Assembly (NCBI GenBank): GCA_025359885.1
Contig: JANYDG010000027.1
Coordinates: 1 to 64,000 of the forward strand
Direction of reading: 5' to 3'
DNA: 64,000 bases
DNA from: Acidobacteriota bacterium
GTDB lineage: Bacteria > Acidobacteriota > Terriglobia > Terriglobales > Acidobacteriaceae
Part shown: positions 1 to 64,000 of the stretch, piece after piece
How positions within the stretch are numbered: position 1 is the stretch's first letter
Layout: each line of letters begins with the position of its first letter
Notes under the pieces: generated by a model
Database searches by the model: none
Seen by the model: the letters and a program-made list of their open reading frames with translations, nothing else
Told to the model about the DNA's origin: nothing
Made by a program: the position numbers and the translations under genes

Positions 1-18
1 CGTGAAGATGAGAAACTC

Positions 19-312
19 ATGGTCGTCGGCGAGGCCGCAGGGATGCCCTCCATCAGCCGGAGCGCGCCCGTTAGGGCCGGAGGAATGAGCGCGGCAAATA
101 ACGTGCTGCCTCGGATGCTCACTGTTTCTGAGGTTGCCGCATTCTTGTCGGTTAGCGATGACACCATCTTGAAGCAGTTCGGCTCCTTACCTGGTGTCGT
201 TGACATTGGCACATCGGGCGGCATGCACCTTCGACAAAAGCGAGTGCTACGAATCCCACAAAGGACGCTGGAGCGGTACGTCGCCGACAGGCTGGTGAAA
301 GTACGGAGATAG
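19..312 (+). CDS. Excisionase-like helix-turn-helix protein (5' end uncertain)
   Basis: Small basic protein whose core, LTVSEVAAFLSVSDDTI (about residues 34-50), has the typical start of a MerR/excisionase-type DNA-binding domain: a helix, a turn and a recognition helix, followed by a C-terminal ERYVADRL helix. Such proteins often act as recombination directionality factors or small regulators. The frame stays open to the left edge of the window, so the gene may begin outside it. Within the window, ATG19, ATG85 and ATG112 are all possible starts and none has a well spaced ribosome binding site. A tRNA-like 3' end lies about 160 bases downstream, which fits an integrated element, but no integrase is visible. 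The function is inferred from the HTH only. Confidence 0.5.
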   Translation: MVVGEAAGMPSISRSAPVRAGGMSAANNVLPRMLTVSEVAAFLSVSDDTILKQFGSLPGVVDIGTSGGMHLRQKRVLRIPQRTLERYVADRLVKVRR

Positions 313-437
313 ATCTTCGTCCGCTGTATGCTGTGCATCAGCCTTAGTCCGGACTGACGTAGGCACCCGTTTTTTGTGTCAATTTTGTGTCACGGGCCTC
401 CGGGACAGGCGGAATGGTCGGGATCATCGGCCTTTGC

Positions 438-456
438 AATCTATAAGCTATAGATT
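438..456. repeat. Perfect 8-bp inverted repeat
   Basis: AATCTATA is followed by AGC and then its exact reverse complement TATAGATT. It lies 16 bases before the tRNA-like 3' end. It could be a recombinase or excisionase arm site, or chance AT-rich symmetry. Confidence 0.5.
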
Positions 457-472
457 CTAAAAGCGCCCGGCA

Positions 473-497
473 GGTTCGATCCCGACCCGCGCCTCCA
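473..497 (+). other. tRNA-Cys-like 3' end, candidate att site
   Basis: GGTTCGATC followed by CCGACCCGCGCCTCCA has the T-loop, 3' acceptor strand and CCA of a tRNA. An acceptor strand CCGCGCC-T-CCA is typical of bacterial tRNA-Cys (5' partner GGCGCGG). The five bases before the T-loop (GCAGG) do not pair properly with CCGAC, and no anticodon arm, D arm or 5' acceptor strand is found upstream. This is therefore a tRNA 3' fragment and not a working tRNA. Such fragments are left as attachment-site duplicates when elements integrate into tRNA genes. The neighbouring HTH gene supports this; the integrase would lie outside the window. Confidence 0.45.
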
Positions 498-834
498 ATC
501 CTCTCAAAATCCAAACTTAGTGTTCTGACGGCAATCTGACTTCAGGTCACAAGTGCGGGTGCACCGAGCCACTCGTTCGAGACCTGGGTTTCCAAATCCC
601 CCGCAAACCGCTAACTCCCTCGCCGAGAATCAACCCATCTCCGCGCACACTCGAAATAAATCCGTACACCAGGCAGGCAACCACCAAGAAACCACCCAAA
701 AGCGCACAAAAACATATCAAAAAAGCACTAAAAACGCACCGAACCAATACATAAAAGAGAGTTAAACCTAAAACAGGCGTACCCCCCATTTTGAGGAAAA
801 CCAGCCTTCCTGTCTCCGGGTTTTCGCCATTCGA

Positions 835-2546
<1,712 letters not shown>

Positions 2547-5500
2547 ATGAAGACCAAAAGAATATCCTCGACCGTATTCGCTTTCCTGGTCGGCGCAATC
2601 CTGGCAACGGCTAGCTTGCCACTCTTTGCGCAGTTCAGCTCAAGCCTCACCGGCACAGTCAGCGACTCGACCGGCGGAGTCATCCCAAATGCTACCGTCA
2701 CTCTCACTAACCAGGGAACCCAGCAAAGCCTCGTACGAACCACCTCCGCGTCAGGCGTCTACCAGTTCCCCTCCATCGGTGAGGGCACCTACGACCTCCT
2801 CGTCGCAGCAAACGGCTTCAAAAACGGCACCTATCAATCCATCGTCATTGTGCAGAACACCCCCCGAAACTTTGACGTAACCATTGTGCCCGGCGGCTCC
2901 ACTGAGACGGTCACCGTCAGCGCCAACGACTCCACCATCCTTCAGGTCTCTGACGCGAACCTGAGCTCGGTCATCACCAGCGAGCAATTCGAAAAAGTAC
3001 CCACGTACGGCCGTGATCCCTACAATCTGCTTCGTACAGCACCCGGCATTACCGGCGACGGCGCGCGCGGCAGCAACGGTGGAGCCGTATTCCTACCCAA
3101 CAGCGTCGGCCCCGGTGGCTCCAATTTCGGCATTGCGCAGGCTGAGAATGCCGTGCAGATCTCTGCCGCAGGCCAGCGCATCAGCGACAACAACTTCCTG
3201 CTCGATGGCGTGAACGTAAACTCACTCGGCTACGGTGGCGCTGCCGTCGTCACGCCAAATATCGAGGCCATTGGTTCAATCAATGTCACATCCACGTCGT
3301 TTTCTGCAGAAGACGGGCGCAATACCGGGGCCCAGATTCGCACCGTCACCAAGAGCGGCTCAAACTCGCTTCACGGAGGCGTGAACTTTCTTTACGACGA
3401 GCCGGGGCTCAATGCGTTCAACAAATATGGCGGTCCCAGCGGGCAGCTCCCAGTGCGTGTGCAAACCAAAAACCGCGATTTCGCCGGTTCAATCGGTGGT
3501 CCAATCCGCAAAGACAAGCTCTTCGGTTTCTTCTCCTTTGAACACTTCAACCTCACCAACCAAAGCTACAGCAGTCAATACATTGACACCGCGGAGTACC
3601 GAGCCCTGATCCACTCCGCACGCCCCAACAGCATCGCAGATGCCATCGTCAATGCAAAAGGCGGCCTCCCCCGCGTCCGCTCAGTTCTCACCCAAAGCTG
3701 CACTGCACCGCAGAACCTTGGCGACCAGTGCACCGTGCTGCCCGGCGGCCTTGATATTGGCTCGCCTTATGGCACCGCCGGCACCTACGTGCCGCTCGGG
3801 TTGGCCCAGTTAGGCGGTGGACTCGACGGCATCCCGGACGTGCAGTATGTACAGACCTCCGCCCCCGGAGCAGCAACCGGAAAGCAATTCAACGGACGCG
3901 GTGATTTTTACCTCACCAGCCGTGACCAGATTGCTGCGACTTACTACTACACCAAGCTTTTCAACGCGACACAGGGCCAGCAGGATCGTCCCAACCAGGA
4001 TGTTCGCTTCAATCCTGCAAACACTGCGGCGACCTTTATCTTTCTCCACACTTTCGGGCCCAGGTTGCTCAACGAATTTCGGTCCAACTTCACCCGGTTT
4101 TATGAGAACGGCATCCAGGACGGAATCGCCGGTGGTTCCAACTTCGGGGTCCCCTTCATCAATATCCAGAACGAGCGATTCAACGGAACCAACGATGTTC
4201 AGTACGGCATTGGTTTTGGAACCACCACCCCCGCGATCTTCGCAGAAAATCAGTACGAAGTCCGCGATACCGTGACCAGCGTCTTCGGCGCACACACCCT
4301 CAAGCTGGGCTTTGAAGGGCGCCTCGAACAGGACAACACCAACCAGTTAGGCGGCTCCCGGCCAACCTATGCTTTTGCCGGCCAGTGGAACTTCGCCAAC
4401 GACACGCCAATCTATGAGGGCGTCTACGCAAATCCCGCCACCGGCGGAGCCGCAAACTCAGCCCGCTACCTGCATGACCACTACTACAGCCTCTTTGTAC
4501 AGCACGATTGGAAGGCGACCTCGGCTCTCACTCTCAATATGGGCCTGCGCTGGGAGTACTTCGAGCCGCTCTACAACAAGGGCATGCGCCTCAATTACCC
4601 GGCACTTGGCAAAACCCCCGGCAGCGAACTCGTAGATGCCCGACTCCTGCCGCACAACCACCTCTATAACTCGCAGTTTGGCAACTTTGGACCCAAGGTC
4701 GGATTCGCTTACGCACCAGCCATGCTCCGCCAAAAGACCGTCTTCCGTGGTGGATTCGCCCTCGCCTACAACCGCTACGACGACGTACTCTTCGATCCGG
4801 CAATTGAAGACGGCCCCGGCATCTTTAACTACGGCCTGTGTTGCGGTACTGCTGCCACTGACTTTGGCACACCCTTCGCAAACGGCCAGATTCAATACGG
4901 CCTCGGCTCCAGCGCCGCACCCGGAAGTTACGCGCCCAATCCAGCGCTGAAAACCGCAATCAATGCCAATGGACTGCCTGCAAATGGAGCCACTGTCGAG
5001 GGCTATGGAGCCGAACCAAATCTCAAAAATCCCTACAGCTACCTCTTCTCCGCAGAGATTCAGCAGGATCTCGGGCACCAGTTCGTGCTCAGCGTAGGAT
5101 TTCAGGGCAGTACCGGTCGCCATTACGCCAGGCTCGTCAACCAGAACTTCATCTCGCCCAACAACGTCGGCACCGGGCCCAGCACAAAGAACACCCCGTT
5201 CTATGCGCTTTACATTGCCCACTCCGATTCAAACCAGTACTACAACGCGCTCAACGTCCATGCCACCAAACACTACAACCGCGGCTTGTCCCTGGACGCG
5301 ACCTACACCTGGTCAAAAGCTGAAGATCAGGTATCCAGTGGCGACGGCGCAAACGGAAGCGCCAATCAGACCTATCCGCAAAGCAACGCAACCGAACTGG
5401 GGCCGTCCGACTTCGACGTCAAGCATCGCGTCACCGCCCTCGGAACCTGGGATTTGTCCTACTACCATGGCGCCTCCTGGATCGGTCGCGCAGCTCTCAA

Positions 5501-6071
5501 TGGATGGCAGATCAACGGTATCTTCACCGCCCATACAGGCTTCCCCTGGACGCCAGTCACTTACCAGATCAACGGCCTGAGAACCGTCGCCAATACCAAC
5601 ACCATCAGTCCGGTGCGGCCTACCTCCTATACCGGCTCCTACAGCCCTACCTGCGACGCAAGCGCTTTTCGCAATGGAACGTCGGTGAAAGGCATCTTTG
5701 GTCTGGGCGTGGTTGACAACACCACCGGCTATCCGCCGGGAATCGGACGCAACTCCTTCCGCGGCCCCTGCTACCAGCAGATCGATGCAAGCCTCGGGAA
5801 AGAAATCCGCCTCCACAAACTCGTCGGCGAAGAGGGTGTTCTCCGCGTCCAGTTTCAGGCATTCAATGTCTTCAACTCGCTCAACTACACCCCCTTCACC
5901 TTCAATACCGCCGCAACTCAACTCGATGGGGGAAGCACCACCACCACCGCCTGCCCGGCAGCGGGCTGCGCCAGGTTCGCAACCGTCGTACCAGGCCAGT
6001 CCACATTCCAGAAACCAGCTTCCTCAACCGCCGGAAGAGTGATTGAAATCAACGCCCGCATCAGCTTCTAA
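2547..6071 (+). CDS. Oar-like TonB-dependent outer membrane receptor
   Basis: Large (1174-residue) outer membrane transporter. It has a signal peptide (residues 1-29, cut after LPLFAQ). A carboxypeptidase regulatory-like beta-sandwich follows (about 30-120, with SLTGTVSDSTGGVIPNATVTL and GVYQFPSIGEGTYDL), then a plug domain (about 125-280) and a long beta-barrel ending in aromatic-rich strands (final residues INARISF). This architecture is typical of acidobacterial and Oar-type receptors, usually linked to uptake of plant polymers or oligosaccharides. GGAGAC before the ATG supports the start. It is followed by two glycoside-hydrolase-like genes on the same strand, so a carbohydrate substrate, perhaps xylo-oligosaccharides, is inferred. 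The actual ligand cannot be read from sequence. Confidence 0.9.
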   Translation: MKTKRISSTVFAFLVGAILATASLPLFAQFSSSLTGTVSDSTGGVIPNATVTLTNQGTQQSLVRTTSASGVYQFPSIGEGTYDLLVAANGFKNGTYQSIVIVQNTPRNFDVTIVPGGSTETVTVSANDSTILQVSDANLSSVITSEQFEKVPTYGRDPYNLLRTAPGITGDGARGSNGGAVFLPNSVGPGGSNFGIAQAENAVQISAAGQRISDNNFLLDGVNVNSLGYGGAAVVTPNIEAIGSINVTSTSFSAEDGRNTGAQIRTVTKSGSNSLHGGVNFLYDEPGLNAFNKYGGPSGQLPVRVQTKNRDFAGSIGGPIRKDKLFGFFSFEHFNLTNQSYSSQYIDTAEYRALIHSARPNSIADAIVNAKGGLPRVRSVLTQSCTAPQNLGDQCTVLPGGLDIGSPYGTAGTYVPLGLAQLGGGLDGIPDVQYVQTSAPGAATGKQFNGRGDFYLTSRDQIAATYYYTKLFNATQGQQDRPNQDVRFNPANTAATFIFLHTFGPRLLNEFRSNFTRFYENGIQDGIAGGSNFGVPFINIQNERFNGTNDVQYGIGFGTTTPAIFAENQYEVRDTVTSVFGAHTLKLGFEGRLEQDNTNQLGGSRPTYAFAGQWNFANDTPIYEGVYANPATGGAANSARYLHDHYYSLFVQHDWKATSALTLNMGLRWEYFEPLYNKGMRLNYPALGKTPGSELVDARLLPHNHLYNSQFGNFGPKVGFAYAPAMLRQKTVFRGGFALAYNRYDDVLFDPAIEDGPGIFNYGLCCGTAATDFGTPFANGQIQYGLGSSAAPGSYAPNPALKTAINANGLPANGATVEGYGAEPNLKNPYSYLFSAEIQQDLGHQFVLSVGFQGSTGRHYARLVNQNFISPNNVGTGPSTKNTPFYALYIAHSDSNQYYNALNVHATKHYNRGLSLDATYTWSKAEDQVSSGDGANGSANQTYPQSNATELGPSDFDVKHRVTALGTWDLSYYHGASWIGRAALNGWQINGIFTAHTGFPWTPVTYQINGLRTVANTNTISPVRPTSYTGSYSPTCDASAFRNGTSVKGIFGLGVVDNTTGYPPGIGRNSFRGPCYQQIDASLGKEIRLHKLVGEEGVLRVQFQAFNVFNSLNYTPFTFNTAATQLDGGSTTTTACPAAGCARFATVVPGQSTFQKPASSTAGRVIEINARISF

Positions 6072-6098
6072 CGATCGGATTGGGATACTCTACTCAAC

Positions 6099-6125
6099 AG
6101 CGGCGACAGTCAATCTGCCGCCGCT
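6099..6125 (+). terminator. Hairpin between TonB receptor and GH39 gene
   Basis: AGCGGCG pairs with CGCCGCT and CAG with CTG, with one mismatch and a 5-base loop. It lies 28 bases after the receptor stop. No T-run follows, so it may be a weak terminator, a 3'-end stabilising hairpin or an attenuator that lowers expression of the downstream genes. Confidence 0.5.
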
Positions 6126-6152
6126 GCTTCCTTCAGATATTTCGCTGAGTCC

Positions 6153-7781
6153 GTGGAGTTCAAACTCATGCGCACCTCGTCTTGCCGCGTCATCCTCGTC
6201 TGCATTGCAGTTCTCGCTTCCGGCCTCTTCACCGCAAGACAAATGCAGGCCGCGCAGGCAGCTCCTGACGCTGCCGAGCACATCCTCATCGACGCCAAGG
6301 CAAAATCCACGCCTTTTCCTCATTTCTGGGAGCAGACCTTCGGCTCAGGTCGCGCAATTCTCTCCCTTCGCGAGAGCTATCGCAACGATCTGCGCACCGT
6401 CAAGCAAGCCACCGACTTCAAATCCGTCCGCTTCCATGGAATCCTGATGGATGAGGTCGGTCTCTACGATCCAGACCGCAAAACGCAAAACCCCGGCCTG
6501 GCAGCCCAGGCCGCCAACGATGCCTCCGCGTACAACTTCTCCTACGTCGACCAGATTTACGATGGCCTGCTGGCTCTCGGGGTCAGGCCCTTTGTCGAAT
6601 TAAGTTTCATGCCCAGAAAGATGGCCTCAGACCCCGCCGCCCTGCACGCCTTCTGGTACAAGCAAAATGTCTCGCCGCCAAAAGACTACGCCGCATGGGA
6701 TGCCATGATCTCGGCCTTTGCTTCTCACCTTATCGCCCGCTACGGCATCGAAGAAGTGGCCGCCTGGAAGTTTGAAGTGTGGAACGAACCAAACATCGAC
6801 TTCTGGGCAGGAAACCCAAAGCAGGCAACCTATTTCGAACTTTACGACCACACCGCCCAGGCCCTGAAGATGGTCTCCAACAGAATTCAGGTCGGTGGGC
6901 CCGCAACCGCTCAGGCGGCATGGGTAACACCGTTTCTCGCCCACGCCAAAGCCAGCCACGTTCCTGTCGATTTCGTTTCGACCCATGTCTACGCCAATGA
7001 CACCGCCGACAATGTCCTCGGAACCAGCGAATCCATCCCCCGCGAAACCATGGTTTGGCGCGCGGTTCAAAACGTTCATCAGCAGATACTCCATTCGCCA
7101 TACCCTGAGATTCCGCTGATCTTCTCCGAGTACAACGCCAGCTACGCAAACGAGCCAAATGTCACAGACTCCATCTTCCTCGGCCCATGGTTGGCCAACA
7201 ACATCCGGCTCTGCGATGGCCTCACCGAGAGCATGGCATACTGGGCTTTTTCCGATGTCTTTGAAGAGCAGGGAGTCGTGCGAACTCCCTTCTATGGCGG
7301 CTTTGGCTTGCTCGCCGCCGATAGCATCCCCAAGCCCTCGCTCAATATCTTTCGGTTGTTGCATCAACTCGGTGACCACCGCCTCCCGCTCACTTCAGAG
7401 TCCGCTCTCGCGACCACCTTGCCCGGCGGTGGCCTCGCCCTTGCCTTGTGGAACTACGCCCCTCCCGACGGCGAGGGCCCAGCCTACACCGCCCCCGGTA
7501 AGTCTGCGGCCCCAGAAAAAACCATTGAAATGACTCTGCTCAACGTCCCTGAAAACGCCAGCGTCGAGATTTTCCGCGTCGACCAGGATCACGGCAACGT
7601 CCTCAAAGCCTTTGACGCGATGGGTCGCCCGGCCGCCAGTCTCACCCAGGCGCAAATCGCCAGTCTCCGCCTGGCCGGGGCAATGGCACCCGCCGAACAT
7701 ACACACCTCGTCCACGGAAAGCTACGAATTTCAATGCCGCAGCATGGCCTCGCGCTCGTCAAAGTGGGGAGAGTCCCTTGA
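6153..7781 (+). CDS. Secreted GH39-family beta-xylosidase-like glycoside hydrolase
   Basis: 542-residue secreted protein of the GH39 (xylan 1,4-beta-xylosidase) type, a (beta/alpha)8-barrel retaining enzyme. Seen directly: an N-terminal signal peptide (about residues 7-38), the acid/base motif WNEPN with Glu212, and a nucleophile candidate Glu326 in the segment IFSEYNAS. The VGGPATA and HVYANDT blocks are also present. A C-terminal beta-sandwich runs from about residue 390. The start may instead be Met6 (position 6168), which gives a cleaner signal peptide. The stop overlaps the start of the next gene by four bases, so the two are translationally coupled. Xylo-oligosaccharides are the likely substrate by family, but GH39 also includes iduronidases and other activities. 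Confidence 0.85.
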   Translation: MEFKLMRTSSCRVILVCIAVLASGLFTARQMQAAQAAPDAAEHILIDAKAKSTPFPHFWEQTFGSGRAILSLRESYRNDLRTVKQATDFKSVRFHGILMDEVGLYDPDRKTQNPGLAAQAANDASAYNFSYVDQIYDGLLALGVRPFVELSFMPRKMASDPAALHAFWYKQNVSPPKDYAAWDAMISAFASHLIARYGIEEVAAWKFEVWNEPNIDFWAGNPKQATYFELYDHTAQALKMVSNRIQVGGPATAQAAWVTPFLAHAKASHVPVDFVSTHVYANDTADNVLGTSESIPRETMVWRAVQNVHQQILHSPYPEIPLIFSEYNASYANEPNVTDSIFLGPWLANNIRLCDGLTESMAYWAFSDVFEEQGVVRTPFYGGFGLLAADSIPKPSLNIFRLLHQLGDHRLPLTSESALATTLPGGGLALALWNYAPPDGEGPAYTAPGKSAAPEKTIEMTLLNVPENASVEIFRVDQDHGNVLKAFDAMGRPAASLTQAQIASLRLAGAMAPAEHTHLVHGKLRISMPQHGLALVKVGRVP

Positions 7782-9082
7782 AACGGCGCCTCGCCTTGAA
7801 ACTCCTCGCAGGCTCGACTGCAGCCTCATTCACATCCCCACTGCCCCCGTTCGCAGCCGCTCTCTCTCGTCATCGGCCCCGCTCATTCGTGCTCTCTTCG
7901 CAAGACCATGCTTTGCTCGACGACATGCAGCGTCGCGGTTGTCTGTACTTCGCTGAACAGGCCAGCCCCACCACCGGACAGGTACTCGACCGGGCCGCGG
8001 CAGCCAACACCGACGGTAAGCCTGACGCGCATCGCTTCTCCTCCATCGCTGCAACCGGCTTTGGCCTCACCGCACTCTGTATCGCAGACCATCGGGGTTA
8101 TCAACCCCATCAGCAAGTTCTGTCGCAGGTGCGCCGCACCTTGAACTACCACGCAACCACCTTGCCCCATCAGCACGGATTCTTCTCGCACTTCAACGAC
8201 CCCGATACCGGAGAGCCGCTGCCAGACAGCGAAATCTCCTCCATCGATACCGCCCTTTTGATGTGCGGAGTCCTCACAGCACGCGCTCACTTCCATAGAG
8301 ACTCTGAAATCGTCAGTGCCGCAACACTCCTCTATGAGCGGGTTGACTGGCCGTGGATGCTCAACGGCGGTCAAACCTTCTCCATGGGAAGAGCTCCCAA
8401 AAGCGGCTTTCTCAAGGCCCGGTGGGATCGCTACTGCGAGCTGATGATGATTTACCTGCTCGCCCTCGGTTCACCCACCCATCCCATCCCTTCTGAATGC
8501 TGGGACGCCTGGAGCCGTCCACCCATGCACTACGCCGGCTTCGACTACATCAGCTTCACTGATCCCCTTTTCGTCCACCAGTACAGCCATGCCTGGTTCG
8601 ATTTCAGAAACAAGCGCGACCGCTTCGCCGATTATTTCCAAAACTCCACTCTCGCCACTCAAGCCCATCAGGCGTTCTGCCTCAGCCTTGGCGCTCCATA
8701 CGACTCTGACTACTGGGGTATCAGCGCCTCTGATTCACAGCATGGCTATACCGCATGGGGTGGCCCGCCAGGCTTTGGCGGCATCGATGGCTCGGTCGTT
8801 CCCAGCGCTACAGCGGGCTCTCTCCCGTTCCTGCCTGCCGCGTGCCTCCGCGTCCAGCGCTCCTTGCGGCAGCGGTTCGGCAAACAGGCCTATCGCCGCT
8901 ACGGCTTCTGTGACGCTTTGTGTCCTGCAAGCTCCTGGTTCAATCCAGACGTCCTCGGCATCGATCTCGGCATCAGCGTCCTCATGGCTGAGAATCTCCG
9001 CACCGGCTTCGTATGGGACACGTTTTCCAGGAATCCAGAGGTCGCTGTCGCTTTCCGCCGCGCCGGCTTTCGTCCCAACTAA
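7778..9082 (+). CDS. Glucoamylase-like (PF10091-type) secreted protein
   Basis: 434 residues starting at TTG, four bases inside the preceding gene, with a GGGGAGAG ribosome binding site. The N-terminus MKRRLALKLLAGS has a twin-arginine-like signal. The rest resembles the glycoamylase/DUF2329 family of (alpha/alpha)6-barrel proteins. Recognisable blocks are GCLYFAEQASPTTGQVLDRA, TGFGLTALCI, HGFFSHF, SSIDTALLMCGVL, DPLFVHQYSHAWFDFR and YWGISASDSQHGYTAWGGPP, and the C-terminal LGIDLGISVLMAEN. Members act on beta-glucans or alpha-glucans, or process periplasmic glucans; the substrate is not established. Pairing with a GH39 enzyme and a TonB receptor points to extracellular or periplasmic oligosaccharide breakdown. 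Confidence 0.82.
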   Translation: MKRRLALKLLAGSTAASFTSPLPPFAAALSRHRPRSFVLSSQDHALLDDMQRRGCLYFAEQASPTTGQVLDRAAAANTDGKPDAHRFSSIAATGFGLTALCIADHRGYQPHQQVLSQVRRTLNYHATTLPHQHGFFSHFNDPDTGEPLPDSEISSIDTALLMCGVLTARAHFHRDSEIVSAATLLYERVDWPWMLNGGQTFSMGRAPKSGFLKARWDRYCELMMIYLLALGSPTHPIPSECWDAWSRPPMHYAGFDYISFTDPLFVHQYSHAWFDFRNKRDRFADYFQNSTLATQAHQAFCLSLGAPYDSDYWGISASDSQHGYTAWGGPPGFGGIDGSVVPSATAGSLPFLPAACLRVQRSLRQRFGKQAYRRYGFCDALCPASSWFNPDVLGIDLGISVLMAENLRTGFVWDTFSRNPEVAVAFRRAGFRPN

Positions 9083-9090
9083 AGTACCCT

Positions 9091-9126
9091 CAGGGAAGGT
9101 CCAGAACAACCAACCATGGTTCCCTG
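9091..9126. terminator. Inverted repeat between convergent genes
   Basis: CAGGGAA (9091-9097) and TTCCCTG (9120-9126) are exact reverse complements around a loop that itself contains the palindrome AACCATGGTT. It sits between two convergent genes, so a bidirectional terminator is plausible, but there is no T-run. Confidence 0.35.
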
Positions 9127-9134
9127 CGAGGCCA

Positions 9135-9566
9135 CTACCGGTCGTGCCGTCTTTCCCGGTAAGCCTTCCACGCTTCCGTCGACCACAGTGCCCAGACCAC
9201 CAGCAGCGGCTGAAAAAGCAGTCGAATCGTTCTCGCAAGATCGGTGTTCAAACCAAAGGCATTGCGGTGGTTCGTGAGCTGAGCAATATTCCCAGGGAAA
9301 ATCAAAATGAAGAAGGCGGCTACCATCCACCCCACTCGCACCCGCTGTCGATGCAAAAACAGCAGCGCCGCGCCGAGGGATATCTCCACAAATCCAGACA
9401 AAACTACCACCAGGTCCGGGCTCAGCGGAACCCAGGTCGGTACCTGGGCCGAAAAATCCGTGCGCGACCACGTTAGGTGCGATATCCCCGCAAAAACCAG
9501 TGCTGCCCCCAGCAAAAGGCGCACGATCAGGCGAACCAACCCGCTCCGGCGAGATTCATTTGTCAT
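9135..9566 (-). CDS. DoxX-family integral membrane protein
   Basis: 143-residue protein with four predicted membrane helices: LVRLIVRLLLGAALVFAGISHL, VVVLSGFVEISLGAALLFL, VGWMVAAFFILIFPGNIAQL and LLFQPLLVVWALW. This arrangement and the GISHL and FVEISLGAAL signatures match DoxX/DoxD-like proteins of the inner membrane, whose exact biochemical roles are mostly unknown. The start ATG at 9566 has GGAGATGAAAC just upstream. It is probably monocistronic; the neighbours do not reveal its job. Confidence 0.8.
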   Translation of the reverse strand: MTNESRRSGLVRLIVRLLLGAALVFAGISHLTWSRTDFSAQVPTWVPLSPDLVVVLSGFVEISLGAALLFLHRQRVRVGWMVAAFFILIFPGNIAQLTNHRNAFGLNTDLARTIRLLFQPLLVVWALWSTEAWKAYRERRHDR

Positions 9567-9661
9567 GTTTCATCTCCTTCCATACCGCGGATATCGCCCA
9601 GCGAGTTCTCTGCCCTTCGGTACGATATCCGCCCGCCTCTCTCAGAATCGGCTCCCCGGTT

Positions 9662-10042
9662 CTACTTGGCCGCCATCTTCGACGGAGTCGCCGTAAATTC
9701 ACCCGTCACATTGAACGGAGCCACATCCACACTTCCCACGATTTTGTCGGAATCACCAAGAGTCGCCGTATACGTGAGGGTGATCGGGGTGCCGTTGTAA
9801 TCCGCATCATACGTCCAGGTAGCCTTGTTGCCATCGACAGTGCCGGTCACCGGCAGTTCCTTATCCTCGTGTTTGCAACTGCCGCTGATTTTATTGTCAG
9901 TCTGAACGAATTTGCATTCCCGGTCGCTTTCATTCCCGGCAACGCTGTTGTGAATCGTCCAATCGCCGGTAAGGCTAGGTACTCCAGCCGCGAATGCAGA
10001 TGAAGCAAAGAGAAGACAGGAAATCGTAAGGAGCTTTTTCAT
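9662..10042 (-). CDS. Small secreted protein of unknown function
   Basis: 126 residues with a clear signal peptide (MKKLLTISCLLFASSAFA, cut before AGV) and a ribosome binding site AAGGTGA. The mature part is rich in beta-forming residues, with a pattern of short strands (GDWTIHN, DNKISGSCKH, VTGTVDGNKATWTYDA, ITLTYTATLGD, VGSVDVAPFNVTGEFTATP) that suggests a small periplasmic or extracellular beta-barrel or sandwich. Two cysteines (in RECKF and GSCKH) could form a disulfide. I do not recognise a named family. Confidence 0.7.
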   Translation of the reverse strand: MKKLLTISCLLFASSAFAAGVPSLTGDWTIHNSVAGNESDRECKFVQTDNKISGSCKHEDKELPVTGTVDGNKATWTYDADYNGTPITLTYTATLGDSDKIVGSVDVAPFNVTGEFTATPSKMAAK

Positions 10043-10144
10043 GCGGAATCACCTTTCGGGTTGATGGATTGAGGTTGTCGCCGGAGCGCTTTCAAGAGAA
10101 CTGAAGGTTAAGAAACTTCCGTTGCACGGTTAAGGCGAAAATGC

Positions 10145-11725
10145 CTAGTGCATTCCCTGTCCTGCGGTCATGTCCGCGGTTGAAGGTCGTTTCATCAAAA
10201 AGGGAAGGGGAACCAGGAATGCAACAATCACTCCCAGCACAAAAAACGCACTGATAAAGGCCAGGACGCTTGCCTGCGCATCAACCATTTGCTGCAATTG
10301 TGCCAGCGAGTGTTGGCCCGCGTTTGCCGAACTGATTCCGGTGCTACTTGCGGATTGTCGCAGCCCCGCAAGGAATCGGTCAAAGAACACATTGCCACGA
10401 TGAAGATGCGCAGCCAGGTCAACTCGACTGATCTGCCGATGACGAGTCAGGTACGAAACCAGGAAAGACACACCAATCGCCCCGCCAAGATTCCGCACAA
10501 AGTTGCTGATGCCTGAAACCTGGTTATTGTCCTGCTGCCGCATACCCACATAAGCAAGCGTGCTGATCGGAATGAAGATTAGCGGAATGCCGACCACCTG
10601 GAATACCCGCATCCACACCACCGTCGTAAAGTCAACATACAGTGAGATGCGCATCATCCAGAACATGCTCACCGATGTCAGCAGAAAGCCCAGAGCGATC
10701 ACCTTCCTCGGGTCAAACTTCATCGCAAGAAGTCCCGCTACCGGCATAAGAAGCGCAAGCGCAATCCCCGCCGGCGACAACGCCATCCCCGCCTGCTGCG
10801 CCGAATACCCAAGCTGCAACTGAAGAAACTGCGGAATCAGAATCATCGAACCGTTCAACACCACTCCAAGAACGAAATTCGAAAGGGTCGAGGTAGCGAA
10901 GTTGCGGTTCTTCAGCAGCCGAAGCTGGATGATCGGGTGCTCAAACGTCCATTCTCGCCACACCATCGCAATCAGCGCAGTCGCTGAAAGAGCCGCAAAC
11001 GCGCAGATCACTCCCGAATCAAACCACTCAAGCTGTTCGCCCTTATCCAGCACATATTGCAAAAACCCAACTCCCAGAACAATGCTGACAATGCCAAAGT
11101 AGTCGGTTTTTTCGCCCTGCTTCTCCTTCGCCTCAATCACATGCGGGGGGTCATGCACCACCCGTTGGGTCAGGATCAGAGAAATAATCCCGATAGGCAC
11201 GTTGATGAAAAAGATCCAGTGCCAACTAAAGTTCTCCGTGATCCATCCCCCCAGTGTCGGACCAATAGCCGGGGCCACCACAATCGCCATTCCATAGATG
11301 GCAAAGCCCATGTTTCGCTGCGCCGGCGTGAAAGTATCAGCGAGTATCGCCTGCTCGCTCGGCCCCAGCCCACCGCCCCCCAGCCCCTGCATCACGCGAA
11401 ACATGATCAGCATCGGCAAACTCGTTGCCATACCGCAAAGCATCGAACTCAGCGTAAACAGAACTACGCAGGCCATATAAAACCGCTTGCGTCCAATCCG
11501 CGTTGAAAGCCACCCGCTCATCGGAAGAATGATCGCGTTTGCCACAAGGTAGCTGGTCTGCACCCATGTGCTCTCATCCCCTGTCGCCCCCAGACTCCCT
11601 GCAATATGCGGCAGGGCGACATTGGCAATCGAGGTATCCAGCACCTCCATAAACGTCGCCAGAGTCACCGTCATCGCGATCACCCACGGGTTAAAGCGCG
11701 CCGGAGCCGCTATCACCTGACCCAT
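10145..11725 (-). CDS. DHA2-family drug:proton antiporter (EmrB-like)
   Basis: 526-residue inner membrane transporter of the major facilitator superfamily, DHA2 (14-helix) class. It has the DHA2 start PWVIAMTVTLATFMEVLDTSIANVALPHIAGSL, motif A GWLSTRIGRKRFYM, and motif C in the IVVAPAIGPTLGGW region followed by WIFFINVPIG. The last helix is followed by a short cytoplasmic tail. It overlaps the end of the upstream HlyD-type gene by 13 bases, forming an emrAB-like operon. With that adaptor and an outer membrane channel encoded elsewhere it would pump toxic compounds out of the cell. The substrate is not predictable. Confidence 0.9.
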   Translation of the reverse strand: MGQVIAAPARFNPWVIAMTVTLATFMEVLDTSIANVALPHIAGSLGATGDESTWVQTSYLVANAIILPMSGWLSTRIGRKRFYMACVVLFTLSSMLCGMATSLPMLIMFRVMQGLGGGGLGPSEQAILADTFTPAQRNMGFAIYGMAIVVAPAIGPTLGGWITENFSWHWIFFINVPIGIISLILTQRVVHDPPHVIEAKEKQGEKTDYFGIVSIVLGVGFLQYVLDKGEQLEWFDSGVICAFAALSATALIAMVWREWTFEHPIIQLRLLKNRNFATSTLSNFVLGVVLNGSMILIPQFLQLQLGYSAQQAGMALSPAGIALALLMPVAGLLAMKFDPRKVIALGFLLTSVSMFWMMRISLYVDFTTVVWMRVFQVVGIPLIFIPISTLAYVGMRQQDNNQVSGISNFVRNLGGAIGVSFLVSYLTRHRQISRVDLAAHLHRGNVFFDRFLAGLRQSASSTGISSANAGQHSLAQLQQMVDAQASVLAFISAFFVLGVIVAFLVPLPFLMKRPSTADMTAGQGMH

Positions 11726-12924
11726 ACCGTTGCCTCAATCGACATTCCCGGCCGCAGCCGCGCCACGCCCTCCTGATTCGCATTCAGTCGTATGCGCACC
11801 GGCATTCGCTGCACCACTTTGATGTAGTTGCCGGTCGCGTTCTCAGGCGGAAGAATACTGCTCCGGGAGCCTGTAATCGCGGGAATGCTCTCGACCGTGC
11901 CTTCAAAGTCCTGTTTCAATGCATCCACATGAATCTTCGCGCGACGCCCAGGGTACATCCTCGCCAGTTGCGTCTCCTTGAAGTTCGCCGTCACCCACGT
12001 GTCCCCGGTTGCAACGATCATCATCAGCGGTTGCGCCTCGCTCACCCGATTGCCAAGCTCAGCGCTCCGCTGCGTCACAATTCCACGCACCGGTGAAACA
12101 ATGTGACAAAAGCTCAGGTTCAGTTCTGCGCGGCTCAATTGCGCCGCCGCAGCCTCGACATTTGCCTGCGCCGTCGCCAGATTTGCTTCCCGAATCGAGA
12201 TCTGGCCTGGCGCGGTTCGCGTTGTTTGCTCACGCCGGGCCGTCTGCGCTTGAATCTCGGCCTTCCGCTGCTCCACAAGCTTCTCCGACGAAGCCACATT
12301 CGCTCGCGCAGCATCCACATTCGCGTCGGCTGCGTGAGCAGACGCGACCGCCCGGTCATAGTCCTGCCGCGAAATCGTGCCAGCCTGAAAAAGCTGTTCA
12401 TTGCGCAGGAGCCCTGCATCATCGCGCGACCGAATCGCCTCGGCTTCCGCCACCTTTGCCAGCGCACTCGTCAGATCCTGGGAAGCCGCTGCATAGCCTG
12501 ACTTGGCCTGCGCCACTTGGACATCCCCAGTAATCGCTGCTGCCGCATTGTCTGCCACCGCCATGCCAACCGAAGGCCGTTGCGCGTTCAACTGTGCCAC
12601 TGCCTGGTCATATTCAGCCTTCGCCTGGGCATACGCGACCTTTTGCTCGCTGGGGTCAAGATCCACCAGCAACTGACCAGCCTCCACCGTTTGGTTATCC
12701 GTTACATACACCGTGGCAGTCGTACCCGAAATCCGCGAACTCACTACGTTCAGGTGACCATCCACCTGGGCGTCGTCGGTCGTTTCATAGCCCTGCGAAT
12801 AAACCGCCCATCCCGTCACCGCTCCAACAACCAGCAAAACGGCAAATCCCGCGATCAAAAATCGCGAGGTCTTCTTCTCGCCGCGCACCACCGAGAGCTC
12901 TGCCTGATCCAAAACTTGTGTCAT
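11713..12924 (-). CDS. HlyD/EmrA-type membrane fusion protein
   Basis: 403 residues if started at the ATG at 12924 (MTQVLDQAELSVVRG). A longer reading to 13140 would run through the TetR gene on the other strand and the operator, so it is rejected. An N-terminal membrane helix (FLIAGFAVLLVVGAVTGWAVY) is followed by the EmrA signature YETTDDAQVDGHLNVVSSRISG. A long alpha-helical coiled-coil rich in Ala/Gln/Glu follows, then the second lipoyl half (LSFCHIVSPVRGIVTQRSAELGNRV) and the beta-barrel segment. It links the EmrB-like pump to an outer membrane channel. Expression is probably controlled by the divergent TetR protein through the palindrome just upstream. Confidence 0.9.
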   Translation of the reverse strand: MTQVLDQAELSVVRGEKKTSRFLIAGFAVLLVVGAVTGWAVYSQGYETTDDAQVDGHLNVVSSRISGTTATVYVTDNQTVEAGQLLVDLDPSEQKVAYAQAKAEYDQAVAQLNAQRPSVGMAVADNAAAAITGDVQVAQAKSGYAAASQDLTSALAKVAEAEAIRSRDDAGLLRNEQLFQAGTISRQDYDRAVASAHAADANVDAARANVASSEKLVEQRKAEIQAQTARREQTTRTAPGQISIREANLATAQANVEAAAAQLSRAELNLSFCHIVSPVRGIVTQRSAELGNRVSEAQPLMMIVATGDTWVTANFKETQLARMYPGRRAKIHVDALKQDFEGTVESIPAITGSRSSILPPENATGNYIKVVQRMPVRIRLNANQEGVARLRPGMSIEATVWVR

Positions 12925-12935
12925 ACTTAAAACAT

Positions 12936-12949
12936 ACCGACCAGTCAGT
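12936..12949. promoter_or_regulatory. Candidate TetR operator for the efflux operon
   Basis: ACCGACCAGTCAGT lies 12 bases before the emrA-like start and 52 bases before the tetR start. Compared with its own reverse complement it is an imperfect palindrome (10 of 14 positions). It closely resembles ACYGACNRGTCRGT-type operators used by several TetR repressors. Binding here would block both divergent promoters. This is inferred from position and symmetry. Confidence 0.65.
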
Positions 12950-13000
12950 TTGTTGTCAACACCGAAACCGTCGTCCATGTAAAAATGAGGGAAGTCGTCT

Positions 13001-13615
13001 ATGGAATCGCCAGGTAAACAACAAATTCGAACCCAGGAAACCCAGGCACGTCTTCTCGACGCCGCTGAAACGGTCTTCGTTCGGGACGGATACGAAAACG
13101 CCCAGCTGGACGAAATTGCCGCCACCGCAGGCAGAAGCAAAGGTGCCGTTTACAACCACTTCAAGAGCAAAGAGGATCTCTTCCTCGTGCTCTACGAGCA
13201 CCGCACCAGGGCCTATGTCGAGCGGTTGTTCCTCAGTCTGCAAAAATGCAAAAGCAGGCAGGAGAGCTTCGCAGCATTTCGCGCCTTCTATGTCGGCCTG
13301 GTAGGCGACAGGATCTGGCCCATCCTCACCCTTGAATTCAAGCTCTTTGCACTCCGCCGTCCCGAATCGAAGGAGCGCTTCCGCAAGGCCTTCGAAATGG
13401 CCAAGGCGACCAACTACGATTCCACACACGAGCAGCTGTTCGGCCAAATCACGCCCGACAAAAAGTCAGGCAATGAAATGTCTGCATTGGCTCTCGGCCC
13501 CGTTCTCTCCGGACTCATTCTCGAGAGCCATTTCGAACCCGAAAAGCTCTCGGAAGAAGCGCTTCAACGCATCCTCGGCCGCATCTTCGATGCCCTTTTT
13601 CCGGCCCCGCGTTGA
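13001..13615 (+). CDS. TetR/AcrR-family transcriptional regulator
   Basis: 204 residues. The N-terminal HTH domain is typical: TRLLDAAETVFVRDGYENAQLDEIAATAGRSKGAVYNHFKSKEDLFLVLYEHR (given here only as a region, about residues 11-60). The recognition helix is RSKGAVYNHF. The C-terminal ligand-binding domain resembles the C-terminal half of AcrR-like repressors. It is divergent from the EmrAB-type operon with a palindromic operator in between, so it most likely represses that pump and its own gene until a toxic ligand binds. No other target is evident. Confidence 0.88.
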   Translation: MESPGKQQIRTQETQARLLDAAETVFVRDGYENAQLDEIAATAGRSKGAVYNHFKSKEDLFLVLYEHRTRAYVERLFLSLQKCKSRQESFAAFRAFYVGLVGDRIWPILTLEFKLFALRRPESKERFRKAFEMAKATNYDSTHEQLFGQITPDKKSGNEMSALALGPVLSGLILESHFEPEKLSEEALQRILGRIFDALFPAPR

Positions 13616-13664
13616 ACTGTCGTCCCCTCAGCGCCCAACTTTGAGTGTGCAACCGCCCCGTCTT

Positions 13665-14993
13665 CTACTTGGGTGCCGCCCCGTCCTTGGGGGCTGCTGA
13701 GGCTGCCGGACTTGCCGCTTTATCAGCGGTTGCTTCCGTTGGCTTGCCGGTCGGCGCAGCTGCCGCAGTAATGCGCCGTCGGTCCGCTGCCTTTTGCAAT
13801 CCCTCTTCTCGCTTTGCCTTTTCGGCGGCCGCTTCGGTGTCAGTCACGTAGCGGAAAACCTGCAATCGTCCCGGCTCCTGCTCCGTCGTAAACACCCGGT
13901 TCTGCTTGTCAATCGCCACTCCCATCAGCGATTTGAACTGGCCAGGCAGCTCTCCATGCCCGTTTCCGATATACGTCAGCAACTGTCCTTCACGATTGAA
14001 GACCTGCAGCCGGTCCTCCATCTGGTCCGTCACCCAGATGTGGCCGTCGCCATCCACGGCAATGCCTTTCGGCCGCGCGAAATAGCCAGGCCCATCGCCA
14101 TGCTTGCCAAACTCGCTGATGTAGGCTCCGTCCGCATCAAAAATCTCCACGCGGTTATTCAGCGTATCCGTCACATACACATTGCCCTCTCCGTCCAGCG
14201 CAACGCCCTGCGGCGCGCCAAAGTCTCCAGGCGTCGTCAGAAAGTGGTTCTTTCCGCCGGTTCCAATCCGTCGCAGCAGCTTGAGCGAGTCCGCGTCGTA
14301 GACGATTACCTGGTCCTGCTGCGTGTCCACCACATAGACAAATCGGTTCGTCGTGTCGATGGCCAGCCCCACCGGGTCCACCAATCCCTCTGAAATCTGA
14401 TTCTCTACCTCGTGCTTGCGGTTGAAAATCAGCACACGATGCATCTTGCCATCCGAAACAAACAGCCGGTCGTCGTCATCGATGGCCAATCCATTGACCC
14501 AGCCAAAGTTGGCTTCCACACTATTGCGGATCATGTGGCAATCGCGGGTTTTCGTGTTGAAGATGAAAACCGCACCGACTCTCTGGTCTGCCACATACAC
14601 CAGCCCCTCAGAATCAATCGCGATACCGTACGGTCCGATCATCTGAAACGGGAAAGTCTTCGTATTGACCTTCTCCGGCTCAGACTGACCACCCGCGAGC
14701 CGGTCCATCCAGCTCGCCTTGGGCTTGGCATTTGCTGTCGGCGTGTAGTCGATCTTGGCCCCGGCAAAATAGTCCAGCCATTGAATGCGCGCAATGTTCG
14801 GCGGGCTTGGCCAAGCCAGCTTGGTCGGGTCAAAGCCAAATTTTCGCGGTCCCACCTCGGCTGTAGTTGCAGGTTCCGCCTTCTTTTTCGTGCCTGCACC
14901 TGCACTCAGAGGAGCCATCAGGCCCAGCGTAAGCAAAAGCAGCAGAGCGAGACTGTTGCGGCGGCAGATCGGGTTCAGGGGTAAGCGAAACAT
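13665..14993 (-). CDS. Secreted six-bladed NHL beta-propeller protein (last gene of cytochrome operon)
   Basis: 442 residues from ATG14993, which has GGAG six bases upstream; a TTG at 15005 is a weaker alternative. Signal peptide: NSLALLLLLTLGLMAPLSAGAG. Six NHL repeats are visible, each with a G-[IVL]-A-[IV]-D start and a V-[TAS]-D core: PYGIAIDSEGLVYVAD, VNGLAIDDDDRLFVSD, PVGLAIDTTNRFVYVVD, PQGVALDGEGNVYVTD, PKGIAVDGDGHIWVTD and LMGVAIDKQNRVFTTE. The C-terminus is an Ala/Lys/Pro-rich tail. It follows the 16-heme cytochrome gene without a gap. Beta-propellers of this kind accompany multiheme cytochromes in extracellular electron transfer clusters. An OscD-like role is an analogy, not shown by sequence identity. 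Confidence 0.85.
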   Translation of the reverse strand: MFRLPLNPICRRNSLALLLLLTLGLMAPLSAGAGTKKKAEPATTAEVGPRKFGFDPTKLAWPSPPNIARIQWLDYFAGAKIDYTPTANAKPKASWMDRLAGGQSEPEKVNTKTFPFQMIGPYGIAIDSEGLVYVADQRVGAVFIFNTKTRDCHMIRNSVEANFGWVNGLAIDDDDRLFVSDGKMHRVLIFNRKHEVENQISEGLVDPVGLAIDTTNRFVYVVDTQQDQVIVYDADSLKLLRRIGTGGKNHFLTTPGDFGAPQGVALDGEGNVYVTDTLNNRVEIFDADGAYISEFGKHGDGPGYFARPKGIAVDGDGHIWVTDQMEDRLQVFNREGQLLTYIGNGHGELPGQFKSLMGVAIDKQNRVFTTEQEPGRLQVFRYVTDTEAAAEKAKREEGLQKAADRRRITAAAAPTGKPTEATADKAASPAASAAPKDGAAPK

Positions 14994-15005
14994 GTTCATC
15001 TCCAA

Positions 15006-16574
15006 TTATTTTCCCGGGAAATTCGTATCTTTCATGTTGATCCGGTTCTTGTGGCAGTTGTCGCAAAAGGCTGTGTTGTTGATCTGGTCGTTCATCAGCA
15101 GGCCCGGCCGCGCTGACGCGTGTGACTGGTGGCACGAAAGGCAACTCAGCGGCGTCTTCACCTTGCTCTGGTTCGTCGGATCCATCACGTCAGAGACGGG
15201 GTGATACTCCACCGGGTGCCCAAGACCATAGCGCAGTGGCAAAATTGGAACTCGATTCGTCTTGTAGTAGTCTTCCGGCAGCTTTACCTGGCCGTTGAAG
15301 ATGGTCAGCAGGTGAGTGGCTTCATCCTTTTCCGCAGCCGAATCAGGCCCATGACACTCCAGGCACAACGCGTTTCCCTTGGCGCGCAGCAAGTGCTCAT
15401 TGTCGCCCCCATGAGGGGTATGGCATGTGCCGCACCCCTGCGTGAAGGCGGGCTGATGATGCACTGATTTCTTCCGCAAATCATCAATGTCTGTGTGGCA
15501 TCCAAGGCAGATCGTTACTCCATCCGTCTTCGGCAACCCGGGTTCGCTGCTGGCGTGTGGGTTATGACAATCCGTGCAATCACCCATCGCGCCGGCATGC
15601 GGCACCTTTGCCGAATCGATCAACTTCGCCTTGTCGTCATGGCACGTTACGCACAGCGTCTTTACATCCTTCTGCGCGAGAACCACTTTCCCATCCTTTG
15701 TCGCCAGGTGGCAGGTCTCGCAACTGTTTCCGGCAAAGGGCACATGCAAAAACTTCGCCATCAGCTTCGGGGCGTCCGACTGGTGCGGATTGTGGCATTG
15801 CACGCAATTGGCAGTCCCAAATGGCTGATTCTGATGCGCCTTTTGCAAGCCAGCGTCCTTTACGTCGTGGCAATCGACGCAGAGCGCCGGAGCCACCTTG
15901 GTCAGATGAAACCGGTTCTCTTGTGTCGGTTCAGCGCCCGTCTTGTGGGTCGTATGGCAGGTGTCACAGCCCGCCTCCAGCGCCGCATGGCGGCTGCCTT
16001 TCTCCGGAACATGCAGGCCAGTCTTATGACAACTCAGGCAAAGATTCTCCTTTTCGTCGCCAGATTCAGGCTTCACCAGCAACGCCTTGTTGTCACTGGA
16101 GTGCGGATCGTGGCACATCAGGCAGTCGCGCACCGCTGGAGGATGCACCGTCCCCTTGATTTCAGCAGCTTTCTTATCCGTATGGCAGGTCAGGCAAAGC
16201 CCATTCGCCGAAGCCGTAATCAGCTTCACACGGGTCACATCCTTGTTCACCCTCACCTCGTGGCAACTCAAACATCCCGTCGCCAGCGCCGAATGAACAA
16301 ACTTGTGCTTCGTCTTGTCGTCGTGGCATTCAAGGCACTGCTTGGCGTCCGTGTTCTTATCCAGAGGAACCGGATGAACCGCCGCCATTGCCGGCAACGT
16401 AACTAGCACCATCAGGGCCAGGCAGATCTTGCCGCCCCAGCCCAAAATACCTGCGTTACCCACCCCTCTACCAATCCAGCCGCGATCTGGCCGAACGTTC
16501 ACACAAACTCCGAAAGAAAAATAATCCACGACACTCCTTAAAACCACATGAACCGGATGCTCAGCAGCATTCAC
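15006..16574 (-). CDS. Exported 16-heme c-type cytochrome
   Basis: 522 residues from a GTG start overlapping the previous stop (GTGA) with GGAGG five bases upstream. A GTG at 16463 would give a cleaner signal peptide (GKICLALMVLVTLPAMAA). I count 16 CxxCH heme sites: CLECH, CLSCH, CLTCH, CLMCH, CLSCH, CDTCH, CVDCH, CVQCH, CETCH, CVTCH, CTDCH, CLGCH, CGTCH, CLECH, CLSCH and CDNCH. Most are of the CxxCH-x-PH or doubled CxxCH type of periplasmic or outer membrane electron carriers. It is co-transcribed with a 12-heme cytochrome, propellers and a beta-barrel protein. It probably moves electrons across or beyond the outer membrane; the direction and partner are unknown. Confidence 0.9.
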   Translation of the reverse strand: MNAAEHPVHVVLRSVVDYFSFGVCVNVRPDRGWIGRGVGNAGILGWGGKICLALMVLVTLPAMAAVHPVPLDKNTDAKQCLECHDDKTKHKFVHSALATGCLSCHEVRVNKDVTRVKLITASANGLCLTCHTDKKAAEIKGTVHPPAVRDCLMCHDPHSSDNKALLVKPESGDEKENLCLSCHKTGLHVPEKGSRHAALEAGCDTCHTTHKTGAEPTQENRFHLTKVAPALCVDCHDVKDAGLQKAHQNQPFGTANCVQCHNPHQSDAPKLMAKFLHVPFAGNSCETCHLATKDGKVVLAQKDVKTLCVTCHDDKAKLIDSAKVPHAGAMGDCTDCHNPHASSEPGLPKTDGVTICLGCHTDIDDLRKKSVHHQPAFTQGCGTCHTPHGGDNEHLLRAKGNALCLECHGPDSAAEKDEATHLLTIFNGQVKLPEDYYKTNRVPILPLRYGLGHPVEYHPVSDVMDPTNQSKVKTPLSCLSCHQSHASARPGLLMNDQINNTAFCDNCHKNRINMKDTNFPGK

Positions 16575-18463
16575 TTTCGTCCTCCGATCCGTCCGCGCAG
16601 CCCAGCCGCAGACACCGTTCCATCGGGATTATGAGCAACCAGGTGGCAAACCAGGGTGCAACTATTGGTAGCGCGGTTGTAGCTCACCGGAAGGTTACCG
16701 TTCGGGGCAACAACATTCATGTCAAAGTTCACCAGCCGCTCTCCGCTCACACTGGCATTGGTGGCTCCCATACCGTGCGCCGTATGGCAGGTAGAGCAGC
16801 TCACGCCTGCGTCCATGTGGGCGCTGTGCTTGTTCCAGCTCGTGTTCCGATGGATCTGGTTTGCCAGGTCGTGGCACTTGCCACAGAGCGCATAGGGTCC
16901 ATTCACGCTGAGGTCCGGGTTGGGAAACAAATTCGAGATCGCCTGTCCCGGCACCGCTGCCTGGCTGAATTCATACCGCCGCTCCAGAATGTGCGTCCAT
17001 CGTGAACCATGAGGACCGTTCGCGCCCGGGCCGCCAGACTCGCGATTATCGTCGCTGTTGTGGCAGTCCGTACAGAGCACCTGCGTACCCATCGCACGCC
17101 CCGGCGTGATTCCATCCAGGTTCAACATATTTCCCAGCAGGCTCGGCTGCGCCAGAGAACTGCTTCGGGCATGCATCACCGGATGACTAGACGTCGCCCC
17201 GACAGCAAACTGCGGTATCTGATTCAATGCGTCGCCAGCCGAAACCGCACGCACCGGAAAGTAGCCATAAATCGGCAGCACCTGTTTGCTGGAACTGGTT
17301 CCGTGACAACGCAGGCAATTCTCGTACTGATTCACGGCCGGCGCAAGCACGCTCGTTCCGTCGCTCGCCTGGATGCCCGCAATATTCTTCTGCGAGATGC
17401 GAATCTGCGGCGCAGGCGGAAAGACCCCCACCGGCTCAGATCCATGCGCGCTATGGCAGTCAACGCAGGTAGCGTGTCGATTGTTGTTCAGCAGCACACC
17501 TTCCGTCGCATCATGCGGATTGGTCGCGGCCGGGAAGGGATGGCCCACCTTGGGCGCAGCATATTCGGCAAACACGTTCGCGCTGGGCGGCATCGGCGAA
17601 ACATTCGCCCCGCCATTGTGGCAAGCAATGCAATCCAGCTCATTCTGCCCACGCAGCAGCCTTGCCGGGCCCGTCGAGTTGTGCGGAGCATGACATGAGA
17701 TACACGCCGCACCCGCCACGGTCGGGTAGCTGCCCAGCAAAGCCTGGGGTGAAATCTTGCTCGTAGACAGCGCATGCGCACTCGCGGTCCAATCCGCCAG
17801 CGGATTTACCTGGCCACCTATCGTCCGCAGGGGATCATGACAGGCCAGGCAAAGCTGCCCATTCGAGCCGTCCTTCACCAAAAAGTTCCGTGAAATCGGA
17901 TCCTTCGACTGCACATGCGGATTGTGACACGACATGCACTCCACGTTTCCCTTGATCAGTGTCACCGCTCCCGTTGCGTCAGCAGTATGCCCATTCGCCA
18001 CCAGCGACGCCGCCAGGGTGATATTGTCCTTCAATGGCGGCGTCAGGCTAAAGGGGTGCGAAGACTGCAGGTTGCTCCCAAATACGTCGCTCGTTTGCAT
18101 CGAACCCTGCGTCACCACCTGCCCATAGGCCACGGTCGCGCCGACCGCTACCGTGCCGTCATGGCAGCTCAGGCACTGGTTGCTGCTGGTCCCAAGCACT
18201 GGCTGCGTACTCACATTTTTCGCTGTATTACTGTTGTAGGTCGTGTAAATCTGCGTCGTAAGCTTCTGATTCCACAAGCCAATATTCAATCCAGAGTGCG
18301 GAGCGTGGCAGTAGGCGCAGGCCTCAGGCCGTGCCCCGGTGATGTGCGACCCACTCCCCGGGCCCAGGCTATGAACCCCCAATGCGTCCCCGGTTATCTG
18401 CGCCGGCAAAGAGCTGCACATCAACAGGGTCAGCATCACGGTCAGCAAAATTCTCATCTTCAC
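16571..18463 (-). CDS. Exported multiheme cytochrome c, 11 CxxCH plus one CxxxCH
   Basis: 630 residues from a GTG start (GTGA overlap with the previous gene; ATG18457 is the alternative). Signal peptide: LLTVMLTLLMCSSLPAQ. Heme sites: CAYCH (C49), CLSCH (C97), CMSCH (C176), CLACH (C205), CISCH, CIACH, CVDCH, CLRCH, CTDCH, CGKCH and CSTCH, and finally CTLVCH, a wider CxxxCH site. The first four motifs and their surroundings (CHAPHSG, LW, CLSCHDG, HP, CHNPH) mirror the separate tetraheme cytochrome encoded at 22601-23479, which suggests a shared module. Its location in an operon with propellers, a beta-barrel and an isomerase implies a role in extracellular electron transfer. The redox partner is unknown. 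Confidence 0.9.
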   Translation of the reverse strand: MKMRILLTVMLTLLMCSSLPAQITGDALGVHSLGPGSGSHITGARPEACAYCHAPHSGLNIGLWNQKLTTQIYTTYNSNTAKNVSTQPVLGTSSNQCLSCHDGTVAVGATVAYGQVVTQGSMQTSDVFGSNLQSSHPFSLTPPLKDNITLAASLVANGHTADATGAVTLIKGNVECMSCHNPHVQSKDPISRNFLVKDGSNGQLCLACHDPLRTIGGQVNPLADWTASAHALSTSKISPQALLGSYPTVAGAACISCHAPHNSTGPARLLRGQNELDCIACHNGGANVSPMPPSANVFAEYAAPKVGHPFPAATNPHDATEGVLLNNNRHATCVDCHSAHGSEPVGVFPPAPQIRISQKNIAGIQASDGTSVLAPAVNQYENCLRCHGTSSSKQVLPIYGYFPVRAVSAGDALNQIPQFAVGATSSHPVMHARSSSLAQPSLLGNMLNLDGITPGRAMGTQVLCTDCHNSDDNRESGGPGANGPHGSRWTHILERRYEFSQAAVPGQAISNLFPNPDLSVNGPYALCGKCHDLANQIHRNTSWNKHSAHMDAGVSCSTCHTAHGMGATNASVSGERLVNFDMNVVAPNGNLPVSYNRATNSCTLVCHLVAHNPDGTVSAAGLRGRIGGRK

Positions 18464-19569
18464 CGTGTCGCCTCCCGCACTGTACCGCCCGCTGCCTTTT
18501 GACCCGCGTACTGAAATACCTGTACCCGTCGATTGAATGAATCCACCACAAACACCTTGTCATCATGGTCGATGAACATGCCGGAAGGCAGTTGGAACTC
18601 CCCGGCATGCGTTCCCTTCGTGCCAAAGGAGTAAAGTAACGCTCCCGCGCGGTTGAACACCTGCACCGCTCCCCACAAAGCGTCCACCACATACAGATCG
18701 CCTTCCGAATCGACGCTCACCGCCTTCGGCCGGAACATCGCCCCAGTCGAGTCGCCCGTCTTGCCGATCGCGTACTGAAAGGCGCCGCCGCGGTCAAACA
18801 CCTGCACGCGAAAGTTCATCGCATCCACCACCAGCAGGTTTGGCCCGCTCAATCGAATTTCGGTCGGCAGGTTGAATTCACCCTCGCCCTCCCCCGTCTT
18901 CCCAATCTTTTCAAGGACGGTCCCCTGCATGTCCAACACAAAAACCTGGTCGCGCAACGTGTCCGTTACATAGATCCGCTGTTCCGCCGAGTCGACAGCA
19001 ATGCCGGTAGGGCGCTTGAAATAACCCTCACCACCCTTCAGGCTGCCAATCGCCCGCACAAACTTGCCACTCGCCGCAAAAACAAAGATCTTGCCCGCCT
19101 CTGAATCCGTGACATAGATGTTGTCCTGGGCATCGACAGCAACACATTGTGGTGTCGTCATGGGGTCTTTGCCCTTTTCCCTGCGCTCGATGAACTTGTA
19201 CTTGCGCTGTGCAAAATCAAAGATATGCACTCCCGATGCCCCAGGGTCGGTCACAAGAATGCGTCCCCGCGAATCAGTCGCGATGCCATACGGCCGCACC
19301 AGAAAACGGTAATCCGGTGCCCCGGCAACCACATCCACCAGCTTGGTCCAAAATCCCCGATTCAGATTTACCTCCGCTTCAGATCTGAAACTGTGCTCCC
19401 AGGTAAGCTTGCGGCCTCCATCCAGCGACATCTCCCACTGTTCCGACGCAACGGCTGGCTTCAATTTGGGCGCAGCCAATATCCAACACGGCAACAGCGC
19501 CAGGTACGCCAAAACGAGACCTGCGCTCCTGCCGTGATGAAACCATCGAATTAGAAAAAGTTGAACCAA
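18460..19569 (-). CDS. Secreted six-bladed NHL beta-propeller protein
   Basis: 369 residues from a TTG start (GGGGA upstream), overlapping the end of the beta-barrel gene by 19 bases and the start of the 12-heme cytochrome by four. The N-terminal hydrophobic stretch AGLVLAYLALLPCWILA is a signal peptide or anchor. Six NHL blades are seen: PYGIATDSRGRILVTD, PQCVAVDAQDNIYVTD, PTGIAVDSAEQRIYVTD, PTEIRLSGPNLLVVD, PKAVSVDSEGDLYVVD and PSGMFIDHDDKVFVVD. Tight overlaps mean it is translated together with the barrel and cytochrome, so it is likely part of, or an assembly factor for, the same complex. It is a paralogue of the NHL gene at the operon's end. Confidence 0.85.
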   Translation of the reverse strand: MVQLFLIRWFHHGRSAGLVLAYLALLPCWILAAPKLKPAVASEQWEMSLDGGRKLTWEHSFRSEAEVNLNRGFWTKLVDVVAGAPDYRFLVRPYGIATDSRGRILVTDPGASGVHIFDFAQRKYKFIERREKGKDPMTTPQCVAVDAQDNIYVTDSEAGKIFVFAASGKFVRAIGSLKGGEGYFKRPTGIAVDSAEQRIYVTDTLRDQVFVLDMQGTVLEKIGKTGEGEGEFNLPTEIRLSGPNLLVVDAMNFRVQVFDRGGAFQYAIGKTGDSTGAMFRPKAVSVDSEGDLYVVDALWGAVQVFNRAGALLYSFGTKGTHAGEFQLPSGMFIDHDDKVFVVDSFNRRVQVFQYAGQKAAGGTVREATR

Positions 19570-21383
19570 CGTGATATCCCCATGTAATACGAAGAAATAA
19601 TCTCTGGCTTGGAACCGGTGCTGCCAAAACCCTGTTCCATCCGCGCATACCCACTGATCAGGTTCAGCTTGCGCAGCCGGTACTGCAGCAGCACGTTGTA
19701 TTGGCTGTTTTCATTGGCTGACGAAATACTGTTGCTGAACGTATTGCTCGTGGATCTGGCATAGGTGCCCGCCAGGATCAGCTTCTTGATCGGCGTGCTC
19801 GATACCCCGATCGAATAGCTCTTTCCACCAAACAGACTCACCAGGCCAGGGGGCAAAACCGGCGGCGGTACCGGCACGCCAACCAGCCCCGTTCCCGTCA
19901 AAAGCGCTTCGCCATCTGACTTTGAATAATTCCCGGAAGCCGTCAGCAGCGAACCATACCCCACGCTTGCGCTGTACGACTGGCTGCTGTTCGAGAGCCC
20001 GGCCTGGTCCGTCAAAGCCGTCCGAGAGCCGCCCGCTCCCGCGCTGATATTCAGCAGGCCCCAGTTGCGACGCAAGCTCCCCGAGTAAAAATAAAACGAA
20101 TTCGTATACGTCACCAGCAGCGTCTGAGCATTTTGCGCATAGCTGAATGCCTCATTCACATGCCATCCCAGCACCACGTTGGAGTAGTTCTCAGTCGCTG
20201 AAAAACCAACCGTGTCCTGGCCGTTCTGGTCCGCAGAGTTGGCCGTCACACTCACCGCCGTATTGATAATCCCGTTCAAAAGCTTGTGGGCATACGTCGC
20301 GCTGCCCCCCAGTGAGGTAACTCCGTAATCCCGCCCGGAAAATGACTGTGTCCGGCGCTCAACATACGCTGAAGTCTGCAAATTGATTTGCGGAGAATAC
20401 GACGCAACCCCCATCAGGTCCAGCGAATTGGAAGACTGATTCGAATCCAGTTTCTGACTCGCCCCGCCTGCCGAAATCACTGACTGGATAATTTCGCCCG
20501 CCAGGTTGTCCGAGTAGCTCCCCGTCGCCGTCAGTGACAGCCTGTTCATTGGGTGCACGCCCGCCGTCGCATTCACCGTGTCAATTGTTCCGCTCGAACT
20601 CGCTCCCAGATAGTTGGTCTTCCATGTTGAACGATTGACACCACCCGTTAACGAACCATGCAGCGGAAGCAGGTGCGAAAGATTCGCCCCATAGGCATTG
20701 TTGTCAGAGTGTATCTCCAGTGTCGAACCAGCCACCACGGGCGGAATCCGAGATTGGCCCGCACCGTTGGTAAAGTAACCTCCCACATTGAAACCCGACC
20801 ACGCATAGCCCGAATGCAGATTCAGCGAACGAAATGAATTCTTCCCGGAGCTGTTTGACCCGTATACCGAATACGCGCTCGTCCCTCGCTGGTAGCCCGC
20901 TGAAAGACTAGGCACATTCGGCAGATTCTCGCTCCAGTTCACGCCAATCGTGTCACTGTTTCCGTGGGTCACATAGTTCGAAAGTCCAGGAACTGCAAAG
21001 TTTCCCTCGCTGTTGTAAGCCTTTGAATAGGTGAAGGAACCTGGAAATCTGCTGCCTGCAAAGATATTCGCGCTCACGTTCACGCCGCTTGCATCAGAAA
21101 TCGACTGAAAATTGGAATTCGCTCGCGACTGGTTCAGATAAGGCGAAACGTTATAGGAGAGGAAATTAGGACTATGGAAGGATCCAGACAGCGCTGCCGC
21201 ACCTCCAACCGACCATCCATGCGAGGATCCGGTCAGGTTGCCATAATTCGCCGTATATCCAGTCGAGATTGTCCCGGTCGCGCGGTTGCTTGTTTCACCC
21301 AGCCGGATCTGCGCAGCAACGGGGATTGCAAGCACCAGAAGCACTGCACCTAAAAACCTCGTGATAGGAAAAGACCGCACCAC
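19551..21383 (-). CDS. Outer membrane beta-barrel protein of cytochrome operon
   Basis: 610 residues from a GTG start, with a signal peptide (FLGAVLLVLAIPVAAQ). The mature protein is rich in Ser, Asn, Gly, Tyr and Thr, with many alternating-hydrophobic strands (for example LSYNVSPYLNQ, FTYSKAYN, SLTATGSYSDN, VVLGWHVNEAFSY). It ends in MGISRWFNFF, a terminal Phe as recognised by the BAM machinery. It has no TonB plug. By size and context it could be the porin-like sheath or channel of a porin-cytochrome conduit, or the export channel for a cytochrome filament. The barrel assignment is inferred from composition and C-terminus; I do not recognise a named family. Confidence 0.75.
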   Translation of the reverse strand: MVRSFPITRFLGAVLLVLAIPVAAQIRLGETSNRATGTISTGYTANYGNLTGSSHGWSVGGAAALSGSFHSPNFLSYNVSPYLNQSRANSNFQSISDASGVNVSANIFAGSRFPGSFTYSKAYNSEGNFAVPGLSNYVTHGNSDTIGVNWSENLPNVPSLSAGYQRGTSAYSVYGSNSSGKNSFRSLNLHSGYAWSGFNVGGYFTNGAGQSRIPPVVAGSTLEIHSDNNAYGANLSHLLPLHGSLTGGVNRSTWKTNYLGASSSGTIDTVNATAGVHPMNRLSLTATGSYSDNLAGEIIQSVISAGGASQKLDSNQSSNSLDLMGVASYSPQINLQTSAYVERRTQSFSGRDYGVTSLGGSATYAHKLLNGIINTAVSVTANSADQNGQDTVGFSATENYSNVVLGWHVNEAFSYAQNAQTLLVTYTNSFYFYSGSLRRNWGLLNISAGAGGSRTALTDQAGLSNSSQSYSASVGYGSLLTASGNYSKSDGEALLTGTGLVGVPVPPPVLPPGLVSLFGGKSYSIGVSSTPIKKLILAGTYARSTSNTFSNSISSANENSQYNVLLQYRLRKLNLISGYARMEQGFGSTGSKPEIISSYYMGISRWFNFF

Positions 21384-21501
21384 TCAACGCCATCCTTAAC
21401 ATCTCTCGTGTAGGATTCCGCATCTTCAATCCTGACCGAGCCCTCCGGATCTAATTGCTTTTCCTGGGCCGATGATGACTTCTGGCTCCTTTCGACATTG
21501 A

Positions 21502-22530
21502 CTAAAGCTCTTCGACCTTCGCGTTCTGTCGCAGCTTCTTGTCCAGCGCAGCCTGCACCTGGTTGCTTCTCGCCTGTTGCAGCTCCTTTTGCAACTGTGT
21601 CCGTACCTCTGCAAATCTTGTTTGACCTGCCGGGGTGTGCGCCTGCAGCCGCACGATTGTGTAGGCCTGCTCCACCTGCAGCAGATCGCTCACATCATTC
21701 GGGTGCATCGCAAGCAGCGCCTTCACCACCTGGGGAGCCAATTCATCCACCCCAACAGGCTTGTGTTGGCCCATCATCACCCGGTAGTCGTCGTCAGAGA
21801 GCTTCTCCGCCAGCAGCCCAAAATCGTCCGCCGTCTTTGTTCCCTTCGCCTGTCGCAGCGCGTTCTCGGCCCGGGTCCGAGCTTCCTTCAACTGCTCGGC
21901 TGTCGCCTTTGCCGGGGGTAGAATCGAAATTGTCTGGAAAGTAAACGCCTCAGGATGATGAAAGCGAGCCGCGTTTTTGTCGTAGTAGGCTCGTATCTCC
22001 GCCGCCGTAACCACGCTCTTATCCTGGACCTGCAACTTGAGATACGCTTCAATCAACAGCGATCGCCGTATCTTTTCCCGCAAAAGTGGAGTGGATCCGT
22101 GAAAATCGTTCTGCAGAAAAGCGTTGTACTCGGCCGGCGTAGCAAACTGCTTCCGAAATTCTGCCTCGGCAGCCTGTAGCTTTGACGGCGCTACCGTCAT
22201 TTTCCCCCGCAGCGCCTCCTGGTACACCAGCTCTTCAAAAATGATCATCTGCAGCGCGCCATCGCGAATCTGCTTTTCCAACTCCTTCGGGATACCGTTA
22301 TGCTGCTTCGCATAAGGAAAGATCGCGTACTCCTCGCGAACCAGGTCCACGTCCGTCAGTATCGCGCTGTTCACCCGCACAACCGGCTTGCCAGAGAATA
22401 AGAGTGTGCTTTTCGCCGAACCTTGGGAAGGAGATTTTTGAAACACGGTAGGTGTATGGGAAGACACCTGTGCAACACACAATGGAACTGAAAATGAAAG
22501 AAATACGGTAAGTAAGGTTGTGCTCTTCAT
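21502..22530 (-). CDS. Periplasmic PpiC/SurA-type peptidyl-prolyl isomerase
   Basis: 342 residues from ATG22530. The in-frame extension upstream covers the terminator and is rejected. The signal peptide MKSTTLLTVFLSFSVPLCVAQ is followed by a SurA-like N-terminal helical region (NSAILTDVDLVREEYAIFPYAK, KLQAAEAEFRKQFATPAEYNAFLQ). A parvulin domain follows (about residues 190-300, including FHHPEAFTFQTISILPP, DFGLLAEKLSDDD, PVGVDELAPQVVKALLAMHPNDVS and YTIVRLQ). It is the first gene of the operon that encodes the barrel, propellers and two large cytochromes. A chaperone role for these exported proteins or for the neighbouring tetraheme cytochrome is likely. Its place matches the isomerase (OscH) of nanowire assembly clusters. 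Confidence 0.85.
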   Translation of the reverse strand: MKSTTLLTVFLSFSVPLCVAQVSSHTPTVFQKSPSQGSAKSTLLFSGKPVVRVNSAILTDVDLVREEYAIFPYAKQHNGIPKELEKQIRDGALQMIIFEELVYQEALRGKMTVAPSKLQAAEAEFRKQFATPAEYNAFLQNDFHGSTPLLREKIRRSLLIEAYLKLQVQDKSVVTAAEIRAYYDKNAARFHHPEAFTFQTISILPPAKATAEQLKEARTRAENALRQAKGTKTADDFGLLAEKLSDDDYRVMMGQHKPVGVDELAPQVVKALLAMHPNDVSDLLQVEQAYTIVRLQAHTPAGQTRFAEVRTQLQKELQQARSNQVQAALDKKLRQNAKVEEL

Positions 22531-22549
22531 TGGTTTGACCCCCGTTCTG

Positions 22550-22585
22550 AAAAAAGAGGGAGGGGGAAAACTGCTACCCCCTCCC
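22550..22585 (-). terminator. Strong rho-independent terminator after tetraheme cytochrome gene
   Basis: On the minus strand GGGAGGGGG pairs perfectly with CCCCCTCCC around a 10-base loop, followed by TCTTTTTT. It starts 15 bases after the tetraheme cytochrome stop. It separates that gene from the isomerase operon, so the cytochrome can be made at a much higher level than its companions. Confidence 0.9.
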
Positions 22586-22600
22586 ATCATCGTTCAACAT

Positions 22601-23479
22601 TTAGAAAGTAGTCACTGCCGTGCTGCCGGACATCTCATTGCTCTCGCCACCGTGGCACTGGCGGCAGAATTGCGCCGTCTGGTTGCTGCCAGCTGTGCCG
22701 CTCGCCGGGTTGTAAGGAGCGCGAATGAAGAACATCGTTGCATACGTTCCCGTCGGCAACCCCGACTTCGGCCCCGTGGTGACGCTCACGACGTTCATCA
22801 AATGCTGGTTGTGGCAGGTCGTGCACATCACGACGGGCGTGTTGTTGTACGCAGCTGGCCGCACAAAGAATCCGTAATTGGTCACAAACTGGCTCGACTT
22901 GGCCCCGGTCATCAGGACTGCACCCGTCGCGCTGATCGAGCAATCCCAGTCATACGGTCCGCCGCAGCCAATTACTGCACTCAGGCCTACCGGATGGTCG
23001 TTCAGATAGTTGCCAACTGTGCTGCCGTCGTTGCCAAGCAGCGTTGGGATGCTGTTCAAGGTTCCGTACGTCGCTGGCAACGTCTCGTACACCTTGTTCT
23101 TCATCATCGCGCCGGTGGCATAGTTGCCGTCATGGCAGCTAAGGCACATCAGCACGCCTGCGACATCCGGCGTGCCAGAGGTCGTGCTCGTCGGCAATAC
23201 TTCAACAACATTGCCATGCTCACTCTGACCCGTCGTGATCGTCTTGCCGTAAAGGCTACTGACGTCCTCGCCCCAAAGTGCATTGTTTCCTGAAGTTGCA
23301 TCCGCGGTTTTGGCGTTGCCGTTTCCGTAGGCGCCGCTGTGGGGTGCATGGCACGCTGTACAGCCGCGCCCGTAGTTGAGATGGGCGCCGAGGACATCAG
23401 TCGACGGCGTTGCAATCTGCGCCGCTGCAAAGCCGGTCGCCCCGAAAATCATGATCGCTAGTGCTAAACATCGTTTCAT
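22601..23479 (-). CDS. Exported tetraheme c-type cytochrome, candidate nanowire subunit
   Basis: 292 residues with a signal peptide (cut after GFAAAQ, residue 21). Four CxxCH sites: C40-TA-CH, C112-LS-CH, C219-TT-CH and C272-RQ-CH. Two extra cysteines (C172, C180) could form a disulfide. The surroundings CHAPHSG, CLSCHDG, DHPVG and CHNQH are shared with the N-terminal part of the 12-heme protein in the next operon. The size and heme number are like Geobacter OmcE and archaeal tetraheme filament cytochromes, and the adjacent genes are isomerase, barrel and propellers. It has its own strong terminator and a 373-base upstream region. Filament formation is inference; a soluble or surface-bound electron carrier is the alternative. 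Confidence 0.87.
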   Translation of the reverse strand: MKRCLALAIMIFGATGFAAAQIATPSTDVLGAHLNYGRGCTACHAPHSGAYGNGNAKTADATSGNNALWGEDVSSLYGKTITTGQSEHGNVVEVLPTSTTSGTPDVAGVLMCLSCHDGNYATGAMMKNKVYETLPATYGTLNSIPTLLGNDGSTVGNYLNDHPVGLSAVIGCGGPYDWDCSISATGAVLMTGAKSSQFVTNYGFFVRPAAYNNTPVVMCTTCHNQHLMNVVSVTTGPKSGLPTGTYATMFFIRAPYNPASGTAGSNQTAQFCRQCHGGESNEMSGSTAVTTF

Positions 23480-23852
23480 AGAATTAAGCCCCCTAGGAAC
23501 GTATACGCGTTCGGTAATTAACGACTGTCGGCGTAGTTCCCACTGGTGAACCTCCGGCGTTCGTCTCCAAAAGAATAAGGTTTATAGTCCTTTTGTAATG
23601 TGATTGCCGTCACGCTCCCTCAATGAACTTGAGCTTCTCTCATTTCTTGCCTTCGTGTGACCGTCGTCATAGTCCCGCCCGATCAGGAGTGTTCTTCTGT
23701 GTGTGTCCATTTTTCGGGTGAATGGAAGATCTGGATGAACGCAGAAGAAACCGGCCCCTGCGGTCGTCCTTCCTCCACAGCACTTCTGACGTTCGATATC
23801 GGCGAAAAAAGACTTGTAAGCAAGAGCAATTGAGCTCACGGGAGAAAACACC
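23480..23852. other. Divergent regulatory region between cytochrome and TPR genes
   Basis: 373 bases without a convincing gene. It must hold the promoter of the tetraheme cytochrome (minus) and of the TPR pair (plus). An 8-base palindrome CGTATACG lies near 23501, close to the cytochrome start. No named operator was recognised. Open frames on the minus strand here have no ribosome binding site or plausible composition. Confidence 0.4.
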
Positions 23853-24572
23853 ATGGCCAAAGAGCCAACCATGGCATCGGCTGCCATTCCTGCCTTGAAC
23901 GCGACGCACATCTGCGGCTTGGCAATTATCTGCCTGGGAATCGGTCTTGCCACCGGTTACATCTCGCCGGGCTTCCTCCCCCCGGATGCAGCCGCAAAAA
24001 CCGCTGCAAAAGCTCCTCGGCTCTCTGCCTCCGCCGGCTCCCTGGCCAACCCGCATGCGCCCAATCCACATGCGCCCACCCTGCAACAGATGCAGCTTGC
24101 AGCAGATCAGCAGGTCTCCCCACTCCGCGAAAAACTCAAGACCCATCCCAGCGACAGCGCTCTCCTCGCCCAGATCGGGGCGATCTACCACACCACCCAC
24201 CAGTTCAAGCGGGCGGCAGACTCCTATCAAAAAGCGGTTCAGGCCGATCCCCAGAATGTAGCTCTCCGCACCAGGTGGTCCGCCAGCCTCTACCGCAGCG
24301 GCGATGTCGATGGAGCCCTTACCCAATTGAACCAGGCCCTGACTCTGAGCCCCAGGGACGCAAATGCCCTCTTCGATCTCGGCATGATCAAGTTGCAGGG
24401 CAAGGGTGATGGCAAGGGAGCGCTCGTCGCATGGCAGCAGTTGCTCAAATCAAACCCGCAACTCAGCCCTGACCGCAAAACCACCGTGCTCAAACTCATG
24501 GCTGGCGTACTCACCACCCAGGGCGATCAACAGGGGATCGAAAGAGCGAGGAACAATGACCAACACAAGTAA
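23853..24572 (+). CDS. Membrane-anchored TPR protein, CcmH/NrfG-like
   Basis: 239 residues with a good ribosome binding site (GGGAGAAAACACC-ATG). A single membrane helix near residues 18-38 (ICGLAIICLGIGLATGYISPG) is followed by a linker and TPR repeats: ALLAQIGAIYHTTHQFKRAADSYQKAV, ALRTRWSASLYRSGDVDGALTQLNQAL, and ALFDLGMIKLQGKGDGKGALVAWQQLL (regions about 105-205). The pattern, including the KG-GALVAWQ helix, resembles the periplasmic TPR domain of CcmH/NrfG, which presents apocytochromes for heme attachment. It overlaps the next, paralogous gene by 17 bases. Beside a multiheme cytochrome locus, a role in cytochrome c maturation or assembly is inferred. Confidence 0.75.
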   Translation: MAKEPTMASAAIPALNATHICGLAIICLGIGLATGYISPGFLPPDAAAKTAAKAPRLSASAGSLANPHAPNPHAPTLQQMQLAADQQVSPLREKLKTHPSDSALLAQIGAIYHTTHQFKRAADSYQKAVQADPQNVALRTRWSASLYRSGDVDGALTQLNQALTLSPRDANALFDLGMIKLQGKGDGKGALVAWQQLLKSNPQLSPDRKTTVLKLMAGVLTTQGDQQGIERARNNDQHK

Positions 24573-25251
24573 GTCGGCCAGCATCTCAGTCAAAGGCATC
24601 CAATGGACAGGGAAGCGAACCGCCGTCCTCCTCGCAGCCTGCCTGCTCGTCGGGCTCGTCGGCGGCAGGTTGATTCGCAGTGCGCAAGCTTCCTCGGCCA
24701 GTTCCTCGACCACCTCCACGACCGTCGCTCCGGCTGGCAAATCAGCATTGCCCGATGCCCCGCCAGCCAATCCTGCTCAATCCATTCCTGCGCCATCCAG
24801 CCCGATTCAGTTGAAAGGCATGGCCGACGCAGAAGCTGCTCCCCAACTCGAAAAGCTCAAGTCCGAGCCCCGCAATCCTGACCTGCTCACCAGCATCGGC
24901 AACGTCTACTACGACGCCCATCAGTATCCCATCGCCATCGATTACTATCTGCGCGTCCTCAGCATCAAGCCAGCCAACGCAGCTGTGCGCACCGACATGG
25001 CCACTGCCCAGTGGTACATGGGCAATGCCGACGCGGCCATTACTGAGTTCAACAGGGCCCTCGCCTACGAACCCACAAACCCAAATACTCTCTTCAACCG
25101 CGGTCTTGTCAAGTGGAAGGGCAAGGCAGATACTGCCGGCGCAATCACAGATTGGGAAAAGCTGCTCGCTGCCAACCCAAACTACGACGCCCGAGACAAT
25201 GTCAAACAAATGATCGCCGAAGCAAAAAAACAGCAAGCCCTCAAGCCCTGA
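24556..25251 (+). CDS. Second membrane-anchored TPR protein, paralogue of upstream gene
   Basis: 231 residues from ATG24556, preceded by GAGCGAGGAACA. The longer frame upstream lies inside the previous gene and is rejected. The membrane helix TAVLLAACLLVGLVGGRLI is followed by a Ser/Thr/Ala/Pro linker and three TPR units: LLTSIGNVYYDAHQYPIAIDYYLRVL, VRTDMATAQWYMGNADAAITEFNRAL and TLFNRGLVKWKGKADTAGAITDWEKLL. It is built exactly like its neighbour, so a duplication is likely. It is followed by a strong terminator. A function in heterooligomeric scaffold or cytochrome assembly is inferred from context. Confidence 0.75.
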   Translation: MTNTSKSASISVKGIQWTGKRTAVLLAACLLVGLVGGRLIRSAQASSASSSTTSTTVAPAGKSALPDAPPANPAQSIPAPSSPIQLKGMADAEAAPQLEKLKSEPRNPDLLTSIGNVYYDAHQYPIAIDYYLRVLSIKPANAAVRTDMATAQWYMGNADAAITEFNRALAYEPTNPNTLFNRGLVKWKGKADTAGAITDWEKLLAANPNYDARDNVKQMIAEAKKQQALKP

Positions 25252-25336
25252 TGCAAAACTTGATGCAAGCCTCGATTCAAAACTTGGTCTGAATCAGAAA
25301 CGTGCCCCACGCTCACAAATCGAACCCAAAACGAAG

Positions 25337-25375
25337 AAGCCTCGAAAGACTTTTCCAGTCCTTCGAGGCTTTTTT
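25337..25375 (+). terminator. Rho-independent terminator after TPR pair
   Basis: AAGCCTCGAAAGACT pairs with AGTCCTTCGAGGCTT (one mismatch) around a 5-base loop and runs into T6. It ends the TPR operon and lies 31 bases before the convergent cytochrome stop, so it may also serve the other strand. Confidence 0.9.
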
Positions 25376-25405
25376 GTCCTGAAACGTTGATGCCACCGTC
25401 AAAGG

Positions 25406-25717
25406 CTACTTGAGACCTTTGAAGAAGGTCGCAACTTCCTTCACCTGCTCATCCGTCAGTCCAGCGACAGGCTTCATCTTGCCCTTGCCTGCCTTCACTG
25501 CAGTGCTTATCTGCTCAATCGTCAGTTTCTGCATCTCCGGGTCAGACGCCGGTTTCATCCCCATGAGCTTGGCCATGCCAGCGCTGGGCGTACCCGTTGC
25601 GCCGTGGCAACTTGCACATTTCGATTTATACGTCGCGTCGCCCGCTTGGGCAAACCCAACCGCGCTGGCAGCAAGAACTACACCAAATACCAAAGTAGAA
25701 CGGAACAATTTCGTCAT
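25406..25717 (-). CDS. Small monoheme cytochrome c (class I)
   Basis: 103 residues with a signal peptide (LVFGVVLAASAVGFAQ) and ribosome binding site AGGAG. One heme site CASCH (about residue 34), preceded by GDATYKSKC. The axial Met is likely in KGKMKPVAGLTDEQVKEVATFFKGLK, the typical end of soluble class I cytochromes. It is probably a periplasmic electron shuttle. Its position beside the multiheme locus makes it a candidate link between inner membrane and outer membrane carriers. It is transcribed alone. Confidence 0.9.
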   Translation of the reverse strand: MTKLFRSTLVFGVVLAASAVGFAQAGDATYKSKCASCHGATGTPSAGMAKLMGMKPASDPEMQKLTIEQISTAVKAGKGKMKPVAGLTDEQVKEVATFFKGLK

Positions 25718-25957
25718 GACTTGACTCCTGATGAATTTTAGAGCGAGGATGCACAGGCAGCCTCAAACGCACAGATTCTTACACACACTGCCCCACGGTG
25801 CAAACCGTTTCTACTCACTTCTCGGGATTCCCGCCCTCAAAAAGGTCAAAGATCGGCCCGCTGACGATGCTTCGCATAGCCCCAGACCATGCCGGGAATC
25901 GCCGTCAGGAGCAAGCTCGCAAATCCACTCCCGCCCATTCTTCGCTAGGATGAAACC

Positions 25958-27139
25958 ATGATGGAAGAAGTCGTCCTCGTCGCCGCCGTCCGCACTCCGG
26001 TTGGTAAATTCCAGGGCATTTTCAGCCCGCTTTCCGCCCCGCAACTCGGCGCCATCGCCGTCCGCGAAGCGGTCTGTCGCGCCGGCATCGACCCCGCCTC
26101 CGTCGACCAATGCATCATGGGCAACGTGCTCTCCGCCGGTCTCGGGCAGAATCCCGCTCGTCAAGCCGCTATTTTCGGCGGTTTAAGCCACTCCGTCTCT
26201 GCCCTCACCATCAACATGGTCTGCGGCTCAGGCCTCAAAGCTGTCTCGCTCGCCGCCCAGGCCATCCAGACCGGAAACGCTGAAATCGTCGTCGCCGGCG
26301 GCATGGAGTCCATGACCAACGCCCCCTACCTGCTGCCCCAGGCTCGTCAGGGCTACCGCCTGGGCAACGGAACGCTGGTCGACTCCGTCGTCCACGACGG
26401 CCTTTGGGACGTCTACAACAACTACCACATGGGCATCACCGCAGAAAACGTCGCCGCCAAACACAGCATCTCCCGCGAAGAGCAGGACCGCTACGCCCTC
26501 CAGTCCCATCGCCGAGCCGCCGCCGCCTGGCGCGAAGGCCGCTTCGACGCAGAGGTTACCCCGGTCGCAGTCCCCGGCAAAAAAGGCACCGTCACCACCT
26601 GCGCCAACGACGAATCCATCCGACCCGACCTGACCCTTGAAGCCCTCGCTGCTCTCAAGCCAGCCTTCAAATCGGATGGCACCGTGACCGCCGGCAACGC
26701 TCCCGGCCTCAACGATGCCGCCGCAGCACTTGTACTCATGTCGGCGCGCAAAGCAGCCACCCTCGGCATCACTCCCATGGCCACCATTCGCGCTCAGGCC
26801 ACCAGCGGAGTCGACCCCCAGTGGGTCATGCTCGCCCCCGTCACCGGCGTCCAAAAACTCCTCGCCAAACTCGATTGGCGCGCATCCTCGATCCACCTCT
26901 TCGAACTCAACGAAGCCTTCGCCGTCCAGGCCCTCGGCGTCATCCGCGAACTCGCGCTCGACCCGGCCTCAGTCAACGTCAACGGAGGCGCAGTCGCCAT
27001 CGGCCACCCCATCGGTGCCAGCGGGGCCCGGGTCCTCGTCACCCTCGTCCATGAAATGATCAGACGTGACGCGCATCGCGGCGTCGCCGCCCTCTGCCTC
27101 GGGGGAGGGAACTCAGTCGCCCTCGCCCTCGAACGATAA
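25958..27139 (+). CDS. Acetyl-CoA C-acetyltransferase (thiolase)
   Basis: 393 residues, a normal length for a biosynthetic thiolase (AtoB/PhaA/ThlA type), which joins two acetyl-CoA to acetoacetyl-CoA or does the reverse. Catalytic residues are visible: Cys89 in [11 protein letters not shown], His350 in [12 protein letters not shown] and Cys380 in [24 protein letters not shown] is the tetramer and CoA-binding block. The start is ATG25958 or the adjacent ATG25961 after AGGATGAAACC. Its 3' end overlaps the convergent nrnA-like gene by 27 bases. No neighbouring fatty acid, mevalonate or PHA gene fixes the pathway. Confidence 0.95.
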
Positions 27140-28186
27140 ATCACCCTTCGAAATCGCCACGTCCCTCCGCAGCGCCTCGAGTATCTCTTCTCTCGCCCGT
27201 TCCATCGGGCCATCAAGCGTGCACCCCGCCGCATTCTCGTGGCCTCCGCCTCCGAGCCCCACGCTGATCGCTGCCACATTCACACGACCCTTGCTGCGCA
27301 GGCTCAGGCGCATCCGTCCTTCCGGCAGTTCCCGCAGAAACACCGCCGCCTCCACCCCGCAGATCGAAAGCGCAAAATTCACCACGCCCTCGCAATCCTC
27401 CTCCGAAGCACCCAGGCTTCGCATGTCTCCATCCGTCACCCACAGCCAGGCCAGCCCGTCTTCTCGTTGCAGCGTACTCAGTGCCCTGCCCAGCAGCAAC
27501 ATCTTTGCCAACGGATTGGCAAAATATACGTCCCGCGCTATCCCCACCGGATCAGCTCCCGCCTCGGTCAGCTCCGCCGCCAGCGCAAAGGTCTTCGCGC
27601 GAATACCCCCGTAGCAGAATCCGCCCGTATCCGTCAGCAGCGTCGTATACAGGCAGGTTGCCATCGCTGCCGTCACCGTACCGCCTGCAGCCTTCACCAG
27701 CCGGTGCACCAGCTCCCCCACAGAGCTCGCCTCCCGGTCAATCCAGTTCAGGTCACCAAACTCCTTGCCGCTCGCATGATGGTCGATGTTGATGTGAAGC
27801 ATCCGTTCCAGGCCCCGCAGCCGCGTCCGCTCCAGCCCATCACACTCCAGCAGAATGACAGCATCATACGGCCCACGCACCCGCATCACCGTACGGATCT
27901 CGCCCGCGTCCGGCAATCCGCGATAGATTGCTGGAATCCGGTCAGCCGACACCAAATCTGCACGCTTGCCCATCTGCCGCAGCAGCATCCCCATCGCCAG
28001 CATCGACCCCACCGCGTCCCCATCCGGTCGCGAGTGCGAACACACCAGAAACCGCTCGCCCCCGCGCAAGACATCCAGAATCTTCTGCATCTGCGCCAAC
28101 CCCGCATCAGGCAGACGCCTCAAATCACCGTCGCCCTCCCGGGAGAAGGGGCGCTGCACGTTCGTTATGGGCTGAGGAGAAGCCAT
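27113..28186 (-). CDS. nrnA: DHH/DHHA1 phosphoesterase, NrnA-like nanoRNase/pAp phosphatase
   Basis: 357 residues of the DHH family. Motifs: [18 protein letters not shown] (motif I, D-x-D), LLECDGL (motif II, D), the DHH block [16 protein letters not shown], and the C-terminal DHHA1 glycine loop [10 protein letters not shown]. NrnA degrades 2- to 5-nt oligoribonucleotides and often also dephosphorylates pAp, in the cytosol. It lies 17 bases downstream of rbfA, the order seen in many bacteria where nrnA follows rbfA. The start ATG28186 has a weak ribosome binding site, so translation may be coupled to rbfA. Confidence 0.9.
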
Positions 28187-28203
28187 AGCACAAGGATTCC
28201 GGT

Positions 28204-28611
28204 TTATTTCGGAGCGGTGACTTCGCTTGCCGGCGGTGGCACGCTGGCCTTCTGGCGCTTCTTCGCGCGCCCCAGCAATTCATCAATGCGTGATTGGAAT
28301 TTTTCTGATCGGTCCACATGAAAGCTCAGGTCAGGTACCCGGCGAACCCCAAGACGCTCCAGCAACTCATGCCGAATGTATCCTTTAGCCGCTACCAGCG
28401 CCGCCACCGTCTGCTCTTCTGCCTCGGCTCCGCCGTCCACCGCAATGTACACGCGCGCCGACTTGCTCCCAGGGTTCATCGCCACTTCCGTCACATAACA
28501 AAAAGAAATCCGCGGGTCAGAAAGCTGACCCTCCAGCATCGTGCCGATCTCTTCCCGCAACGTCTCAGCAACCCGGTTCCGGTGGTACACACGCGATCTT
28601 GGCTCTGCCAT
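28204..28611 (-). CDS. rbfA: Ribosome-binding factor A
   Basis: About 135 residues. ATG28611 is preferred over the adjacent ATG28614 because GGAGG is better spaced. RbfA binds the 30S subunit and helps maturation of the 16S rRNA 5' end. The KH-like fold signature is visible: RVAETLREEIGTML, DPRISFCYVTEVAMNPGSKSARVYIAV, VAALVAAKGYIRHELLERLGVRRVPDLSFHVD (regions about 12-105). A Lys/Ala-rich C-terminal tail (KKRQKASVPPPASEVTAPK) extends past the core. It is the first gene of an rbfA-nrnA pair; infB and truB are not in the window. Confidence 0.95.
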   Translation of the reverse strand: MAEPRSRVYHRNRVAETLREEIGTMLEGQLSDPRISFCYVTEVAMNPGSKSARVYIAVDGGAEAEEQTVAALVAAKGYIRHELLERLGVRRVPDLSFHVDRSEKFQSRIDELLGRAKKRQKASVPPPASEVTAPK

Positions 28612-29034
28612 CATTTCCTCCCGGGTAAACCACTTAGTCTATCAAAGTGCAGCGCAAGGCTCTCCGTATGCTTCAGGCTTCACGCATCGTTAAGGTACCG
28701 TCACCCATCGCGATTCTCTCGTAACTAACCCAAATGAAAATTCCTGGCATTTTCACTTGCAAGCAGGCATACAGGGGATTTATGCTTCAGTCTCTCCAGC
28801 CGATAGGGCTATCTAGATGAGAAGTCTTTTCTACGATGGAGAAATCTGGGCCGTCGATGAAACAACGGCGACCCTCGACCTGAGCGAGCCACCGTCTCAC
28901 GAGTGTGTTTCCAGGTCATAGTTCGTGCTCTTGCTCTGCCTTCCTTGCCGATTCCCAAATATCCTTCGCCCAGCGATGCCTCCGTGCCTTGCCCGGCCCA
29001 AACCTGTCTCCGCACCCCACAGGAGAGCTTCACC
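28612..29034. other. Divergent intergenic region upstream of Mo-hydroxylase genes
   Basis: 423 bases with no supported gene. It separates rbfA (minus) from the iron-sulfur subunit gene (plus). A short inverted repeat GAAAAT/ATTTTC lies near 28736-28754. AGGAGAG at 29021 is the ribosome binding site of the next gene. I looked for a molybdenum-cofactor riboswitch and did not find a convincing match. Confidence 0.4.
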
Positions 29035-29466
29035 ATGACGACACTCAACATCAACGGCGTGAACCACACCGTCAATGTCCCCGATCCCAACATGCCTCTG
29101 CTCTGGGTTATCCGTGACATCGTAGGTCTCACCGGCACCAAGTACGGCTGCGGCATTGAAATCTGCGGCGCTTGTACCGTCCTCATCGATGGCTCGGCCG
29201 AACGCTCCTGCAACATCGGCGTCAGTGAAGCCGTTGGACGCAAAATCACCACCATCGAGGGCCTCTCCGCCGATGGCGTCAGCCACCCCCTGCAAAAAGC
29301 ATGGATTCAGCTCCAGGTTCCCCAATGTGGCTACTGCCAGAGCGGCATGATCATGGCGGCCATGGAAAACTTCCCCGGCGGCGACGGCAGCGGCATCTCC
29401 AACGTATGCGTCTGTGGAACCTACCAGCGCATCAAGGCAGCCATCGTTCTGGCAAACACCCTGTAA
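29035..29466 (+). CDS. [2Fe-2S] subunit of a xanthine-oxidase-family (IorA-like) hydroxylase
   Basis: 143 residues from ATG29035 with AGGAGAG eight bases upstream. The N-terminal plant-type ferredoxin domain has C39-x4-C44-x2-C47 (YGCGIEICGAC) and C59. The helical C-terminal domain has the second cluster, C98-x2-C101 (QCGYCQSGM) and C125-x-C127 (VCVCGTY). This is the small subunit of molybdenum hydroxylases such as isoquinoline 1-oxidoreductase or aldehyde dehydrogenase. It passes electrons from the Mo centre to an acceptor. It is followed 43 bases later by the Mo-binding subunit. No FAD subunit or cytochrome subunit is adjacent, as is usual for the Ior type. Confidence 0.93.
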   Translation: MTTLNINGVNHTVNVPDPNMPLLWVIRDIVGLTGTKYGCGIEICGACTVLIDGSAERSCNIGVSEAVGRKITTIEGLSADGVSHPLQKAWIQLQVPQCGYCQSGMIMAAMENFPGGDGSGISNVCVCGTYQRIKAAIVLANTL

Positions 29467-29509
29467 GGCCCCAACCTCCAGGCAACAAAAGTCATCAAGG
29501 AGCATCCCC

Positions 29510-31732
29510 ATGCCCGAAGTGCTCGATCTAGAAGAATCCGTCTCCACCATCACGGTGTCCGCCGAACAGGAAGCGGTCCCCGCAGCGTCCAATGCCTCGT
29601 CCGGAACCACGCGGCGCACTTTCATCGCCTCCGCCACCGGCGGCTTCATGCTGCAGTTCTGCCTGCCCGGCCTCTCACGCGTTGCCCTGGCAGTTGGAGC
29701 CCCCGCACCCACCCAGGTCAATTCCTACATCCAGATCGGTGCCGATAACAGCATCACCGTCCTCTTTGGAGGCTGCGAACTCGGGCAGGGCTCCATGTCC
29801 GGCCTCGCCCAACTCGTCGCCGAAGAGCTCATCGTAGACTGGGCCGCCGTCAAGAGCGTCTCCGCGCCCCCCAGCGCCATCAGCTACATCACCGGCGGTT
29901 CAAGCGCCATTCGCACCAACTACCTGCCCCTCAGGCAGGCCGGCGCAGCCGTCCGCACCATGCTCATCCAGGCCGCCGCAAACACCTGGAAGGTGCCCGT
30001 CTCCGAGTGCGTCGCCAGCAAAGGCATCGTCACCCACACCCCCACCAAGCGGACTCTCGGCTACGGTGCGCTCGCTCCCGCTGCCGCCAAGCTCACGCCC
30101 CCTGCAAATCCCACCCTCATCGCCGACGCCAATCTCAAACTCATCGGCAAGCCCATGCGCCGCCTCGATATTCCAGACAAGGTCAACGGACGAGCCATCT
30201 ACGGCATCGATGTCCGCATCCCCAATATGGTCTTCGCCGCCGTCAAGCATTGCCCCTCGCTCGGCGGAACTGTGGCCAAGCTGCCCGCCAACGGCAATGG
30301 CATCACCTATGTCAACCTCGGAAACGCCGTAGCCGCCGTAGCCAACAACACCTACTCCGCCCTGGCCGCTGTCGGTGCTGGCGGCGACAATGGCGGCGGC
30401 GGTGGCGCTAACTTCCAGTGGAATATCCCCGCCTCTGCGGCCCAGATCAACAGCGCCCTCTACGCCACCCAGGCCACCTCACTCATGGCCACTGGTAAAG
30501 CCGTAAACGCCGAGCTCATTGGCAACCCGGCAACTTCCATCAAGACCGCGACAACAACCCTCACCTCCACTTACACCTTCCCCTATCTCGCCCACGCCTG
30601 CATGGAGGTGCTCAACTGCACCGTCAACCTGACCGCCACAACCTGTGAAATCTGGGCCCCAACCCAGGCTTCCGGCTGGGTCCAGGCCACCGCTGCCGCC
30701 ATCACCGGGCTTCCCCTGGCCGCCATCACCGTCCACACCACCCTGCTCGGCGGCGGCCTCGGTCGCAAAATCGAACAGGACTACATCGCCCAGGCTGTCA
30801 CCATCGCCAAAGCCATCAAAAAGCCCGTCAAACTCACCTGGCCCCGCGAAGAAGACTTTGGCCGCGACCAGTATCGACCCATGGTCGTCTCTAAAGTGCA
30901 GGGTGGACTCGACGCAAAGCACAACATCGTCGCCTGGGAAAACCGCATCGTCACCCCCTCCATCCTCGCTCAGCGCGGCTGGATCGCCGCCGGAGCAGAG
31001 GATGGGCAGGCCACTGAAGCTGCAACCGGCCTTCCCTACGCCATGCTCAGCCGGTCTGTCGATTTCGTCGTCCACCCCGCCACCGTCCCCATCGGCTTCT
31101 GGCGCTCCGTCGGATGCTCCTTCAACTCCTACGTCAGCGAGAGTTTCATTGATGAACTCGCTCACGCCGCAGGCATCGACCCCTACACCTACCGGCGCAC
31201 TCTCCTCGCCAACAATCCCCGCTTCCTCGCCGTCCTCGACGCTGCCGCCCAGCTTGGCGGCTGGACTACCGCTCTCCCCGCCGGTCACGCCCGCGGTATC
31301 GCCATCTCTGAGGCCTTCGGCACCGTCGTCGCTGAGGTCGTCGAAATCTCCGGCGCCACCGCCACCGGCCTCAAAGTCGTCAAAGTCTCCTGCGCCGTTG
31401 ACTGCGGCCGCGTCATTAACCCCGACTCCGTCACCGCGCAGATGCAGGGCGGCATCGTTCACGGTCTCAGCTCCGTCCTCTGGGGACACATCACCTTCAC
31501 CAACGGCGCTGCCAGTGTGCGTAACTTCAACAATTACCGCCTCGTCCGCATGGCAGATATGCCCCAGATCAATGTAAAAATCCTCTCCAATACCAACGCC
31601 CCCACCGGTGCTGGCGAGCCCGGCGTGCCGCCCCTTGGCCCCGCACTCGCCAACGCCTACTTCCGCGCCACCGGCATTCGCGTGCGCAATCTACCTTTCT
31701 TTCCTGCTGCCAGCAAGATGAGCGACGGATAA
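29510..31732 (+). CDS. Mo-cofactor-binding large subunit of IorB-like hydroxylase, Tat-exported
   Basis: 740 residues from ATG29510 (AGGAG upstream); the frame upstream of this overlaps the previous gene and is rejected. A twin-arginine motif RRTFIASATGG lies near residue 38, so the enzyme is folded with its cofactor before export. Characteristic blocks: GCELGQGSMSGLAQLVAEEL, MRRLDIPDKVNGRAIYGIDV, the LGGGLGRKIEQDY glycine loop, GFWRSVGCSFNSYVSESFIDELAHAAG, and the C-terminal AVDCGRVINPDSVTAQMQGGIVHGLS and GEPGVPPLGPALANA with the likely catalytic Glu. Substrates in this family are N-heterocycles, nicotinate-like compounds or aldehydes; the specific one is unknown. It forms a heterodimer with the upstream Fe-S subunit. 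Confidence 0.92.
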   Translation: MPEVLDLEESVSTITVSAEQEAVPAASNASSGTTRRTFIASATGGFMLQFCLPGLSRVALAVGAPAPTQVNSYIQIGADNSITVLFGGCELGQGSMSGLAQLVAEELIVDWAAVKSVSAPPSAISYITGGSSAIRTNYLPLRQAGAAVRTMLIQAAANTWKVPVSECVASKGIVTHTPTKRTLGYGALAPAAAKLTPPANPTLIADANLKLIGKPMRRLDIPDKVNGRAIYGIDVRIPNMVFAAVKHCPSLGGTVAKLPANGNGITYVNLGNAVAAVANNTYSALAAVGAGGDNGGGGGANFQWNIPASAAQINSALYATQATSLMATGKAVNAELIGNPATSIKTATTTLTSTYTFPYLAHACMEVLNCTVNLTATTCEIWAPTQASGWVQATAAAITGLPLAAITVHTTLLGGGLGRKIEQDYIAQAVTIAKAIKKPVKLTWPREEDFGRDQYRPMVVSKVQGGLDAKHNIVAWENRIVTPSILAQRGWIAAGAEDGQATEAATGLPYAMLSRSVDFVVHPATVPIGFWRSVGCSFNSYVSESFIDELAHAAGIDPYTYRRTLLANNPRFLAVLDAAAQLGGWTTALPAGHARGIAISEAFGTVVAEVVEISGATATGLKVVKVSCAVDCGRVINPDSVTAQMQGGIVHGLSSVLWGHITFTNGAASVRNFNNYRLVRMADMPQINVKILSNTNAPTGAGEPGVPPLGPALANAYFRATGIRVRNLPFFPAASKMSDG

Positions 31733-31889
31733 ACATGGATAGACCAAAAGTCCATCCCATCTAGCACTTAAGTCCAGGTACGATCTCGAAAATCCCGTGG
31801 TAACTTACCTAAGTAATCAAAGGTTAAGCGCGAAACTGCCGAAAACCTAGATTCAGGTCAATTTCTCCACGGGATATCGAGGTCATACT

Positions 31890-33437
31890 ATGGGACTCGC
31901 ACTTCAGAACTCCGCCGCCCCCACAACTCTGCGCCAGGCAGCAATCCACACTGACGCTCCCATCAATCTGGCGCTTTCTGAAGTCATCTCCGCGCTCTCA
32001 TTCGCGCTGGATTTAACCGAAGATGCCGTCCCAGGCCACGCCGTCCGCTCCTGCCTCCTCGGCATGCGCCTCGGCTCCGCTCTGGGCCTTCCCGACTCCG
32101 ACCTCCACGACCTCTACTACGCCCTCCTCCTCAAGGACATTGGCTGCAGCAGTAACGCAGCACGCATGTGCAACATCCTCGGCGCAGACGAACGCGAAGC
32201 CAAGCGCCGCGTCAAAACTGTCGATTGGACTCGTATCTCCGTCGATGGGCTCGGCCTCGCATGGGCAAATTCCCTGCCGGGCGCAAGTCCATGGAAAAAA
32301 ACTCTTCGCGTCCTCCAGCTCGGCTTGAGCCGCAACCGAAACAATGCTGAAATGATCGGCCTCCGCTGTGAGCGTGGTGCCGACATTGTCCGCAAAATCG
32401 GCCTCAGTACGCAGTGCGCTGACGCCATCCACTCCCTTGACGAGCATTGGAACGGCAGCGGCTACCCTGACCGCCTCCGTGGCGAAGCGACCCCGCTGCT
32501 CGGTCGCATCCTCGCCGTCGCCCAGCACCTCGACGTCTTCGCCTCCGATCAAGGGCAAGACCGCGCCATTGAAACCCTCCAGGAACGCAGCCGCACCTGG
32601 TTTGATCCCGAACTCGTCCGCGTCACCGTCGCGCTCAACCGCGCCGGCCTCCTCTGGTCAGGCTGCGAACCCAGCCTCCTCGGCACCGCCGATGCCCGAG
32701 CGCGCGTGCTCGACCTCGAACCAGGAACCTCCACCCTCATCGGCTCCGCTGAAATTGACAAGGTTTGCGAAGCCTTCGCCGACGTCGTTGACGCCAAGTC
32801 CCCCTTCACCTTCCGACACTCCATCGGCGTCACCGAGGCAGCTGACCAGATTGCAACCCACTTCGGCCTCCGAACCGGCCAGCGAAAGCTCATTCATCGC
32901 GCCGCTCTCCTCCACGACCTCGGGAAACTCAGCGTCTCCAACGCCATCCTCGACAAGCCCGGCAAACTCGATGCCCAGGAATGGGCCTCCATCCAGCGCC
33001 ACCCTCAGCTCTCTCAGCGCATCCTTGAGCGCGTACCCTCCTTCGCAGGCATCGCAGCGATCGCCGGCCGCCATCACGAAAAACTCGACGGCAGCGGTTA
33101 TCCAAACCACCTCTCCGCCCGACACCTCTCCCTCGAAGACCGCATCGTCACCATGGCCGACATCTACGGTGCGCTCGCCGAAGATCGCCCCTACCGCGCT
33201 GGCCTCGAGCCCGACCAGATTCTCGCCATCATCGGTAAAGAAGTCCCCAATAAGCTCGATGGCGAAGTCTTCGATGCCCTCAAGCAGTTCATCCACCGCA
33301 ATCAGTCAGCCAACCGCATCCTGCAGATACCTCAGCCCGCCCCGCACATGAGCGTCGCTCAGGTGCAGCAGTTGCTCGCCCTCTCCAATCAAACCCCAGA
33401 CCTGCTCAGCGCTCCACCAAAACCAGCTAACGCTTGA
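31890..33437 (+). CDS. Tandem HD-GYP domain protein (c-di-GMP phosphodiesterase-like)
   Basis: 515 residues with two HD-related halves. The C-terminal half is canonical: FTFRHSIGVTEAADQIA, HRAALLHDLGKLSV (HD pair), GRHHEKLDGSGYP (HH and GYP) and DRIVTMADIYGALAEDRPYR. This is typical of enzymes that hydrolyse cyclic di-GMP. The N-terminal half is a degenerate copy: GHAVRSCLLGMRL, LLLKDIGC (Lys in place of the metal His) and DEHWNGSGYPDRL. No membrane helix or sensor domain is seen, so it is cytosolic. Ribosome binding site GAGGTC precedes ATG31890. The degenerate copy may be regulatory. Confidence 0.88.
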   Translation: MGLALQNSAAPTTLRQAAIHTDAPINLALSEVISALSFALDLTEDAVPGHAVRSCLLGMRLGSALGLPDSDLHDLYYALLLKDIGCSSNAARMCNILGADEREAKRRVKTVDWTRISVDGLGLAWANSLPGASPWKKTLRVLQLGLSRNRNNAEMIGLRCERGADIVRKIGLSTQCADAIHSLDEHWNGSGYPDRLRGEATPLLGRILAVAQHLDVFASDQGQDRAIETLQERSRTWFDPELVRVTVALNRAGLLWSGCEPSLLGTADARARVLDLEPGTSTLIGSAEIDKVCEAFADVVDAKSPFTFRHSIGVTEAADQIATHFGLRTGQRKLIHRAALLHDLGKLSVSNAILDKPGKLDAQEWASIQRHPQLSQRILERVPSFAGIAAIAGRHHEKLDGSGYPNHLSARHLSLEDRIVTMADIYGALAEDRPYRAGLEPDQILAIIGKEVPNKLDGEVFDALKQFIHRNQSANRILQIPQPAPHMSVAQVQQLLALSNQTPDLLSAPPKPANA

Positions 33438-33495
33438 ATTGCCCGCCCTGCTCTGCGACAGATACGATGAGCTTTGTGCCCTCGCACAACACCTC

Positions 33496-35802
33496 ATGAA
33501 AACCCGCTTCACAAATCTCAAATCAAATCCCGCCCCGGCCCCCGCTTCATGGCTCCGGCAGCCCCGGTTCGTCCTCTCCGCTGCCATCCTGGCTCTCTCG
33601 GCAATCTGCGCTCCCGCCCAGCCCCAAAACCACGCCCAGATGCACATGGAGCCTCCCCCAACTCCGCCAGGTCCCATCTATCAGGCTGAATCCACAAAAA
33701 AAATGGCCGCCCTCCTCCAAAAAGCCTTTCGCGATATGGATTGGAAGGCCGATCCCAGCAAGCAAGCCGAGCGCGTCCCCTACTACCAGGCACTCCTCGC
33801 CAAAGGCCTCACCCCTCCCAACGAAGTCCTCGTCCGCCTCGAGATGGCCAGAGAGATGCTGCGCGTCGGCAATAGCGAAGATGCCGTCCACGCCCTCGAA
33901 GACCTCCGCAGCTGGGCCAGACAGAAAAACATCACCCTCCCCCCGCAGGCCGAACACGACCTCGGCGAATGGCTCGCCCTCTCCTGGCTCCGACTCGGCG
34001 AACAGGAAAACTGTGCCCACAACCACGGCCAGCGCTCCTGCATCTTCCCCATCCGCGGCTCGGGCATCCATCAGCTCCCCCGCGGTGCCCAGGGAGCCGT
34101 CCGCGAATTCTCCGCTCTCCTCGCCAAAGACCCCAACGACGACCAGTCCCGATGGCTGCTCAACGTCGCCTACATGCAGCTCGGTCGCTACCCCCAGGAC
34201 GTCCCAAAACCCTGGCTCATTCCCGCCGCACTCTTTGATTCAGAACAGAAATTCCCCGAATTCCCCGACATCGCCATGCTCGCCGGCGTCGATATCACCA
34301 GCCACGCCGGCGGCGTCATCCTCGAAGACTTCGACGGCGACGGCCTCCTCGACATCCTCGTCACCTCCTCCGGTCCCCTCGACCAGATGCACCTCTTCCA
34401 CAATCAGGGTGACGGCACCTTCAAGGATGTAACCCAACAATCCGGCCTCGTCGGCGAGGTCGGCGGCCTCAACGTCGTTGAAACCGACTACAACAACGAC
34501 GGCCACCCCGATCTGCTCGTCCTGCGCGGCGGCTGGTGGCGAAAATACGGCCACTACCCCCTGTCGCTGCTCCGCAACAACGGCAATGGCACCTTCGACG
34601 ACGTCACCGAAGCAGCCGGCCTGCTCTCCGTCGGACCCACGCAAGCCGCCGCCTGGGCCGACTTCGACAACGACGGATGGCTCGACCTCTTCGTCGGCTA
34701 CGAATCCACCCCCGAAGACCCCAACCCCAGCAAGCTCTTCCACAACAACCACGACGGTACCTTCACCGAAATGGCCGCGCCCCTTGGCCTCGCGCAGCTA
34801 GGCTTCGTCAAAGGCGTCGCCTGGGGAGACTACAACAACGACGGCCGCCCCGACCTCTACATCTCCATCCTCAACGGCAACAACCGCCTCTTCAGAAATG
34901 ACGGCCCCGTCTCAGGCTCCGCCTTCTGGAAGTTCACTGATGTCACCGCCCAGGCAGGTGTCGCCAACCCTCAGCACAGCTTCGCCACCTGGTTCTTTGA
35001 TTACGACAACGACGGCTGGCCCGACATCTTCGCCGCCGGATACTCCACTGAAAACGTCCGCGACGTCGGAGCCTTTGAAATGGGCAAGCCCTACACCGCC
35101 GACACCCCCCGCCTCTACCACAACAACCATGACGGCACGTTTTCTGACGTAACCCACGCAGTTCATCTCGACCGCGCCATCCTCACCATGGGTGCAAACT
35201 TCGGCGACCTCGACAACGATGGCTGGCTCGACATCTACCTCGGCAACGGCGACTCTACCTATCAGGCCCTGCTGCCCAACCGCATGTTCCGCAACGCAGA
35301 CGGCAAAGACTTCCGCGACATCACCACCGCAGGCGGTTTCGGCCACCTGCAAAAAGGCCACGCCATCGCCTTTGGCGATCTCGAAAACACCGGCTTTGAA
35401 GACGTTTTTGAAGAAATGGGCGGCGCCCTCCCCGGCGACACCTTTATGAGCGCCCTCTACCACAATCCCGGCAACACCAATCGCTGGGTCACCCTCATCC
35501 TCCAGGGCGTTCAGACCAACCGCGCCGCCTACGGCGCACGCATCGACCTCACCATCAGCGAAAGCGGCCATCGCCGCCATATTTTCAGAACTGTCGGCTA
35601 CGGTTCCAGCTTCGGCGGCAACCCACTCCGCCAGCACATCGGCATCGGTCGCGCCACTGAGGTCGAACACATCGAAGTCACCTGGCCCACCTCAAAAACT
35701 ACCCAGCACTTCGCGCACATCAAGCCCAACCAGACCTACAGGATCCGCGAAGGAGAAGACTCCCTCAAAACCGTCCCGTTGCCCCTGACTCCACCAAAGT
35801 AA
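33496..35802 (+). CDS. Secreted CRTAC1/ASPIC-UnbV family FG-GAP repeat protein
   Basis: 768 residues from ATG33496; a TTG at 33439 would add 19 residues before the signal peptide and is less likely. Signal peptide: FVLSAAILALSAICAPAQ. An N-terminal TPR-like helical region (about 50-220, with ALLAKGLTPPNEVLVRLEMA and FSALLAKDPNDDQSRWLLNVAY) precedes many FG-GAP/VCBS beta-propeller repeats with calcium-like DxDxDG loops (DFDGDGLLD, DYNNDGHPD, DFDNDGWLD, DYNNDGRPD, DYDNDGWPD, DLDNDGWLD). The ASPIC/UnbV module is at the C-terminus (VGYGSSFGGNPLRQHIGIG, VEVTWP-like IEVTWPTSKT). Such proteins are extracellular, probably binding surfaces or glycans; the exact role is unknown. Confidence 0.9.
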   Translation: MKTRFTNLKSNPAPAPASWLRQPRFVLSAAILALSAICAPAQPQNHAQMHMEPPPTPPGPIYQAESTKKMAALLQKAFRDMDWKADPSKQAERVPYYQALLAKGLTPPNEVLVRLEMAREMLRVGNSEDAVHALEDLRSWARQKNITLPPQAEHDLGEWLALSWLRLGEQENCAHNHGQRSCIFPIRGSGIHQLPRGAQGAVREFSALLAKDPNDDQSRWLLNVAYMQLGRYPQDVPKPWLIPAALFDSEQKFPEFPDIAMLAGVDITSHAGGVILEDFDGDGLLDILVTSSGPLDQMHLFHNQGDGTFKDVTQQSGLVGEVGGLNVVETDYNNDGHPDLLVLRGGWWRKYGHYPLSLLRNNGNGTFDDVTEAAGLLSVGPTQAAAWADFDNDGWLDLFVGYESTPEDPNPSKLFHNNHDGTFTEMAAPLGLAQLGFVKGVAWGDYNNDGRPDLYISILNGNNRLFRNDGPVSGSAFWKFTDVTAQAGVANPQHSFATWFFDYDNDGWPDIFAAGYSTENVRDVGAFEMGKPYTADTPRLYHNNHDGTFSDVTHAVHLDRAILTMGANFGDLDNDGWLDIYLGNGDSTYQALLPNRMFRNADGKDFRDITTAGGFGHLQKGHAIAFGDLENTGFEDVFEEMGGALPGDTFMSALYHNPGNTNRWVTLILQGVQTNRAAYGARIDLTISESGHRRHIFRTVGYGSSFGGNPLRQHIGIGRATEVEHIEVTWPTSKTTQHFAHIKPNQTYRIREGEDSLKTVPLPLTPPK

Positions 35803-35808
35803 AATCGG

Positions 35809-36057
35809 TTATTTGCTCCGCGCCCCCACCACCACCAGCGCAATGCCACCCAACAGCACCAGCCCACTCAGCACCGGCGAAATCGGAACGCTCTCCGTTA
35901 CCTTGTGCTCCATCTGCAGCGGTCCCATGTCCACCACCTTCTTCTCATGCGTGAACGAAAACCCGCCCCAGGCAAATCCCACGATCCCCAGCAGGATCAA
36001 AACAATCCCCACCACCGAAACCATCTTCATGCGCAACCCTTCTGTCTGTGAAGACAT
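35809..36057 (-). CDS. Small two-helix membrane protein of unknown function
   Basis: 82 residues from ATG36057 (GGGGGCGG upstream); ATG36030 (MKMVSVVG) or GTG36072 are other possible starts. Two membrane helices, VVGIVLILLGIVGFAWG and VLSGLVLLGGIALVVVGA, flank a polar loop (FTHEKKVVDMGPLQMEHKVTES). Its stop lies seven bases from the convergent stop of the ASPIC/UnbV gene. I recognise no named family. Proteins of this shape are common as uncharacterised inner membrane proteins in acidobacteria. Confidence 0.7.
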   Translation of the reverse strand: MSSQTEGLRMKMVSVVGIVLILLGIVGFAWGGFSFTHEKKVVDMGPLQMEHKVTESVPISPVLSGLVLLGGIALVVVGARSK

Positions 36058-36170
36058 AAATTCCGCCCCCACAGCCAGTTAGACCAGTTTCAGGTGCCTC
36101 AGGTTGTCCTGCCCTCAGCCTTTTGCGACCCGTTCCTGTCTTGAATTGCTCACATACCCCGCGCTCTCGC

Positions 36171-37361
36171 CTACAAGCTGCGCAACCGCGCACACGCATC
36201 ATCCAGGTCCGCATCCCGCTTGGCAAAGCAGAACCGCAGCAGATCCTCCCCATGCCCCGCCCTGAAAAACGCCGACCCCGCTACCGATGCCACACCCGTT
36301 TGCGCCAGCAGCGCCCGCGCCTTCAACGCCGCATTCGCCCCCGGCAGCCGCGAAGCGTCCGCCAGAATGTAGTACGCCCCCCGCGGCACATACGGCTTCA
36401 TCCCCGCATCCGTCAGCGCCGCCAGGATCCGCGTCCGCTTGTCCAGATGGTCCGTTGCCAGTTGCGTATAAAACTCCATCCCCAGTTGCTCCAACCCGGC
36501 CGCAGCCCCATGTTGCAGTGCCGAAGGCGCGCATACATACGTCAGATCGTGAAAATAGCTGATCGCCCCCAGCCACTTCGCATCCGCCACCAGGTACCCC
36601 AGCCGCCATCCAGTCACCGAAAACGTCTTCGAAAACCCGGAAATGATGATTGTCCGCTCCCGCATCCCCGGCAGCGTCGCTGGAGAGAGATGCTCCGCCT
36701 CGCCATACACAAAATGCTCGTAAATCTCATCCGTAAACACAAACAGGTTGTGCTCAATCGCCACCGCTGATAGTGCTTCCAACTCCTCCCGCGTAAAAAT
36801 CTTCCCACACGGGTTTGACGGCGTATTGATAATCAGCGCCCGCGTTCGCGGCGTCAGCGCCGCCTTCAGCGCCTCCAGGTCAAAGGTCCAGTCCGCCTCC
36901 GCCGTCACCGGCTCCGCCAGCGGCACCAGCACTGGCACCATCCGCAGCGACTTCAGCGTGCTCGCGTGGTATCCGTAAAAAGGCTCAAACAAAATCACTT
37001 CATCGCCCGGATTCAGCAGCGCCATCGCCGCCGCATGCAAACCGCCCGTCGCCCCGCTCGTCACCAGCACTTCTGTATCGGGATTCACAACCATTCCCGT
37101 AAACCGCAGCATCTTCGCCGCAATCGCCGTCCGCAGCCGCCCAATCCCGTCCAGCCGCGTATAGATGTTGTGCCCCGCGTTGATCGCCGCAATCGCTGCC
37201 TCCGTCACCACCGCAGGCGGCTCCGTATCGCACACGCCCTGGGCCAGGTTCACTCCGCCCAACCGGTCGCATTCCATCGTCATCGCACGTATCTCTGACT
37301 GCAACGCGCGCGGAGCCAGTTCGCTCAATCCAAGTTTCGAGGCAACAGTGGTCAAAGGCAT
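36171..37361 (-). CDS. PLP-dependent class I/II aminotransferase
   Basis: 396 residues from ATG37361 (MPLTTVASKLGLSELAPRALQ). The frame upstream has unlikely composition and would overlap the sixA leader. Fold type I motifs: NLAQGVCDTEPP, GATGGLHAAAMAL (cofactor phosphate), FEPFYGYHAS (Tyr stacking), NTPSNPCGKIF, FTDEIYEHFVY and the Schiff-base Lys in SGFSKTFSVTGWRLGYL, with the carboxylate-binding Arg near LRFCFAKRD. This sequence is close to kynurenine--oxoglutarate/glutamine transaminase K or methionine aminotransferases (YbdL-like). The substrate cannot be fixed from sequence alone. No pathway genes are adjacent. Confidence 0.9.
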   Translation of the reverse strand: MPLTTVASKLGLSELAPRALQSEIRAMTMECDRLGGVNLAQGVCDTEPPAVVTEAAIAAINAGHNIYTRLDGIGRLRTAIAAKMLRFTGMVVNPDTEVLVTSGATGGLHAAAMALLNPGDEVILFEPFYGYHASTLKSLRMVPVLVPLAEPVTAEADWTFDLEALKAALTPRTRALIINTPSNPCGKIFTREELEALSAVAIEHNLFVFTDEIYEHFVYGEAEHLSPATLPGMRERTIIISGFSKTFSVTGWRLGYLVADAKWLGAISYFHDLTYVCAPSALQHGAAAGLEQLGMEFYTQLATDHLDKRTRILAALTDAGMKPYVPRGAYYILADASRLPGANAALKARALLAQTGVASVAGSAFFRAGHGEDLLRFCFAKRDADLDDACARLRSL

Positions 37362-37558
37362 GGGGAAGTTCCAATCCTGTGAATTCTCACTCCAGTCATA
37401 CCACACAGCAACCGTTGGGTGAATACTTCTTCCAGGGGGCACATTCCCATCTGCACATCTCACAGCGGGCCACTCACGCTGATTCAATTGTTACATTTGT
37501 GTTAAAATCAGACTTCGCAAAGCGGAACAATCCCAAACTTTGCCTGATTGAAGAACCC

Positions 37559-38098
37559 ATGAATCTCTACCTGATGCGTCATGCCAACGCCGGCGTTCCC
37601 CGCGAAAACCCCCTGCTCGACCACAAGCGCGGGCTCATCAAAGAGGGCAAGCAGCAATGCATGTTGATGGCCGGCGTCCTCGCCGCGCTCAACGTGCAGA
37701 TTGACGTCATCCTCGCCAGCCCGCTCAAGCGGTCGCTGCAGTCCGCCCAGTTCGTCGGCACCGAGATCGGTTTTGAAGGCCGCGTCATCTCCTCGCCAGC
37801 CCTCGCCCCAGACGGGGATTTCGCCGCATTTCAGCACCTGATTGGCGAGTACTCTGATCGCGACGGAGTCCTGGTCGTCGGCCACAACCCCAACCTCCAC
37901 CAGTTCATAGCCCGCATTCTCTCCGGCAATGGCCATCAGCCCGGCGGCGGCAGTATTCGTCTCCGCAAAGGTGCCATCGCCCGCATTGACATGTCCCGCC
38001 GTCCACCCCAGTTGCAGTGGCTCATTGACCCCCGCCTGGCTCGAACCATCTACGCCAGCGTGACAAAGAGCTCCCGGCCAAAGACCTCGCGAAAATAG
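37559..38098 (+). CDS. sixA: Phosphohistidine phosphatase SixA-like
   Basis: 179 residues from ATG37559; earlier in-frame ATGs would overlap the divergent aminotransferase and add non-conserved residues. It has the histidine phosphatase core: NLYLMRHANAG (catalytic RH), ASPLKRSLQSAQFVG (Arg pocket) and VLVVGHNPNLHQFI (second His). SixA removes phosphate from His-containing phosphotransfer domains, or from PtsH/NPr in some bacteria. The 3' end overlaps the convergent ppx-like gene by 49 bases. Such sixA/ppx neighbours are common in acidobacteria and other phyla. Confidence 0.88.
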   Translation: MNLYLMRHANAGVPRENPLLDHKRGLIKEGKQQCMLMAGVLAALNVQIDVILASPLKRSLQSAQFVGTEIGFEGRVISSPALAPDGDFAAFQHLIGEYSDRDGVLVVGHNPNLHQFIARILSGNGHQPGGGSIRLRKGAIARIDMSRRPPQLQWLIDPRLARTIYASVTKSSRPKTSRK

Positions 38099-39681
38099 TC
38101 AGCTTCCTTGCGCAGCGACCACAGTTCCAGCTCCGCGCCCGTTCGCCCCGGCTCCAGCTCCAGCAAAATGCGCTTGGGATAAACCCGCGCCGTTACGCGC
38201 AGCACATCCGAGGCCCGGTCCTGGTTCAGCGCAATCGCCAGCCGCAGCAGCACCACGCTCCGCTGCACATGTCCGTGCTCCTGCGCTGGGATATTCCGCA
38301 TCGCCCGGTCTTCCGGCTGTGGTCGCGTCTTGCCCAGGTACCGCGCAATCGCTGAAATAATCGTTCGCTGCGGCTGCGTGTAACCGTAAATCTCAGAGCT
38401 CGAAATAATGTACTGCGCGTGTCGGTGATGCCCCTGGTGGTTCAAAAACTTCCCCGTATCGCTCAGCATCGCCGCCGCCGCCAGCCAGTTCTCATACTCC
38501 GGCGGCAGCTTGTGCAGCGGCGCCAGATCGCGGAAAAGCTGCTCCGCATGCGCCTTCACCGGCTCCGCCATCTTGAGATTCACGCCATAACGCCGCGCCG
38601 TCGCCAGCACACTCTCCCACCGCTCCTGCTCAAACTGCTGATGCACCGTCGCCCGGTCATCCTGCTCGGCCAGCATCTGCGCCAGGATTCCATCCCGCAA
38701 ACCCAACGACGAATACCGGAACCCCGGAAGAGAAAACGCCTCCAGCAGCTCCGCATACACAAACGCCCCAGCTACGATGATCTCCGCCCGCTTCGGCCCA
38801 ATCCCCGGCACGGCGGCCCGTTCCGGCATGCTCATCTTCCGCAGCTTCGTCGCCAGCCTGCGTACCTGGTGCGTCGTCGTAATCGGCACCTCGCCCACCG
38901 CCGCCGTCTTTGAAACCGCTTTAGCCCGAACACTCGTAGCAACTTTAGCCGTCGTCGCCTTCGTTCGCGTCCCCGCCGCCGTCACAGCCGCTTCCTGCTT
39001 CACCAGCACCGTATGCGCCTCAGCCAGCGCCGCCGCCGTCCCAGAAGTCGCAATCACCAGCGGCACATTCTCCGGCTGGATCCGCTTATGCGCCCTCCGC
39101 AGCTCCCGCCCGATAAACTGCTTCATCCGCGCCAGGCCCTCTTCCGTAGCCGGGTCCGTCGGAATAAACTCCTGCGTCAGCCTTACCGCCCCCAACGGCA
39201 GGCTCACCGTCTCCTTGATGCGTTGGTGCTCGCTCAGCGTGATCTCGCAGCTGCCCCCACCTACATCCACCAGGATCACCCGGCCGCTCGACCCCGGCTC
39301 GTTCGTCATCACCCCGCGGTGAATCAGTCGCCCCTCTTCAAGCCCGGAAATAATCTCGATGGTCCAGCCCGTTTCCGCCTTGGCCCAGCTCACAAACGCC
39401 TGCGCATTCCGCGCATCCCGCATCGCCGACGTCGCCACCACCCGAATCTGCTCCACCCCATGCGCCTGCACCGCCCGCTGAAAACGCTTCAGCGCCCGCA
39501 GTGTCACCGCCATCGCATCCGGCGAAACAAGCCCCGTATCAAACACACTCGTCCCCAGCCGCGTCACCTCACGGTCTTCGTGCAGGGTTTTCAGTCGATG
39601 GGCAACAATCCGCGCAATCTTCAGGCGGCATGAATTGGAGCCAATATCGATCGCGGCAAATGTAGTGGATACAAGAGGCAT
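38050..39681 (-). CDS. Ppx/GppA family exopolyphosphatase
   Basis: 543 residues from ATG39681 (GTG39705 would add eight residues). The actin-like ATPase fold has AAIDIGSNSCRLKIAR (phosphate 1), RVVATSAMRDARNA, IISGLEEGRLIHRGV, VILVDVGGGSCEITL (phosphate 2) and VIATSGTAAALAE. Between about residues 220 and 290 lies an Ala/Thr/Lys-rich insertion (VTAAGTRTKATTAKVATSV) before RRLATKLRKMSMPERAAVPGIGPKRAEIIVAGA. A C-terminal HD-like helical domain follows. The enzyme hydrolyses polyphosphate or pppGpp. Its end overlaps sixA on the other strand. Which of the two substrates dominates is unknown. Confidence 0.92.
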   Translation of the reverse strand: MPLVSTTFAAIDIGSNSCRLKIARIVAHRLKTLHEDREVTRLGTSVFDTGLVSPDAMAVTLRALKRFQRAVQAHGVEQIRVVATSAMRDARNAQAFVSWAKAETGWTIEIISGLEEGRLIHRGVMTNEPGSSGRVILVDVGGGSCEITLSEHQRIKETVSLPLGAVRLTQEFIPTDPATEEGLARMKQFIGRELRRAHKRIQPENVPLVIATSGTAAALAEAHTVLVKQEAAVTAAGTRTKATTAKVATSVRAKAVSKTAAVGEVPITTTHQVRRLATKLRKMSMPERAAVPGIGPKRAEIIVAGAFVYAELLEAFSLPGFRYSSLGLRDGILAQMLAEQDDRATVHQQFEQERWESVLATARRYGVNLKMAEPVKAHAEQLFRDLAPLHKLPPEYENWLAAAAMLSDTGKFLNHQGHHRHAQYIISSSEIYGYTQPQRTIISAIARYLGKTRPQPEDRAMRNIPAQEHGHVQRSVVLLRLAIALNQDRASDVLRVTARVYPKRILLELEPGRTGAELELWSLRKEADYFREVFGRELFVTLA

Positions 39682-40206
39682 TCTAGGCTTCGCGCGCCCT
39701 TCCACAAGGTACAGAAGACGGCCTGAAGCAAAGATACAACACCCGTCCTCAAGTCACGCACGTTCAACCAATCCCCAGGCAATCGGGCCAATCCGCTCCA
39801 GCCCACCCCACCGGGCAGGGTCAACTGGGCAATTCCGATGCGTCGAGGGCTGAAGGCCCGACTCATCGCTGCCTGAAAGCCGCAACTCTCGTGCATCCGA
39901 TCACCTTGGCCAAACCCTGGCTTCCAGCAAAAAAGCAGGTGGCCTGCCCGCCAGGACTTGCTCCGGCAAACCACCCAAAAACGGTAGCCGACAGAAGGCG
40001 GCACCGCTGGGCAAACTGCCGCACCCCTGCGAAGGGCGCGTCGCTTTACCCATATCAAGAGCCACGGGGAGGGCTCGCATTTTCAGTACGCTTCAGCCTC
40101 CACGATAGATTTGCCCCAGACCCCACTATTTCCCGGCTCGCCAATCACGCTGCCGTCCCATCCCGCTTGATTTCGGCTGGTATCCTAGCCCTGAACGCAC
40201 AAAACC
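39682..40206. other. Intergenic region with repeat-like remnants, no supported gene
   Basis: 525 bases upstream of both ppx (minus) and the GT39 gene (plus). An open frame at 39891-40223 has arginine- and proline-rich, non-conserved composition and would run into the next gene. A segment near 39842-39870 (CTGAAGGCCCGACTCATCGC) recurs with changes near 42511-42535 (CTGAAAGCCCGAATCATCGC), so these gaps share a dispersed sequence. Confidence 0.45.
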
Positions 40207-42180
40207 ATGACAGACAAGACTGATACGACACAATCCGCATCCCGCCCTTCCAAAACTCCTTCTGTGCTGGCCGTTTGGGTATTGCTGCTTGCAGTCTTTG
40301 CTGCCGTCTACGGCGCCGCTCTCTTCTCTCCGCCTTTGCTCGACGATGCCGACGCCACCCACGCCGAGGCCGCTGCACACATGGCTGAGGTCGGCGATTT
40401 CGTCACCCTCCGCGTCAACGGCATCCGCTATCTTGAAAAACCCCCGCTGCCGTACTGGCTCGTCGCCGGCATGTATCGCGTCTTCGGTGAAAACGCCTTC
40501 GCCACCCATCTCCCCAACGCCCTCGCCGTCCTCGGATGCGCCTGCATCGCCTGGCTCTGGTGCCGTCGCGCCTGGGGCGAACGGGCCGCGCTCTACGCCG
40601 CCCTCGGCACTCTGACTGCCTTTGGCCCCTTCCTCTTCACCCGCTTCTACATCCCCGAAGCCATCCTGACCTTTTTCCTGCTCCTTGCACTCTTCTGCCT
40701 CATCACTGGCCTCGAAAGCCGCCGTCCCGGCCGCTTCTACCTCGCCTGGGCCGCCCTCGCCCTCGCCATGCTCACCAAGGGCCTCATCGCCCCCGTCTTT
40801 TTCTTCGCCGCGGCCATCCCCATGCTCCTCGTCAGCGGACAATGGCGTCGCTGGCGTCAGCTCAAGCCAATTTCAGGCTTCCTGCTCTTTCTCTTGATCG
40901 CCGCTCCCTGGCACATCCTCGCCGGCCTCCGCAATCCAGATCAGGGCCACCCCATCGGCAACATTCCCACCCCCGGCAACGTCCACGGCTTCTGGTACTT
41001 CTACTTCCTCAACGAACACGTCTTCCGCTTCCTCGGCCTCCGCTACCCCCACGATTACAACCGTCTGCCTGTCCTCGCCTACTGGCTTCTCCACCTCGTC
41101 TGGGTCTTCCCATGGAGCCTCTTTTTCCCCGCCGCCCTCCTCGTCGCCTGGAAAACCCGCCACACCTGGCTCCAGCACGTCAGCAAAGATGCTGGCCTCA
41201 CCGTCGATTTCTACCTCGACAACACCGAGCACGAAGACACCGTAAACTACGTTCTCCGCCTCAAATTCCGCAGCCGCTCCATCTGGCTCCTCGGCTGCTT
41301 CTCCACCTTCACCCTCCTCTTCTTCTCCCTCTCAACCAACCAGGAGTACTACACCTACCCCTGCTGGATTCCTCTCATTCTCCTCACCGCCGGCGTCCTC
41401 GCCACCCTCGAGCAGTCCGCTGAACACCAGGGCTGGGGTGTCGCCAAAGGCTGGGTCCGCAGCGCGCACGTCGTCTTCACCATGGTCGGTTCACTCGCTG
41501 CCGGCATGCTCGGCTGGGGCCTGTGGGAGTCGCGCAACCTCCCCTTCGTCTCAGACATCGGCACCCTCCTCGCCCATCGCGCCGTCGGCGACTACTCCCT
41601 CTCCATGTCCCATTTCTTTGATCTCACCGGACCCTCCTTCGCAGCACTGCGCCTGCCCGCCAGCATCGCCGCATTCGCCCTGCTCGTCGGCCCCGTCACC
41701 GGGCTGGCACTCCGCCTCTGGCGTCGCAACATTGCGGCCACCGTCAGCATTGCCCTCACCTCCGCCCTCTTCCTCGTCGCCGCCCACATTGCTTTTGCCC
41801 GCTTTGAACCCATGCTCAGCTCAAAGCAGCTCGCCGACACCATCCTGCAAAAGGGCTCAACTGCCGACGACCTCATCATCTTTGGCGACCAGTCTGATGG
41901 CTCCTCGCTGATCTTCTACACCCACCAGTTCTTTTGGCGTCCCGCCCTGCTCGTCCATGGCACAGGCTCGTCGATGCTCTGGGGCTCCTGCTACCCCGAC
42001 GCACCCAAAATCTTCCTTACGGAAGAGCAACTCGCCGCAGCATGGGGCACCGGAACACGGCACTGGATTTTCGCCCAGGACACAAATCGTTCCAAAGTTC
42101 AGCAACTCCTCCCCGGAAAACTAATCCCCGTTCAGACCATCGCCGACAAAACCCTCTGGACCGATCGGCCTCTGAACTAG
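40207..42180 (+). CDS. GT39/ArnT-like polyprenol-phosphate glycosyltransferase
   Basis: 657-residue inner membrane protein of the PMT/ArnT (GT-C) superfamily, which moves a sugar from a polyprenyl phosphate to lipid or protein on the periplasmic side. The first helix (VLAVWVLLLAVFAAVYGAALF) is followed by the acidic loop LLDDADATHAEAAAHMAE, where the catalytic Asp/Glu pair of GT39 sits. RYLEKPPLPYWLVAGMYRVFGENAFATHLPNAL is the conserved ArnT-type segment. About eleven further membrane helices follow, and a C-terminal soluble domain (about 530-657). A weak ribosome binding site precedes ATG40207. The acceptor, such as lipid A or another glycolipid, is unknown. Confidence 0.87.
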   Translation: MTDKTDTTQSASRPSKTPSVLAVWVLLLAVFAAVYGAALFSPPLLDDADATHAEAAAHMAEVGDFVTLRVNGIRYLEKPPLPYWLVAGMYRVFGENAFATHLPNALAVLGCACIAWLWCRRAWGERAALYAALGTLTAFGPFLFTRFYIPEAILTFFLLLALFCLITGLESRRPGRFYLAWAALALAMLTKGLIAPVFFFAAAIPMLLVSGQWRRWRQLKPISGFLLFLLIAAPWHILAGLRNPDQGHPIGNIPTPGNVHGFWYFYFLNEHVFRFLGLRYPHDYNRLPVLAYWLLHLVWVFPWSLFFPAALLVAWKTRHTWLQHVSKDAGLTVDFYLDNTEHEDTVNYVLRLKFRSRSIWLLGCFSTFTLLFFSLSTNQEYYTYPCWIPLILLTAGVLATLEQSAEHQGWGVAKGWVRSAHVVFTMVGSLAAGMLGWGLWESRNLPFVSDIGTLLAHRAVGDYSLSMSHFFDLTGPSFAALRLPASIAAFALLVGPVTGLALRLWRRNIAATVSIALTSALFLVAAHIAFARFEPMLSSKQLADTILQKGSTADDLIIFGDQSDGSSLIFYTHQFFWRPALLVHGTGSSMLWGSCYPDAPKIFLTEEQLAAAWGTGTRHWIFAQDTNRSKVQQLLPGKLIPVQTIADKTLWTDRPLN

Positions 42181-42686
42181 GAATTCCCCTCTGAACAGAG
42201 GAAATCCCAAACCGAAGCCCCAGTCTTAGTCCTTGCTCTTGCCTTCGCCCTCGCCTTCGCCCGCGCCTTGATGCACTGTCATCGCTGCAGGGAATCCGCT
42301 TCTTTTCTTTCCTTGCCGTTCAGTCGTAATTCCCGCCCGGGAATCCGCTTCCCGTTCCAAAGGAAATCAGCTGAAGCATTTTCAGCAGATCGTGATCAAG
42401 CCTGCACAAACAGCGGAAGCGGGCACCGCAACCAGCGCCAAAGGCGCATCCTGAAACCAGCCCAGGCCATCGGCTTGGGTCTCATGGACCACTAAAAATC
42501 GAGGTCTGAAAGCCCGAATCATCGCCTTCAGGCAATCAAACGCAAATCTATAATCCCCGCTGAGCTAAAGAGAGAATCATCTTTCAGGAATGGTGTAGAG
42601 CGAAACAGCTTTCCTCACTGGATTTTTCATCAAGAAAAATCCAACCTCACCCAGGCAAGAGACTTCACGGAATTCCTGAAAATGCC
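42181..42686. repeat. Intergenic region with dispersed repeat fragments
   Basis: 506 bases without a gene. GGGAATCCGCTTC occurs at 42290-42302 and again at 42339-42351. Its exact reverse complement occurs at 54461-54473 beside the hairpin element there, so the two regions share repeat material in opposite orientation. A small hairpin CCTCTG-AA-CAGAGG lies at about 42187-42200 just after the GT39 stop. The C/T-rich tract near 42230-42270 is low complexity. Confidence 0.5.
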
Positions 42687-42860
42687 TTAACTCGCAGAAT
42701 CCTTCTGTCGTGTCGCCTTCACCGCCGAAAGCATCCCCACTCCGACCAAAATCACCGTGCCCACGATAATCCAGTGCGCCGGCAGATGCACCAGGTACGC
42801 CGCATAAACCAGTCCGCCAATAAGAATTGCAAATCCCGCCGCATAGATTCCAAATGACAT
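42687..42860 (-). CDS. Small two-helix membrane protein
   Basis: 57 residues from ATG42860, which has an excellent ribosome binding site (GGAGGAGG, six bases upstream); this decides the start over the upstream in-frame codon at 42905. Two membrane helices, IYAAGFAILIGGLVYAAYLV and WIIVGTVILVGVGMLSAV, end in a charged tail (KATRQKDSAS). It lies downstream of the HpnI-like gene on the same strand. I recognise no family name and can only say that it is an inner membrane protein. Confidence 0.72.
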   Translation of the reverse strand: MSFGIYAAGFAILIGGLVYAAYLVHLPAHWIIVGTVILVGVGMLSAVKATRQKDSAS

Positions 42861-42940
42861 AGAGCCTCCTCCAGCCCCCGCAGGGCGTGGTAAGACTATC
42901 GCCATTCACAGTCGGTTACTGAGCACAACCGACCAGGTCC

Positions 42941-44107
42941 CTACCGCACCGCCCGCATCCGCCCCCCCGGCAGCAGCTGGTAGAGCTTCCCCCGCCAAAC
43001 AATCTCGCTCGAAAAATAACTCGCCGCCCAAAACCCAAATCCCATCAAATCCCGCAGCGGATACAGCACATAAAGCCCAAACCAGCTCGGGTCTCGCACC
43101 ACCCGCCCGCCCGCCGCCCACGCAATCGCCCACCGCGTCAGCACCGCCCACGCAAACAAACCCACCCCCAGCCACGGACGCCCCATCGCCATCGCACAGC
43201 CTGAAGCCAGCAGCCCAAAGGGCATACTAAACGTCAGCGCCGTGCCAAAATGTCCCTTCGGCCGAGAAAACCGCGTCGACTTCATCCATCGAACCTGGTG
43301 CGCCATCGACGACCCAAAGCTCGAATTAATCACCATATGGTCAATCACGTGATGGCTCAGAGACACCCGTCGCCCCTGCTTGAAAACCTCATTGCCCAGC
43401 AGAAAATCATCCGCGCAGTAGTCGCCCAGCACGCCCATCCCACCCATCGCCTGCACGCAGCCAGCGCGTACCGCCATCGTCGGCCCCAGCACAAACTGCA
43501 TCCCCTCCAGCATGTTCGCCACCAGCACACCAGCCGTCATCTCGACTGACATCCCCACCGCCTCAAGCCGCGCCCACAACCCGCCTTCCACAGCCACGCC
43601 CCGATACAGGCAGGTCATCGCGCCCACCTCTGGGTCCGCAAACGGAGAAGCCACCGCCCGCAGATACTCCCCCGTCACCCGCACATCCGAGTCGCTGATC
43701 ACCAGAATTCCGTGCGCAGCCGCCTCCGCCATCACTTCCATCGAATGCACCTTCGCATTGATGTACTTCGACTCGCCTGTATCCCAACCCGCCGTGAAAA
43801 ATCGCGCCGCAATACGCGGGTACCGCCCCGCCACCCACCGCGCCGTCTCCAGCCCCGCGTCCGCCGCATCCCGTGCGCAAAACAATATTTCGTAGTCCGG
43901 GTAGTCCTGCTCAAAAAACGTCGCCAGATTCGCTTCCAGTCCCGGCTCCGCCCCGTGCAGCGGCTTCAGCAAACTCAGCGGCGGCGCAAAATCACCGCCC
44001 GGCTCGCGCTGTCTCAGGTGCCGTCGCGCACCCGCCACCACCATCCCCGCAAACACCGTCGAGGTCAGCAGTCCAAAGCATCCCAATCCTAAAAGAACAA
44101 GCAACAT
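42941..44107 (-). CDS. GT21-type glycosyltransferase (HpnI/ceramide glucosyltransferase-like)
   Basis: 388 residues with an N-terminal membrane helix (LLVLLGLGCFGLLTSTVFAGMVV) and C-terminal membrane segments. The GT-A motifs of family 21 are in order: LKPLHGAEPGLEANLATFFEQDYPDYEILFCARDA, VISDSDVRV (D-x-D), GDYCADDFLLGNEVF and HQVRWMKSTRFSRPKGHFG, a QxxRW-type motif. In hopanoid-producing bacteria HpnI adds N-acetylglucosamine to bacteriohopanetetrol. The same family includes ceramide glucosyltransferases. No hopanoid cluster genes are adjacent, so the lipid acceptor remains open. Confidence 0.87.
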   Translation of the reverse strand: MLLVLLGLGCFGLLTSTVFAGMVVAGARRHLRQREPGGDFAPPLSLLKPLHGAEPGLEANLATFFEQDYPDYEILFCARDAADAGLETARWVAGRYPRIAARFFTAGWDTGESKYINAKVHSMEVMAEAAAHGILVISDSDVRVTGEYLRAVASPFADPEVGAMTCLYRGVAVEGGLWARLEAVGMSVEMTAGVLVANMLEGMQFVLGPTMAVRAGCVQAMGGMGVLGDYCADDFLLGNEVFKQGRRVSLSHHVIDHMVINSSFGSSMAHQVRWMKSTRFSRPKGHFGTALTFSMPFGLLASGCAMAMGRPWLGVGLFAWAVLTRWAIAWAAGGRVVRDPSWFGLYVLYPLRDLMGFGFWAASYFSSEIVWRGKLYQLLPGGRMRAVR

Positions 44108-44163
44108 ACAGCTTCAAGAATACCCGCCCTCCGATGAAACGCCATCGTGATCTCACCATGAAT

Positions 44164-44787
44164 TCAATGCCCGGCGTTTTCCGTCCCGGAAATCATCACA
44201 CCCAGCGTTCGCCTCAACTGCTTCTCAGCGTCCGGCATGCCCATCGTCGCCTCAAGTGCACCATCAATCAGCAACATCGCAAATCCATGCACCACCGACC
44301 AGCAAGCCACCACCAGGTCCCGGTGCTGCTCCCCGCTCGCCCCCGGCAGCAGCGCCTCCACTCCCTCCACCAGCAGCAGAAACCCCGTCGGCTCCGCATC
44401 CAGCGGCTGGTCGCCCGCACTCCCCGCCAGACCAAACATCACTCGGAAATGCGCGGGATGCTGCTCCGCGAACCGGACATACGCCACCCCCAGCTCCGTG
44501 ATCCGTCCCTGCGGCGACTTCCCCTTCGCGTATGCCTCTGCCAACGACTCGTTGAAAAGCTCATAGCCCTCCACCAGAATCGCCCGGATCACTGCCTCCT
44601 TATCCGCAAAATGCCGGTAAGGCGCTGCCGTACTCACCCCCGCCATCTTCGCCGCGTCCTTCAGGCTAAAACTCTTAACCCCATGCTCATCAATCAGTTG
44701 CAAAGCCGCCGCCAGCAACGCCACCCGCAGATCACCATGATGATACGGCTGATGTTCCTCCCGCCCTTTTTGGCCGTCTCTCGCCAT
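44164..44787 (-). CDS. TetR/AcrR regulator with WHG-like C-terminal domain
   Basis: About 207 residues from ATG44787 (or 44793). The N-terminal stretch YHHGDLRVALLAAALQLIDEHGVKSFSLKDAAKMAGVSTAAPYRHF (a region, about residues 17-60) is the typical start of the YHHGxLR TetR subgroup; the recognition helix is VSTAAPYRHF. The C-terminal half (YVRFAEQHPAHFRVMFGL, VVACWSVVHGFAMLLIDG) matches the TetR_C WHG family. It is divergent from a membrane-protein operon, with a perfect palindrome at 44860-44878 between them. It probably represses that operon and itself. The ligand is unknown. Confidence 0.87.
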   Translation of the reverse strand: MARDGQKGREEHQPYHHGDLRVALLAAALQLIDEHGVKSFSLKDAAKMAGVSTAAPYRHFADKEAVIRAILVEGYELFNESLAEAYAKGKSPQGRITELGVAYVRFAEQHPAHFRVMFGLAGSAGDQPLDAEPTGFLLLVEGVEALLPGASGEQHRDLVVACWSVVHGFAMLLIDGALEATMGMPDAEKQLRRTLGVMISGTENAGH

Positions 44788-44859
44788 ATACAAGCCTCAG
44801 CGGGAAATTTTCACCGCATGTAAATTAATCTAACATTCCTCTCGCGATTTTCACTAGTG

Positions 44860-44878
44860 ATGTTATTGTGATTAACAT
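44860..44878. promoter_or_regulatory. Candidate operator for divergent TetR gene
   Basis: ATGTTA and TAACAT are exact inverted repeats separated by seven bases. They lie 30 bases before the start of the membrane protein gene at 44908 and 73 bases from the tetR start. A further TAACAT-like half-site (CTAACATT) lies near 44830. Control by the divergent TetR protein is inferred from position. Confidence 0.55.
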
Positions 44879-44907
44879 AGAGCCCCAGCGCTTCAGGAGA
44901 ACCATCC

Positions 44908-45942
44908 ATGTCTACCCTCTCACAAAATCATCACCAGCGCCCAACACGCCAGCTCACCGGCAGCGCCTACCTTGCTGCCACCTTCAAGTCTCTTTACAGC
45001 GACCACCGTTGGCTCACCCTCTGCGGATGCCTCATGTTCGCCGACATGGTCTTCTCAATCGTTGGCCTCGTCTTCGATCCCACCGTCATCACCGGATTAC
45101 CCGCCTGGCTCAAGCCTCTTAAATTCGCCATCTCCACCGGCATCTTCAGCTTCACCGTCGCCTGGATGATCGGCCGTCTCCACAAAACCCGTCGCTTTGC
45201 TACCTGGCTAGGCCGCTTCATAGCCGCATCCCTCACTCTCGAAATCATCCTCATTGACATGCAGGCTGCCCGGCACACCACCAGCCACTTCAATACAGCC
45301 CTGCCTTTTGACAGAGCCGTTTACGGTATCATGGGCACCGGCATCGCCATTGTCTTCCTCGCCACCACGCTTCTGCTCGCAGCCTCTCTCTTCGAATCGT
45401 TCGGCGACCGCGCCCTCGGCCTTTCAATCCGGCTCAGCCTCGTCCTCGCCCTGGCAGGTATGTCTACCGGAGCCATGATGTCCATCCCCACCCCGCAACA
45501 ACTCGCCGCCGCTCGCGCGGCCCACACCGGACCCGCCCTACCCCGCACCGGAGCCCACACCGTAGGAGCCCCCGACGGCGGCCCCGGTCTTCCCATCACC
45601 GGCTGGAGCGCCAATCACGGCGACCTCCGCATCGCCCACTTCGTCGGCCTCCACGCAATGCAGGTCCTCATCCTCGCCTGGGGCCTCGCCGGAGGCTGGA
45701 CTTCAGCCGCACTGCGTAGGTCACAGAAGCAGCAAATACGCCTCCTCTGGGCAGTCGCCTTCTGCCTCGCCGCCACGTACGCTGTTCTGCTCCTCCAGGC
45801 GCTCCACGGGGAATCCATCCTCCACCCTGCCAGCCAGGTCGCATCCGCCTGGGGCCTCACCGCAATTCTGACACTGGCATTGCTGCTCTGGGCAGCCTCT
45901 GCAGACAGCCAGACCACAGCCCAAATCAAGGAGAATGCATGA
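44908..45942 (+). CDS. Polytopic membrane protein of unknown function
   Basis: 344 residues with AGGAG before ATG44908. About seven or eight membrane helices are visible, including WLTLCGCLMFADMVFSIVGLVF, LKFAISTGIFSFTVAWMIG, GIMGTGIAIVFLATTLLLAASLF, LSIRLSLVLALAGMSTGAMMSI, IAHFVGLHAMQVLILAWGLAGG, LLWAVAFCLAATYAVLLLQAL and ASAWGLTAILTLALLLWAA. The segment KPLKFAISTGIF, and conserved His in HFVGLHAMQ, are notable. It overlaps the ABA4-like gene downstream by four bases and is probably controlled by the divergent TetR. I do not recognise a named family. Confidence 0.8.
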   Translation: MSTLSQNHHQRPTRQLTGSAYLAATFKSLYSDHRWLTLCGCLMFADMVFSIVGLVFDPTVITGLPAWLKPLKFAISTGIFSFTVAWMIGRLHKTRRFATWLGRFIAASLTLEIILIDMQAARHTTSHFNTALPFDRAVYGIMGTGIAIVFLATTLLLAASLFESFGDRALGLSIRLSLVLALAGMSTGAMMSIPTPQQLAAARAAHTGPALPRTGAHTVGAPDGGPGLPITGWSANHGDLRIAHFVGLHAMQVLILAWGLAGGWTSAALRRSQKQQIRLLWAVAFCLAATYAVLLLQALHGESILHPASQVASAWGLTAILTLALLLWAASADSQTTAQIKENA

Positions 45943-46394
45943 TGCTCACCCCCGACATCCTCTTCCAACTCTGCGGCCTGCTCGCCGCCCTGGGCTGGCT
46001 CTGCCTCGTCTCCACCCCAGCCTGGCCCCGCTCCCTCCGCGAATCACTCCCGCGCCTTATCGGCGCCATCAGCATCCCGGCCCTCATCGCGCTTGTCTAC
46101 ACCGGGGTGATTCTCACCCACTGGGCCGGCCACCCCGGCAGTTTCAACTCCCTTGACGGCGTCATGCAGCTCTTCACCAGCCGCTGGCTCGTCGTCGCCG
46201 GATGGGTCCACTACCTCGCCTTCGACCTCTTCATCGGTGGATGGGAACTCGCCGACAGCCGCGCCCGTCGCATCCCTCACCTCGCCATGGTCCCCATCCT
46301 CGCCCTCACCTTCTTCTTCGGACCCATGGGCCTCCTCGCCTACCTCCTCCTCCGTTCCTTTTTCCCCAAATCCCCAACCGCATCCACCCTCTGA
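45939..46394 (+). CDS. ABA4-like (DUF4281) membrane protein
   Basis: 151 residues, starting four bases inside the upstream gene (ATGA), so the two are coupled. Four membrane helices are visible. The segment LFTSRWLVVAGWVHYLAFDLFIGGWELADSR contains the GWxHYLAFDLFxGxW signature of ABA4-like proteins; the plant member is needed for neoxanthin formation. The bacterial proteins are uncharacterised inner membrane proteins. The end lies near a repeat-rich 585-base stretch. The family call is good, the function in this organism is not known. Confidence 0.82.
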   Translation: MMLTPDILFQLCGLLAALGWLCLVSTPAWPRSLRESLPRLIGAISIPALIALVYTGVILTHWAGHPGSFNSLDGVMQLFTSRWLVVAGWVHYLAFDLFIGGWELADSRARRIPHLAMVPILALTFFFGPMGLLAYLLLRSFFPKSPTASTL

Positions 46395-46979
46395 AACCGG
46401 AAAAAGGCGCTCCAAAGTCCATCATGTCCGCGAACTCCGCAAGTCCCCAGCCAATCGCCCGCACCCGCCTCAAACCCTCCGCATCCGTCTGCCTCCTCGT
46501 CCCGGCAACCACCCTGTTCGCCTTCCGCTCCACCCCATTCGCGCCCCTCTTCAGCACCCGGCCCTAGGCCCTCCTACGACGCCATGTTCGACCCCATGTT
46601 CGTCGCCATGTTCGTCGCCATGTTCGTCGCCGCCCCGGCTGCCCTCGCCTCACCTCCCTCTGGGTTCTCCAAACCTCAACTCAAACCCCGACTCAAACCC
46701 CAACTCAAAACTCGACCCAAAGCCCCTCCCACAGCTGGCGCAACGCCTTTGACCCGCTCCGGCGTCATCGACCCTTCCTCCTTGCCTTGGCCTCGAGTGG
46801 AGCGCTCCATGCCACCGAAATGGCCGCAGACAACCTCCTCGCCGCGCACCATCACGCCTGCAACGGAAACCCGCAGCACCTCTACGGCGATGTTCTCGGT
46901 TGGTATATCGTCGCCTTATGCGCCGCTTTCGCTCTATATCTAAGCCGCCAAACCCAAATTCCCGCGGCAGACTAACCCA
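46395..46979. other. Repeat-rich region with possible decayed or small ORF
   Basis: 585 bases without a secure gene. In one forward frame ATG46424 runs for 47 codons to a TAG at 46565-46567. The same frame then stays open to TAA at 46973-46975 and ends in a plausible membrane helix (DVLGWYIVALCAAFALYLSRQ). This could be a decayed membrane protein gene or a short real one starting at an internal codon such as ATG46829. Three 12-base repeats (GTTCGTCGCCAT) lie near 46598-46637 and a second 12-base repeat (ACTCAAACCCC-type) near 46677-46710; both break normal coding composition. No ribosome binding site is convincing. Confidence 0.4.
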
Positions 46980-47393
46980 CTATGTCTTCTTTGAAGCCTT
47001 TACCGCAGCTTTCGGCACAATGATCGGCTTCCGCAGCGGCACCATCGCAGACTTTGAAGCGGCCCCTGAAGCCTGCGTCACATGCGCCAGCATCTCCGTC
47101 CGCACATACTCCACAAAGCTGTGCATCTGCCGGTTCATCTCCTCCATCCGCTCCCGCATCTGCAGGATGATCCCTATTCCAGCAATATTCACTCCCAGAT
47201 CCCGCGCCAGATTCAAGATAAACTCCAGCCGCTCCAGATCCTCATCCGTATACAGGCGCGTGTTTCCCTCCGTCCGCGAAGGCTTCAGCAGCCCCTCACG
47301 CTCGTACAGCCTAAGCGTCTGCGGATGAATGTCATACATCTCAGCCACCGCCGAGATCATGTAAGCGCCTTTGGATTTACGTTTTGCCGTCAT
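46980..47393 (-). CDS. hspR: HspR-type MerR-family heat-shock repressor
   Basis: 137 residues with GAGAGAG before ATG47393. The N-terminal MerR-type winged helix is MISAVAEMYDIHPQTLRLYEREGLLKPSRTEGNTRLYTDEDLERLEFIL (region about 12-60), where HPQTLRLYEREGLL is the HspR signature. A helical segment follows (GIILQMRERMEEMNRQMHSFVEYV), and a basic tail (VPKAAVKASKKT). HspR represses dnaK operons by binding HAIR sequences, with DnaK as co-repressor in actinobacteria. A HAIR-like site lies before dnaK in this window. It is separated from dnaJ by a toxin-like gene and its partner, which is unusual. Confidence 0.88.
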   Translation of the reverse strand: MTAKRKSKGAYMISAVAEMYDIHPQTLRLYEREGLLKPSRTEGNTRLYTDEDLERLEFILNLARDLGVNIAGIGIILQMRERMEEMNRQMHSFVEYVRTEMLAHVTQASGAASKSAMVPLRKPIIVPKAAVKASKKT

Positions 47394-47400
47394 AGCTCTC

Positions 47401-48018
47401 TCAGACTGACTGCAATCTCTGTTGCCAACGTTCTGGAGTCATCCGGTAAGGCTCCAACATCTCCTTCAAATCGGTCCCGGCGTCTGTCACCGAATAGCCG
47501 CCTTTGCTCATCCAGGAATCTGTTGCAGCGTAACCTTTCTCTTTGAGTACGTGTAACGCTTCCTTGTAGGTAATCGCATAGATACTGCTTTCCTCATAGT
47601 CCTTCGCATTCCAGACATAAGCCAGCAGAGAGCGCGGCATCTTCAAGTCATTCTTGTGCAAGGAAAAAGTCTTATGAATCGATGTCTTAATCTGAACTGC
47701 AAACGGTATCAGCTCTCGGTCTGGTCCCCCATCTCGATAGATTAGAAAATCGATACGCTCACGACTAAGCGGCTCTGCGATCTTAAGGCCCGCAGATTGA
47801 ATGTGTGAGATAAAAATATCCTTACCTACCTCGCGTGTGTTGGTGCCTGACCAATTCGTCGAGTCAAGCGGGTCTTCGAATTGAGCATCAGGGTCGTGGT
47901 CGAGGAGTGTGACGGAATGTCCCTTCTGATACCGTTCATAGAATCGTCCGAGAGTCGGTTTCGAAAAGTCAAATCTGCTTCGAATAGCCGCCTCACTCTT
48001 GGTCATTGACGATTTCAT
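47401..48018 (-). CDS. Antitoxin-like N-terminus fused to a PD-(D/E)xK-like nuclease domain
   Basis: 205 residues from ATG48018, which has AGGAGG five bases upstream. It overlaps the BrnT-type gene by 26 bases. Residues about 15-47 (FDFSKPTLGRFYERYQKG, then VTLLDHDPDAQF) resemble the start of many small antitoxins (DFS, RG-Y, RY-x-G, V-x-LD-x-D). The following part has RIDFLIYRDG and PFAVQIKTS, a D...QxK arrangement as in PD-(D/E)xK nucleases, then LLAYVWN and IYAITYKEAL. A C-terminal MTPERWQQRL helix ends the protein. I infer an antitoxin carrying a nuclease-like domain. A single-domain hypothetical protein is the alternative. Confidence 0.6.
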   Translation of the reverse strand: MKSSMTKSEAAIRSRFDFSKPTLGRFYERYQKGHSVTLLDHDPDAQFEDPLDSTNWSGTNTREVGKDIFISHIQSAGLKIAEPLSRERIDFLIYRDGGPDRELIPFAVQIKTSIHKTFSLHKNDLKMPRSLLAYVWNAKDYEESSIYAITYKEALHVLKEKGYAATDSWMSKGGYSVTDAGTDLKEMLEPYRMTPERWQQRLQSV

Positions 48019-48322
48019 AATGCCTCCTTTCCCATCGTTCTGAGCGCCGCGCGCTAATGATGCGAATCCCTGTATCCGTTGGAGTGAAAACTACTGTCAG
48101 GAGTAAGCCACGCTGTGATCGGCCGACCGCGAAATAGCGAAGCTCATTCTCACTGTGTGCGCTATCAGGAAAATCGACAATTCTCTTGTCCCCGAACACC
48201 GTGCTGGCTTCTTCAAATGAAACGTGATGCTTTTTCAGATTGCTCTTTGCTTTTGGCGGATACCACTCAAACAAAACGTCGCTAATATCGACTCGATCAT
48301 CGTCGTCGTGCGTCACCGACAT
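47993..48322 (-). CDS. BrnT-family toxin-like protein
   Basis: 109 residues. The BrnT (DUF497) pattern is clear: FEWYPPKAKSNLKKHHVSFEEASTVFGDKR (region about 18-47), then DFPDSAHSENELRYFAVGRSQRGLLLTVVFT and IRIISARRSERWERRHYE. BrnT toxins are RelE-like ribonucleases that block translation and are held by a BrnA antitoxin encoded next to them. Here the downstream gene is not a normal BrnA but a longer antitoxin/nuclease-like fusion overlapping by 26 bases. The pair sits between dnaJ and hspR on the same strand, so it may be co-expressed with heat-shock genes. Toxicity has not been shown for this member. Confidence 0.83.
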   Translation of the reverse strand: MSVTHDDDDRVDISDVLFEWYPPKAKSNLKKHHVSFEEASTVFGDKRIVDFPDSAHSENELRYFAVGRSQRGLLLTVVFTPTDTGIRIISARRSERWERRHYEIVNDQE

Positions 48323-48369
48323 GCTAGGCCCTGCTGAACCCGGGAATTTGTTCCTCCGATACTAGCAAA

Positions 48370-49575
48370 TCACAGCTTGTCAAACAGCGTAACCCGCGGG
48401 TCCTGATTATTCAGCTTCGCAAACTCCCGCATGATCTCCCGGCTCCGCTCATCATTCAACTGCGGTATCTGCACCTCCACCGTCACAATCTGGTCGCCCC
48501 GCTGCCCCGCTGCTGAAGCGCTCTCAACCCCCCGCTCCCGCATCCGCAGCTTTTGTCCGCTCTGCGTCCCCGGCGGAATCCGCAACTGAGCTCGCCCCCC
48601 CTCAATCGTCGGCACATCTACCTTTGAGCCCAGCGTCGCCTCCGCCAGCGTAATCGGCACCGTCAGGTGAATATCGTCTCCCACCCGCGTAAAAACCGGG
48701 TGCGTCCCCGTCCGTACAATCACATACAGGTCCCCCTGCGCGCCGCCACCCGTCCCAGCATTCCCCTTGCCCTGCAATCGAATCCGCTGCCCATCCCGCG
48801 TTCCCGCCTTGATCCGAAACTCGATCGACTCCGTCCGGTACACCAGCCCCTCGCTCTGGCACGTCGGGCACGCATTCGATATCCGTCCCGATCCCTGGCA
48901 CCGCGGGCAAGCAATATTAAACTTCATCCGCCCACCCATCTGCGTCACCTGCCCCGTTCCGCTGCACTCCGGGCAAGTCATCGGCGCGCCAGTTGAAGCC
49001 TGACCATGGCACGTCGGGCAAACCTCCTGCCGCCGTACCTCAATCCGCGCATTCCCCCCGCGTATAGCCGTCCAGAAATCAATCGGTGCCTGATACTCCA
49101 GATCCGTCCCCGCCTCCGGCCCACGACCGCGCCTCTGCTGCTCCGTACCCGTAAAGATCCCCGAAAAAATATCCTTGAAACTTCCCCACGAAGCAGACCC
49201 GGAACCCTGAGGCCCCGCACCCGCAGCCGGTGCCTGACCCGCCCCAAATCCAGAAAAGTCAAAGCCCCCAAAATCCACCGGCGGACCCTGGCGCGCTCCT
49301 GCCTGCTGTCGCGCGTACGCTTCCGCCGTCGCCGGGTCAATCTGGTCTGAATAGAACCCCACCTGGTCAAACACCTTGCGCTTCTTCTCGTCGCTCAAAA
49401 TGTCGTTGGCTTCAGAAATCTCCTTGAACTTCTCCTCAGACTTCTTGTCGTTCGGGTTCACGTCCGGATGATACTTCCGCGCAAGCTTACGAAACGCCTT
49501 CCGGATCTCATCCGAAGTCGCCGTCTTCTTCACGCCCAGAGTGCCGTAATAGTCCTTGTTTTGGGTATTGGACAT
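48370..49575 (-). CDS. dnaJ: Chaperone protein DnaJ
   Basis: 401 residues from ATG49575 ([24 protein letters not shown]). The longer frame upstream has no family similarity. J domain with the HPD loop ([14 protein letters not shown]), a Gly/Phe-rich linker ([24 protein letters not shown]), and a zinc domain with four CxxC units: [23 protein letters not shown] and CPTCQSEG. The C-terminal substrate-binding domain follows ([20 protein letters not shown]-like [17 protein letters not shown]). DnaJ delivers unfolded clients to DnaK and stimulates its ATPase. The next genes downstream are the BrnT-like pair and hspR. Confidence 0.95.
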
Positions 49576-49939
49576 AGTCGCCTGTCTCAAGTCTACGGCA
49601 ATCTGCGCCGACTCGTATCTGATTATCTTCAAACACCATGCTCTATCGGCTGCCCGGTTCAAAAGTAGAGTTGTCACCCGCGAGCGCCGACATTTCCCGC
49701 CAGCCACCCCATCCGCCGCGCCAGTTGAGCCTGCGAAAGCCCGCCCCTTGAGCACTTCGCCGTGTCTTTCTGCCCGTCATTCCCTGCGTCATCATGTGTG
49801 AAATATCGCATTTTGGCTATGGGCGTTTTCACCCTTGGGCCAATGCACAAACCAACCAAATCTCACGCAAACCTAAGTCCCTGAAAAAAAGTCACATCCA
49901 ACAAAATTCCTTGACAAAATCCAGCCCGGAAAAATCGAT

Positions 49940-49963
49940 GAAATGTTACACGTGTAACATTTC
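49940..49963. repeat. Perfect 24-base palindrome
   Basis: GAAATGTTACAC is followed directly by its exact reverse complement with no spacer. The core TGTTACACGTGTAACA has the look of a dimeric regulator's operator. It lies about 70 bases after the dnaK stop and 365 bases before dnaJ. No T-run follows, so termination is unlikely. Confidence 0.85.
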
Positions 49964-49981
49964 CGTGTCACACAGCAAACA

Positions 49982-50008
49982 GGGTGGGCGACAGCCTGTC
50001 GCCCACCC
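49982..50008 (-). terminator. 13-bp perfect hairpin downstream of dnaK
   Basis: GGGTGGGCGACAG and CTGTCGCCCACCC pair exactly around one base, 25 bases after the dnaK stop. A weak TGTTTG follows on the minus strand. It may be a terminator or mRNA stabiliser between dnaK and dnaJ, or a member of a dispersed repeat. Confidence 0.55.
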
Positions 50009-50032
50009 CATCCCGAGCTCCGCCAGCTCCGC

Positions 50033-51937
50033 TTACTTCTTCTCGTCGACGTCCACATACTCCGCGTCGATGACGCCTTCGTCCTTCTTCGCTTCAGCAG
50101 CCGGCTCCTCAGTCGGAGAGGCACCAGCGGCTGCATTTGCCTTGTAGAGAACCTCGGCCATCTTGTGCGAAGCAGCAGTCAGCTTCTCCTGTGAGGCCTT
50201 CAGTTCTGTGACAGAGGGCGTGCCGCCGAGCGTGGTCCGCGCTTCCGCAAGAGCCGCTTCGACTTCAGTGCGCTCCGTACCCTGCACCTTGTCGCCAGCT
50301 TCTTTCAGCATCTTTTCGATGTTATAGGCGAGAGAATCGAGGGAGTTGCGGGTTTCGATCAGCTCGCGCTGTTCCTTATCCTCGGCTGCGTGTGCATCCG
50401 CTTCCTTGGCCATGCGCTCCACTTCCTCTTTGCTCAGACCTGAGCTGGAGGTGATGGTGATCTTGGTGTCTTTTCCAGTTGCGTTGTCCTTCGCGGTTAC
50501 GTTGAGGATGCCGTTTGCGTCGATGTCAAATGTGACTTCAATCTGCGGCACGCCGCGCTGGGCGGGGGGGATGCCGGCCAGCTTGAACTTACCGAGCGTT
50601 CGGTTTTGTGCGGCCATGGGGCGCTCGCCCTGGAGGACGTGCACTTCGACTTCGGTTTGCGAGTCGGCCGCCGTCGAGAAGGTTTCAGACTTCTTGGTGG
50701 GGATGGTCGTGTTGCGGGGAATCATGGGTGTGGCCACGCCGCCGAGGGTTTCGATGGCCAAGGTCAGCGGGGTCACGTCGAGCAGCAGCAGGTCTTTCAC
50801 GTCGCCTGCGAGTACGCCGGCCTGAACGGATGCGCCGATGGCTACGACTTCGTCAGGGTTGACGCCGCGATGAGGTTCCTTGCCGAAAAGCTGCTTGACC
50901 AGCTCCTGGATGCGGGGCATGCGGGTCTGGCCGCCGACGAGGACGACTTCATCGATCTTGCTGGCGGTGATGCCGGCGTCGGCGAGAGCCTTCTTGGTCG
51001 GTTCGAGCGAACGCTGCAGCAGATCTTCAACGAGCTGCTCGAGCTTGCCGCGGGTCAGCTTGCGGACGAGGTGCTTGGGTCCGGTGGCGTCGGCGGTGAT
51101 GAAGGGCAGGTTGATTTCGGTCTCGACAGTGGTTGACAGCTCGATCTTGGCCTTTTCGGCTGCGTCCTTGAGGCGCTGGAGGGCCATTTCGTTGCCCTTG
51201 GATGCCAGGTCGAGGCCTTCTTCTGTTTTAAATTCTGCGATGAGCCATTCGACGATGCGCTGGTCGAGGTTATCGCCGCCGAGGTGGGTGTCGCCGTTGG
51301 TCGACTTAACTTCAATGACGCCTTCGCCGACTTCGAGGATGGAGATGTCGAAGGTGCCGCCGCCGAAGTCATAGACGGCGATTGTTTCATCCTTTTTCTT
51401 ATCAAGGCCGTAGGCGAGGGCGGCAGCCGTGGGCTCATTGACGATGCGCTTGACGTCGAGGCCGGCGATCTTGCCGGCGTCTTTGGTGGCCTGGCGCTGG
51501 GCGTCGTTGAAGTAGGCGGGGACGGTGATGACGGCCTGGGTGACGGTTTCGCCGAGGTAAGCTTCTGCGGCTTTCTTCAGCTTTTGTAGGATCATCGCCG
51601 AGATTTCCGGGGCTGTGTAGGGTTTTCCCTGGGCATTGACGACGATGTGGTCGCCCTGCGACTCAACCTTATAGGGGACCATCTTCATTTCGTCGTTGAC
51701 TTCGTTGTAGCGACGGCCCATGAAGCGCTTGATGGAAAAGATGGTATTTTCCGGGTTGGTGATGGCCTGACGCTTGGCGACCTGGCCGACGAGGCGTTCG
51801 CCGGATTTGGAGAAGGCCACGATGGAAGGGGTGGTGCGCGCACCCTCTTCGTTGGCGATGACTTTGGGCTCGCCGCCCTCGAGGACGGCGACGCAAGAGT
51901 TTGTGGTTCCGAGATCGATGCCGATAATTTTTGCCAT
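50033..51937 (-). CDS. dnaK: Chaperone protein DnaK (Hsp70)
   Basis: 634 residues, full length. ATPase domain: [18 protein letters not shown] (phosphate 1), [59 protein letters not shown] (phosphate 2) and [17 protein letters not shown] (adenosine). The linker is [18 protein letters not shown], then the beta-sandwich peptide-binding domain and helical lid. The end [15 protein letters not shown] is typical. It folds and disaggregates proteins together with DnaJ and GrpE; grpE is not in this window. The HAIR-like site upstream suggests HspR control. The plus-strand base composition changes from C-rich to G-rich inside this gene. Confidence 0.98.
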
Positions 51938-51989
51938 GATGGTTTACCTGCCTGGGGATTCTTGAAAACTGTACTTCTCCAGTTTGATG

Positions 51990-52010
51990 GGTGAGTGAGT
52001 TGTTGTCAAG
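51990..52010 (-). promoter_or_regulatory. HAIR-like HspR operator overlapping a -35 box before dnaK
   Basis: On the minus strand CTTGACA-N7-ACTCACC matches the HAIR consensus CTTGAGT-N7-ACTCAAG at 10 of 14 arm positions with the exact 7-base spacing. TTGACA within the first arm could be the -35 box of the dnaK promoter, 67 bases before the start codon. The -10 box is not clear. Confidence 0.6.
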
Positions 52011-52531
52011 TTTTCCTTAGTGTATTTGCATTAGAGGTGAGCGGATTTGGGTGTGGCAGGTCTTGAATCGCGAACTGAGCTCTGGAAGGAAAAGGGTGGT
52101 AGGCGGTTTCGATTTGGCGAAGAATCGCGGGCTCTGCTGACTTTTGCTTGACGAATGCTCTGCACCAGTTGGTTTGCAGTCTTCTCTGATCCATGCGAGG
52201 ACTTGGTCGCTTGAGAAACCGCTGGTTTTGGGGTGCATTGCCGCGCAGTGGACCCAGGCTTGATTATCGGCTGGTTGGCGGGTTGGTCCAGTGGCAGATT
52301 CCCGGGGAGAATGACAACCAAAAGGGCAAAGGCAAGAGCACCCGCAACGGCTTATGGGCATCTGTGGTTCCCACCCATGCCGCGATGAGGCTGCGGCAAG
52401 AATGGGGCACCCGCAACGGCTTACGGGCCTTTGTGGTACCCACCCATGCCGCGATGAGGCTGCGGCAAGGATGGGGCACCCTGCGGGAATGATGACCAAA
52501 AAGGCAAGGGCAACGATGGGGTGCCGGGCTG
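52011..52531. other. Repeat-bearing intergenic region
   Basis: 521 bases between dnaK and the GH13 gene, with no supported gene. A long open frame on the minus strand (52017-52940) is antisense to the GH13 coding frame at its right end and has Arg/Pro-rich shadow composition. The region holds the tandem hairpin repeats at 52338-52475 and a shared motif GAATGACAACCAAAA near 52310. Confidence 0.6.
52338..52475 (+). repeat. Two tandem 69-bp copies of a hairpin element
   Basis: Copies at 52338-52406 and 52407-52475 differ at five of 69 positions, and a third begins at 52476 and breaks off. Each contains CCCAT-GCCGC, a 9-base loop, GCGGC, a 4-base AAGR bulge and ATGGG (52374-52406 and 52443-52475). 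The same layout recurs at 54538 and 61661 with different but still complementary inner stems. Confidence 0.88.
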
Positions 52532-54370
52532 TCAGTTCTTGTAGATTCTTGCTTCTCTGGGGCGGAGGTGGAGGGTGGTGGATTCGGCGGGGTCGGTGGA
52601 GTCTTTGTAATTGCCTAGTTTGAGGGTTTTGGCCTGGGTTCCCGGTGGCAGGGTGTAGTCGATGGGTTGGCTGGAGAAGTTGAGGACGATCAGATAACTG
52701 GATGCGCCAAGGGTTCGGGTGTAGAGGAAGACTTGTTCGTGGGTAGGGTCGAGATCCTGGTAGTCGCCATAGATGAAGGCGGGGTCGCTGCGGCGCAGGG
52801 CGATCACGCGCTGGTTGTAGTGGTAGACGGAGTCTGGATCTTTGAGTTGGTCGGCGGCGTTGATTTCGAGGTAGTTGGGATTGACGGGTTCCCAGGTGTG
52901 GTTGCCTTTGGAGAAGCCGGCGTTGCTGGATTTGTCCCACTGCATGGGGGTGCGGGCGTTGTCGCGGCCGTAGGCTGCTGCTCCGGCGATGAGCTGCTGC
53001 TCGGTGAGCTTGCCCTGGGCTACTTCTGTCTTGAATCGGTTTTGAACCTCGATGTCATTGAACTCGCTGATTTTGGTCCAGGGATAGTTGGTCATGCCTA
53101 ATTCGTCACCCTGGTAGAGGTAGGCGGTGCCGCGCAGGGTGAGGACCATGGTTTGCAGGAGCTTGGCGGACAAGGCTCGCAGCTCGGGCGTGGAGGTATC
53201 TCCCCAGCGTGAGACGACGCGGGACATGTCGTGGTTGCTGAGGAAGGATGTGTCCCAATCCTGCTTGCCGAGAACGGTGGCGTGGGCGGTGTAGACGGCT
53301 TTGAGTTCAGGCAGATGGAGTGGGCGATAGTTGTAGCCGCCCTGGTTGCCGATGCGAGTGGCGTCGAAGTTGAAGATCTGGCTGAGCTGGTGCCGTTCTT
53401 CGCCGACGATATCGTGGGTGCCGGCGAGGTCGATGCCGATGGCTTCGCCGACGCTCATGTCGTCGTATTTGGAGAGGACTTCGCGATTCATTTCCTGAAG
53501 GAACTCGTCGCGGCGGGGTCCGTTGGCCCAGAGCTTGACGGCGTTCTGGCCGGGGGTGAGGTCGGGCAGGCCGGTGGGCTTGCTGATGAGGGGGATGACG
53601 TCCATGCGGAAGCCGTCGACGCCTTTATCGAGCCAGAATCGCATGAGGCTGTAGACTTCCTGGCGGACTTTGGGATTTTCCCAGTTGAGGTCAGGCTGCT
53701 TGACGGCGAAGAGATGGAGGTAGAACTGGCGGGTTGTTTCGTCCCACTGCCAGGCCGAGCCGCTGAAGAAGGAGTTGTAGTTATTGGGCGGGTCGAGACC
53801 AGGGGGTGTGCCGGGGGCGTTGGGGGCGTTTGGATTGGGCTTGCCGTCGCGCCAGATGTAGTAATCGCGATAGGGGTTGGTGCGGGATTTTCGGGATTCC
53901 TGAAACCATTTGTGCTCGTCGCTGGTGTGGTTGACGACGAGATCGATGATGAGGCGCATGTGCCGTTTCTTGATCCCGGCCAGCATGCGGTCAAAGTCGG
54001 CCATGGTGCCGAACTCGGTCATGACTTTGCGGTAGTCGCGGATGTCGTAGCCGTTGTCGGCGTTGGGTGAGTCGAAATGGGGGCTGAGCCAGATGACGTT
54101 GACGCCGAGATTTTTGAGGTAATCGAGGCGGCTGGTGATGCCGTTCAAGTCGCCGATGCCGTCGCCGTTTGAATCCTGGAAAGAGCGCGGGTAGATCTGG
54201 TAGACGACTGCTTCTTTCCACCAGCGCTTGGAGTAGCCGTTGATCACAGTGACACCCTCGGATGAGCGTGGGGTTTTGGCGGATGCAGGCTGGGGGGATG
54301 GGACCTGGGAGCTGACCCCGATTGCGGCTGCGAAGGCGGCTGAAAGAGCGAGTTTGAAAAAAGTGTGCAC
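52532..54370 (-). CDS. Secreted GH13 alpha-glucosidase / oligo-1,6-glucosidase-like
   Basis: 612 residues if started at GTG54370 (HTFFKLALSAAFAAAIG is the signal peptide). The open frame continues upstream into repeat sequence, so the start is inferred. GH13 blocks: VVYQIYPRSFQDSNGDGIGDLNGITSRLDYL, DLVVNHTSDEH (region II-like), DGFRMDVIPLI (nucleophile Asp), MSVGEAIGID (acid/base Glu) and FLSNHDMSR (transition-state Asp). The GDGIGDL and VVNHTSDEH pattern is that of alpha-glucosidases and oligo-1,6-glucosidases, active on short maltose- or isomaltose-type sugars. A C-terminal beta-domain ends the protein. Trehalulose synthase or amylosucrase-like activity is less likely. Confidence 0.88.
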   Translation of the reverse strand: MHTFFKLALSAAFAAAIGVSSQVPSPQPASAKTPRSSEGVTVINGYSKRWWKEAVVYQIYPRSFQDSNGDGIGDLNGITSRLDYLKNLGVNVIWLSPHFDSPNADNGYDIRDYRKVMTEFGTMADFDRMLAGIKKRHMRLIIDLVVNHTSDEHKWFQESRKSRTNPYRDYYIWRDGKPNPNAPNAPGTPPGLDPPNNYNSFFSGSAWQWDETTRQFYLHLFAVKQPDLNWENPKVRQEVYSLMRFWLDKGVDGFRMDVIPLISKPTGLPDLTPGQNAVKLWANGPRRDEFLQEMNREVLSKYDDMSVGEAIGIDLAGTHDIVGEERHQLSQIFNFDATRIGNQGGYNYRPLHLPELKAVYTAHATVLGKQDWDTSFLSNHDMSRVVSRWGDTSTPELRALSAKLLQTMVLTLRGTAYLYQGDELGMTNYPWTKISEFNDIEVQNRFKTEVAQGKLTEQQLIAGAAAYGRDNARTPMQWDKSSNAGFSKGNHTWEPVNPNYLEINAADQLKDPDSVYHYNQRVIALRRSDPAFIYGDYQDLDPTHEQVFLYTRTLGASSYLIVLNFSSQPIDYTLPPGTQAKTLKLGNYKDSTDPAESTTLHLRPREARIYKN

Positions 54371-54684
54371 GACGTATGGTAAGGCCGGGGATGGCCTTTT
54401 GACGAGTTTGCTCGGACGCTGGGCGGTCGTTCGATGGAGTGAAAAGCAACTACGAAGGAAGAAGCGGATTCCCCTGGGGAATGACGGCCAAAAAGGGGAG
54501 AGCAAGGGCAAAGACTCCAGGAGATTTGTGGTTCCCACCCATTCCGCCCAGCTACCCCAACGACGAAGACCTGTCGTTGGGGGCCCCGTCTGCGCGGAAA
54601 GGATGGGGCACCCTGGCGTGTGGGGGTGAAGCAGGTCCTTCGTTCAGGGCGATGAAGGCATTGGATTGGTTGAAGAAGTGGGGG
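54371..54684. other. Intergenic region with hairpin element and repeat fragments
   Basis: 314 bases between the GH13 start and the carbonic anhydrase stop. It holds a GAAGCGGATTCCC motif (54461-54473), the shared motif GAATGACGGCCAAAA (from 54478), the hairpin element 54538-54607 and a following GAAGCAGGTCCTTCG segment (54629-54643). No gene is supported. Confidence 0.6.
54538..54607 (+). repeat. Hairpin element copy with a nested 10-bp stem
   Basis: CCCAT-TCCGC at 54538-54547 pairs with GCGGA (54594-54598) and, after AAGG, ATGGG (54603-54607). Nested inside is a perfect hairpin: CCCCAACGAC (54555-54564), eight bases, GTCGTTGGGG (54573-54582). Outer parts match the copies at 52374 and 61661. 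Confidence 0.8.
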
Positions 54685-55302
54685 CTAGGCGATGAGCGGG
54701 AGGAATTTGCGCTGCTGTTCGTCGTATTGTTCGATGCCGCCCGACAGGATGTCGTAGTACCAGCCATGGACCTGAAGACTGCCGCTGGCTGCGGCGCGAG
54801 CGACGGAGGGTTGGGTGCGCAGGTTCATGAGCTGGGCGATGACGTTGCCGCGGATAAGGGCGGCGAGTTCGGCGTGTTCGCCTTCTTCGGGGATTGGAGG
54901 CTGTTTGTGGGTGAAGGCGCCTTCGACGTGGTTGAGCCAGCGGCGGGCTCGGGGCAGGTTTTTGAGGCTTTTATGGTCCAGGGCGGCTTTGAGTGCACCG
55001 CAGTCGGAGTGTCCGCAGAGGATGATGTGGCGGACGTGGAGGACTTCGACGGCGTACTCGATGGTGGCGGCGACGCCGTCATCGCCTTCACTGCCAGCGG
55101 GGACGATGTTGCCTGCGTTGCGGGTGATGAAGAGGTCGCCGGGGTCGGTGCCGAGGATGAGGTCGGGGACGATGCGGGAGTCGGCGCAGGTGATAAAGAG
55201 CCAGCGGGGGCTTTGGCGATCGGCAAGCAGTTTGTACTGTTCGCGGCGCGGGGGGAAGACGTCGGAGAGGAAGTGCTTGTGGCCTTCGATCAACTTATCC
55301 AT
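54685..55302 (-). CDS. Beta-class carbonic anhydrase
   Basis: 205 residues with AAGGACACAA before ATG55302. Zinc and catalytic residues of the beta class are visible: Cys39, Asp41 and Arg43 in TCADSRI, His98 and Cys101 in GHSDCGAL. The flanking blocks GDLFITRNAGNIVPAG and GVAATIEYAVEVLHVRHIILCG are well conserved, as is the C-terminal LQVHGWYYDI. It interconverts CO2 and bicarbonate in the cytosol, supplying carboxylases or balancing pH. No signal peptide is present. It is probably transcribed alone. Confidence 0.95.
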   Translation of the reverse strand: MDKLIEGHKHFLSDVFPPRREQYKLLADRQSPRWLFITCADSRIVPDLILGTDPGDLFITRNAGNIVPAGSEGDDGVAATIEYAVEVLHVRHIILCGHSDCGALKAALDHKSLKNLPRARRWLNHVEGAFTHKQPPIPEEGEHAELAALIRGNVIAQLMNLRTQPSVARAAASGSLQVHGWYYDILSGGIEQYDEQQRKFLPLIA

Positions 55303-55506
55303 TTGTGTCCTTGGGTGGGCCGTTGCCAGAGCCGGAAGGCAGTTTACTTTTCTGCGCCGTAACTATGATTGCATTTATCGATCATGTTGGGCGTCGACTT
55401 GGGCGTCGACGCGTATTGGGCCCGGACGCATGTGTGTCGGGATATCCGCAACCGTTGCGGGTGTGGCAAGCGGAGAGCATGCGGGTGTGTTGTTATAGTT
55501 GGTGCC
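55303..55506. other. Region upstream of carbonic anhydrase with short direct repeat
   Basis: About 200 bases holding the carbonic anhydrase promoter side. GGGCGTCGAC occurs twice (about 55387-55408) as a direct repeat. Nothing else is recognised. Confidence 0.35.
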
Positions 55507-55740
55507 ATGCGACGCCTGCCATTTTTGACTTTTTTGTTCCTGTCGCAGTCGGTTTGCGCGTCTGCGGCAGGAAGGCACTCTGCCTTGAAGAAAACAAGCC
55601 GGTATCGATGGAGGGTGGATGCTTTGCATGCAGGCGGGCGGGTGACGGAGTTGAGTGCTGGGACGGCGGAGGCGATTGCTCAGGCGGCGCAGGCATTTGG
55701 GCAGGACGATGGTTTTACGGTGGAGAGGGTGGGGGCTTAG
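55507..55740 (+). pseudogene. Signal peptide fused to the last part of a SpoIIE/PP2C phosphatase (remnant)
   Basis: 77 codons from ATG55507. The first part, MRRLPFLTFLFLSQSVCASAAG, is a plausible signal peptide. The last 29 residues (LSAGTAEAIAQAAQAFGQDD and GFTVERVGA) match the C-terminus of both intact phosphatases just downstream (STGTAEAIAQAAQVFGQDDD and PAEEIAQAAQAFGQDDD). The DNA is also nearly identical over about 60 bases. Most of the phosphatase is missing, so this looks like the scar of a deletion within a tandem gene family. The TVLTV ending of the domain has become TVERV. A short secreted protein is the less likely alternative. Confidence 0.6.
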
Positions 55741-55742
55741 GG

Positions 55743-57140
55743 ATGGGGACTTTTGACGCTATGGGAAGCTGCGTATTGCTGGCCGTGGCAGGATTTCCAA
55801 TTGCGTTGAATCCGCTGTTTGATCCTGTCTCGGCCGTGGACCGGCTGCACCAGAGTCCGGATCTGGTACTCGGTGCACTGGAGCTGTCGCTTTCCGTAGC
55901 TTTTTTGTCCTTGTATCTGATCGCCCGGGACTTTCGGGTGTTTCGCGGGCTCAGCATTTTCTATCTGTTGCTGGGGCTGGAACAGTTCATGGAGTTTTCA
56001 AATGCGGACCCATTGGACTGGACGCTGCGCGCGCTGGCCGTGGGTGTGATTGTGGAGGTGGCAGCGCAGGCACTGAGCATATCGAATACGCGTTGGACGC
56101 GGATTTTTTGGCCACTGTATTTTCTGGTTTTTGTTGGAGCGTGGATACCCTCGCTGCACTGGCTGCGCGATTTCGGTGCAGCTTCGGAGATTCCGCTGGG
56201 CATCCTGATTTACCAGGGATTTCGGCGCGGCGGACGGGTGGAGCGGATGATTGCGGCCGCCTTGACGCTGCATTTTCTGGTCCGGCTGACCATCTTTCCC
56301 ACGGTGTCTCAATTCACAGGTCAGACCAATTTCTTCTTTATTGGGCAGTGGCGCGTTCGCATGACGGCCTTGACGCTGACGACGCTGGGGGCGACGACGC
56401 TGATTGTTTTTGCTCAGGCTTTGATGCGAGACCGGGCAGAAAAGCAGAGGCTGGCGACCGAGTTGGAATCAGCCAGAGTTGTGCAGCAGGTCCTCGTGCC
56501 GGAGGAGATTCCGGTGGTCGCGGGCTTTGAGATTGCCGCTGTGTATCGGCCATTCGGCGAGGTGGGAGGAGATTTTTTTCAGATACTGCCGATAGCCGAA
56601 GGCGGAGTCCTGGTGGTGATTGGGGATGTAAGCGGGAAAGGGATGCAAGCGGCGATGATGGTCTCGCTGCTGCTGGGAAAGTTGCAAGCGCTGGTGGAGA
56701 CGACGACGAGTCCGGCGGCGATTTTGGGTGGGCTGAATCATCGCTTGCAGACACGAAGCCGGGGAGGATTTACAACTTGCCTTGTGCTACGCGTCGACAG
56801 GGATGGGCAGGTGACGGTCGCGAATGCCGGGCACCTGGCTCCGTACTGTGGTGGACGGGAAATTGCTGTCGAGAGTGGGCTGCCGCTGGGCCTGGTGGAG
56901 GGCACGACGTACGAAGAGGCGACCTTTCTCATGGAGCGGCAGAGTTCGCTGACGCTGGTGACCGACGGAGTGGTGGAAGCGCGGTCGGCGACGGGTGAGT
57001 TGCTGGGCTTTGAGCGGACGGGTGCGCTGAGCACCGGAACAGCCGAGGCGATTGCGCAGGCGGCGCAGGTGTTTGGGCAGGATGACGATATCACCGTGCT
57101 GACGGTGGCGTTCCTGGGTGCGGGGGTGCGCCATACTTAG
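55743..57140 (+). CDS. Membrane-bound SpoIIE/PP2C-type serine phosphatase (RsbU-like)
   Basis: 465 residues from ATG55743. The frame is open further upstream, but that part overlaps the remnant gene and has no family similarity. The N-terminal half has about seven membrane helices (for example VLLAVAGFPIALNPLF, LVLGALELSLSVAFLSLYLIA, MTALTLTTLGATTLIVFAQAL). A short coiled linker (RAEKQRLATELESARVVQQVLVPEEIP) connects to the SpoIIE domain: GGDFFQILPI, VVIGDVSGKGMQAAM, VANAGHLAPY, LVTDGVVEAR and GQDDDITVLTV. All metal-binding Asp motifs are present. Such enzymes dephosphorylate anti-anti-sigma factors. It overlaps the next gene by 23 bases. Confidence 0.88.
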   Translation: MGTFDAMGSCVLLAVAGFPIALNPLFDPVSAVDRLHQSPDLVLGALELSLSVAFLSLYLIARDFRVFRGLSIFYLLLGLEQFMEFSNADPLDWTLRALAVGVIVEVAAQALSISNTRWTRIFWPLYFLVFVGAWIPSLHWLRDFGAASEIPLGILIYQGFRRGGRVERMIAAALTLHFLVRLTIFPTVSQFTGQTNFFFIGQWRVRMTALTLTTLGATTLIVFAQALMRDRAEKQRLATELESARVVQQVLVPEEIPVVAGFEIAAVYRPFGEVGGDFFQILPIAEGGVLVVIGDVSGKGMQAAMMVSLLLGKLQALVETTTSPAAILGGLNHRLQTRSRGGFTTCLVLRVDRDGQVTVANAGHLAPYCGGREIAVESGLPLGLVEGTTYEEATFLMERQSSLTLVTDGVVEARSATGELLGFERTGALSTGTAEAIAQAAQVFGQDDDITVLTVAFLGAGVRHT

Positions 57141-59136
57141 TCATTTTGTCTGGAAATTTCGGCACAGCTTCGCTGTGCTTATTCTTATGTTCTTTGCGGT
57201 TGCCGCGCGCGGTGCGTCTCCATTGAAACTCACAGGGCTCGGCCACGCGACGTTGCCGGTGGATGGCGAGTGGCAGTTCCATACCGGAGACGATCTCAAG
57301 TGGGCTAACCCCCAATTCGACGATTCCGGCTGGCAGTCGATTCGGGTCGGTCAGGATTGGGAGACGCAGGGGCACCGGGATTACACCGGGTTTGCCTGGT
57401 ACCGACGCGAGCTGGTAAACGACGCGGCGGTAGGTCAGCTGGCCGATTGGCACCTTGGCTTGTATCTACCCAGGGTTGACAGCGCCGCGGAGGTCTACTG
57501 GAACGGAGTCAAGGTGGGCAGTTATGGCCGGGTTCCGCCCGACCCGCTGTGGTACGGCTTTGAAAATGTTCAGCCGATTGTGGCTGACCTGGGGGCGGCG
57601 CACAGCGGCGTGTTGAGTATCCGGGTGTGGAAGGCTCCCTATGTGTACTACAGCTATCCAGCCGAGGGCGGCATTTTGGAGACGCCGTGGGTGGGTGACC
57701 TGGAAGCCCTACGAAACCTGAAACTGGCGCGGGAGTATCGGGGCCAGCTTGGGCGGGGATTTTCATCCGGGGAGCAGGCTATTTCCGCCGTCCTGGGCTT
57801 GCTGGCGTTTCTTGTGTGGCTTCGCAATCGAAGGCAGCTTGTGCCGCTGTGGTTATCGGTTGCGCTGCTGTTTCCGGCGGCTGAATCTTGGATTGTCACG
57901 GAGGCGTCCAGCATGTCCTTCCGTCTCGGCTATGCGTTGATTGGTCCCACGGTGGCGCTGAATGAGATGGCGATCTGGTTTTTGCTGATCGCTCTCCTGG
58001 GACTCGGGGATCACCCGAGGCTGGTTCGGTGGACGAAGATTCTGGCAGTGAGTGCACTGGTGCTCGACCTGGTGAACACCGGCTCGCAGTTCTTTAACTG
58101 GACAACCTGGCCGGATCACCTGTTCCTGCATATGGATGTGGCGAGCACGTTTCCTGCGGTAGTGATTTCGATATGGGGCCTGGTGCTGGCGGGGGCTGCG
58201 TTGCGCAAGCGGCTGGACGCGGCGCGCTGGGTGCTGGCGGTCGCAGCATTGATGAGCGACCTGCGCCAGGGATTCAGTGACATCACTGGCCTGGGAATGC
58301 GATGGACGCACTGGACGGTGTATCAGCTGCTCAACCTGCCTCTGGTAAGGATCGGCGGAGTTGCACTGAATGCGGCAAACCTTATCAACGCCGCATTGCT
58401 GCTTGCGCTGGTGTATGCCGCGTGGCGTTACCTGGCGCAGCAGGGCGAGCGGCAGAGTGCGCTGACGCAGGAGTTGCGCAGTGCCCAGGCGCTGCAGCAG
58501 GTGCTGGTGCCGGAATCCCTGCCAGTGATTGCGGGCTATACGGTTCGTAGCGCGTATCGTCCGGCGCAGGAGGTTGGCGGCGACTTTTTTCAACTGATTT
58601 CCCTGGCGGACGAGTCGGCGCTGCTGGTGATTGGGGACGTGAGTGGCAAGGGGCTTCCGGCGGCGATGGCGGTGGCAATGATTGTGGGCGTGATCCATAG
58701 CGTGACGGAAGCGAAGAACGATCCGGCGGAGGTGCTGGAGGCGCTGAATCGCCGTTTGCATGGACGGCTGCGCGGCGGCTTTGCGACGTGCCTGGCGATG
58801 CGGCTGGATGGGGCCGGGCGATGCGTGATTGCCAATGCGGGACATCTGCCGCCATTTTTGAACGGGAGCGAAGTGGAGATTTTGCCGTCGCTGCCACTAG
58901 GCCTGGCCGACGGATTGAAATATGAGTGCAGTGAGTTGGAGATAAGCCCAGGCGACCGGCTGACGCTCTATACCGATGGACTGTTGGAGGCACGTAATCC
59001 GGAAGGTGAGCTGTTCGGGTTTACGCGGATCGCAGCGATTGCCACGCGGCCGGCGGAGGAGATTGCGCAGGCGGCGCAGGCGTTTGGGCAGGACGACGAT
59101 ATCACCGTGTTGACGGTGGCGCGGGTGGCTGGATGA
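57118..59136 (+). CDS. SpoIIE/PP2C phosphatase with extracellular sugar-binding-like sensor and membrane domain
   Basis: 672 residues from GTG57118, which lies inside the previous gene. The N-terminal hydrophobic stretch (FAVLILMFFAVAARG) is a signal peptide. An extracytoplasmic jelly-roll like the beta-galactosidase sugar-binding fold follows (about 35-195: VDGEWQFHTGDDLKW, DDSGWQSIRVGQDWE, GFAWYRREL, YLPRVDSAAEVYWNGVKVG). Then seven membrane helices (about 220-435) of the 7TMR-DISM kind. A coiled linker leads to the C-terminal SpoIIE domain (GGDFFQLISL, VIGDVSGKGLPAAM, ANAGHLPPF, LYTDGLLEARN, GQDDDITVLTV). It probably senses a periplasmic ligand, perhaps a carbohydrate, and controls a partner-switching pathway. 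No anti-sigma gene is adjacent. Confidence 0.87.
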   Translation: MRGCAILSHFVWKFRHSFAVLILMFFAVAARGASPLKLTGLGHATLPVDGEWQFHTGDDLKWANPQFDDSGWQSIRVGQDWETQGHRDYTGFAWYRRELVNDAAVGQLADWHLGLYLPRVDSAAEVYWNGVKVGSYGRVPPDPLWYGFENVQPIVADLGAAHSGVLSIRVWKAPYVYYSYPAEGGILETPWVGDLEALRNLKLAREYRGQLGRGFSSGEQAISAVLGLLAFLVWLRNRRQLVPLWLSVALLFPAAESWIVTEASSMSFRLGYALIGPTVALNEMAIWFLLIALLGLGDHPRLVRWTKILAVSALVLDLVNTGSQFFNWTTWPDHLFLHMDVASTFPAVVISIWGLVLAGAALRKRLDAARWVLAVAALMSDLRQGFSDITGLGMRWTHWTVYQLLNLPLVRIGGVALNAANLINAALLLALVYAAWRYLAQQGERQSALTQELRSAQALQQVLVPESLPVIAGYTVRSAYRPAQEVGGDFFQLISLADESALLVIGDVSGKGLPAAMAVAMIVGVIHSVTEAKNDPAEVLEALNRRLHGRLRGGFATCLAMRLDGAGRCVIANAGHLPPFLNGSEVEILPSLPLGLADGLKYECSELEISPGDRLTLYTDGLLEARNPEGELFGFTRIAAIATRPAEEIAQAAQAFGQDDDITVLTVARVAG

Positions 59137-59177
59137 TGAACAGCAGAGTGTCTGAGAGAGGTTCAAGGGAGACGGGA

Positions 59178-60575
59178 ATGAGAATAGCCAGCGCAATGGT
59201 TTGGTATGCGGCGATTGCTGCGAGTACAGCGTTGTCAGCCGCGGCGCAGACGGTGGATTCGATTGACGCTGCGCTGAAGGCGCGGATTGACCGGATTGCG
59301 GAGCAGGTGCTGGAGCAGCGGGGGGTGCCTTCTGCTTCTGTGGCAGTGGTGCAGGGCGGGAAAGTGGTCTATACGCATGCGTATGGGCTGGCGCATCTGA
59401 GCCCGGATGTGAAGGCGACGCCGGAGATGCGGTATTCGATTGGGTCGGTTTCGAAGCAGTTTACGGCGGCGGCGGTGCTGATTTTGCAGGAGCAGGGGAA
59501 GCTGAGGCTGGACGATGCGGTGGGCAGGTATGTGCCGGGGCTGACGCGCGGGGATGAGGTGACGATCCGGCAGGTGCTGAGCCACACGTCGGGGTATCAG
59601 GACTACTGGCCGGAGGACTATCTGATGACTCCGATGATGCAGCCGGCGACAGCGCAGCAGATTCTGGATGGGTGGGCGAAGAAGCCCCTGGACTTTGAGC
59701 CGGGGACGAAGTGGCAGTATTCGAATACAAATTTTGTGATTGCCGGGCTGATTGTGGAGCGGGTCAGTGGGCAGAAGCTGATGGATTTTCTGGGGGAACA
59801 TGTGTTTCGACCGCTGGGGATGCGGTCGGTGTGGAATTCGGATGAGGTGAAGCTGACTTCGCCGGATGCGACACCGTATGTAAGGGCGGCGCTGGGGCCG
59901 CTGAGACTGGCTCCGAAGGAGGGGCGTGGGTGGATGTTTGCGGCCGGGGAGCTGGCGATGACGGCGCATGACCTGGGGTTGTGGGACGCGAGTCTGATGG
60001 GGCGGACGGTGCTGAAGCCGGAGAGCTACGACGCGATGTTCACCGAAATCAAGCTGAAGGATGGTACGGGCACGAAGTACGGCCTGGGCGTGGAGGTGAC
60101 GACGCGGGATGGGCGCAGGTCGATAGAGCACTCGGGGGAAGTGACGGGTTTTGTTTCAGACAACGAGGTGCTGGTGGATGATGGCGTGGCTGTGGTGGTG
60201 CTGACGAATCACATGGCGGGCGGGGCGGAGGCGATTGCGCAACTGGTGGCCGCGACCGTGGTGGGCGGAAAGCCGACGGAGGCGGAGGCGCTTACGCTGG
60301 GAATTTATCGCGATCTGCAGCAGGGGAAGATTGATCGGGGATTGCTGGCACCGAATCTGAATGACTATTTTTCGGAGCAGACGGTGAAGGATTTCAAGGA
60401 CAGCCTGGGAGCCCTGGGGGAGCCGCTGACGTTCAAACAAGTGGCGGATGAGCTTCGGGGCGGGATGACGTTCCGGGCGTTTCGCGTGGTGTATCCGGGG
60501 AAGCGGCTTTCGCTGAGTACGTATACCTATCCGGATGGGAAGCTGGAGCAGTTTTTGGTGGGGCCTGCGGATTGA
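59178..60575 (+). CDS. Secreted serine hydrolase, class C beta-lactamase-like
   Basis: 465 residues from ATG59178 (signal peptide IASAMVWYAAIAASTALSAAAQ; GGGAGACGGGA upstream). ATG59133 overlaps the previous stop and is less likely. Catalytic motifs of the S12 family: SVSKQF (Ser-x-x-Lys, about residue 88 from the chosen start), YSN (Tyr-x-Asn) in WQYSNTNFVIAG, and HSG in SIEHSGEVTGF. Typical blocks: VLSHTSGYQDY and FRPLGMRSVW. These enzymes include carboxypeptidases, esterases and D-aminopeptidases. A C-terminal lipocalin-like domain follows (about 360-465). The substrate is unknown. The position after two phosphatases suggests possible co-transcription. Confidence 0.87.
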   Translation: MRIASAMVWYAAIAASTALSAAAQTVDSIDAALKARIDRIAEQVLEQRGVPSASVAVVQGGKVVYTHAYGLAHLSPDVKATPEMRYSIGSVSKQFTAAAVLILQEQGKLRLDDAVGRYVPGLTRGDEVTIRQVLSHTSGYQDYWPEDYLMTPMMQPATAQQILDGWAKKPLDFEPGTKWQYSNTNFVIAGLIVERVSGQKLMDFLGEHVFRPLGMRSVWNSDEVKLTSPDATPYVRAALGPLRLAPKEGRGWMFAAGELAMTAHDLGLWDASLMGRTVLKPESYDAMFTEIKLKDGTGTKYGLGVEVTTRDGRRSIEHSGEVTGFVSDNEVLVDDGVAVVVLTNHMAGGAEAIAQLVAATVVGGKPTEAEALTLGIYRDLQQGKIDRGLLAPNLNDYFSEQTVKDFKDSLGALGEPLTFKQVADELRGGMTFRAFRVVYPGKRLSLSTYTYPDGKLEQFLVGPAD

Positions 60576-60755
60576 GTGACTGTAAGCAAGATCGTGCTGG
60601 GTTTCAAAGCAAGTACAGGTATTTGCCAGGCAGACAATTTTGCTCGTACTTTCTACCGTCCCTCATCTTGTTTTCTAACTTGCAAACGAGGGCTTCCACT
60701 TTAACGTTTGGAGTGCATGTAAATGACCGGAGCAATGCCCACTTTTGATAGGTGA

Positions 60756-61589
60756 ATGAAACCGTTGCTGAGGGCACTCCATGCCCTTGGAGGTAGCGGT
60801 TCGATTGAGGAAATTTACGACAAGGTTGTCGAACTGGAACAATATCCTGACGATATTGTTTCTCAAATACATGATCCTGAAAAAGGCAACCAAACGCAGA
60901 TCGCTTATCGTCTGGCCTGGGCTCGAAGGTATCTTAAAAAATACGGGGTGTTGGATAACTCCGCGAGGGGCATTTGGTCACTCAACCACAAATCAAACGA
61001 ATTGAATAACCTTGACCCCCAAAAGGTTATCAGGTATGTACGTGCTCTCGACAAAAAGGAGAAAGGATCGAAGAGTGCGGAAGCAGCGCCCGACGGAAGT
61101 CCTGATCTGGATGTTGAGGAAGTGACTGGTTGGAAGGAAAAGCTTCATACAGTTCTTACACAAGTGTTGGCACAGTCCGCGTTCGAAAGATTAGTCCAGC
61201 GCGTTCTGAGGGAGTCGGGATTTACACAGGTTGAAGTGACTGGACGAAGTAGAGCCGGTGGCATTGATGGAAGGGGCATTGCGCGTATCAATGGGTTGAT
61301 GAGTTTCCACGTGCTGTTCCAGTGCAAGCGATATCAAGGTGCTGTTGGTCCTGCTGAGATTAGAGATTTTTGGGGGGCAATGATGGGTCGTTCAGACAAA
61401 GGTCTTTTCATTACCACTGGAACTTTTACGCCTGCAACAGTAAAGGAAGCAACGCGGGATGGGGCTCCACCAATTGAGTTACTGGACGGGTGGGAATTTG
61501 CGGAGAAACTCCGAGAGTCAGGCTTAGGGGTTTCGACAAAGACGGTCCAAGTGTATTCAGTCGATGAGGCATGGTTTTCGACTATTTGA
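60756..61589 (+). CDS. Solitary Mrr-type restriction endonuclease
   Basis: 277 residues. The N-terminal winged-helix Mrr_N domain (MKPLLRALHALGGSGSIEEIYDKVVEL, IAYRLAWARRYLKKYGVLDNSARGIW, about residues 1-80) is followed by an Mrr_cat nuclease domain (about 135-270). The PD-(D/E)xK centre is seen: FERLVQRVLRESGF, GGIDGRG (Asp171) and LFQCKRYQG (Gln189, Lys191), then GLFITTGTFTPAT. Mrr enzymes cut DNA with methylated bases. No methyltransferase lies nearby, so it is a type IV-like defence gene. The sequence is clearly more AT-rich than its neighbours, with adjacent repeats, suggesting horizontal gain. Ribosome binding site: AGGTGA. Confidence 0.87.
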   Translation: MKPLLRALHALGGSGSIEEIYDKVVELEQYPDDIVSQIHDPEKGNQTQIAYRLAWARRYLKKYGVLDNSARGIWSLNHKSNELNNLDPQKVIRYVRALDKKEKGSKSAEAAPDGSPDLDVEEVTGWKEKLHTVLTQVLAQSAFERLVQRVLRESGFTQVEVTGRSRAGGIDGRGIARINGLMSFHVLFQCKRYQGAVGPAEIRDFWGAMMGRSDKGLFITTGTFTPATVKEATRDGAPPIELLDGWEFAEKLRESGLGVSTKTVQVYSVDEAWFSTI

Positions 61590-61660
61590 CCACTTGTCGT
61601 GCGGAGTATTGATCCGGTAGGAGAAGCAAGGGCAACGACTCGCGAACTTTGTCATTCCCA

Positions 61661-61691
61661 CCCATGTCACCAAAGACGTGACAAGGATGGG
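61661..61691 (+). repeat. Hairpin element copy with a changed inner stem
   Basis: CCCAT-GTCAC pairs with GTGAC, then AAGG and ATGGG, with a 7-base loop. Compared with GCCGC/GCGGC and TCCGC/GCGGA in the other copies, both sides of the stem changed together. Flanks (TCATTCCCA before, GGGCACCC after) and the downstream GAAGCAGGCCCTTCGC (61721-61736) match the copy at 54538. Confidence 0.82.
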
Positions 61692-61776
61692 GCACCCGGG
61701 CAATCTCTTATTCGGAAGAGATGAAGCAGGCCCTTCGCTTTGCCCGGGATGACAATTACTGTGATTGAGAGAACTG

Positions 61777-62985
61777 CTATTTAGGTGGCCAGTGGATTTG
61801 GCCGGTGCTGCGGTAGGCGAGGTTGGCGATGTGGCCAGCGCGGGCAGCGGCTACTCCTGCTTCGACGGGTGCGTTTGGTTCTTTGCGGGATTCGAGGCAG
61901 TCAAAGAAATTTTGCATGTGGCTGATGGTGCCGTCGCGGAAGCTGGTTTCTGAGAGGACAGGGTTTTCCTTCCCGTTGACGCCCTCGTGATGGACGGACA
62001 TGCCGCTGCGGTTGAGCTTGAGGGTGGCTTCTGTGCCGCGGAATTCAAGGCCTCCGTCGTCGATGGAGCTGGTCATCATGCCCTCGTAGACGACATCGAA
62101 GCCTTTGCTGCCTTCAGCACCGGGGTAGCGGAGGGCGGCCTGGATGGTGTCGGGGCAATCCCACTGGTCAAAGTAGTATTTGTCGGCGAGCATCTGCGCG
62201 TTTGTGGGGGTGTCGGACTGCATGGCCCAGTGGACGACGTCGATCCAGTGGGTGAAGAGGTCAGTCATTGCGCCGCCGCCGAAGTTCCAGAACCATCGCC
62301 AGTGGAAAAACTTTTCCTTGGAAAATTCCTGATCGGGGGCGCTGCCCAGCCAGAGCTTCCAGTCGAGGTTTGCGGTGTCGACGGGTCGGTTGGCGCTGGT
62401 CCAACTGGGATCTTTGGAGAAGTGGGACTGGTAGTTTTGCCACCAATAGGTGCGGACCTGGTGAATGCGGCCGAGCGAGCCGCCCTGGATGAGGTTGACG
62501 GCGCTGCGGAAATGCTCCCAGGAGCGCTGCTGCATGCCGCACTGGAGGATGCGGTTGGTGCTGCGGACGGCTTTGGTGAGGGCGCTGCCTTCTTCGATGG
62601 AGTGGGTTACGGGTTTTTCGAGGTAGACGTCTTTGCCAGCGGCGAGGGCGTCGGCGGCCATTTTGAGGTGCCAGTGGTCTGGGGAGGCGATGAAGACGGC
62701 GTCGATCTCCTTGTTGTCGAGGAGTTCGCGGTAATCGAGATGGCTGGTGGCCAGGCCGCCGGACCGGGCGACGAGCTTGTCGCGATTTGGTTTGTAGACG
62801 TCGGCGACGGCGACGAACTGCACTGGGGCGACTTTTTCAGCGGAATCGAGGAGGGAGCCCATGCGCCCACCGTTGCCGATAACGCCAATGCGGGGAGAGT
62901 CGTTGGCGCCGAGGACGCGTGTGGAGGCGAGGGCCGTGATGCCGGTGGCGATGAGGAACGAGCGGCGGGTTGGTTCGAGAGGCAT
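61777..62985 (-). CDS. Tat-exported Gfo/Idh/MocA family oxidoreductase
   Basis: 402 residues with AGGAGACCC before ATG62985. A twin-arginine signal (RRSFLIATG) opens the protein. The Rossmann glycine loop is IGVIGNGGRMGSLL; the EKP motif, LEKPVTHS, has the conserved Lys-Pro that contacts cofactor and substrate. The C-terminal alpha/beta domain has HWRWFWNFGGGAMTDLFTHWIDVVHW, where DxxxH-like residues bind the sugar. These NAD(P)-dependent enzymes act on sugars or inositols; exported, cofactor-carrying members are common in acidobacteria and Bacteroidota. A GH3 gene lies upstream on the same strand. The substrate is not known. Confidence 0.9.
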   Translation of the reverse strand: MPLEPTRRSFLIATGITALASTRVLGANDSPRIGVIGNGGRMGSLLDSAEKVAPVQFVAVADVYKPNRDKLVARSGGLATSHLDYRELLDNKEIDAVFIASPDHWHLKMAADALAAGKDVYLEKPVTHSIEEGSALTKAVRSTNRILQCGMQQRSWEHFRSAVNLIQGGSLGRIHQVRTYWWQNYQSHFSKDPSWTSANRPVDTANLDWKLWLGSAPDQEFSKEKFFHWRWFWNFGGGAMTDLFTHWIDVVHWAMQSDTPTNAQMLADKYYFDQWDCPDTIQAALRYPGAEGSKGFDVVYEGMMTSSIDDGGLEFRGTEATLKLNRSGMSVHHEGVNGKENPVLSETSFRDGTISHMQNFFDCLESRKEPNAPVEAGVAAARAGHIANLAYRSTGQIHWPPK

Positions 62986-63057
62986 GGGTCTCCTGTTTGG
63001 AAGGCGGACCCATTATGCATGATTTGGGTAGCTGTTGACTTCAGAAATTCGGGCCAG

Positions 63058-63087
63058 AAAAAAGGGCCGCCTGGTTGGGCAGCCCTT
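63058..63087 (-). terminator. Rho-independent terminator of GH3 gene
   Basis: On the minus strand AAGGGC pairs with GCCCTT and, after a mismatch, GCC with GGC, followed by TTTTTT. It lies about 160 bases beyond the GH3 stop and before the oxidoreductase start. It insulates the oxidoreductase promoter. Confidence 0.8.
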
Positions 63088-63153
63088 GTGTGAGTGTGAA
63101 GTGTGAGTGTGAAGTGTGAGTGTGAAGTGTGAAGTGTGAGTGTGAAGTGTGAA
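63088..63153. repeat. Tandem 13-bp/7-bp repeat
   Basis: GTGTGAGTGTGAA occurs three times in a row (63088-63126), then GTGTGAA, another 13-mer and another GTGTGAA. It directly follows the terminator. Such satellites expand by slippage. The following bases (AAGCAGAGGCTTTGC near 63154) resemble the GAAGCAGG motif next to the hairpin elements. Confidence 0.85.
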
Positions 63154-63247
63154 AAGCAGAGGCTTTGCTTTGCTCAGGATGATGACGGCTCGGTTTGATG
63201 CCGGGACTGCGGTTTGGGGCAGTCCCGGCCATTGAGTGGTTATGCGG

Positions 63248-64000
63248 TTATTTGACGCTGGTGAGAGTGAGGTCGGCGGTGAGTGGGAGGGATTCGACGG
63301 AATCGCCTACCGAGATGGTGAACTTGTCGGAGCTGATGGCCCACTTTTTGCCAGCTACGTCGTAGTAGGAGAAGGAGCGGCTATCGAGTGGGATGGAGAC
63401 GTGCCTGGTTTCGCCGGGGGCGAGGACGACGCGATCGAAGCCCTTGAGTTCGTGGGCGGGGCGGTCGATCTTTGCCCCGGGCTCCGAGATGTAGAGCTGG
63501 GCGACAGCTGCGCCAGCGCGTTTGCCTGAGTTCGTGATGTCAAAGTCTGCGGTGGCGTGGATGCCTGGTTCGGCGCTGCTTTGGGCGACTTTGAGGTTGG
63601 CGAACTGGAAGGTGGTGTAGGAGAGCCCGTATCCGAAGGGGAAGAGCGGCTTGGTGTGGTTCTTTTCGTAGCCACGATAGCCGACGTAGATGCCTTCGTT
63701 GTATTTGACTTTGACGGAGTCGCCTTCCGGGTAGTAGCTGGCGTTGGTTGGGTTGTCTTCGGCGCGGCGCTCAAAGGTGGCGGGGAGATGGCCGGAGGGG
63801 TTGTACTTGCCGAAGAGAATGTCGGCGAGGGCGTTGCCGGCGGCCTGGCCGCCGTACCAGGATTCGAGGAGTGCTGGGACTTTGTCGATCCAGGTCTGGG
63901 AATCGACGTTGCCGCCGGAGACGACGGAGACGATGGTTTTGGGGTTGGCGGCGGCGATTTCGCGAATGAGTTCATCCTGGCCGTAGGGGAGGGAGAAGGT
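63248..64000 (-). CDS. GH3 beta-glucosidase-like protein, C-terminal part (5' end outside window)
   Basis: 250 codons from the window edge to the TAA at 63248-63250; the frame is open to position 64000, so the start lies beyond. The translation has the end of the GH3 C-terminal domain (TIVSVVSGGNVDSQTW, VPALLESWYGGQAAGNALADILFGKYNPSGHLPATF, given as regions) and PLFPFGYGLSYTTF. A fibronectin type III-like domain follows (ADFDITNSGKRAGAAVAQLYISEPG, ELKGFDRVVLAPGE). GH3 enzymes of this layout hydrolyse beta-glucosides or beta-xylosides in the periplasm or outside the cell. The larger open frame on the same strand at 63355-63975 is a shadow. Confidence 0.92.
   Translation of the reverse strand, partial: TFSLPYGQDELIREIAAANPKTIVSVVSGGNVDSQTWIDKVPALLESWYGGQAAGNALADILFGKYNPSGHLPATFERRAEDNPTNASYYPEGDSVKVKYNEGIYVGYRGYEKNHTKPLFPFGYGLSYTTFQFANLKVAQSSAEPGIHATADFDITNSGKRAGAAVAQLYISEPGAKIDRPAHELKGFDRVVLAPGETRHVSIPLDSRSFSYYDVAGKKWAISSDKFTISVGDSVESLPLTADLTLTSVK

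Follow-up and report, generated by a model that had tools for sequence, protein, structure and literature searches.

Judged by gene content, the closest published cluster to the locus described here is Uet (undecaheme electron transfer), not Osc. As outlined in PMC10734462, Uet comprises a tetraheme cytochrome (UetA), an isomerase (UetB), a barrel (UetC), NHL proteins (UetH/I) and an undecaheme cytochrome (UetJ), and is presented as a porin-multiheme complex whose tetraheme is extracellular. This system is known from cathode-oxidising Tenderiales and iron-oxidising Gallionella (PMC10734462, for Eddie 2022). Studies of cytochrome wires indicate that all of their hemes are bis-His ligated and that, in OmcE, one heme takes a ligand from a neighbouring subunit (PMC12307469, PMC12954529); the role of the OmcS and OmcE filaments in Geobacter is described as disputed (PMC11077965). 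No link between Uet and OmcE was found in a literature search whose coverage missed key papers, so such a link may already be known.

The window analysed here is a stretch of 64,000 nucleotides from a soil bacterium of the Acidobacteriota. Its cluster contains seven ORFs, all on the minus strand and located where the initial annotation had placed them, in the order tetraheme cytochrome, strong terminator, PpiC isomerase, beta-barrel, NHL protein, 12-heme cytochrome, 16-heme cytochrome and second NHL protein (Table 1). MHC4 contains four CxxCH motifs, MHC12 contains 11 CxxCH motifs and one CX3CH motif (CTLVCH), giving 12, and MHC16 contains 16 CxxCH motifs, while the PpiC domain, the two NHL propellers and the doubled-CxxCH cytochromes are all supported by Pfam. 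The gene inventory and heme counts (4, 12 and 16) first proposed for this locus are thus borne out by the ORFs, motif counts and Pfam. The barrel and NHL1 genes overlap by 19 nt, the NHL1/MHC12 and MHC12/MHC16 pairs each overlap by 4 nt, and the MHC16 and NHL2 genes abut.

Table 1. Features of the multiheme cytochrome cluster, with positions in the window
Feature	Position	Strand	Basis
MHC4: tetraheme c-type cytochrome, UetA-like, OmcE family, putative filament subunit	22601..23479	(-)	292 aa, signal peptide, profile
Intrinsic terminator, 9-bp G/C stem + T-run	22550..22590	(-)	hairpin
PpiC/SurA-type peptidyl-prolyl isomerase, UetB-like	21502..22530	(-)	Pfam PpiC domain
Predicted 28-strand outer-membrane beta-barrel, C-terminal Phe, UetC-like, MtrB-like fold	19551..21383	(-)	structure model
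NHL1: exported NHL beta-propeller, UetH/I-like	18460..19569	(-)	Pfam
MHC12: 12-heme cytochrome, UetJ-like, N-terminal OmcE-like tetraheme module at about residues 1-212	16571..18463	(-)	motif count, profile
MHC16: 16-heme doubled-CxxCH cytochrome, relative of DmsE/MtrA and large osc cytochromes; start provisional	15006..16574	(-)	Pfam, search
NHL2: NHL beta-propeller, LxWPxPPxxARIxWL N-terminus	13665..15005	(-)	Pfam

The window and Uet share a tetraheme, a PpiC isomerase, a beta-barrel, two NHL proteins and an 11/12-heme cytochrome in one cluster, a likeness at the level of gene content. In contrast, Uet possesses three periplasmic trihemes (UetD/E/G), whereas the window has the 16-heme MHC16 instead. 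Because there is no triheme gene in the operon, the cluster is a Uet-type variant rather than a full Uet member. Of 396 Acidobacteriota genomes sampled, 31 carry the cluster, which also occurs in many other phyla; many of the carrier MAGs bear names that refer to peat, bog or palsa samples. Among the 51 loci that were retrieved via the 12-heme gene and had sufficient flank, 49 contain a tetraheme gene of the OmcE pattern, across at least eight phyla, and 43 have an adjacent NHL gene. In the gammaproteobacterial loci L055, L058, L066 and L075 the 12-heme and NHL genes are again present, and some of these loci also match the barrel profile. Anaeromyxobacter oryzae is a cultured relative with a UetA-type protein.

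The relationship of the tetraheme protein to OmcE was probed with sequence profiles, as a single-sequence search of the PDB with MHC4 returned nothing useful. A 61-sequence tetraheme profile scores OmcE at 167.6 bits, and at 69.7 bits with all CxxCH masked; the highest score among 1000 motif-preserving shuffles is 30.9 bits. Scored against a profile that combines OmcE with 44 further tetrahemes, MHC4 itself reaches 60.3 bits (best of 1000 motif-preserving shuffles, 21.2), dropping to 1.1 bits once the CxxCH motifs are masked. Consequently, full-length homology to OmcE extends beyond the CxxCH motifs at the level of the family, and is seen for MHC4 alone only with the motifs kept; MHC4 itself is distant from OmcE, the link depending on intermediates and motif spacing. 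In the PDB, the tetraheme-family profile matches 9YUQ (6.7e-8) and OmcE (7e-5), and in the tree the OmcE orthologues fall within the tetraheme family. Furthermore, eight of the nine His in OmcE are invariant in the 44 other tetrahemes (four in CxxCH motifs and four distal), and all eight are present in MHC4 in the same order. Heme-binding His are therefore found outside the CxxCH motifs, and the cross-subunit His is expected among the four distal His, since wire hemes are bis-His ligated and one OmcE heme is cross-ligated.

The N-terminal module of MHC12 resembles the same subunit as well. The MHC12-family profile matches OmcE (7TFS) over its full length at 5e-30, followed by 9YUQ, an entry of 16 chains, at 1.2e-22 and the next entry at 4.5e-7, and the MHC12 N-modules form a single clade (SH-aLRT 100). 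Taken together, the profiles identify both MHC4 and the MHC12 N-terminal module as homologues of the Geobacter filament subunit OmcE. The proposal that the tetraheme is a filament subunit is thereby supported as likely, and the nearest characterised homologue, OmcE, is extracellular rather than periplasmic and soluble. A tetraheme fold alone is no proof of polymerisation, as the same module is also fused inside MHC12. In the MHC12 family, sixteen His outside the CxxCH and CX3CH motifs are conserved, against a total of twelve hemes, so spare ligands would be available for subunit joints.

The barrel has no Pfam match. Its model contains 28 strands and ends in WFNFF, and the best fold in the PDB is MtrB (6r2q_B, E 3.9e-9, Z 14.9), with a loose alignment (TM 0.5, rmsd 8-10 A); the model is that of an MtrB-like, large even-stranded outer-membrane porin. 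This fold gives support to an outer-membrane conduit comprising the larger cytochromes, as originally suggested, together with the barrel. The host genome also holds a set of MtrA-like, barrel-like and NapC-like genes, which could supply electrons, as well as cytochrome c assembly genes.

The strong terminator reported behind the tetraheme gene was confirmed by computing the hairpin. Immediately 3' of the MHC4 stop lies GGGAGGGGG-(10 nt)-CCCCCTCCC, then TCTTTTTT, with a hairpin energy of -21.3 kcal/mol (z -2.7); a simple automatic terminator scan did not pick up this element, probably owing to its loop length. Of 18 relatives, 7 have a comparable hairpin and T-run behind the tetraheme gene; the corresponding counts are 1/18 behind PpiC, 0/87 behind the remaining genes of the cluster and 2/600 in random windows. 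The PpiC ORF as called from 22590 extends across the terminator, and the likely start is the ATG at 22530 (MKSTTLL...). Some relatives carry two or three copies of the MHC4 gene, which, together with the terminator, suggests bulk production.

The reading that we favour, with some confidence, is that the locus encodes a Uet-type system for extracellular electron transfer in which MHC4, a distant OmcE, forms a filament joined to a porin-cytochrome conduit. The cytochromes would be exported by Sec and receive their hemes, with the PpiC protein (UetB-like) possibly aiding the folding either of the cytochromes, rich in Cys and His, or of the barrel. The MtrB-like barrel would span the outer membrane with its 28 strands and house a cytochrome to form the conduit, and the MtrA-like 16-heme MHC16 is the best candidate to fill it. 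MHC12 is placed at the outer face as the putative joint, either base or cap, because its N-terminal module is of the OmcE subunit type. MHC4, produced in excess through the terminator behind its gene, would polymerise outward from the MHC12 module, with a His of one subunit binding the heme of the next at each junction. The two NHL propellers may function as scaffolds. More tentatively, MHC12 (UetJ-type) may be a filament-subunit/conduit hybrid whose OmcE-type module, a single clade in at least eight phyla, seeds or anchors tetraheme polymerisation; if so, Uet clusters would be a general nanowire-plus-base machine, explaining how a nanowire plugs into the outer membrane. Should a common fold and origin unite the subunit with the N-terminus of MHC12, the connection between nanowire and cell would become a testable protein interface, and a widespread, little-studied cluster would be predicted to build nanowires in soils and peat.

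The same parts could also work as a Uet porin-cytochrome conduit without a filament, with MHC4 as a monomeric extracellular tetraheme that links MHC12 to an electron acceptor or donor. This alternative is somewhat unlikely. In its favour, the published account of Uet treats UetA as such an extracellular tetraheme (PMC10734462). Against it, the nearest characterised homologue of MHC4, which has an identical set of eight His, builds filaments, and the terminator and gene duplications suggest bulk production. The number of distal His in MHC4 equals the number of hemes, as a monomer would have it; four distal His for four hemes are equally compatible with a filament. The AlphaFold2 model of MHC4, built with 61 homologues, is poor (pLDDT 54.5), yields no Foldseek match and provides no usable multimer evidence, which leaves room for a monomer.

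Compatible with a filament is an electron-uptake system, in which Fe(II), humics or a partner is oxidised and the parts run inward. The occurrence of Uet in cathode and iron oxidisers, as outlined in PMC10734462, argues for this direction; nothing in the sequence fixes it, however, and in the peat, bog and palsa to which carrier names point, humics or Fe(III) are no less likely to be reduced. Uptake is rather unlikely.

Descent from the Geobacter OmcS-companion operon, the divergent osc cluster of the initial annotation, is very unlikely. The window and Osc/Oet (OmcS companion, OetABI) share part classes, and the best matches of MHC16 in Geobacter-type genomes (recognised by 58-59% identity to OmcE and up to 72% to OmcS, the OmcS query being identical to 6EF8 over 407 residues) are osc genes for a 26-heme and a 16-heme cytochrome (1.6e-50 and 2.7e-44), labelled OscI/OscJ from PMC13194489 and gene order. 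In both, the next gene after the 16-heme one encodes an NHL protein. In contrast, the osc filament subunit is the hexaheme OmcS and the putative one of the window an OmcE-type tetraheme, not clearly of OmcS type (OmcS 0.44 with the MHC4 profile), and nothing equivalent to the 12-heme gene was seen in the osc loci examined. The isomerase was rejected as an OscH orthologue, as the osc PpiC matches at 3e-4 to 2e-3 or is absent from the matches listed, while the best PpiC matches in four Geobacter-type genomes lie outside osc (about 1e-22 to 1e-24). Nor does the barrel appear specifically osc-like, the hhalign probability with the osc barrel being 3.9% for the window family and 90% for part of the wider Uet-type barrels. 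Only the 16-heme and NHL half thus appears osc-like. Doubled-CxxCH proteins also serve periplasmic reductases, but a periplasmic respiratory role with no tie to extracellular transfer is highly improbable, given the MtrB-like barrel, the OmcE homology and a cluster in which Pfam and homology searches of its proteins identified no catalytic reductase subunit.

The locus can also be compared with two further known systems. OmcE of Geobacter-type genomes shares with MHC4 and the MHC12 N-module its ancestry and all eight heme His. OmcE orthologues there adjoin NHL genes and a barrel-like protein of 700-800 aa, in which hhalign detected no relation to the window barrel; unlike the window, the loci examined with the closest orthologues have no 12-heme or PpiC gene adjoining OmcE. 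Similar to MtrCAB of Shewanella, the window has a barrel whose fold is nearest MtrB and a 16-heme cytochrome of the DmsE/MtrA superfamily, but it lacks MtrC and adds genes for a filament-type subunit, NHL proteins and an isomerase.

The seven genes reported in the initial annotation are all present, in the order and on the strand described, with the single correction that the start of the isomerase is to be moved to 22530. It is highly probable that these genes make up an extracellular electron transfer cluster. Their positions, together with those of other features in the window and of further loci in the host and other genomes (L-numbers), are collected in the table.

Positions of the cluster, neighbouring window features and loci discussed in the text
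Feature	Position	Strand	Content
Seven-gene cluster	window, 23479 to 13665	minus	MHC4, PpiC isomerase, beta-barrel, NHL1, MHC12, MHC16, NHL2
Efflux pair	window, 10145-13140	minus	EmrA/EmrB-type; directly downstream of the cluster and unrelated to it
dnaJ and dnaK	window, 48370-51937		GC skew flips nearby (about 50000) from -0.25 to +0.27
Restriction endonuclease	window, 60756-61589		Mrr-type; no obvious partner among the ORFs examined
Second host locus for electron transfer	L181:8315-13052 (G000:C80)		DmsE-family decaheme, 733-aa barrel-like ORF ending in Phe, NapC/NrfH-type pentaheme
Split 12-heme loci, Geobacter-type	L174:6932-11782; L175:6691-11551; L176:8581-13436		12-heme protein apparently split into 4-heme and 7-heme genes; NHL and PpiC genes alongside; neighbours resemble pilus-assembly genes
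OmcE-like gene within osc cluster	L171:3331-3990		Tetraheme gene flanked by OmcS-type genes
Giant multiheme loci	L179:1150-10156; L178:5061-9491; L180:5860-10099		OmcE-like tetrahemes beside giant multiheme ORFs (57 CxxCH in 2717 aa; 24 CxxCH in about 1100 aa); 900-980 aa protein bearing NHL-type repeats

The spread of the cluster has been followed using a profile of the 12-heme cytochrome (MHC12), which identifies 80 loci in public genomes from at least eight phyla and is matched by a gene in 31 of 396 Acidobacteriota genomes. Among the 51 of these loci with at least 7.5 kb of upstream sequence, a stand-alone tetraheme gene with an unchanged order of histidines is found in 49, an NHL gene is adjacent in 43, a large ORF lies beside that NHL gene in 39, and a PpiC gene is recognisable in 19. 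Other family members (L011-L013) carry the same genes in the order MHC16-NHL2-MHC4-PpiC-barrel-NHL1-MHC12. In other loci the genes often run tetraheme, NHL, pentaheme, barrel-like ORF, NHL and 12-heme. The tetraheme gene, MHC4, is present in two or three copies in one genome (G171) and at two further loci (L017 and L018).

The relationship of MHC4 to the Geobacter filament subunit OmcE makes it reasonably likely that this protein forms an OmcE-type filament. In a search of the whole PDB, the profiles built here rank OmcE (7TFS) and 9YUQ above every other multiheme cytochrome. With all heme motifs masked, OmcE scores 69.7 bits with the tetraheme profile, compared to a maximum of 30.9 for 1000 motif-preserving shuffles. 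The evidence for homology to OmcE is weaker for the MHC4 protein of the window (P0007) than for the tetraheme family profile: P0007 scores 60.3 bits where the best shuffle reaches 21.2, and this signal is gone once the motifs are masked. PDB 9yuq, a structure of 16 chains, is possibly a second filament; its chain N is a multiheme cytochrome of 218 aa that is homologous to MHC4 and to the N-terminal module of MHC12.

Cytochrome wires hold their hemes by bis-His ligation, and in OmcE one heme receives a ligand from the neighbouring subunit (PMC12307469, PMC12954529). Nine histidines are present in OmcE, eight of which are invariant across 44 relatives, and P0007 has all eight. Given this mode of ligation, the cross-subunit residue should be one of the four conserved distal histidines, which are H33, H47, H162, and H226 in P0007. 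In OmcS, the histidine of the CxxCHxxH motif at the first heme (His16) serves as the ligand, which would presumably indicate H47 in P0007. MHC12 begins with a module of the family that includes MHC4 and OmcE, and in a tree this module forms a single clade across phyla; the full protein has 12 hemes and 16 conserved histidines outside CxxCH. A role for MHC12 as the base of the filament is proposed tentatively.

Immediately 3' of MHC4 lies the terminator GGGAGGGGG-10 nt-CCCCCTCCC-TCTTTTTT. A trailing hairpin and T-run of differing sequence also follow MHC4 in 7 of 18 relatives, compared to 1 of 18 for PpiC, 0 of 87 for the other cluster genes, and 2 of 600 random windows, indicating that termination recurs behind the subunit gene. 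This recurrence is in line with an excess of the subunit.

The model of the barrel contains 28 strands (pLDDT 76.9), with MtrB as the top PDB match. The doubled-CxxCH cytochrome MHC16 matches the DmsE/MtrA superfamily with a score under the cut-off of that model. At the second host locus, the decaheme scores 265.6 bits with the DmsE family (cut-off 192). Because the decaheme, the 733-aa ORF, and the NapC-family gene stand in a row, the host may, judging from gene content, have a route for electrons from quinol to the periplasm.

The cluster was initially read as a divergent, Osc-like nanowire assembly locus. In the osc clusters examined in Geobacter-type genomes (recognised by identities of 58-59% for OmcE and up to 72% for OmcS), OmcS and NHL genes are accompanied by a barrel-like protein of 755-775 aa, PpiC, 26-heme and 16-heme cytochromes, and an NHL gene; since these are the corresponding classes of parts, the likeness is real at that level. 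A specific relationship is seen for the 16-heme/NHL pair alone; the top matches of MHC16 among Geobacter-type genomes fall on osc genes with 26 and 16 hemes. The isomerase is not specifically related to that of the osc clusters, and no such relationship was detected for the barrel. One of the better relatives of the isomerase in these genomes adjoins an NHL gene and a 12-heme gene in split form. The undecaheme electron transfer (Uet) complex includes triheme cytochromes, and the gene set of the cluster is equal to that of Uet as published except for these triheme cytochromes (PMC10734462).

Follow-up and report, generated by a model that had tools for sequence, protein, structure and literature searches.

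The N-terminal part of a 12-heme cytochrome (P0001), which carries hemes 1-4 and is referred to here as the N-module, is by sequence an OmcE-type nanowire-subunit domain, and it is homologous, beyond the heme motifs, to a separate tetraheme cytochrome (P0002) of the same locus. P0002 is by profile a filament-type tetraheme of the OmcE family and a probable filament subunit. In our judgement, it is evenly balanced whether P0001 acts as a fixed adaptor that joins an outer-membrane conduit to an OmcE-type nanowire of the separate tetraheme.

The Locus and Its Cytochromes

The window, the whole stretch of 64,000 nucleotides that was analysed, holds both cytochrome genes among those of a larger multiheme cytochrome (P0003), two NHL propellers, an isomerase and a probable outer-membrane barrel (Table 1), the last being an open reading frame for which no match was found in Pfam or NCBIfam. 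Re-reading of the sequence bore out the coordinates and heme positions given for both cytochromes in an initial annotation: P0001 has 11 CXXCH sites and one CX3CH (C602-H607), 12 in all, with hemes 1-4 at C49, C97, C176 and C205, and P0002 has four CXXCH sites at C40, C112, C219 and C272. The family of 12-heme proteins related to P0001 is termed DHC12. It is counted as 99 with L122 (12 CXXCH in a long open frame) and as 98 without it; L099 (10+1 hemes) and L154 (broken frame), of 80 named loci, and three incomplete genes from short contigs (L071, L072 and L074) are outside these counts, L108 is counted twice, and the duplicate genomes L056/L087, L058/L095 and L065/L094 were kept except in the mirror-tree analysis.

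Table 1. Features of the locus, with positions in the window
Feature	Position	Strand	Basis or remark
Second NHL beta-propeller	13665..15005	-	PF01436 1.2e-28
P0003, 16-heme cytochrome, MtrA/DmsE-like	15006..16574	-	TIGR03508 4.9e-50; MtrA 6r2q_A 4.9e-20
P0001, 12-heme cytochrome	16571..18463	-	630 aa; signal-like hydrophobic stretch at N-terminus
P0001 wire-like part (residues 226-630, hemes 5-12)	16574..17788	-	MtrA-like model match
H261, CHxPH His after heme 5; proposed in-chain counterpart of H56	17681..17683	-	79/79 rows of alignment A3
P0001 N-module (residues 31-215, hemes 1-4), OmcE-type domain	17819..18373	-	Profile and VIA match to OmcE
H56, CHxPH His after heme 1; proposed donor to a docked subunit	18296..18298	-	His in 77/79 rows of alignment A3
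NHL beta-propeller, next gene upstream of P0001, frames overlap	18460..19569	-	PF01436 4.4e-23
ORF, 610 aa, ends in F, probable outer-membrane beta-barrel	19551..21383	-	Large F-ending ORF in same place in 58/76 relatives
PPIC/SurA-type peptidyl-prolyl isomerase	21502..22590	-	PF13145 1.3e-16
P0002, separate tetraheme cytochrome, OmcE family, probable filament subunit	22601..23479	-	292 aa; profile 2.9e-20 to 7tfs; VIA Z 7.9

Homology of the N-Module, the Tetraheme and OmcE

The initial annotation had proposed homology between hemes 1-4 of P0001 and P0002 from a common order of motifs, namely CHAPHSG, LW, CLSCHDG with an A-x-GA follow-up, HP, CHNxH and a last CXXCH, all of which are present in both. 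The two also have four distal histidines in common, and an invariant His before heme 1 (H31 in P0001, H33 in P0002) is a further landmark that had been missed. Such an order could merely reflect the doubled-CXXCH pattern common to multiheme cytochromes and, thus, chance or convergence, as might be suggested by the BLASTP alignment of the single pair, which covers hemes 1-2 only (E=4e-7, 96 aa), and by the weak likeness of heme 5-8 segments to tetrahemes (profile-profile E=6.2e-15). Against this, the local score of 111 between the N-module and P0002 was reached by none of 1000 shuffles in which every CXXCH and His was held fixed (mean 57.7, sd 9.3, maximum 101), and comparison of the profiles of 86 tetrahemes and 98 N-modules gave E=2.7e-54 over 187 columns.

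Equal similarity of P0002 to unrelated multiheme cytochromes, which the initial annotation had named as evidence against homology, was not found. In the shuffle test P0002 gave z = 2.5 with its 16-heme neighbour P0003 and z = -0.2, or no pairwise similarity, with hemes 5-12 of P0001, and a search of its own genome with a tetraheme profile containing no N-module (A4) scored the N-module at 127.7 bits and no other cytochrome above 25.9 bits. A tetraheme-only profile picked up hemes 1-4 in all 98 DHC12 proteins, and matches to the N-module at 1e-12 to 1e-17 were obtained for short tetrahemes (about 220-250 aa) whose genes occupy the same position in the locus. A match to the DHC12 profile had played a part in the selection of some tetrahemes, which can favour the profile results; the shuffle result is independent of recruitment.

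A profile of 71 N-modules (alignment A5, comprising 70 of the 98 N-modules and that of P0001) found OmcE, in the filament structure 7tfs, along the whole chain (OmcE residues 21-232) with E=2.8e-45; 9yuq came next at 1.6e-37, and the best PDB chain of any other type reached 5.2e-8. P0001 alone matched OmcE at E=6.7e-11 (phmmer, filters off), and BLASTP matches to OmcE were obtained for 99/99 N-modules, 68/87 tetrahemes and 0/98 heme 5-8 segments. Taken with the shuffles, the genome-wide bit scores and the matches of the short tetrahemes, this end-to-end similarity refutes chance or convergence at the sequence level and leaves it scarcely credible. Internal triplication of a tetraheme module was also considered for P0001 and rejected on the result for hemes 5-12 given above. 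Hemes 5-8 resemble the N-module in motif order and match its profile weakly (5.4e-16); because hemes 5-12 are without pairwise similarity to P0002, any repeat is at most older and eroded.

The filament-type character that had been claimed for the small cytochrome also held up. Profiles of the P0002 family matched the whole OmcE chain at 2.9e-20 (Acidobacteriota tetrahemes) and 6e-44 (many phyla), the latter far better than OmcS (6ef8, 3.7e-10); P0002 as a lone sequence gave no significant match to OmcE, so that a profile was required. Its four CXXCH sites and four distal histidines (H33, H47, H162 and H226, invariant in 22/22 rows of alignment A1) lie in the OmcE register. Free OmcE has four hemes in 232 aa, whereas P0002 carries long inserted loops. 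Within the family P0002 is thus long and derived, and by sequence the N-module stands nearer to OmcE than P0002 does. P0001 as a whole, with its 12 heme sites, is not a free-standing tetraheme of the kind that defines an OmcE-type filament cytochrome.

As an indirect check of structural superposition, the two predicted models were compared with OmcE; each matches it in the register that the initial annotation had proposed, and both are weak in that region. For P0002, 176/202 residues were aligned at an rmsd of 4.2 in a model with a pLDDT of just 59.9, and for P0001, the match of residues 31-210 was modest (VIA Z 6.4, rmsd 7.3), with residues 18-118 largely of low confidence. The fold matches quoted here come from a VIA second look at 17 chains per model; Foldseek gave no useful match for either model. 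Confidence is low around heme 1 in both models (residues 18-34 and 47-66 of P0001, 24-41 and 45-71 of P0002), which is expected if this region needs a partner, although it may have other causes.

Spread, Gene Neighborhood and Evolution

Proteins with this set of 11 CXXCH and one CX3CH are spread over many phyla, where their gene follows that of an NHL propeller (directly downstream of it in 92/99 relatives), usually together with a barrel-like ORF; in 58/76 relatives the place upstream of the propeller gene holds a large ORF ending in F. Cultured carriers of the genes include Anaeromyxobacter oryzae Red232 and Desulforhopalus sp. IMCC35007. Heme number is constant at 12 in DHC12, and the other large cytochrome of these loci varies from 5 to 19 hemes. 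A tetraheme is encoded in the locus for 45 of 48 DHC12 proteins (named loci, 15 kb or longer), and among 151 genomes of the class, the 13 with a P0002 match all fall within the 24 with a P0001 match. This closeness of the two genes across phyla argues for cooperation; the suggestion that the large cytochrome competes for filament assembly found no evidence.

In the tree, a single branch (SH-aLRT 98) divides 86 N-modules from 73 tetrahemes and OmcE, and 9yuq falls on the OmcE side. A recent copy of the tetraheme, made locally and inserted into the 12-heme gene, was rejected as the source of the N-module, as one branch parts the N-modules from all tetrahemes. The fusion therefore looks single and older than the spread over phyla. 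This agrees with the idea of a filament-type module that was extended by further hemes to give the large cytochrome. In a tree without an outgroup several directions fit: heme units may have been added, the module may have been grafted onto a longer cytochrome, or the free subunit may have been cut from a larger protein.

Common ancestry need not entail docking. The N-module could be an old electron-transfer domain that serves as the outer part of a conduit, or as a terminal reductase, and delivers electrons to minerals or soluble acceptors, the tetraheme being a co-expressed soluble or filament cytochrome. Known conduits do have outer cytochromes without filament subunits (PMC10553843), and mirror-tree analysis gave r 0.822 for the tetraheme both with the N-module and with the remainder of the protein. 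Against this, the N-module has kept the full OmcE register down to the CHxPH histidine that follows heme 1, and a tetraheme is rarely missing from the vicinity; we regard the reading without docking as unlikely, though not negligible.

The Wire-Like Part and Conserved Histidines

Residues 91-579 of the P0001 model match MtrA (6r2q_A) with VIA Z 10.3, 242 residues being aligned at an rmsd of 4.0. By sequence P0003 is the better MtrA relative, with 170.4 bits against TIGR03508 (MtrA/DmsE), just under the curated cut-off of 192.2, compared with 53.5 bits for P0001, and neither is assigned to that family. The model match runs in the same direction, N to C. In the Mtr complex, the N-terminal side of MtrA is periplasmic, and by this orientation the N-module of P0001 would sit in the periplasm. 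Such a placement would suit an assembly or export factor, in which the N-module faces the periplasm or the barrel mouth and templates folding or export of the tetraheme in the manner of an usher, electron transfer being secondary. The isomerase and propellers of the cluster are in keeping with this, their counterparts in the osc cluster having been reported to act in OmcS folding, secretion and morphology (PMC12977616, PMC13194489). However, 12 hemes would make a costly chaperone, and P0003, as the closer MtrA relative, is a better candidate for the periplasmic side, so that an assembly factor appears improbable.

A CHxxH motif occurs at heme 1 in 96/98 DHC12 proteins (H56 being absent in 2/98) and at heme 5 in 98/98. 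Distal histidines conserved in at least 77/79 rows number 14, for 12 hemes, and H56 is thus not the sole surplus histidine.

A Possible Foot for OmcE-Type Filaments

The step from filament to cell interior is described as not well understood (Murali 2023; PMC10553843), and direct charging of nanowires by periplasmic cytochromes has been proposed (PMC10954620). We infer that docking of a filament on the N-module is the best functional reading. In the adaptor that this suggests, hemes 5-12 would form an MtrA-like wire in or on the barrel, exchanging electrons with the 16-heme cytochrome, and hemes 1-4 would serve on the outer side as the built-in end subunit of a filament. In OmcS and OmcE, a heme close to the subunit interface is ligated by a histidine of the adjacent subunit (PMC9473688, PMC6584659). 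By this rule, H261 would fill the role of the next subunit's histidine within the P0001 chain, and H56, which would then have no heme to serve in its own chain, would ligate a heme of the tetraheme that docks. The isomerase and propellers would aid in folding and assembling the parts, a role that has been reported for the osc cluster (OmcS). The OmcE-type homology and its specificity within the genome, the old split, the gene linkage, the MtrA-like model match and the conserved CHxxH motifs at hemes 1 and 5 speak for this reading. A protein of constant heme number beside a barrel-like ORF, in loci where the other cytochrome varies, suits a plug of fixed length. Counted against the adaptor were the periplasmic placement by the MtrA direction, the closer MtrA relationship of P0003, the modest OmcE fold match of the P0001 model, the surplus of conserved distal histidines besides H56 and its absence in two proteins, the need for a profile to bring P0002 to OmcE, the way in which some tetrahemes were recruited, and the lack of discrimination in the mirror-tree. 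The broader proposal makes the 12-heme family a foot shared by OmcE-type nanowires of many bacterial phyla, a permanently fused subunit and trans-outer-membrane wire that starts and connects the filament via H56; it is tentative and on the whole doubtful.

In the literature covered, no OmcE-type fusion was found, which is not a claim of absence from print. A widespread protein in which a filament subunit is fused to a longer wire of hemes, its gene lying next to that of a probable barrel, offers a concrete candidate, accessible to mutation, for the joint between wire and cell. Its gene could also be used to mark OmcE-type wires in genomes of soil Acidobacteriota and of other phyla that have been little studied.

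Comparison With Known Systems

The OmcE filament of Geobacter sulfurreducens (7tfs) and 9yuq share the tetraheme register, the four distal histidines and the whole-length profile match with the P0002 family and the N-module. P0001 differs from OmcE in having eight further hemes behind the module; P0002 is a probable filament subunit, and the N-module would be a built-in end subunit. To the Mtr complex of Shewanella (6r2q) and TIGR03508, P0003 is related by sequence and P0001 through the wire-like fold of its model, to which it adds an OmcE-type module that MtrA is without.

In the osc (omcS companion) cluster of Geobacter, GSU2493-2501, a filament cytochrome lies beside an isomerase, a propeller, channel-like proteins and large cytochromes (PMC12977616, PMC13194489), a gene content that resembles the present locus. 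The osc subunit is the six-heme OmcS, whereas P0002 has four hemes and is not of OmcS type; the large osc cytochromes include the 26-heme GSU2495, and the passages of these papers that were covered mention no fused filament subunit. The Oet conduit of syntrophic sulfate reducers (OetABI with OmcX/OmcS-like genes) likewise brings a barrel, large cytochromes and putative filament cytochromes into one cluster (PMC10553843). OetB is described as a lipoprotein, whereas a lipobox-like motif near the N-terminus was found by a simple pattern, not a predictor, in just 4/99 DHC12 proteins, which as a family thus do not resemble the outer lipoprotein of a porin-cytochrome conduit; DHC12 was compared with OetA, OetB and OmcX (GSU0670) by description, and may or may not correspond to OetB or OmcX. 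An operon with OmcX-related cytochromes of 11 or 12 heme motifs has also been described (Skennerton 2017; PMC5539420).

Homology and Identity of the Four-Heme Module

Re-reading of the sequence bore out the ORFs, strands, heme positions and motifs that the initial annotation had assigned to the 12-heme cytochrome (P0001; 11 CXXCH sites and one CX3CH) and the separate tetraheme cytochrome (P0002; four CXXCH). Compared as a single pair by BLASTP, the proteins matched at E=4e-7 over 96 residues around hemes 1-2. Because cytochromes share CXXCH motifs and histidines by necessity, likeness was judged against 1000 shuffles that permuted all residues except every CXXCH and every His. P0002 scored 111 against hemes 1-4 of P0001 (the N-module), with a shuffled mean of 57.7 and 0/1000 shuffles as high. 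Under the same control, P0002 showed no likeness to hemes 5-12 of P0001 (z -0.2) and a z of 2.5 with the 16-heme neighbor P0003; the likeness is therefore specific to hemes 1-4. The proposed homology of N-module and P0002 is certain for practical purposes, and the equal likeness to unrelated multiheme cytochromes that would have spoken against it was not found.

A profile of 71 N-modules, searched against all PDB sequences, matched the Geobacter sulfurreducens filament cytochrome OmcE (7tfs) at 2.8e-45 over OmcE residues 21-232, followed by 9yuq (1.6e-37; 16 chains, 'putative multiheme cytochrome c'), the next chain standing at 5.2e-8. Tetraheme profiles also placed these two first, OmcE at 2.9e-20 (Acidobacteriota only) or 6e-44 (many phyla). 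BLASTP with OmcE matched 99/99 N-modules, 68/87 tetrahemes and 0/98 heme 5-8 segments. OmcE was matched by the window's N-module at 3.5e-14 (BLASTP) and by P0001 at 6.7e-11 (phmmer, filters off), while P0002 as a single sequence gave no significant match to it. Across their own genome, the tetraheme profile gave P0002 169.1 bits, the N-module 127.7 and anything else at most 25.9; the N-module profile gave itself 175.2 and P0002 only 22.3, over part of its length. Together, these scores argue strongly that the N-module is of OmcE type. They also show that P0001 holds the more OmcE-like module, P0002 being a derived, long-looped relative.

For P0001, AlphaFold2 gave a model from a 79-sequence alignment with a mean pLDDT of 80.6 and pTM of 0.80, in which residues 18-34, 47-66 and 103-118 fall below pLDDT 50; the model of P0002 was poor (59.9; low stretches include 24-41 and 45-71), and low-confidence stretches cover the heme-1 region in both. 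Foldseek with these models returned no useful match. By VIA, P0001 matched MtrA (6r2q_A; Z 10.3, 242 aligned, rmsd 4.0, residues 91-579) and OmcE (Z 6.4, 169/202 aligned, rmsd 7.3, residues 31-210), and the best match of the poor P0002 model was 7tfs (Z 7.9, rmsd 4.2, residues 28-277). These model-based matches support the initially annotated heme registers, though alone they are not strong.

Distribution, Gene Neighborhood and History

Among 151 genomes of the class, 24 had P0001 matches and 13 of these also had P0002 matches, the latter occurring nowhere else. Named genomes yielded at least 80 loci from matches listed among 483 relatives, and the family is larger; the matches listed include Acidobacteriota, Verrucomicrobiota, Planctomycetota, Nitrospirota, Gammaproteobacteria, Bacteroidota, Anaeromyxobacter and Desulfobacterota, a Geobacteraceae genome among the latter. 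A gene set recurs in the mapped regions: a cytochrome (mostly 7 or 16 hemes), the propeller NHL1, tetraheme, isomerase, a probable outer-membrane barrel, the propeller NHL2 and the 12-heme cytochrome; isomerase and barrel were not recognized by sequence in the most divergent of these regions. An NHL2-like gene lies directly upstream of 92/99 12-heme genes, preceded in 76/99 by an ORF 380 aa or more in length. Outer-membrane barrels often end in F, as do 58 of these 76 ORFs. The locus includes a tetraheme for 75/99 12-heme genes, and for 45/48 of those whose named locus spans 15 kb or more. The 11 CXXCH and one CX3CH are kept almost throughout, in contrast to the large partner cytochrome, which has 5 to 19 hemes across loci; in the window this partner, P0003, is a lengthened MtrA/DmsE relative.

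Further features are tabulated. In some relatives, the 12-heme gene is convergent with an additional, second OmcE-type tetraheme gene; a third copy lies on another contig of the L051 genome. The first of two 12-heme genes in a Woeseiaceae locus (L108) lacks the heme-1 CHxxH histidine and forms a long branch. An 18-heme protein (L104), with weak module-length matches to OmcE-type profiles (about 1e-10), is perhaps another fusion class.

Coordinates of cytochrome genes and neighboring features
Feature	Locus	Position	Strand
12-heme cytochrome P0001	window	16571-18463	-
Tetraheme cytochrome P0002	window	22601-23479	-
16-heme cytochrome P0003	window	15006-16574	-
NHL propeller (best NCBIfam match the scytonemin-associated ScyF model, well under cut-off)	window	13665-15005	-
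NHL propeller (same best match, well under cut-off)	window	18460-19569	-
Putative MFS efflux pump, membrane-fusion protein and TetR-type regulator ORFs beside the cluster (from sequence reading alone)	window	10145-13615	
Second OmcE-type tetraheme	L051	8187-9083	-
Second OmcE-type tetraheme	L077	9979-10845	-
Second OmcE-type tetraheme	L073	9126-10034	+
First 12-heme gene, Woeseiaceae	L108	6159-7850	+
Second 12-heme gene, Woeseiaceae	L108	8869-10626	+
18-heme protein	L104	11896-14337	+

In divergent members, the tetraheme at the place of P0002 has only ~220-250 aa and, except in locus L064, its match to P0001 (1e-12 to 1e-17) is better than its match to P0002; these short proteins are sequence intermediates. 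In a quick maximum-likelihood tree of 86 N-modules, 73 tetrahemes, OmcE and 9yuq (200 columns), one branch (SH-aLRT 98) parted the N-modules from OmcE, 9yuq and all tetrahemes. A single ancient fusion is the simplest reading but does not prove a direction, as the tree has no outgroup and weak support at 66 of its 156 inner branches.

A Possible Filament-Docking Adaptor

The donor histidine of OmcS is the CHxxH histidine after heme 1. According to structural reports, OmcS itself supplies 11 of its 12 axial histidines, heme 505 taking the remaining one from a neighbor (PMC6584659), and OmcE likewise has a heme ligated from the adjacent subunit, its four hemes superposing on the first four OmcS hemes (PMC9473688). 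In 12-heme proteins, CHxPH follows heme 5 in 98/98 and heme 1 in 96/98. If the OmcS donor rule holds for OmcE-type modules, the heme-5 CHxPH would give in-chain what the next subunit gives in a filament and the heme-1 CHxPH would be left over for a docked subunit, so that the 12-heme protein would act as a permanent filament end. Its membership in the barrel complex is suggested by its constant length, by the wire-like fold of the rest of the chain and by the short overlaps between the reading frames of the barrel, NHL2, 12-heme and 16-heme genes in the window. Counting against such a role, the MtrA match of P0001 runs in the same direction, P0003 matches MtrA better by sequence, the 12-heme protein has two surplus conserved histidines, and the mirror-tree was neutral; the chances that it is a docking adaptor are about even.

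No fusion of a filament-subunit domain to a longer wire was seen in the openly readable literature searched. Both kinds of system involved, the cytochrome nanowire and the porin-cytochrome conduit, are already known; the new element is a conserved protein whose longer wire bears such a domain.

Follow-up and report, generated by a model that had tools for sequence, protein, structure and literature searches.

In the window (the whole stretch of 64,000 nucleotides analyzed here), a BrnT-type toxin gene located between dnaJ and hspR is followed by a gene whose 205-residue product is a real fusion: a BrnT-antitoxin N-terminus is joined to a PD-(D/E)xK-type C-terminus, and the RHH DNA-binding half has been lost. 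On balance, we lean towards viewing this pair as a variant of BrnTA whose antitoxin was rebuilt within the dnaJ-hspR operon, a self-regulating RHH domain being dispensable there as the heat-shock operon would set expression.

Gene organization and the BrnT toxin

The genes dnaJ, brnT, the partner gene and hspR form a co-directional run on the minus strand. The toxin gene brnT (47993..48322) encodes a BrnT-family toxin of 109 residues, a predicted ribonuclease, and overlaps the chimeric antitoxin gene (47401..48018) by 26 bases. Upstream, the stop of dnaJ (48370..49575; Pfam DnaJ and DnaJ_C) at 48370 is separated from the brnT start at 48322 by 47 bases (48323..48369, minus strand), which constitute the upstream junction of the insert. 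Downstream, seven bases lie between the partner stop (47401) and the start (47393) of hspR (46980..47393), encoding a MerR-family heat-shock repressor. The latter was recognized by Pfam MerR_1 and by NCBIfam HspR NF047375 (E 3.3e-30), although its 103.9 bits slightly missed the cut-off of 105. Coordinates, lengths, the overlap and both gaps were identical to those given in the initial annotation. Between dnaK and dnaJ (49940-49963), a ten-pair inverted repeat, GAAATGTTACACGTGTAACATTTC, is followed by a T run and is terminator- or operator-like in appearance.

The gene had been described as a normal BrnT-type toxin gene, and its product indeed matched Pfam PF04365 with 86 bits (E 2.2e-24), above the curated cut-off of 34.5. 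Phmmer retrieved 7vd7, annotated as 'toxin' (E 7.6e-11), and BrnT 3u97 (E 0.035). The conserved residues K31-H32 correspond to the Lys-His pair required in characterized BrnT toxins. The genome of the window (G000) displayed four more BrnT-like matches (C44, C67, C46 and C3); at the one that was read (L104), an ordinary short antitoxin of RHH-like type comes after the toxin gene.

The two parts of the antitoxin

Residues 1-45 of the partner (RFDFSKPTLGRFYERYQKGHSVTLLDHD; 47884..48018, minus strand) comprise the BrnT-antitoxin segment and the first RHH strand, as indicated by hhalign and conservation, and are devoid of the RHH helices. A profile built from ten fusion N-termini was aligned to one built from eleven short antitoxins encoded after other BrnT genes, and residues 6-42 matched with a probability of 98.3 (E 1.4e-14), in agreement with the earlier impression that this N-terminus looks like a small antitoxin. 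The short-antitoxin profile itself matched BrnA-type RHH antitoxins (probability 90.8). The alignment to the short antitoxins stopped after the first strand, and the second RHH half (the SVN.ALR helix) was not found in the partner. The remaining stub keeps a DFS..RG..RY motif plus this strand; DFS, G24 and Y30 were invariant in 13 fusions. In a single-chain AlphaFold2 model, pLDDT values of the antitoxin part were mostly 39-62, and this part may be a segment that folds on binding.

The PD-(D/E)xK domain covers about residues 55-205 (47404..47856, minus strand), as supported by AlphaFold2 pLDDT, VIA-align and a table of conserved residues. Its AlphaFold2 model, for which a 16-sequence alignment was used as input, displayed pLDDT above 85 in most blocks. 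VIA-align of this model gave Z 11.6 to SPARDA DREN, 11.4 to I-Ssp6803I and 9.8 to Hjc resolvase; with three solved members matched and a predicted secondary structure in agreement, the domain adopts a PD-(D/E)xK superfamily fold in the model. The D...QIKTS stretch had initially been taken as a signature of this fold, and the Z scores of 11.6 and 11.4 to solved nucleases, together with the nuclease-like core of the predicted structure, bore this out. The catalytic Asp and the (E/Q)xK required in the superfamily would be provided by D90 (47749-47751), Q109 (47692-47694) and K111 (47686-47688), all on the minus strand, while R62 (47833-47835, minus strand) occupies the position of the helix-1 Glu of relatives.

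Searches of the 205-residue partner against Pfam, NCBIfam, PADLOC and PHROGs yielded nothing above threshold. Among 16 relatives, weak matches to Mrr_cat (E 0.0019), DUF4365 (E 0.0029) and PDDEXK_5 (E 0.087) remained below Pfam gathering cut-offs, and membership of DUF4365 or Mrr was rejected on these scores.

Relatives, other tails and the dnaJ-hspR slot

A first homologue (43 %) came from the genome collection and further ones from a family-wide search. Thirteen distinct fusions with this nuclease domain, designated type A, were gathered. The initial annotation had raised the question of whether such a fusion always follows a BrnT gene; the full-length homologues did so in 13 out of 13 cases. 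All 13 also sit between dnaJ and hspR, a conserved tie to this slot, which holds an additional gene beside the fusion in L010 and L184. Chance or a mis-called reading frame was ruled out by the 13 fusions, by purifying selection and by the conserved slot, and a frameshift artefact joining two genes by the occurrence of the same fusion in 13 genomes. Considering mobile-element or phage cargo, no match was found in plasmids or phages, terminal repeats being compared at the junctions only.

Sixty BrnT loci of genus g9 were fetched blind to the partner tail. Five displayed nuclease-tailed partners, all of them between dnaJ and hspR (one of these, L152, is the same locus as L001); such a partner was found in none of the remaining 55, which mostly carried short RHH or HTH antitoxins, a few being without a readable partner. 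No ordinary brnTA module occupied the dnaJ-hspR slot in the sample. In a phylum-wide sample of 396 genomes, only two, one of them that of the window, carried the type A domain, which is therefore concentrated in one family. The finds belong to one Acidobacteriota family, mostly to one genus, and their lineages and counts are not fully independent.

At L016, an apparently intact type A nuclease domain stands alone in the dnaJ-hspR slot, without toxin or antitoxin stub; since the domain tree nests it within the fusion group (weak support), it is probably a remnant. Other standalone copies adjoin HicB/HicA (L011, L015) or DUF2513-type genes (L012, L014), making the domain a repeated companion of toxin-antitoxin genes; two of these four occur between lpd-like and lipB-like genes. 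In several genera, the slot harbors an unnamed conserved protein of ~150-170 residues without Pfam match (..LLNxAMxYARLILRRYGELGPFGFSM..), often beside a GNAT acetyltransferase (L035, L037, L039, L074-L079, L081, L184). As unrelated cargo also enters, the slot may simply tolerate insertions.

Two other tails were encountered. In type B (L018, at dnaJ-hspR), the gene after a BrnT of the type A lineage encodes the same antitoxin motif, here with two DUF1508 repeats (E 1.4e-45) as its tail. Type C, found in eight genomes plus one degraded copy, carries the BrnT-antitoxin stub on an unrelated PD-(D/E)xK domain with the motif E41, PD70 and E84-x-K86. All type C loci adjoin hspR and lie between dnaJ and hspR wherever both flanks are visible; L083 and L085 are apparently cut by contig ends, so that BrnT is not visible there. 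An internal stop interrupts brnT in L024, and the antitoxin motif is eroded in L087 and L089. The type C model had XisH as best fold match (Z 7.9), along with several restriction or resolvase folds with which acetyl-CoA carboxylase rows were mixed; as these fold matches are middling (Z up to 7.9), the nuclease assignment rests on the motif too. The degraded copy at dnaJ-hspR in genome G160 (L052 / L086) has a broken BrnT and an internally deleted nuclease part, and loss of the module is therefore ongoing. At L190, the type C nuclease domain was seen as a lone gene beside a PIN-like gene, with no BrnT, dnaJ or hspR in the 3 kb covered.

In the BrnT tree, types A and B formed one clade (100/99; eight of the nine type A then known) and type C another (90/76, degraded copy included), L010 standing apart with weak support. 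The dnaJ-hspR arrangement therefore has at least two, probably three, origins at the same place, and one or more exchanges of the tail occurred within a lineage. Among relatives from the genera carrying the module, most have dnaJ and hspR adjacent, about 30-170 bases apart. L022, whose HspR is 98% identical to that of the window, displays such an empty site (dnaJ-48 bp-hspR), and the DNA alignment between the two is interrupted precisely at the stop of dnaJ and the start of hspR.

Possible mechanism and relation to known systems

According to the reading we favor, the N-terminal segment would mask BrnT, and transcription would be set by the dnaJ-hspR operon through HspR/DnaK feedback instead of by antitoxin autorepression, which is why the RHH could be lost. 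The nuclease-fold domain would supply the antitoxin with a folded body, possibly oligomerizing and nucleic-acid-binding; in most lineages it probably cuts nucleic acid as well, while its site looks weakened in the window lineage. BrnT would thus be kept inactive in the unstressed cell; damaged protein would titrate the chaperones and induce the operon, the antitoxin would be outcompeted or degraded, and BrnT would cleave RNA and slow growth. The position of the pair inside the heat-shock operon, constant in all relatives found, suggests a growth arrest wired to protein-damage stress. In another system, Phd-C placed on SUMO, a linear neutralizing motif on an unrelated folded carrier, suffices for neutralization (PMC10440598), which makes a tail exchange plausible. 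We infer HspR control of the module. The HAIR operator pattern had no match in the window with up to three mismatches, and no convincing HAIR-like repeat was found in the regions upstream of dnaJ in relatives; the acidobacterial HspR operator may differ.

The initial proposal that the antitoxin carries a second effector was not supported in that form. In such a module the antitoxin would silence BrnT while BrnT or the complex would silence the nuclease, and stress would free both, for dormancy or abortive defense. The helix-1 Glu, the Asp, the Gln and the Lys are all retained in 10 of the 13 type A fusions, type C keeps E41, PD70 and E84-x-K86, and the closest fold, the SPARDA DREN domain, is that of a collateral nuclease. 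For pairs with an intact site, dN/dS of the nuclease domain (0.03-0.08) was equal to or lower than that of the antitoxin part. The helix-1 Glu, present in the other ten fusions and in standalone copies, is however replaced by Arg in the window (R62) and in its sisters L004 and L006, where the metal-binding Gln has changed to Lys as well; D90, Q109 and K111 are intact in the window. In the domain tree, this subclade is placed on a long branch (0.97 changes per column). Purifying selection acts on both the antitoxin part and the domain (dN/dS about 0.04-0.13, with 0.13 in the domain for L004-L006); as dN/dS is low despite lost site residues, the domain matters in all lineages, though catalysis may not in that of the window. 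Two freed effectors also fit poorly with the DUF1508 repeats that stand in place of the tail in L018 and with the intact nuclease gene tolerated in L016 without BrnT or antitoxin, and we regard this scheme as unlikely.

Alternatively, the tail could tie folding of the antitoxin to the co-encoded DnaJ/DnaK, as ChAD does with SecB-like chaperones in TAC, so that chaperone titration would leave the antitoxin unfolded and BrnT free. An antitoxin with a C-terminal extension is indeed encoded here in one operon with a chaperone, and the three unrelated tails found at one place recall the exchangeable, unrelated ChAD tails of TAC (PMC5105189). However, the ChAD tails tested there have a length of only about 30-42 residues and act with a SecB-like chaperone dedicated to them (PMC5105189), whereas those found here are entire, strongly constrained folded domains; we consider this explanation improbable. 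It is also quite improbable that the nuclease-fold domain simply serves as a DNA- or RNA-binding autoregulator in place of the RHH, or degrades toxin mRNA in a type V-like manner, with a permissive slot and no stress wiring. Ribonuclease activity against the cognate toxin mRNA was reported for one BrnT-type antitoxin (PMC10714953) and the slot takes other cargo as well, but this would leave unexplained why nuclease-tailed modules occur only at this slot and, in the sample, ordinary brnTA never. A broader proposal is a 'heat-shock-wired' class of toxin-antitoxin systems, assembled more than once in the dnaJ-hspR operon, in which brnT is paired with a stub joined to one of several interchangeable folded tails (DUF1508 or either of two unrelated nuclease folds). 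The tail would make the antitoxin a DnaK/DnaJ client or sensor, toxin release would read chaperone availability, and the nuclease would be an extra effector where its site is intact; we consider such a class rather improbable.

In the usual description, an antitoxin combines a segment that binds the toxin with a DNA-binding domain by which the operon is repressed. In the modules described here, nuclease folds have taken the place of this domain, on more than one occasion and only within a heat-shock operon. Should HspR/DnaK really control expression, as the rebuilt BrnTA variant would have it, the module would represent a natural experiment on the disputed stress role of toxin-antitoxin systems. 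It would then also provide a defined minimal segment for toxin neutralization and allow chaperone-linked toxin release to be tested directly by genetics. A search of the open-access literature revealed no description of a fusion between a BrnT antitoxin and a PD-(D/E)xK or DUF1508 domain.

With the type II system BrnTA of Brucella abortus (toxin BrnT, PF04365), the module shares the toxin family, the toxin-first order and an N-terminal antitoxin segment alignable with BrnA-type proteins via the short-antitoxin profile; BrnA, however, ends in an operon-controlling RHH DNA-binding domain (PMC11980606), instead of which a PD-(D/E)xK domain is present here. The double-ribonuclease system Aave_1720-Aave_1719 of Acidovorax citrulli (PMC10714953) likewise combines a BrnT-like toxin with a nuclease-active antitoxin and a stress phenotype, both the nuclease activity and the stress role being putative here; its antitoxin is, in contrast, a BrnA-like protein of 107 residues in which no nuclease fold was recognized and for which no fused domain was reported (PMC10714953). 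BrnT-like toxin genes also lie directly upstream of nuclease-containing systems in the BrnT-CoCoNuT associations (PMC11090510), but as separate genes of McrBC-type systems without antitoxin fusion (PMC11090510). TAC modules (PMC5105189) resemble the present one in their C-terminally extended antitoxin encoded in an operon with a chaperone, which is there a dedicated SecB-like protein and here the general DnaJ, chaperone dependence being hypothetical. As to the nuclease part, D90-Q109-K111 follow the same order and spacing as the catalytic residues D41, Q60 and K62 of SPARDA DREN (PMC12205087), with 19 residues from D to Q. The domain nevertheless differs from DREN and I-Ssp6803I in its context, which is free of Argonaute/APAZ or intron, in an identity of only 11-16% and in the replaced helix-1 Glu of the window copy.
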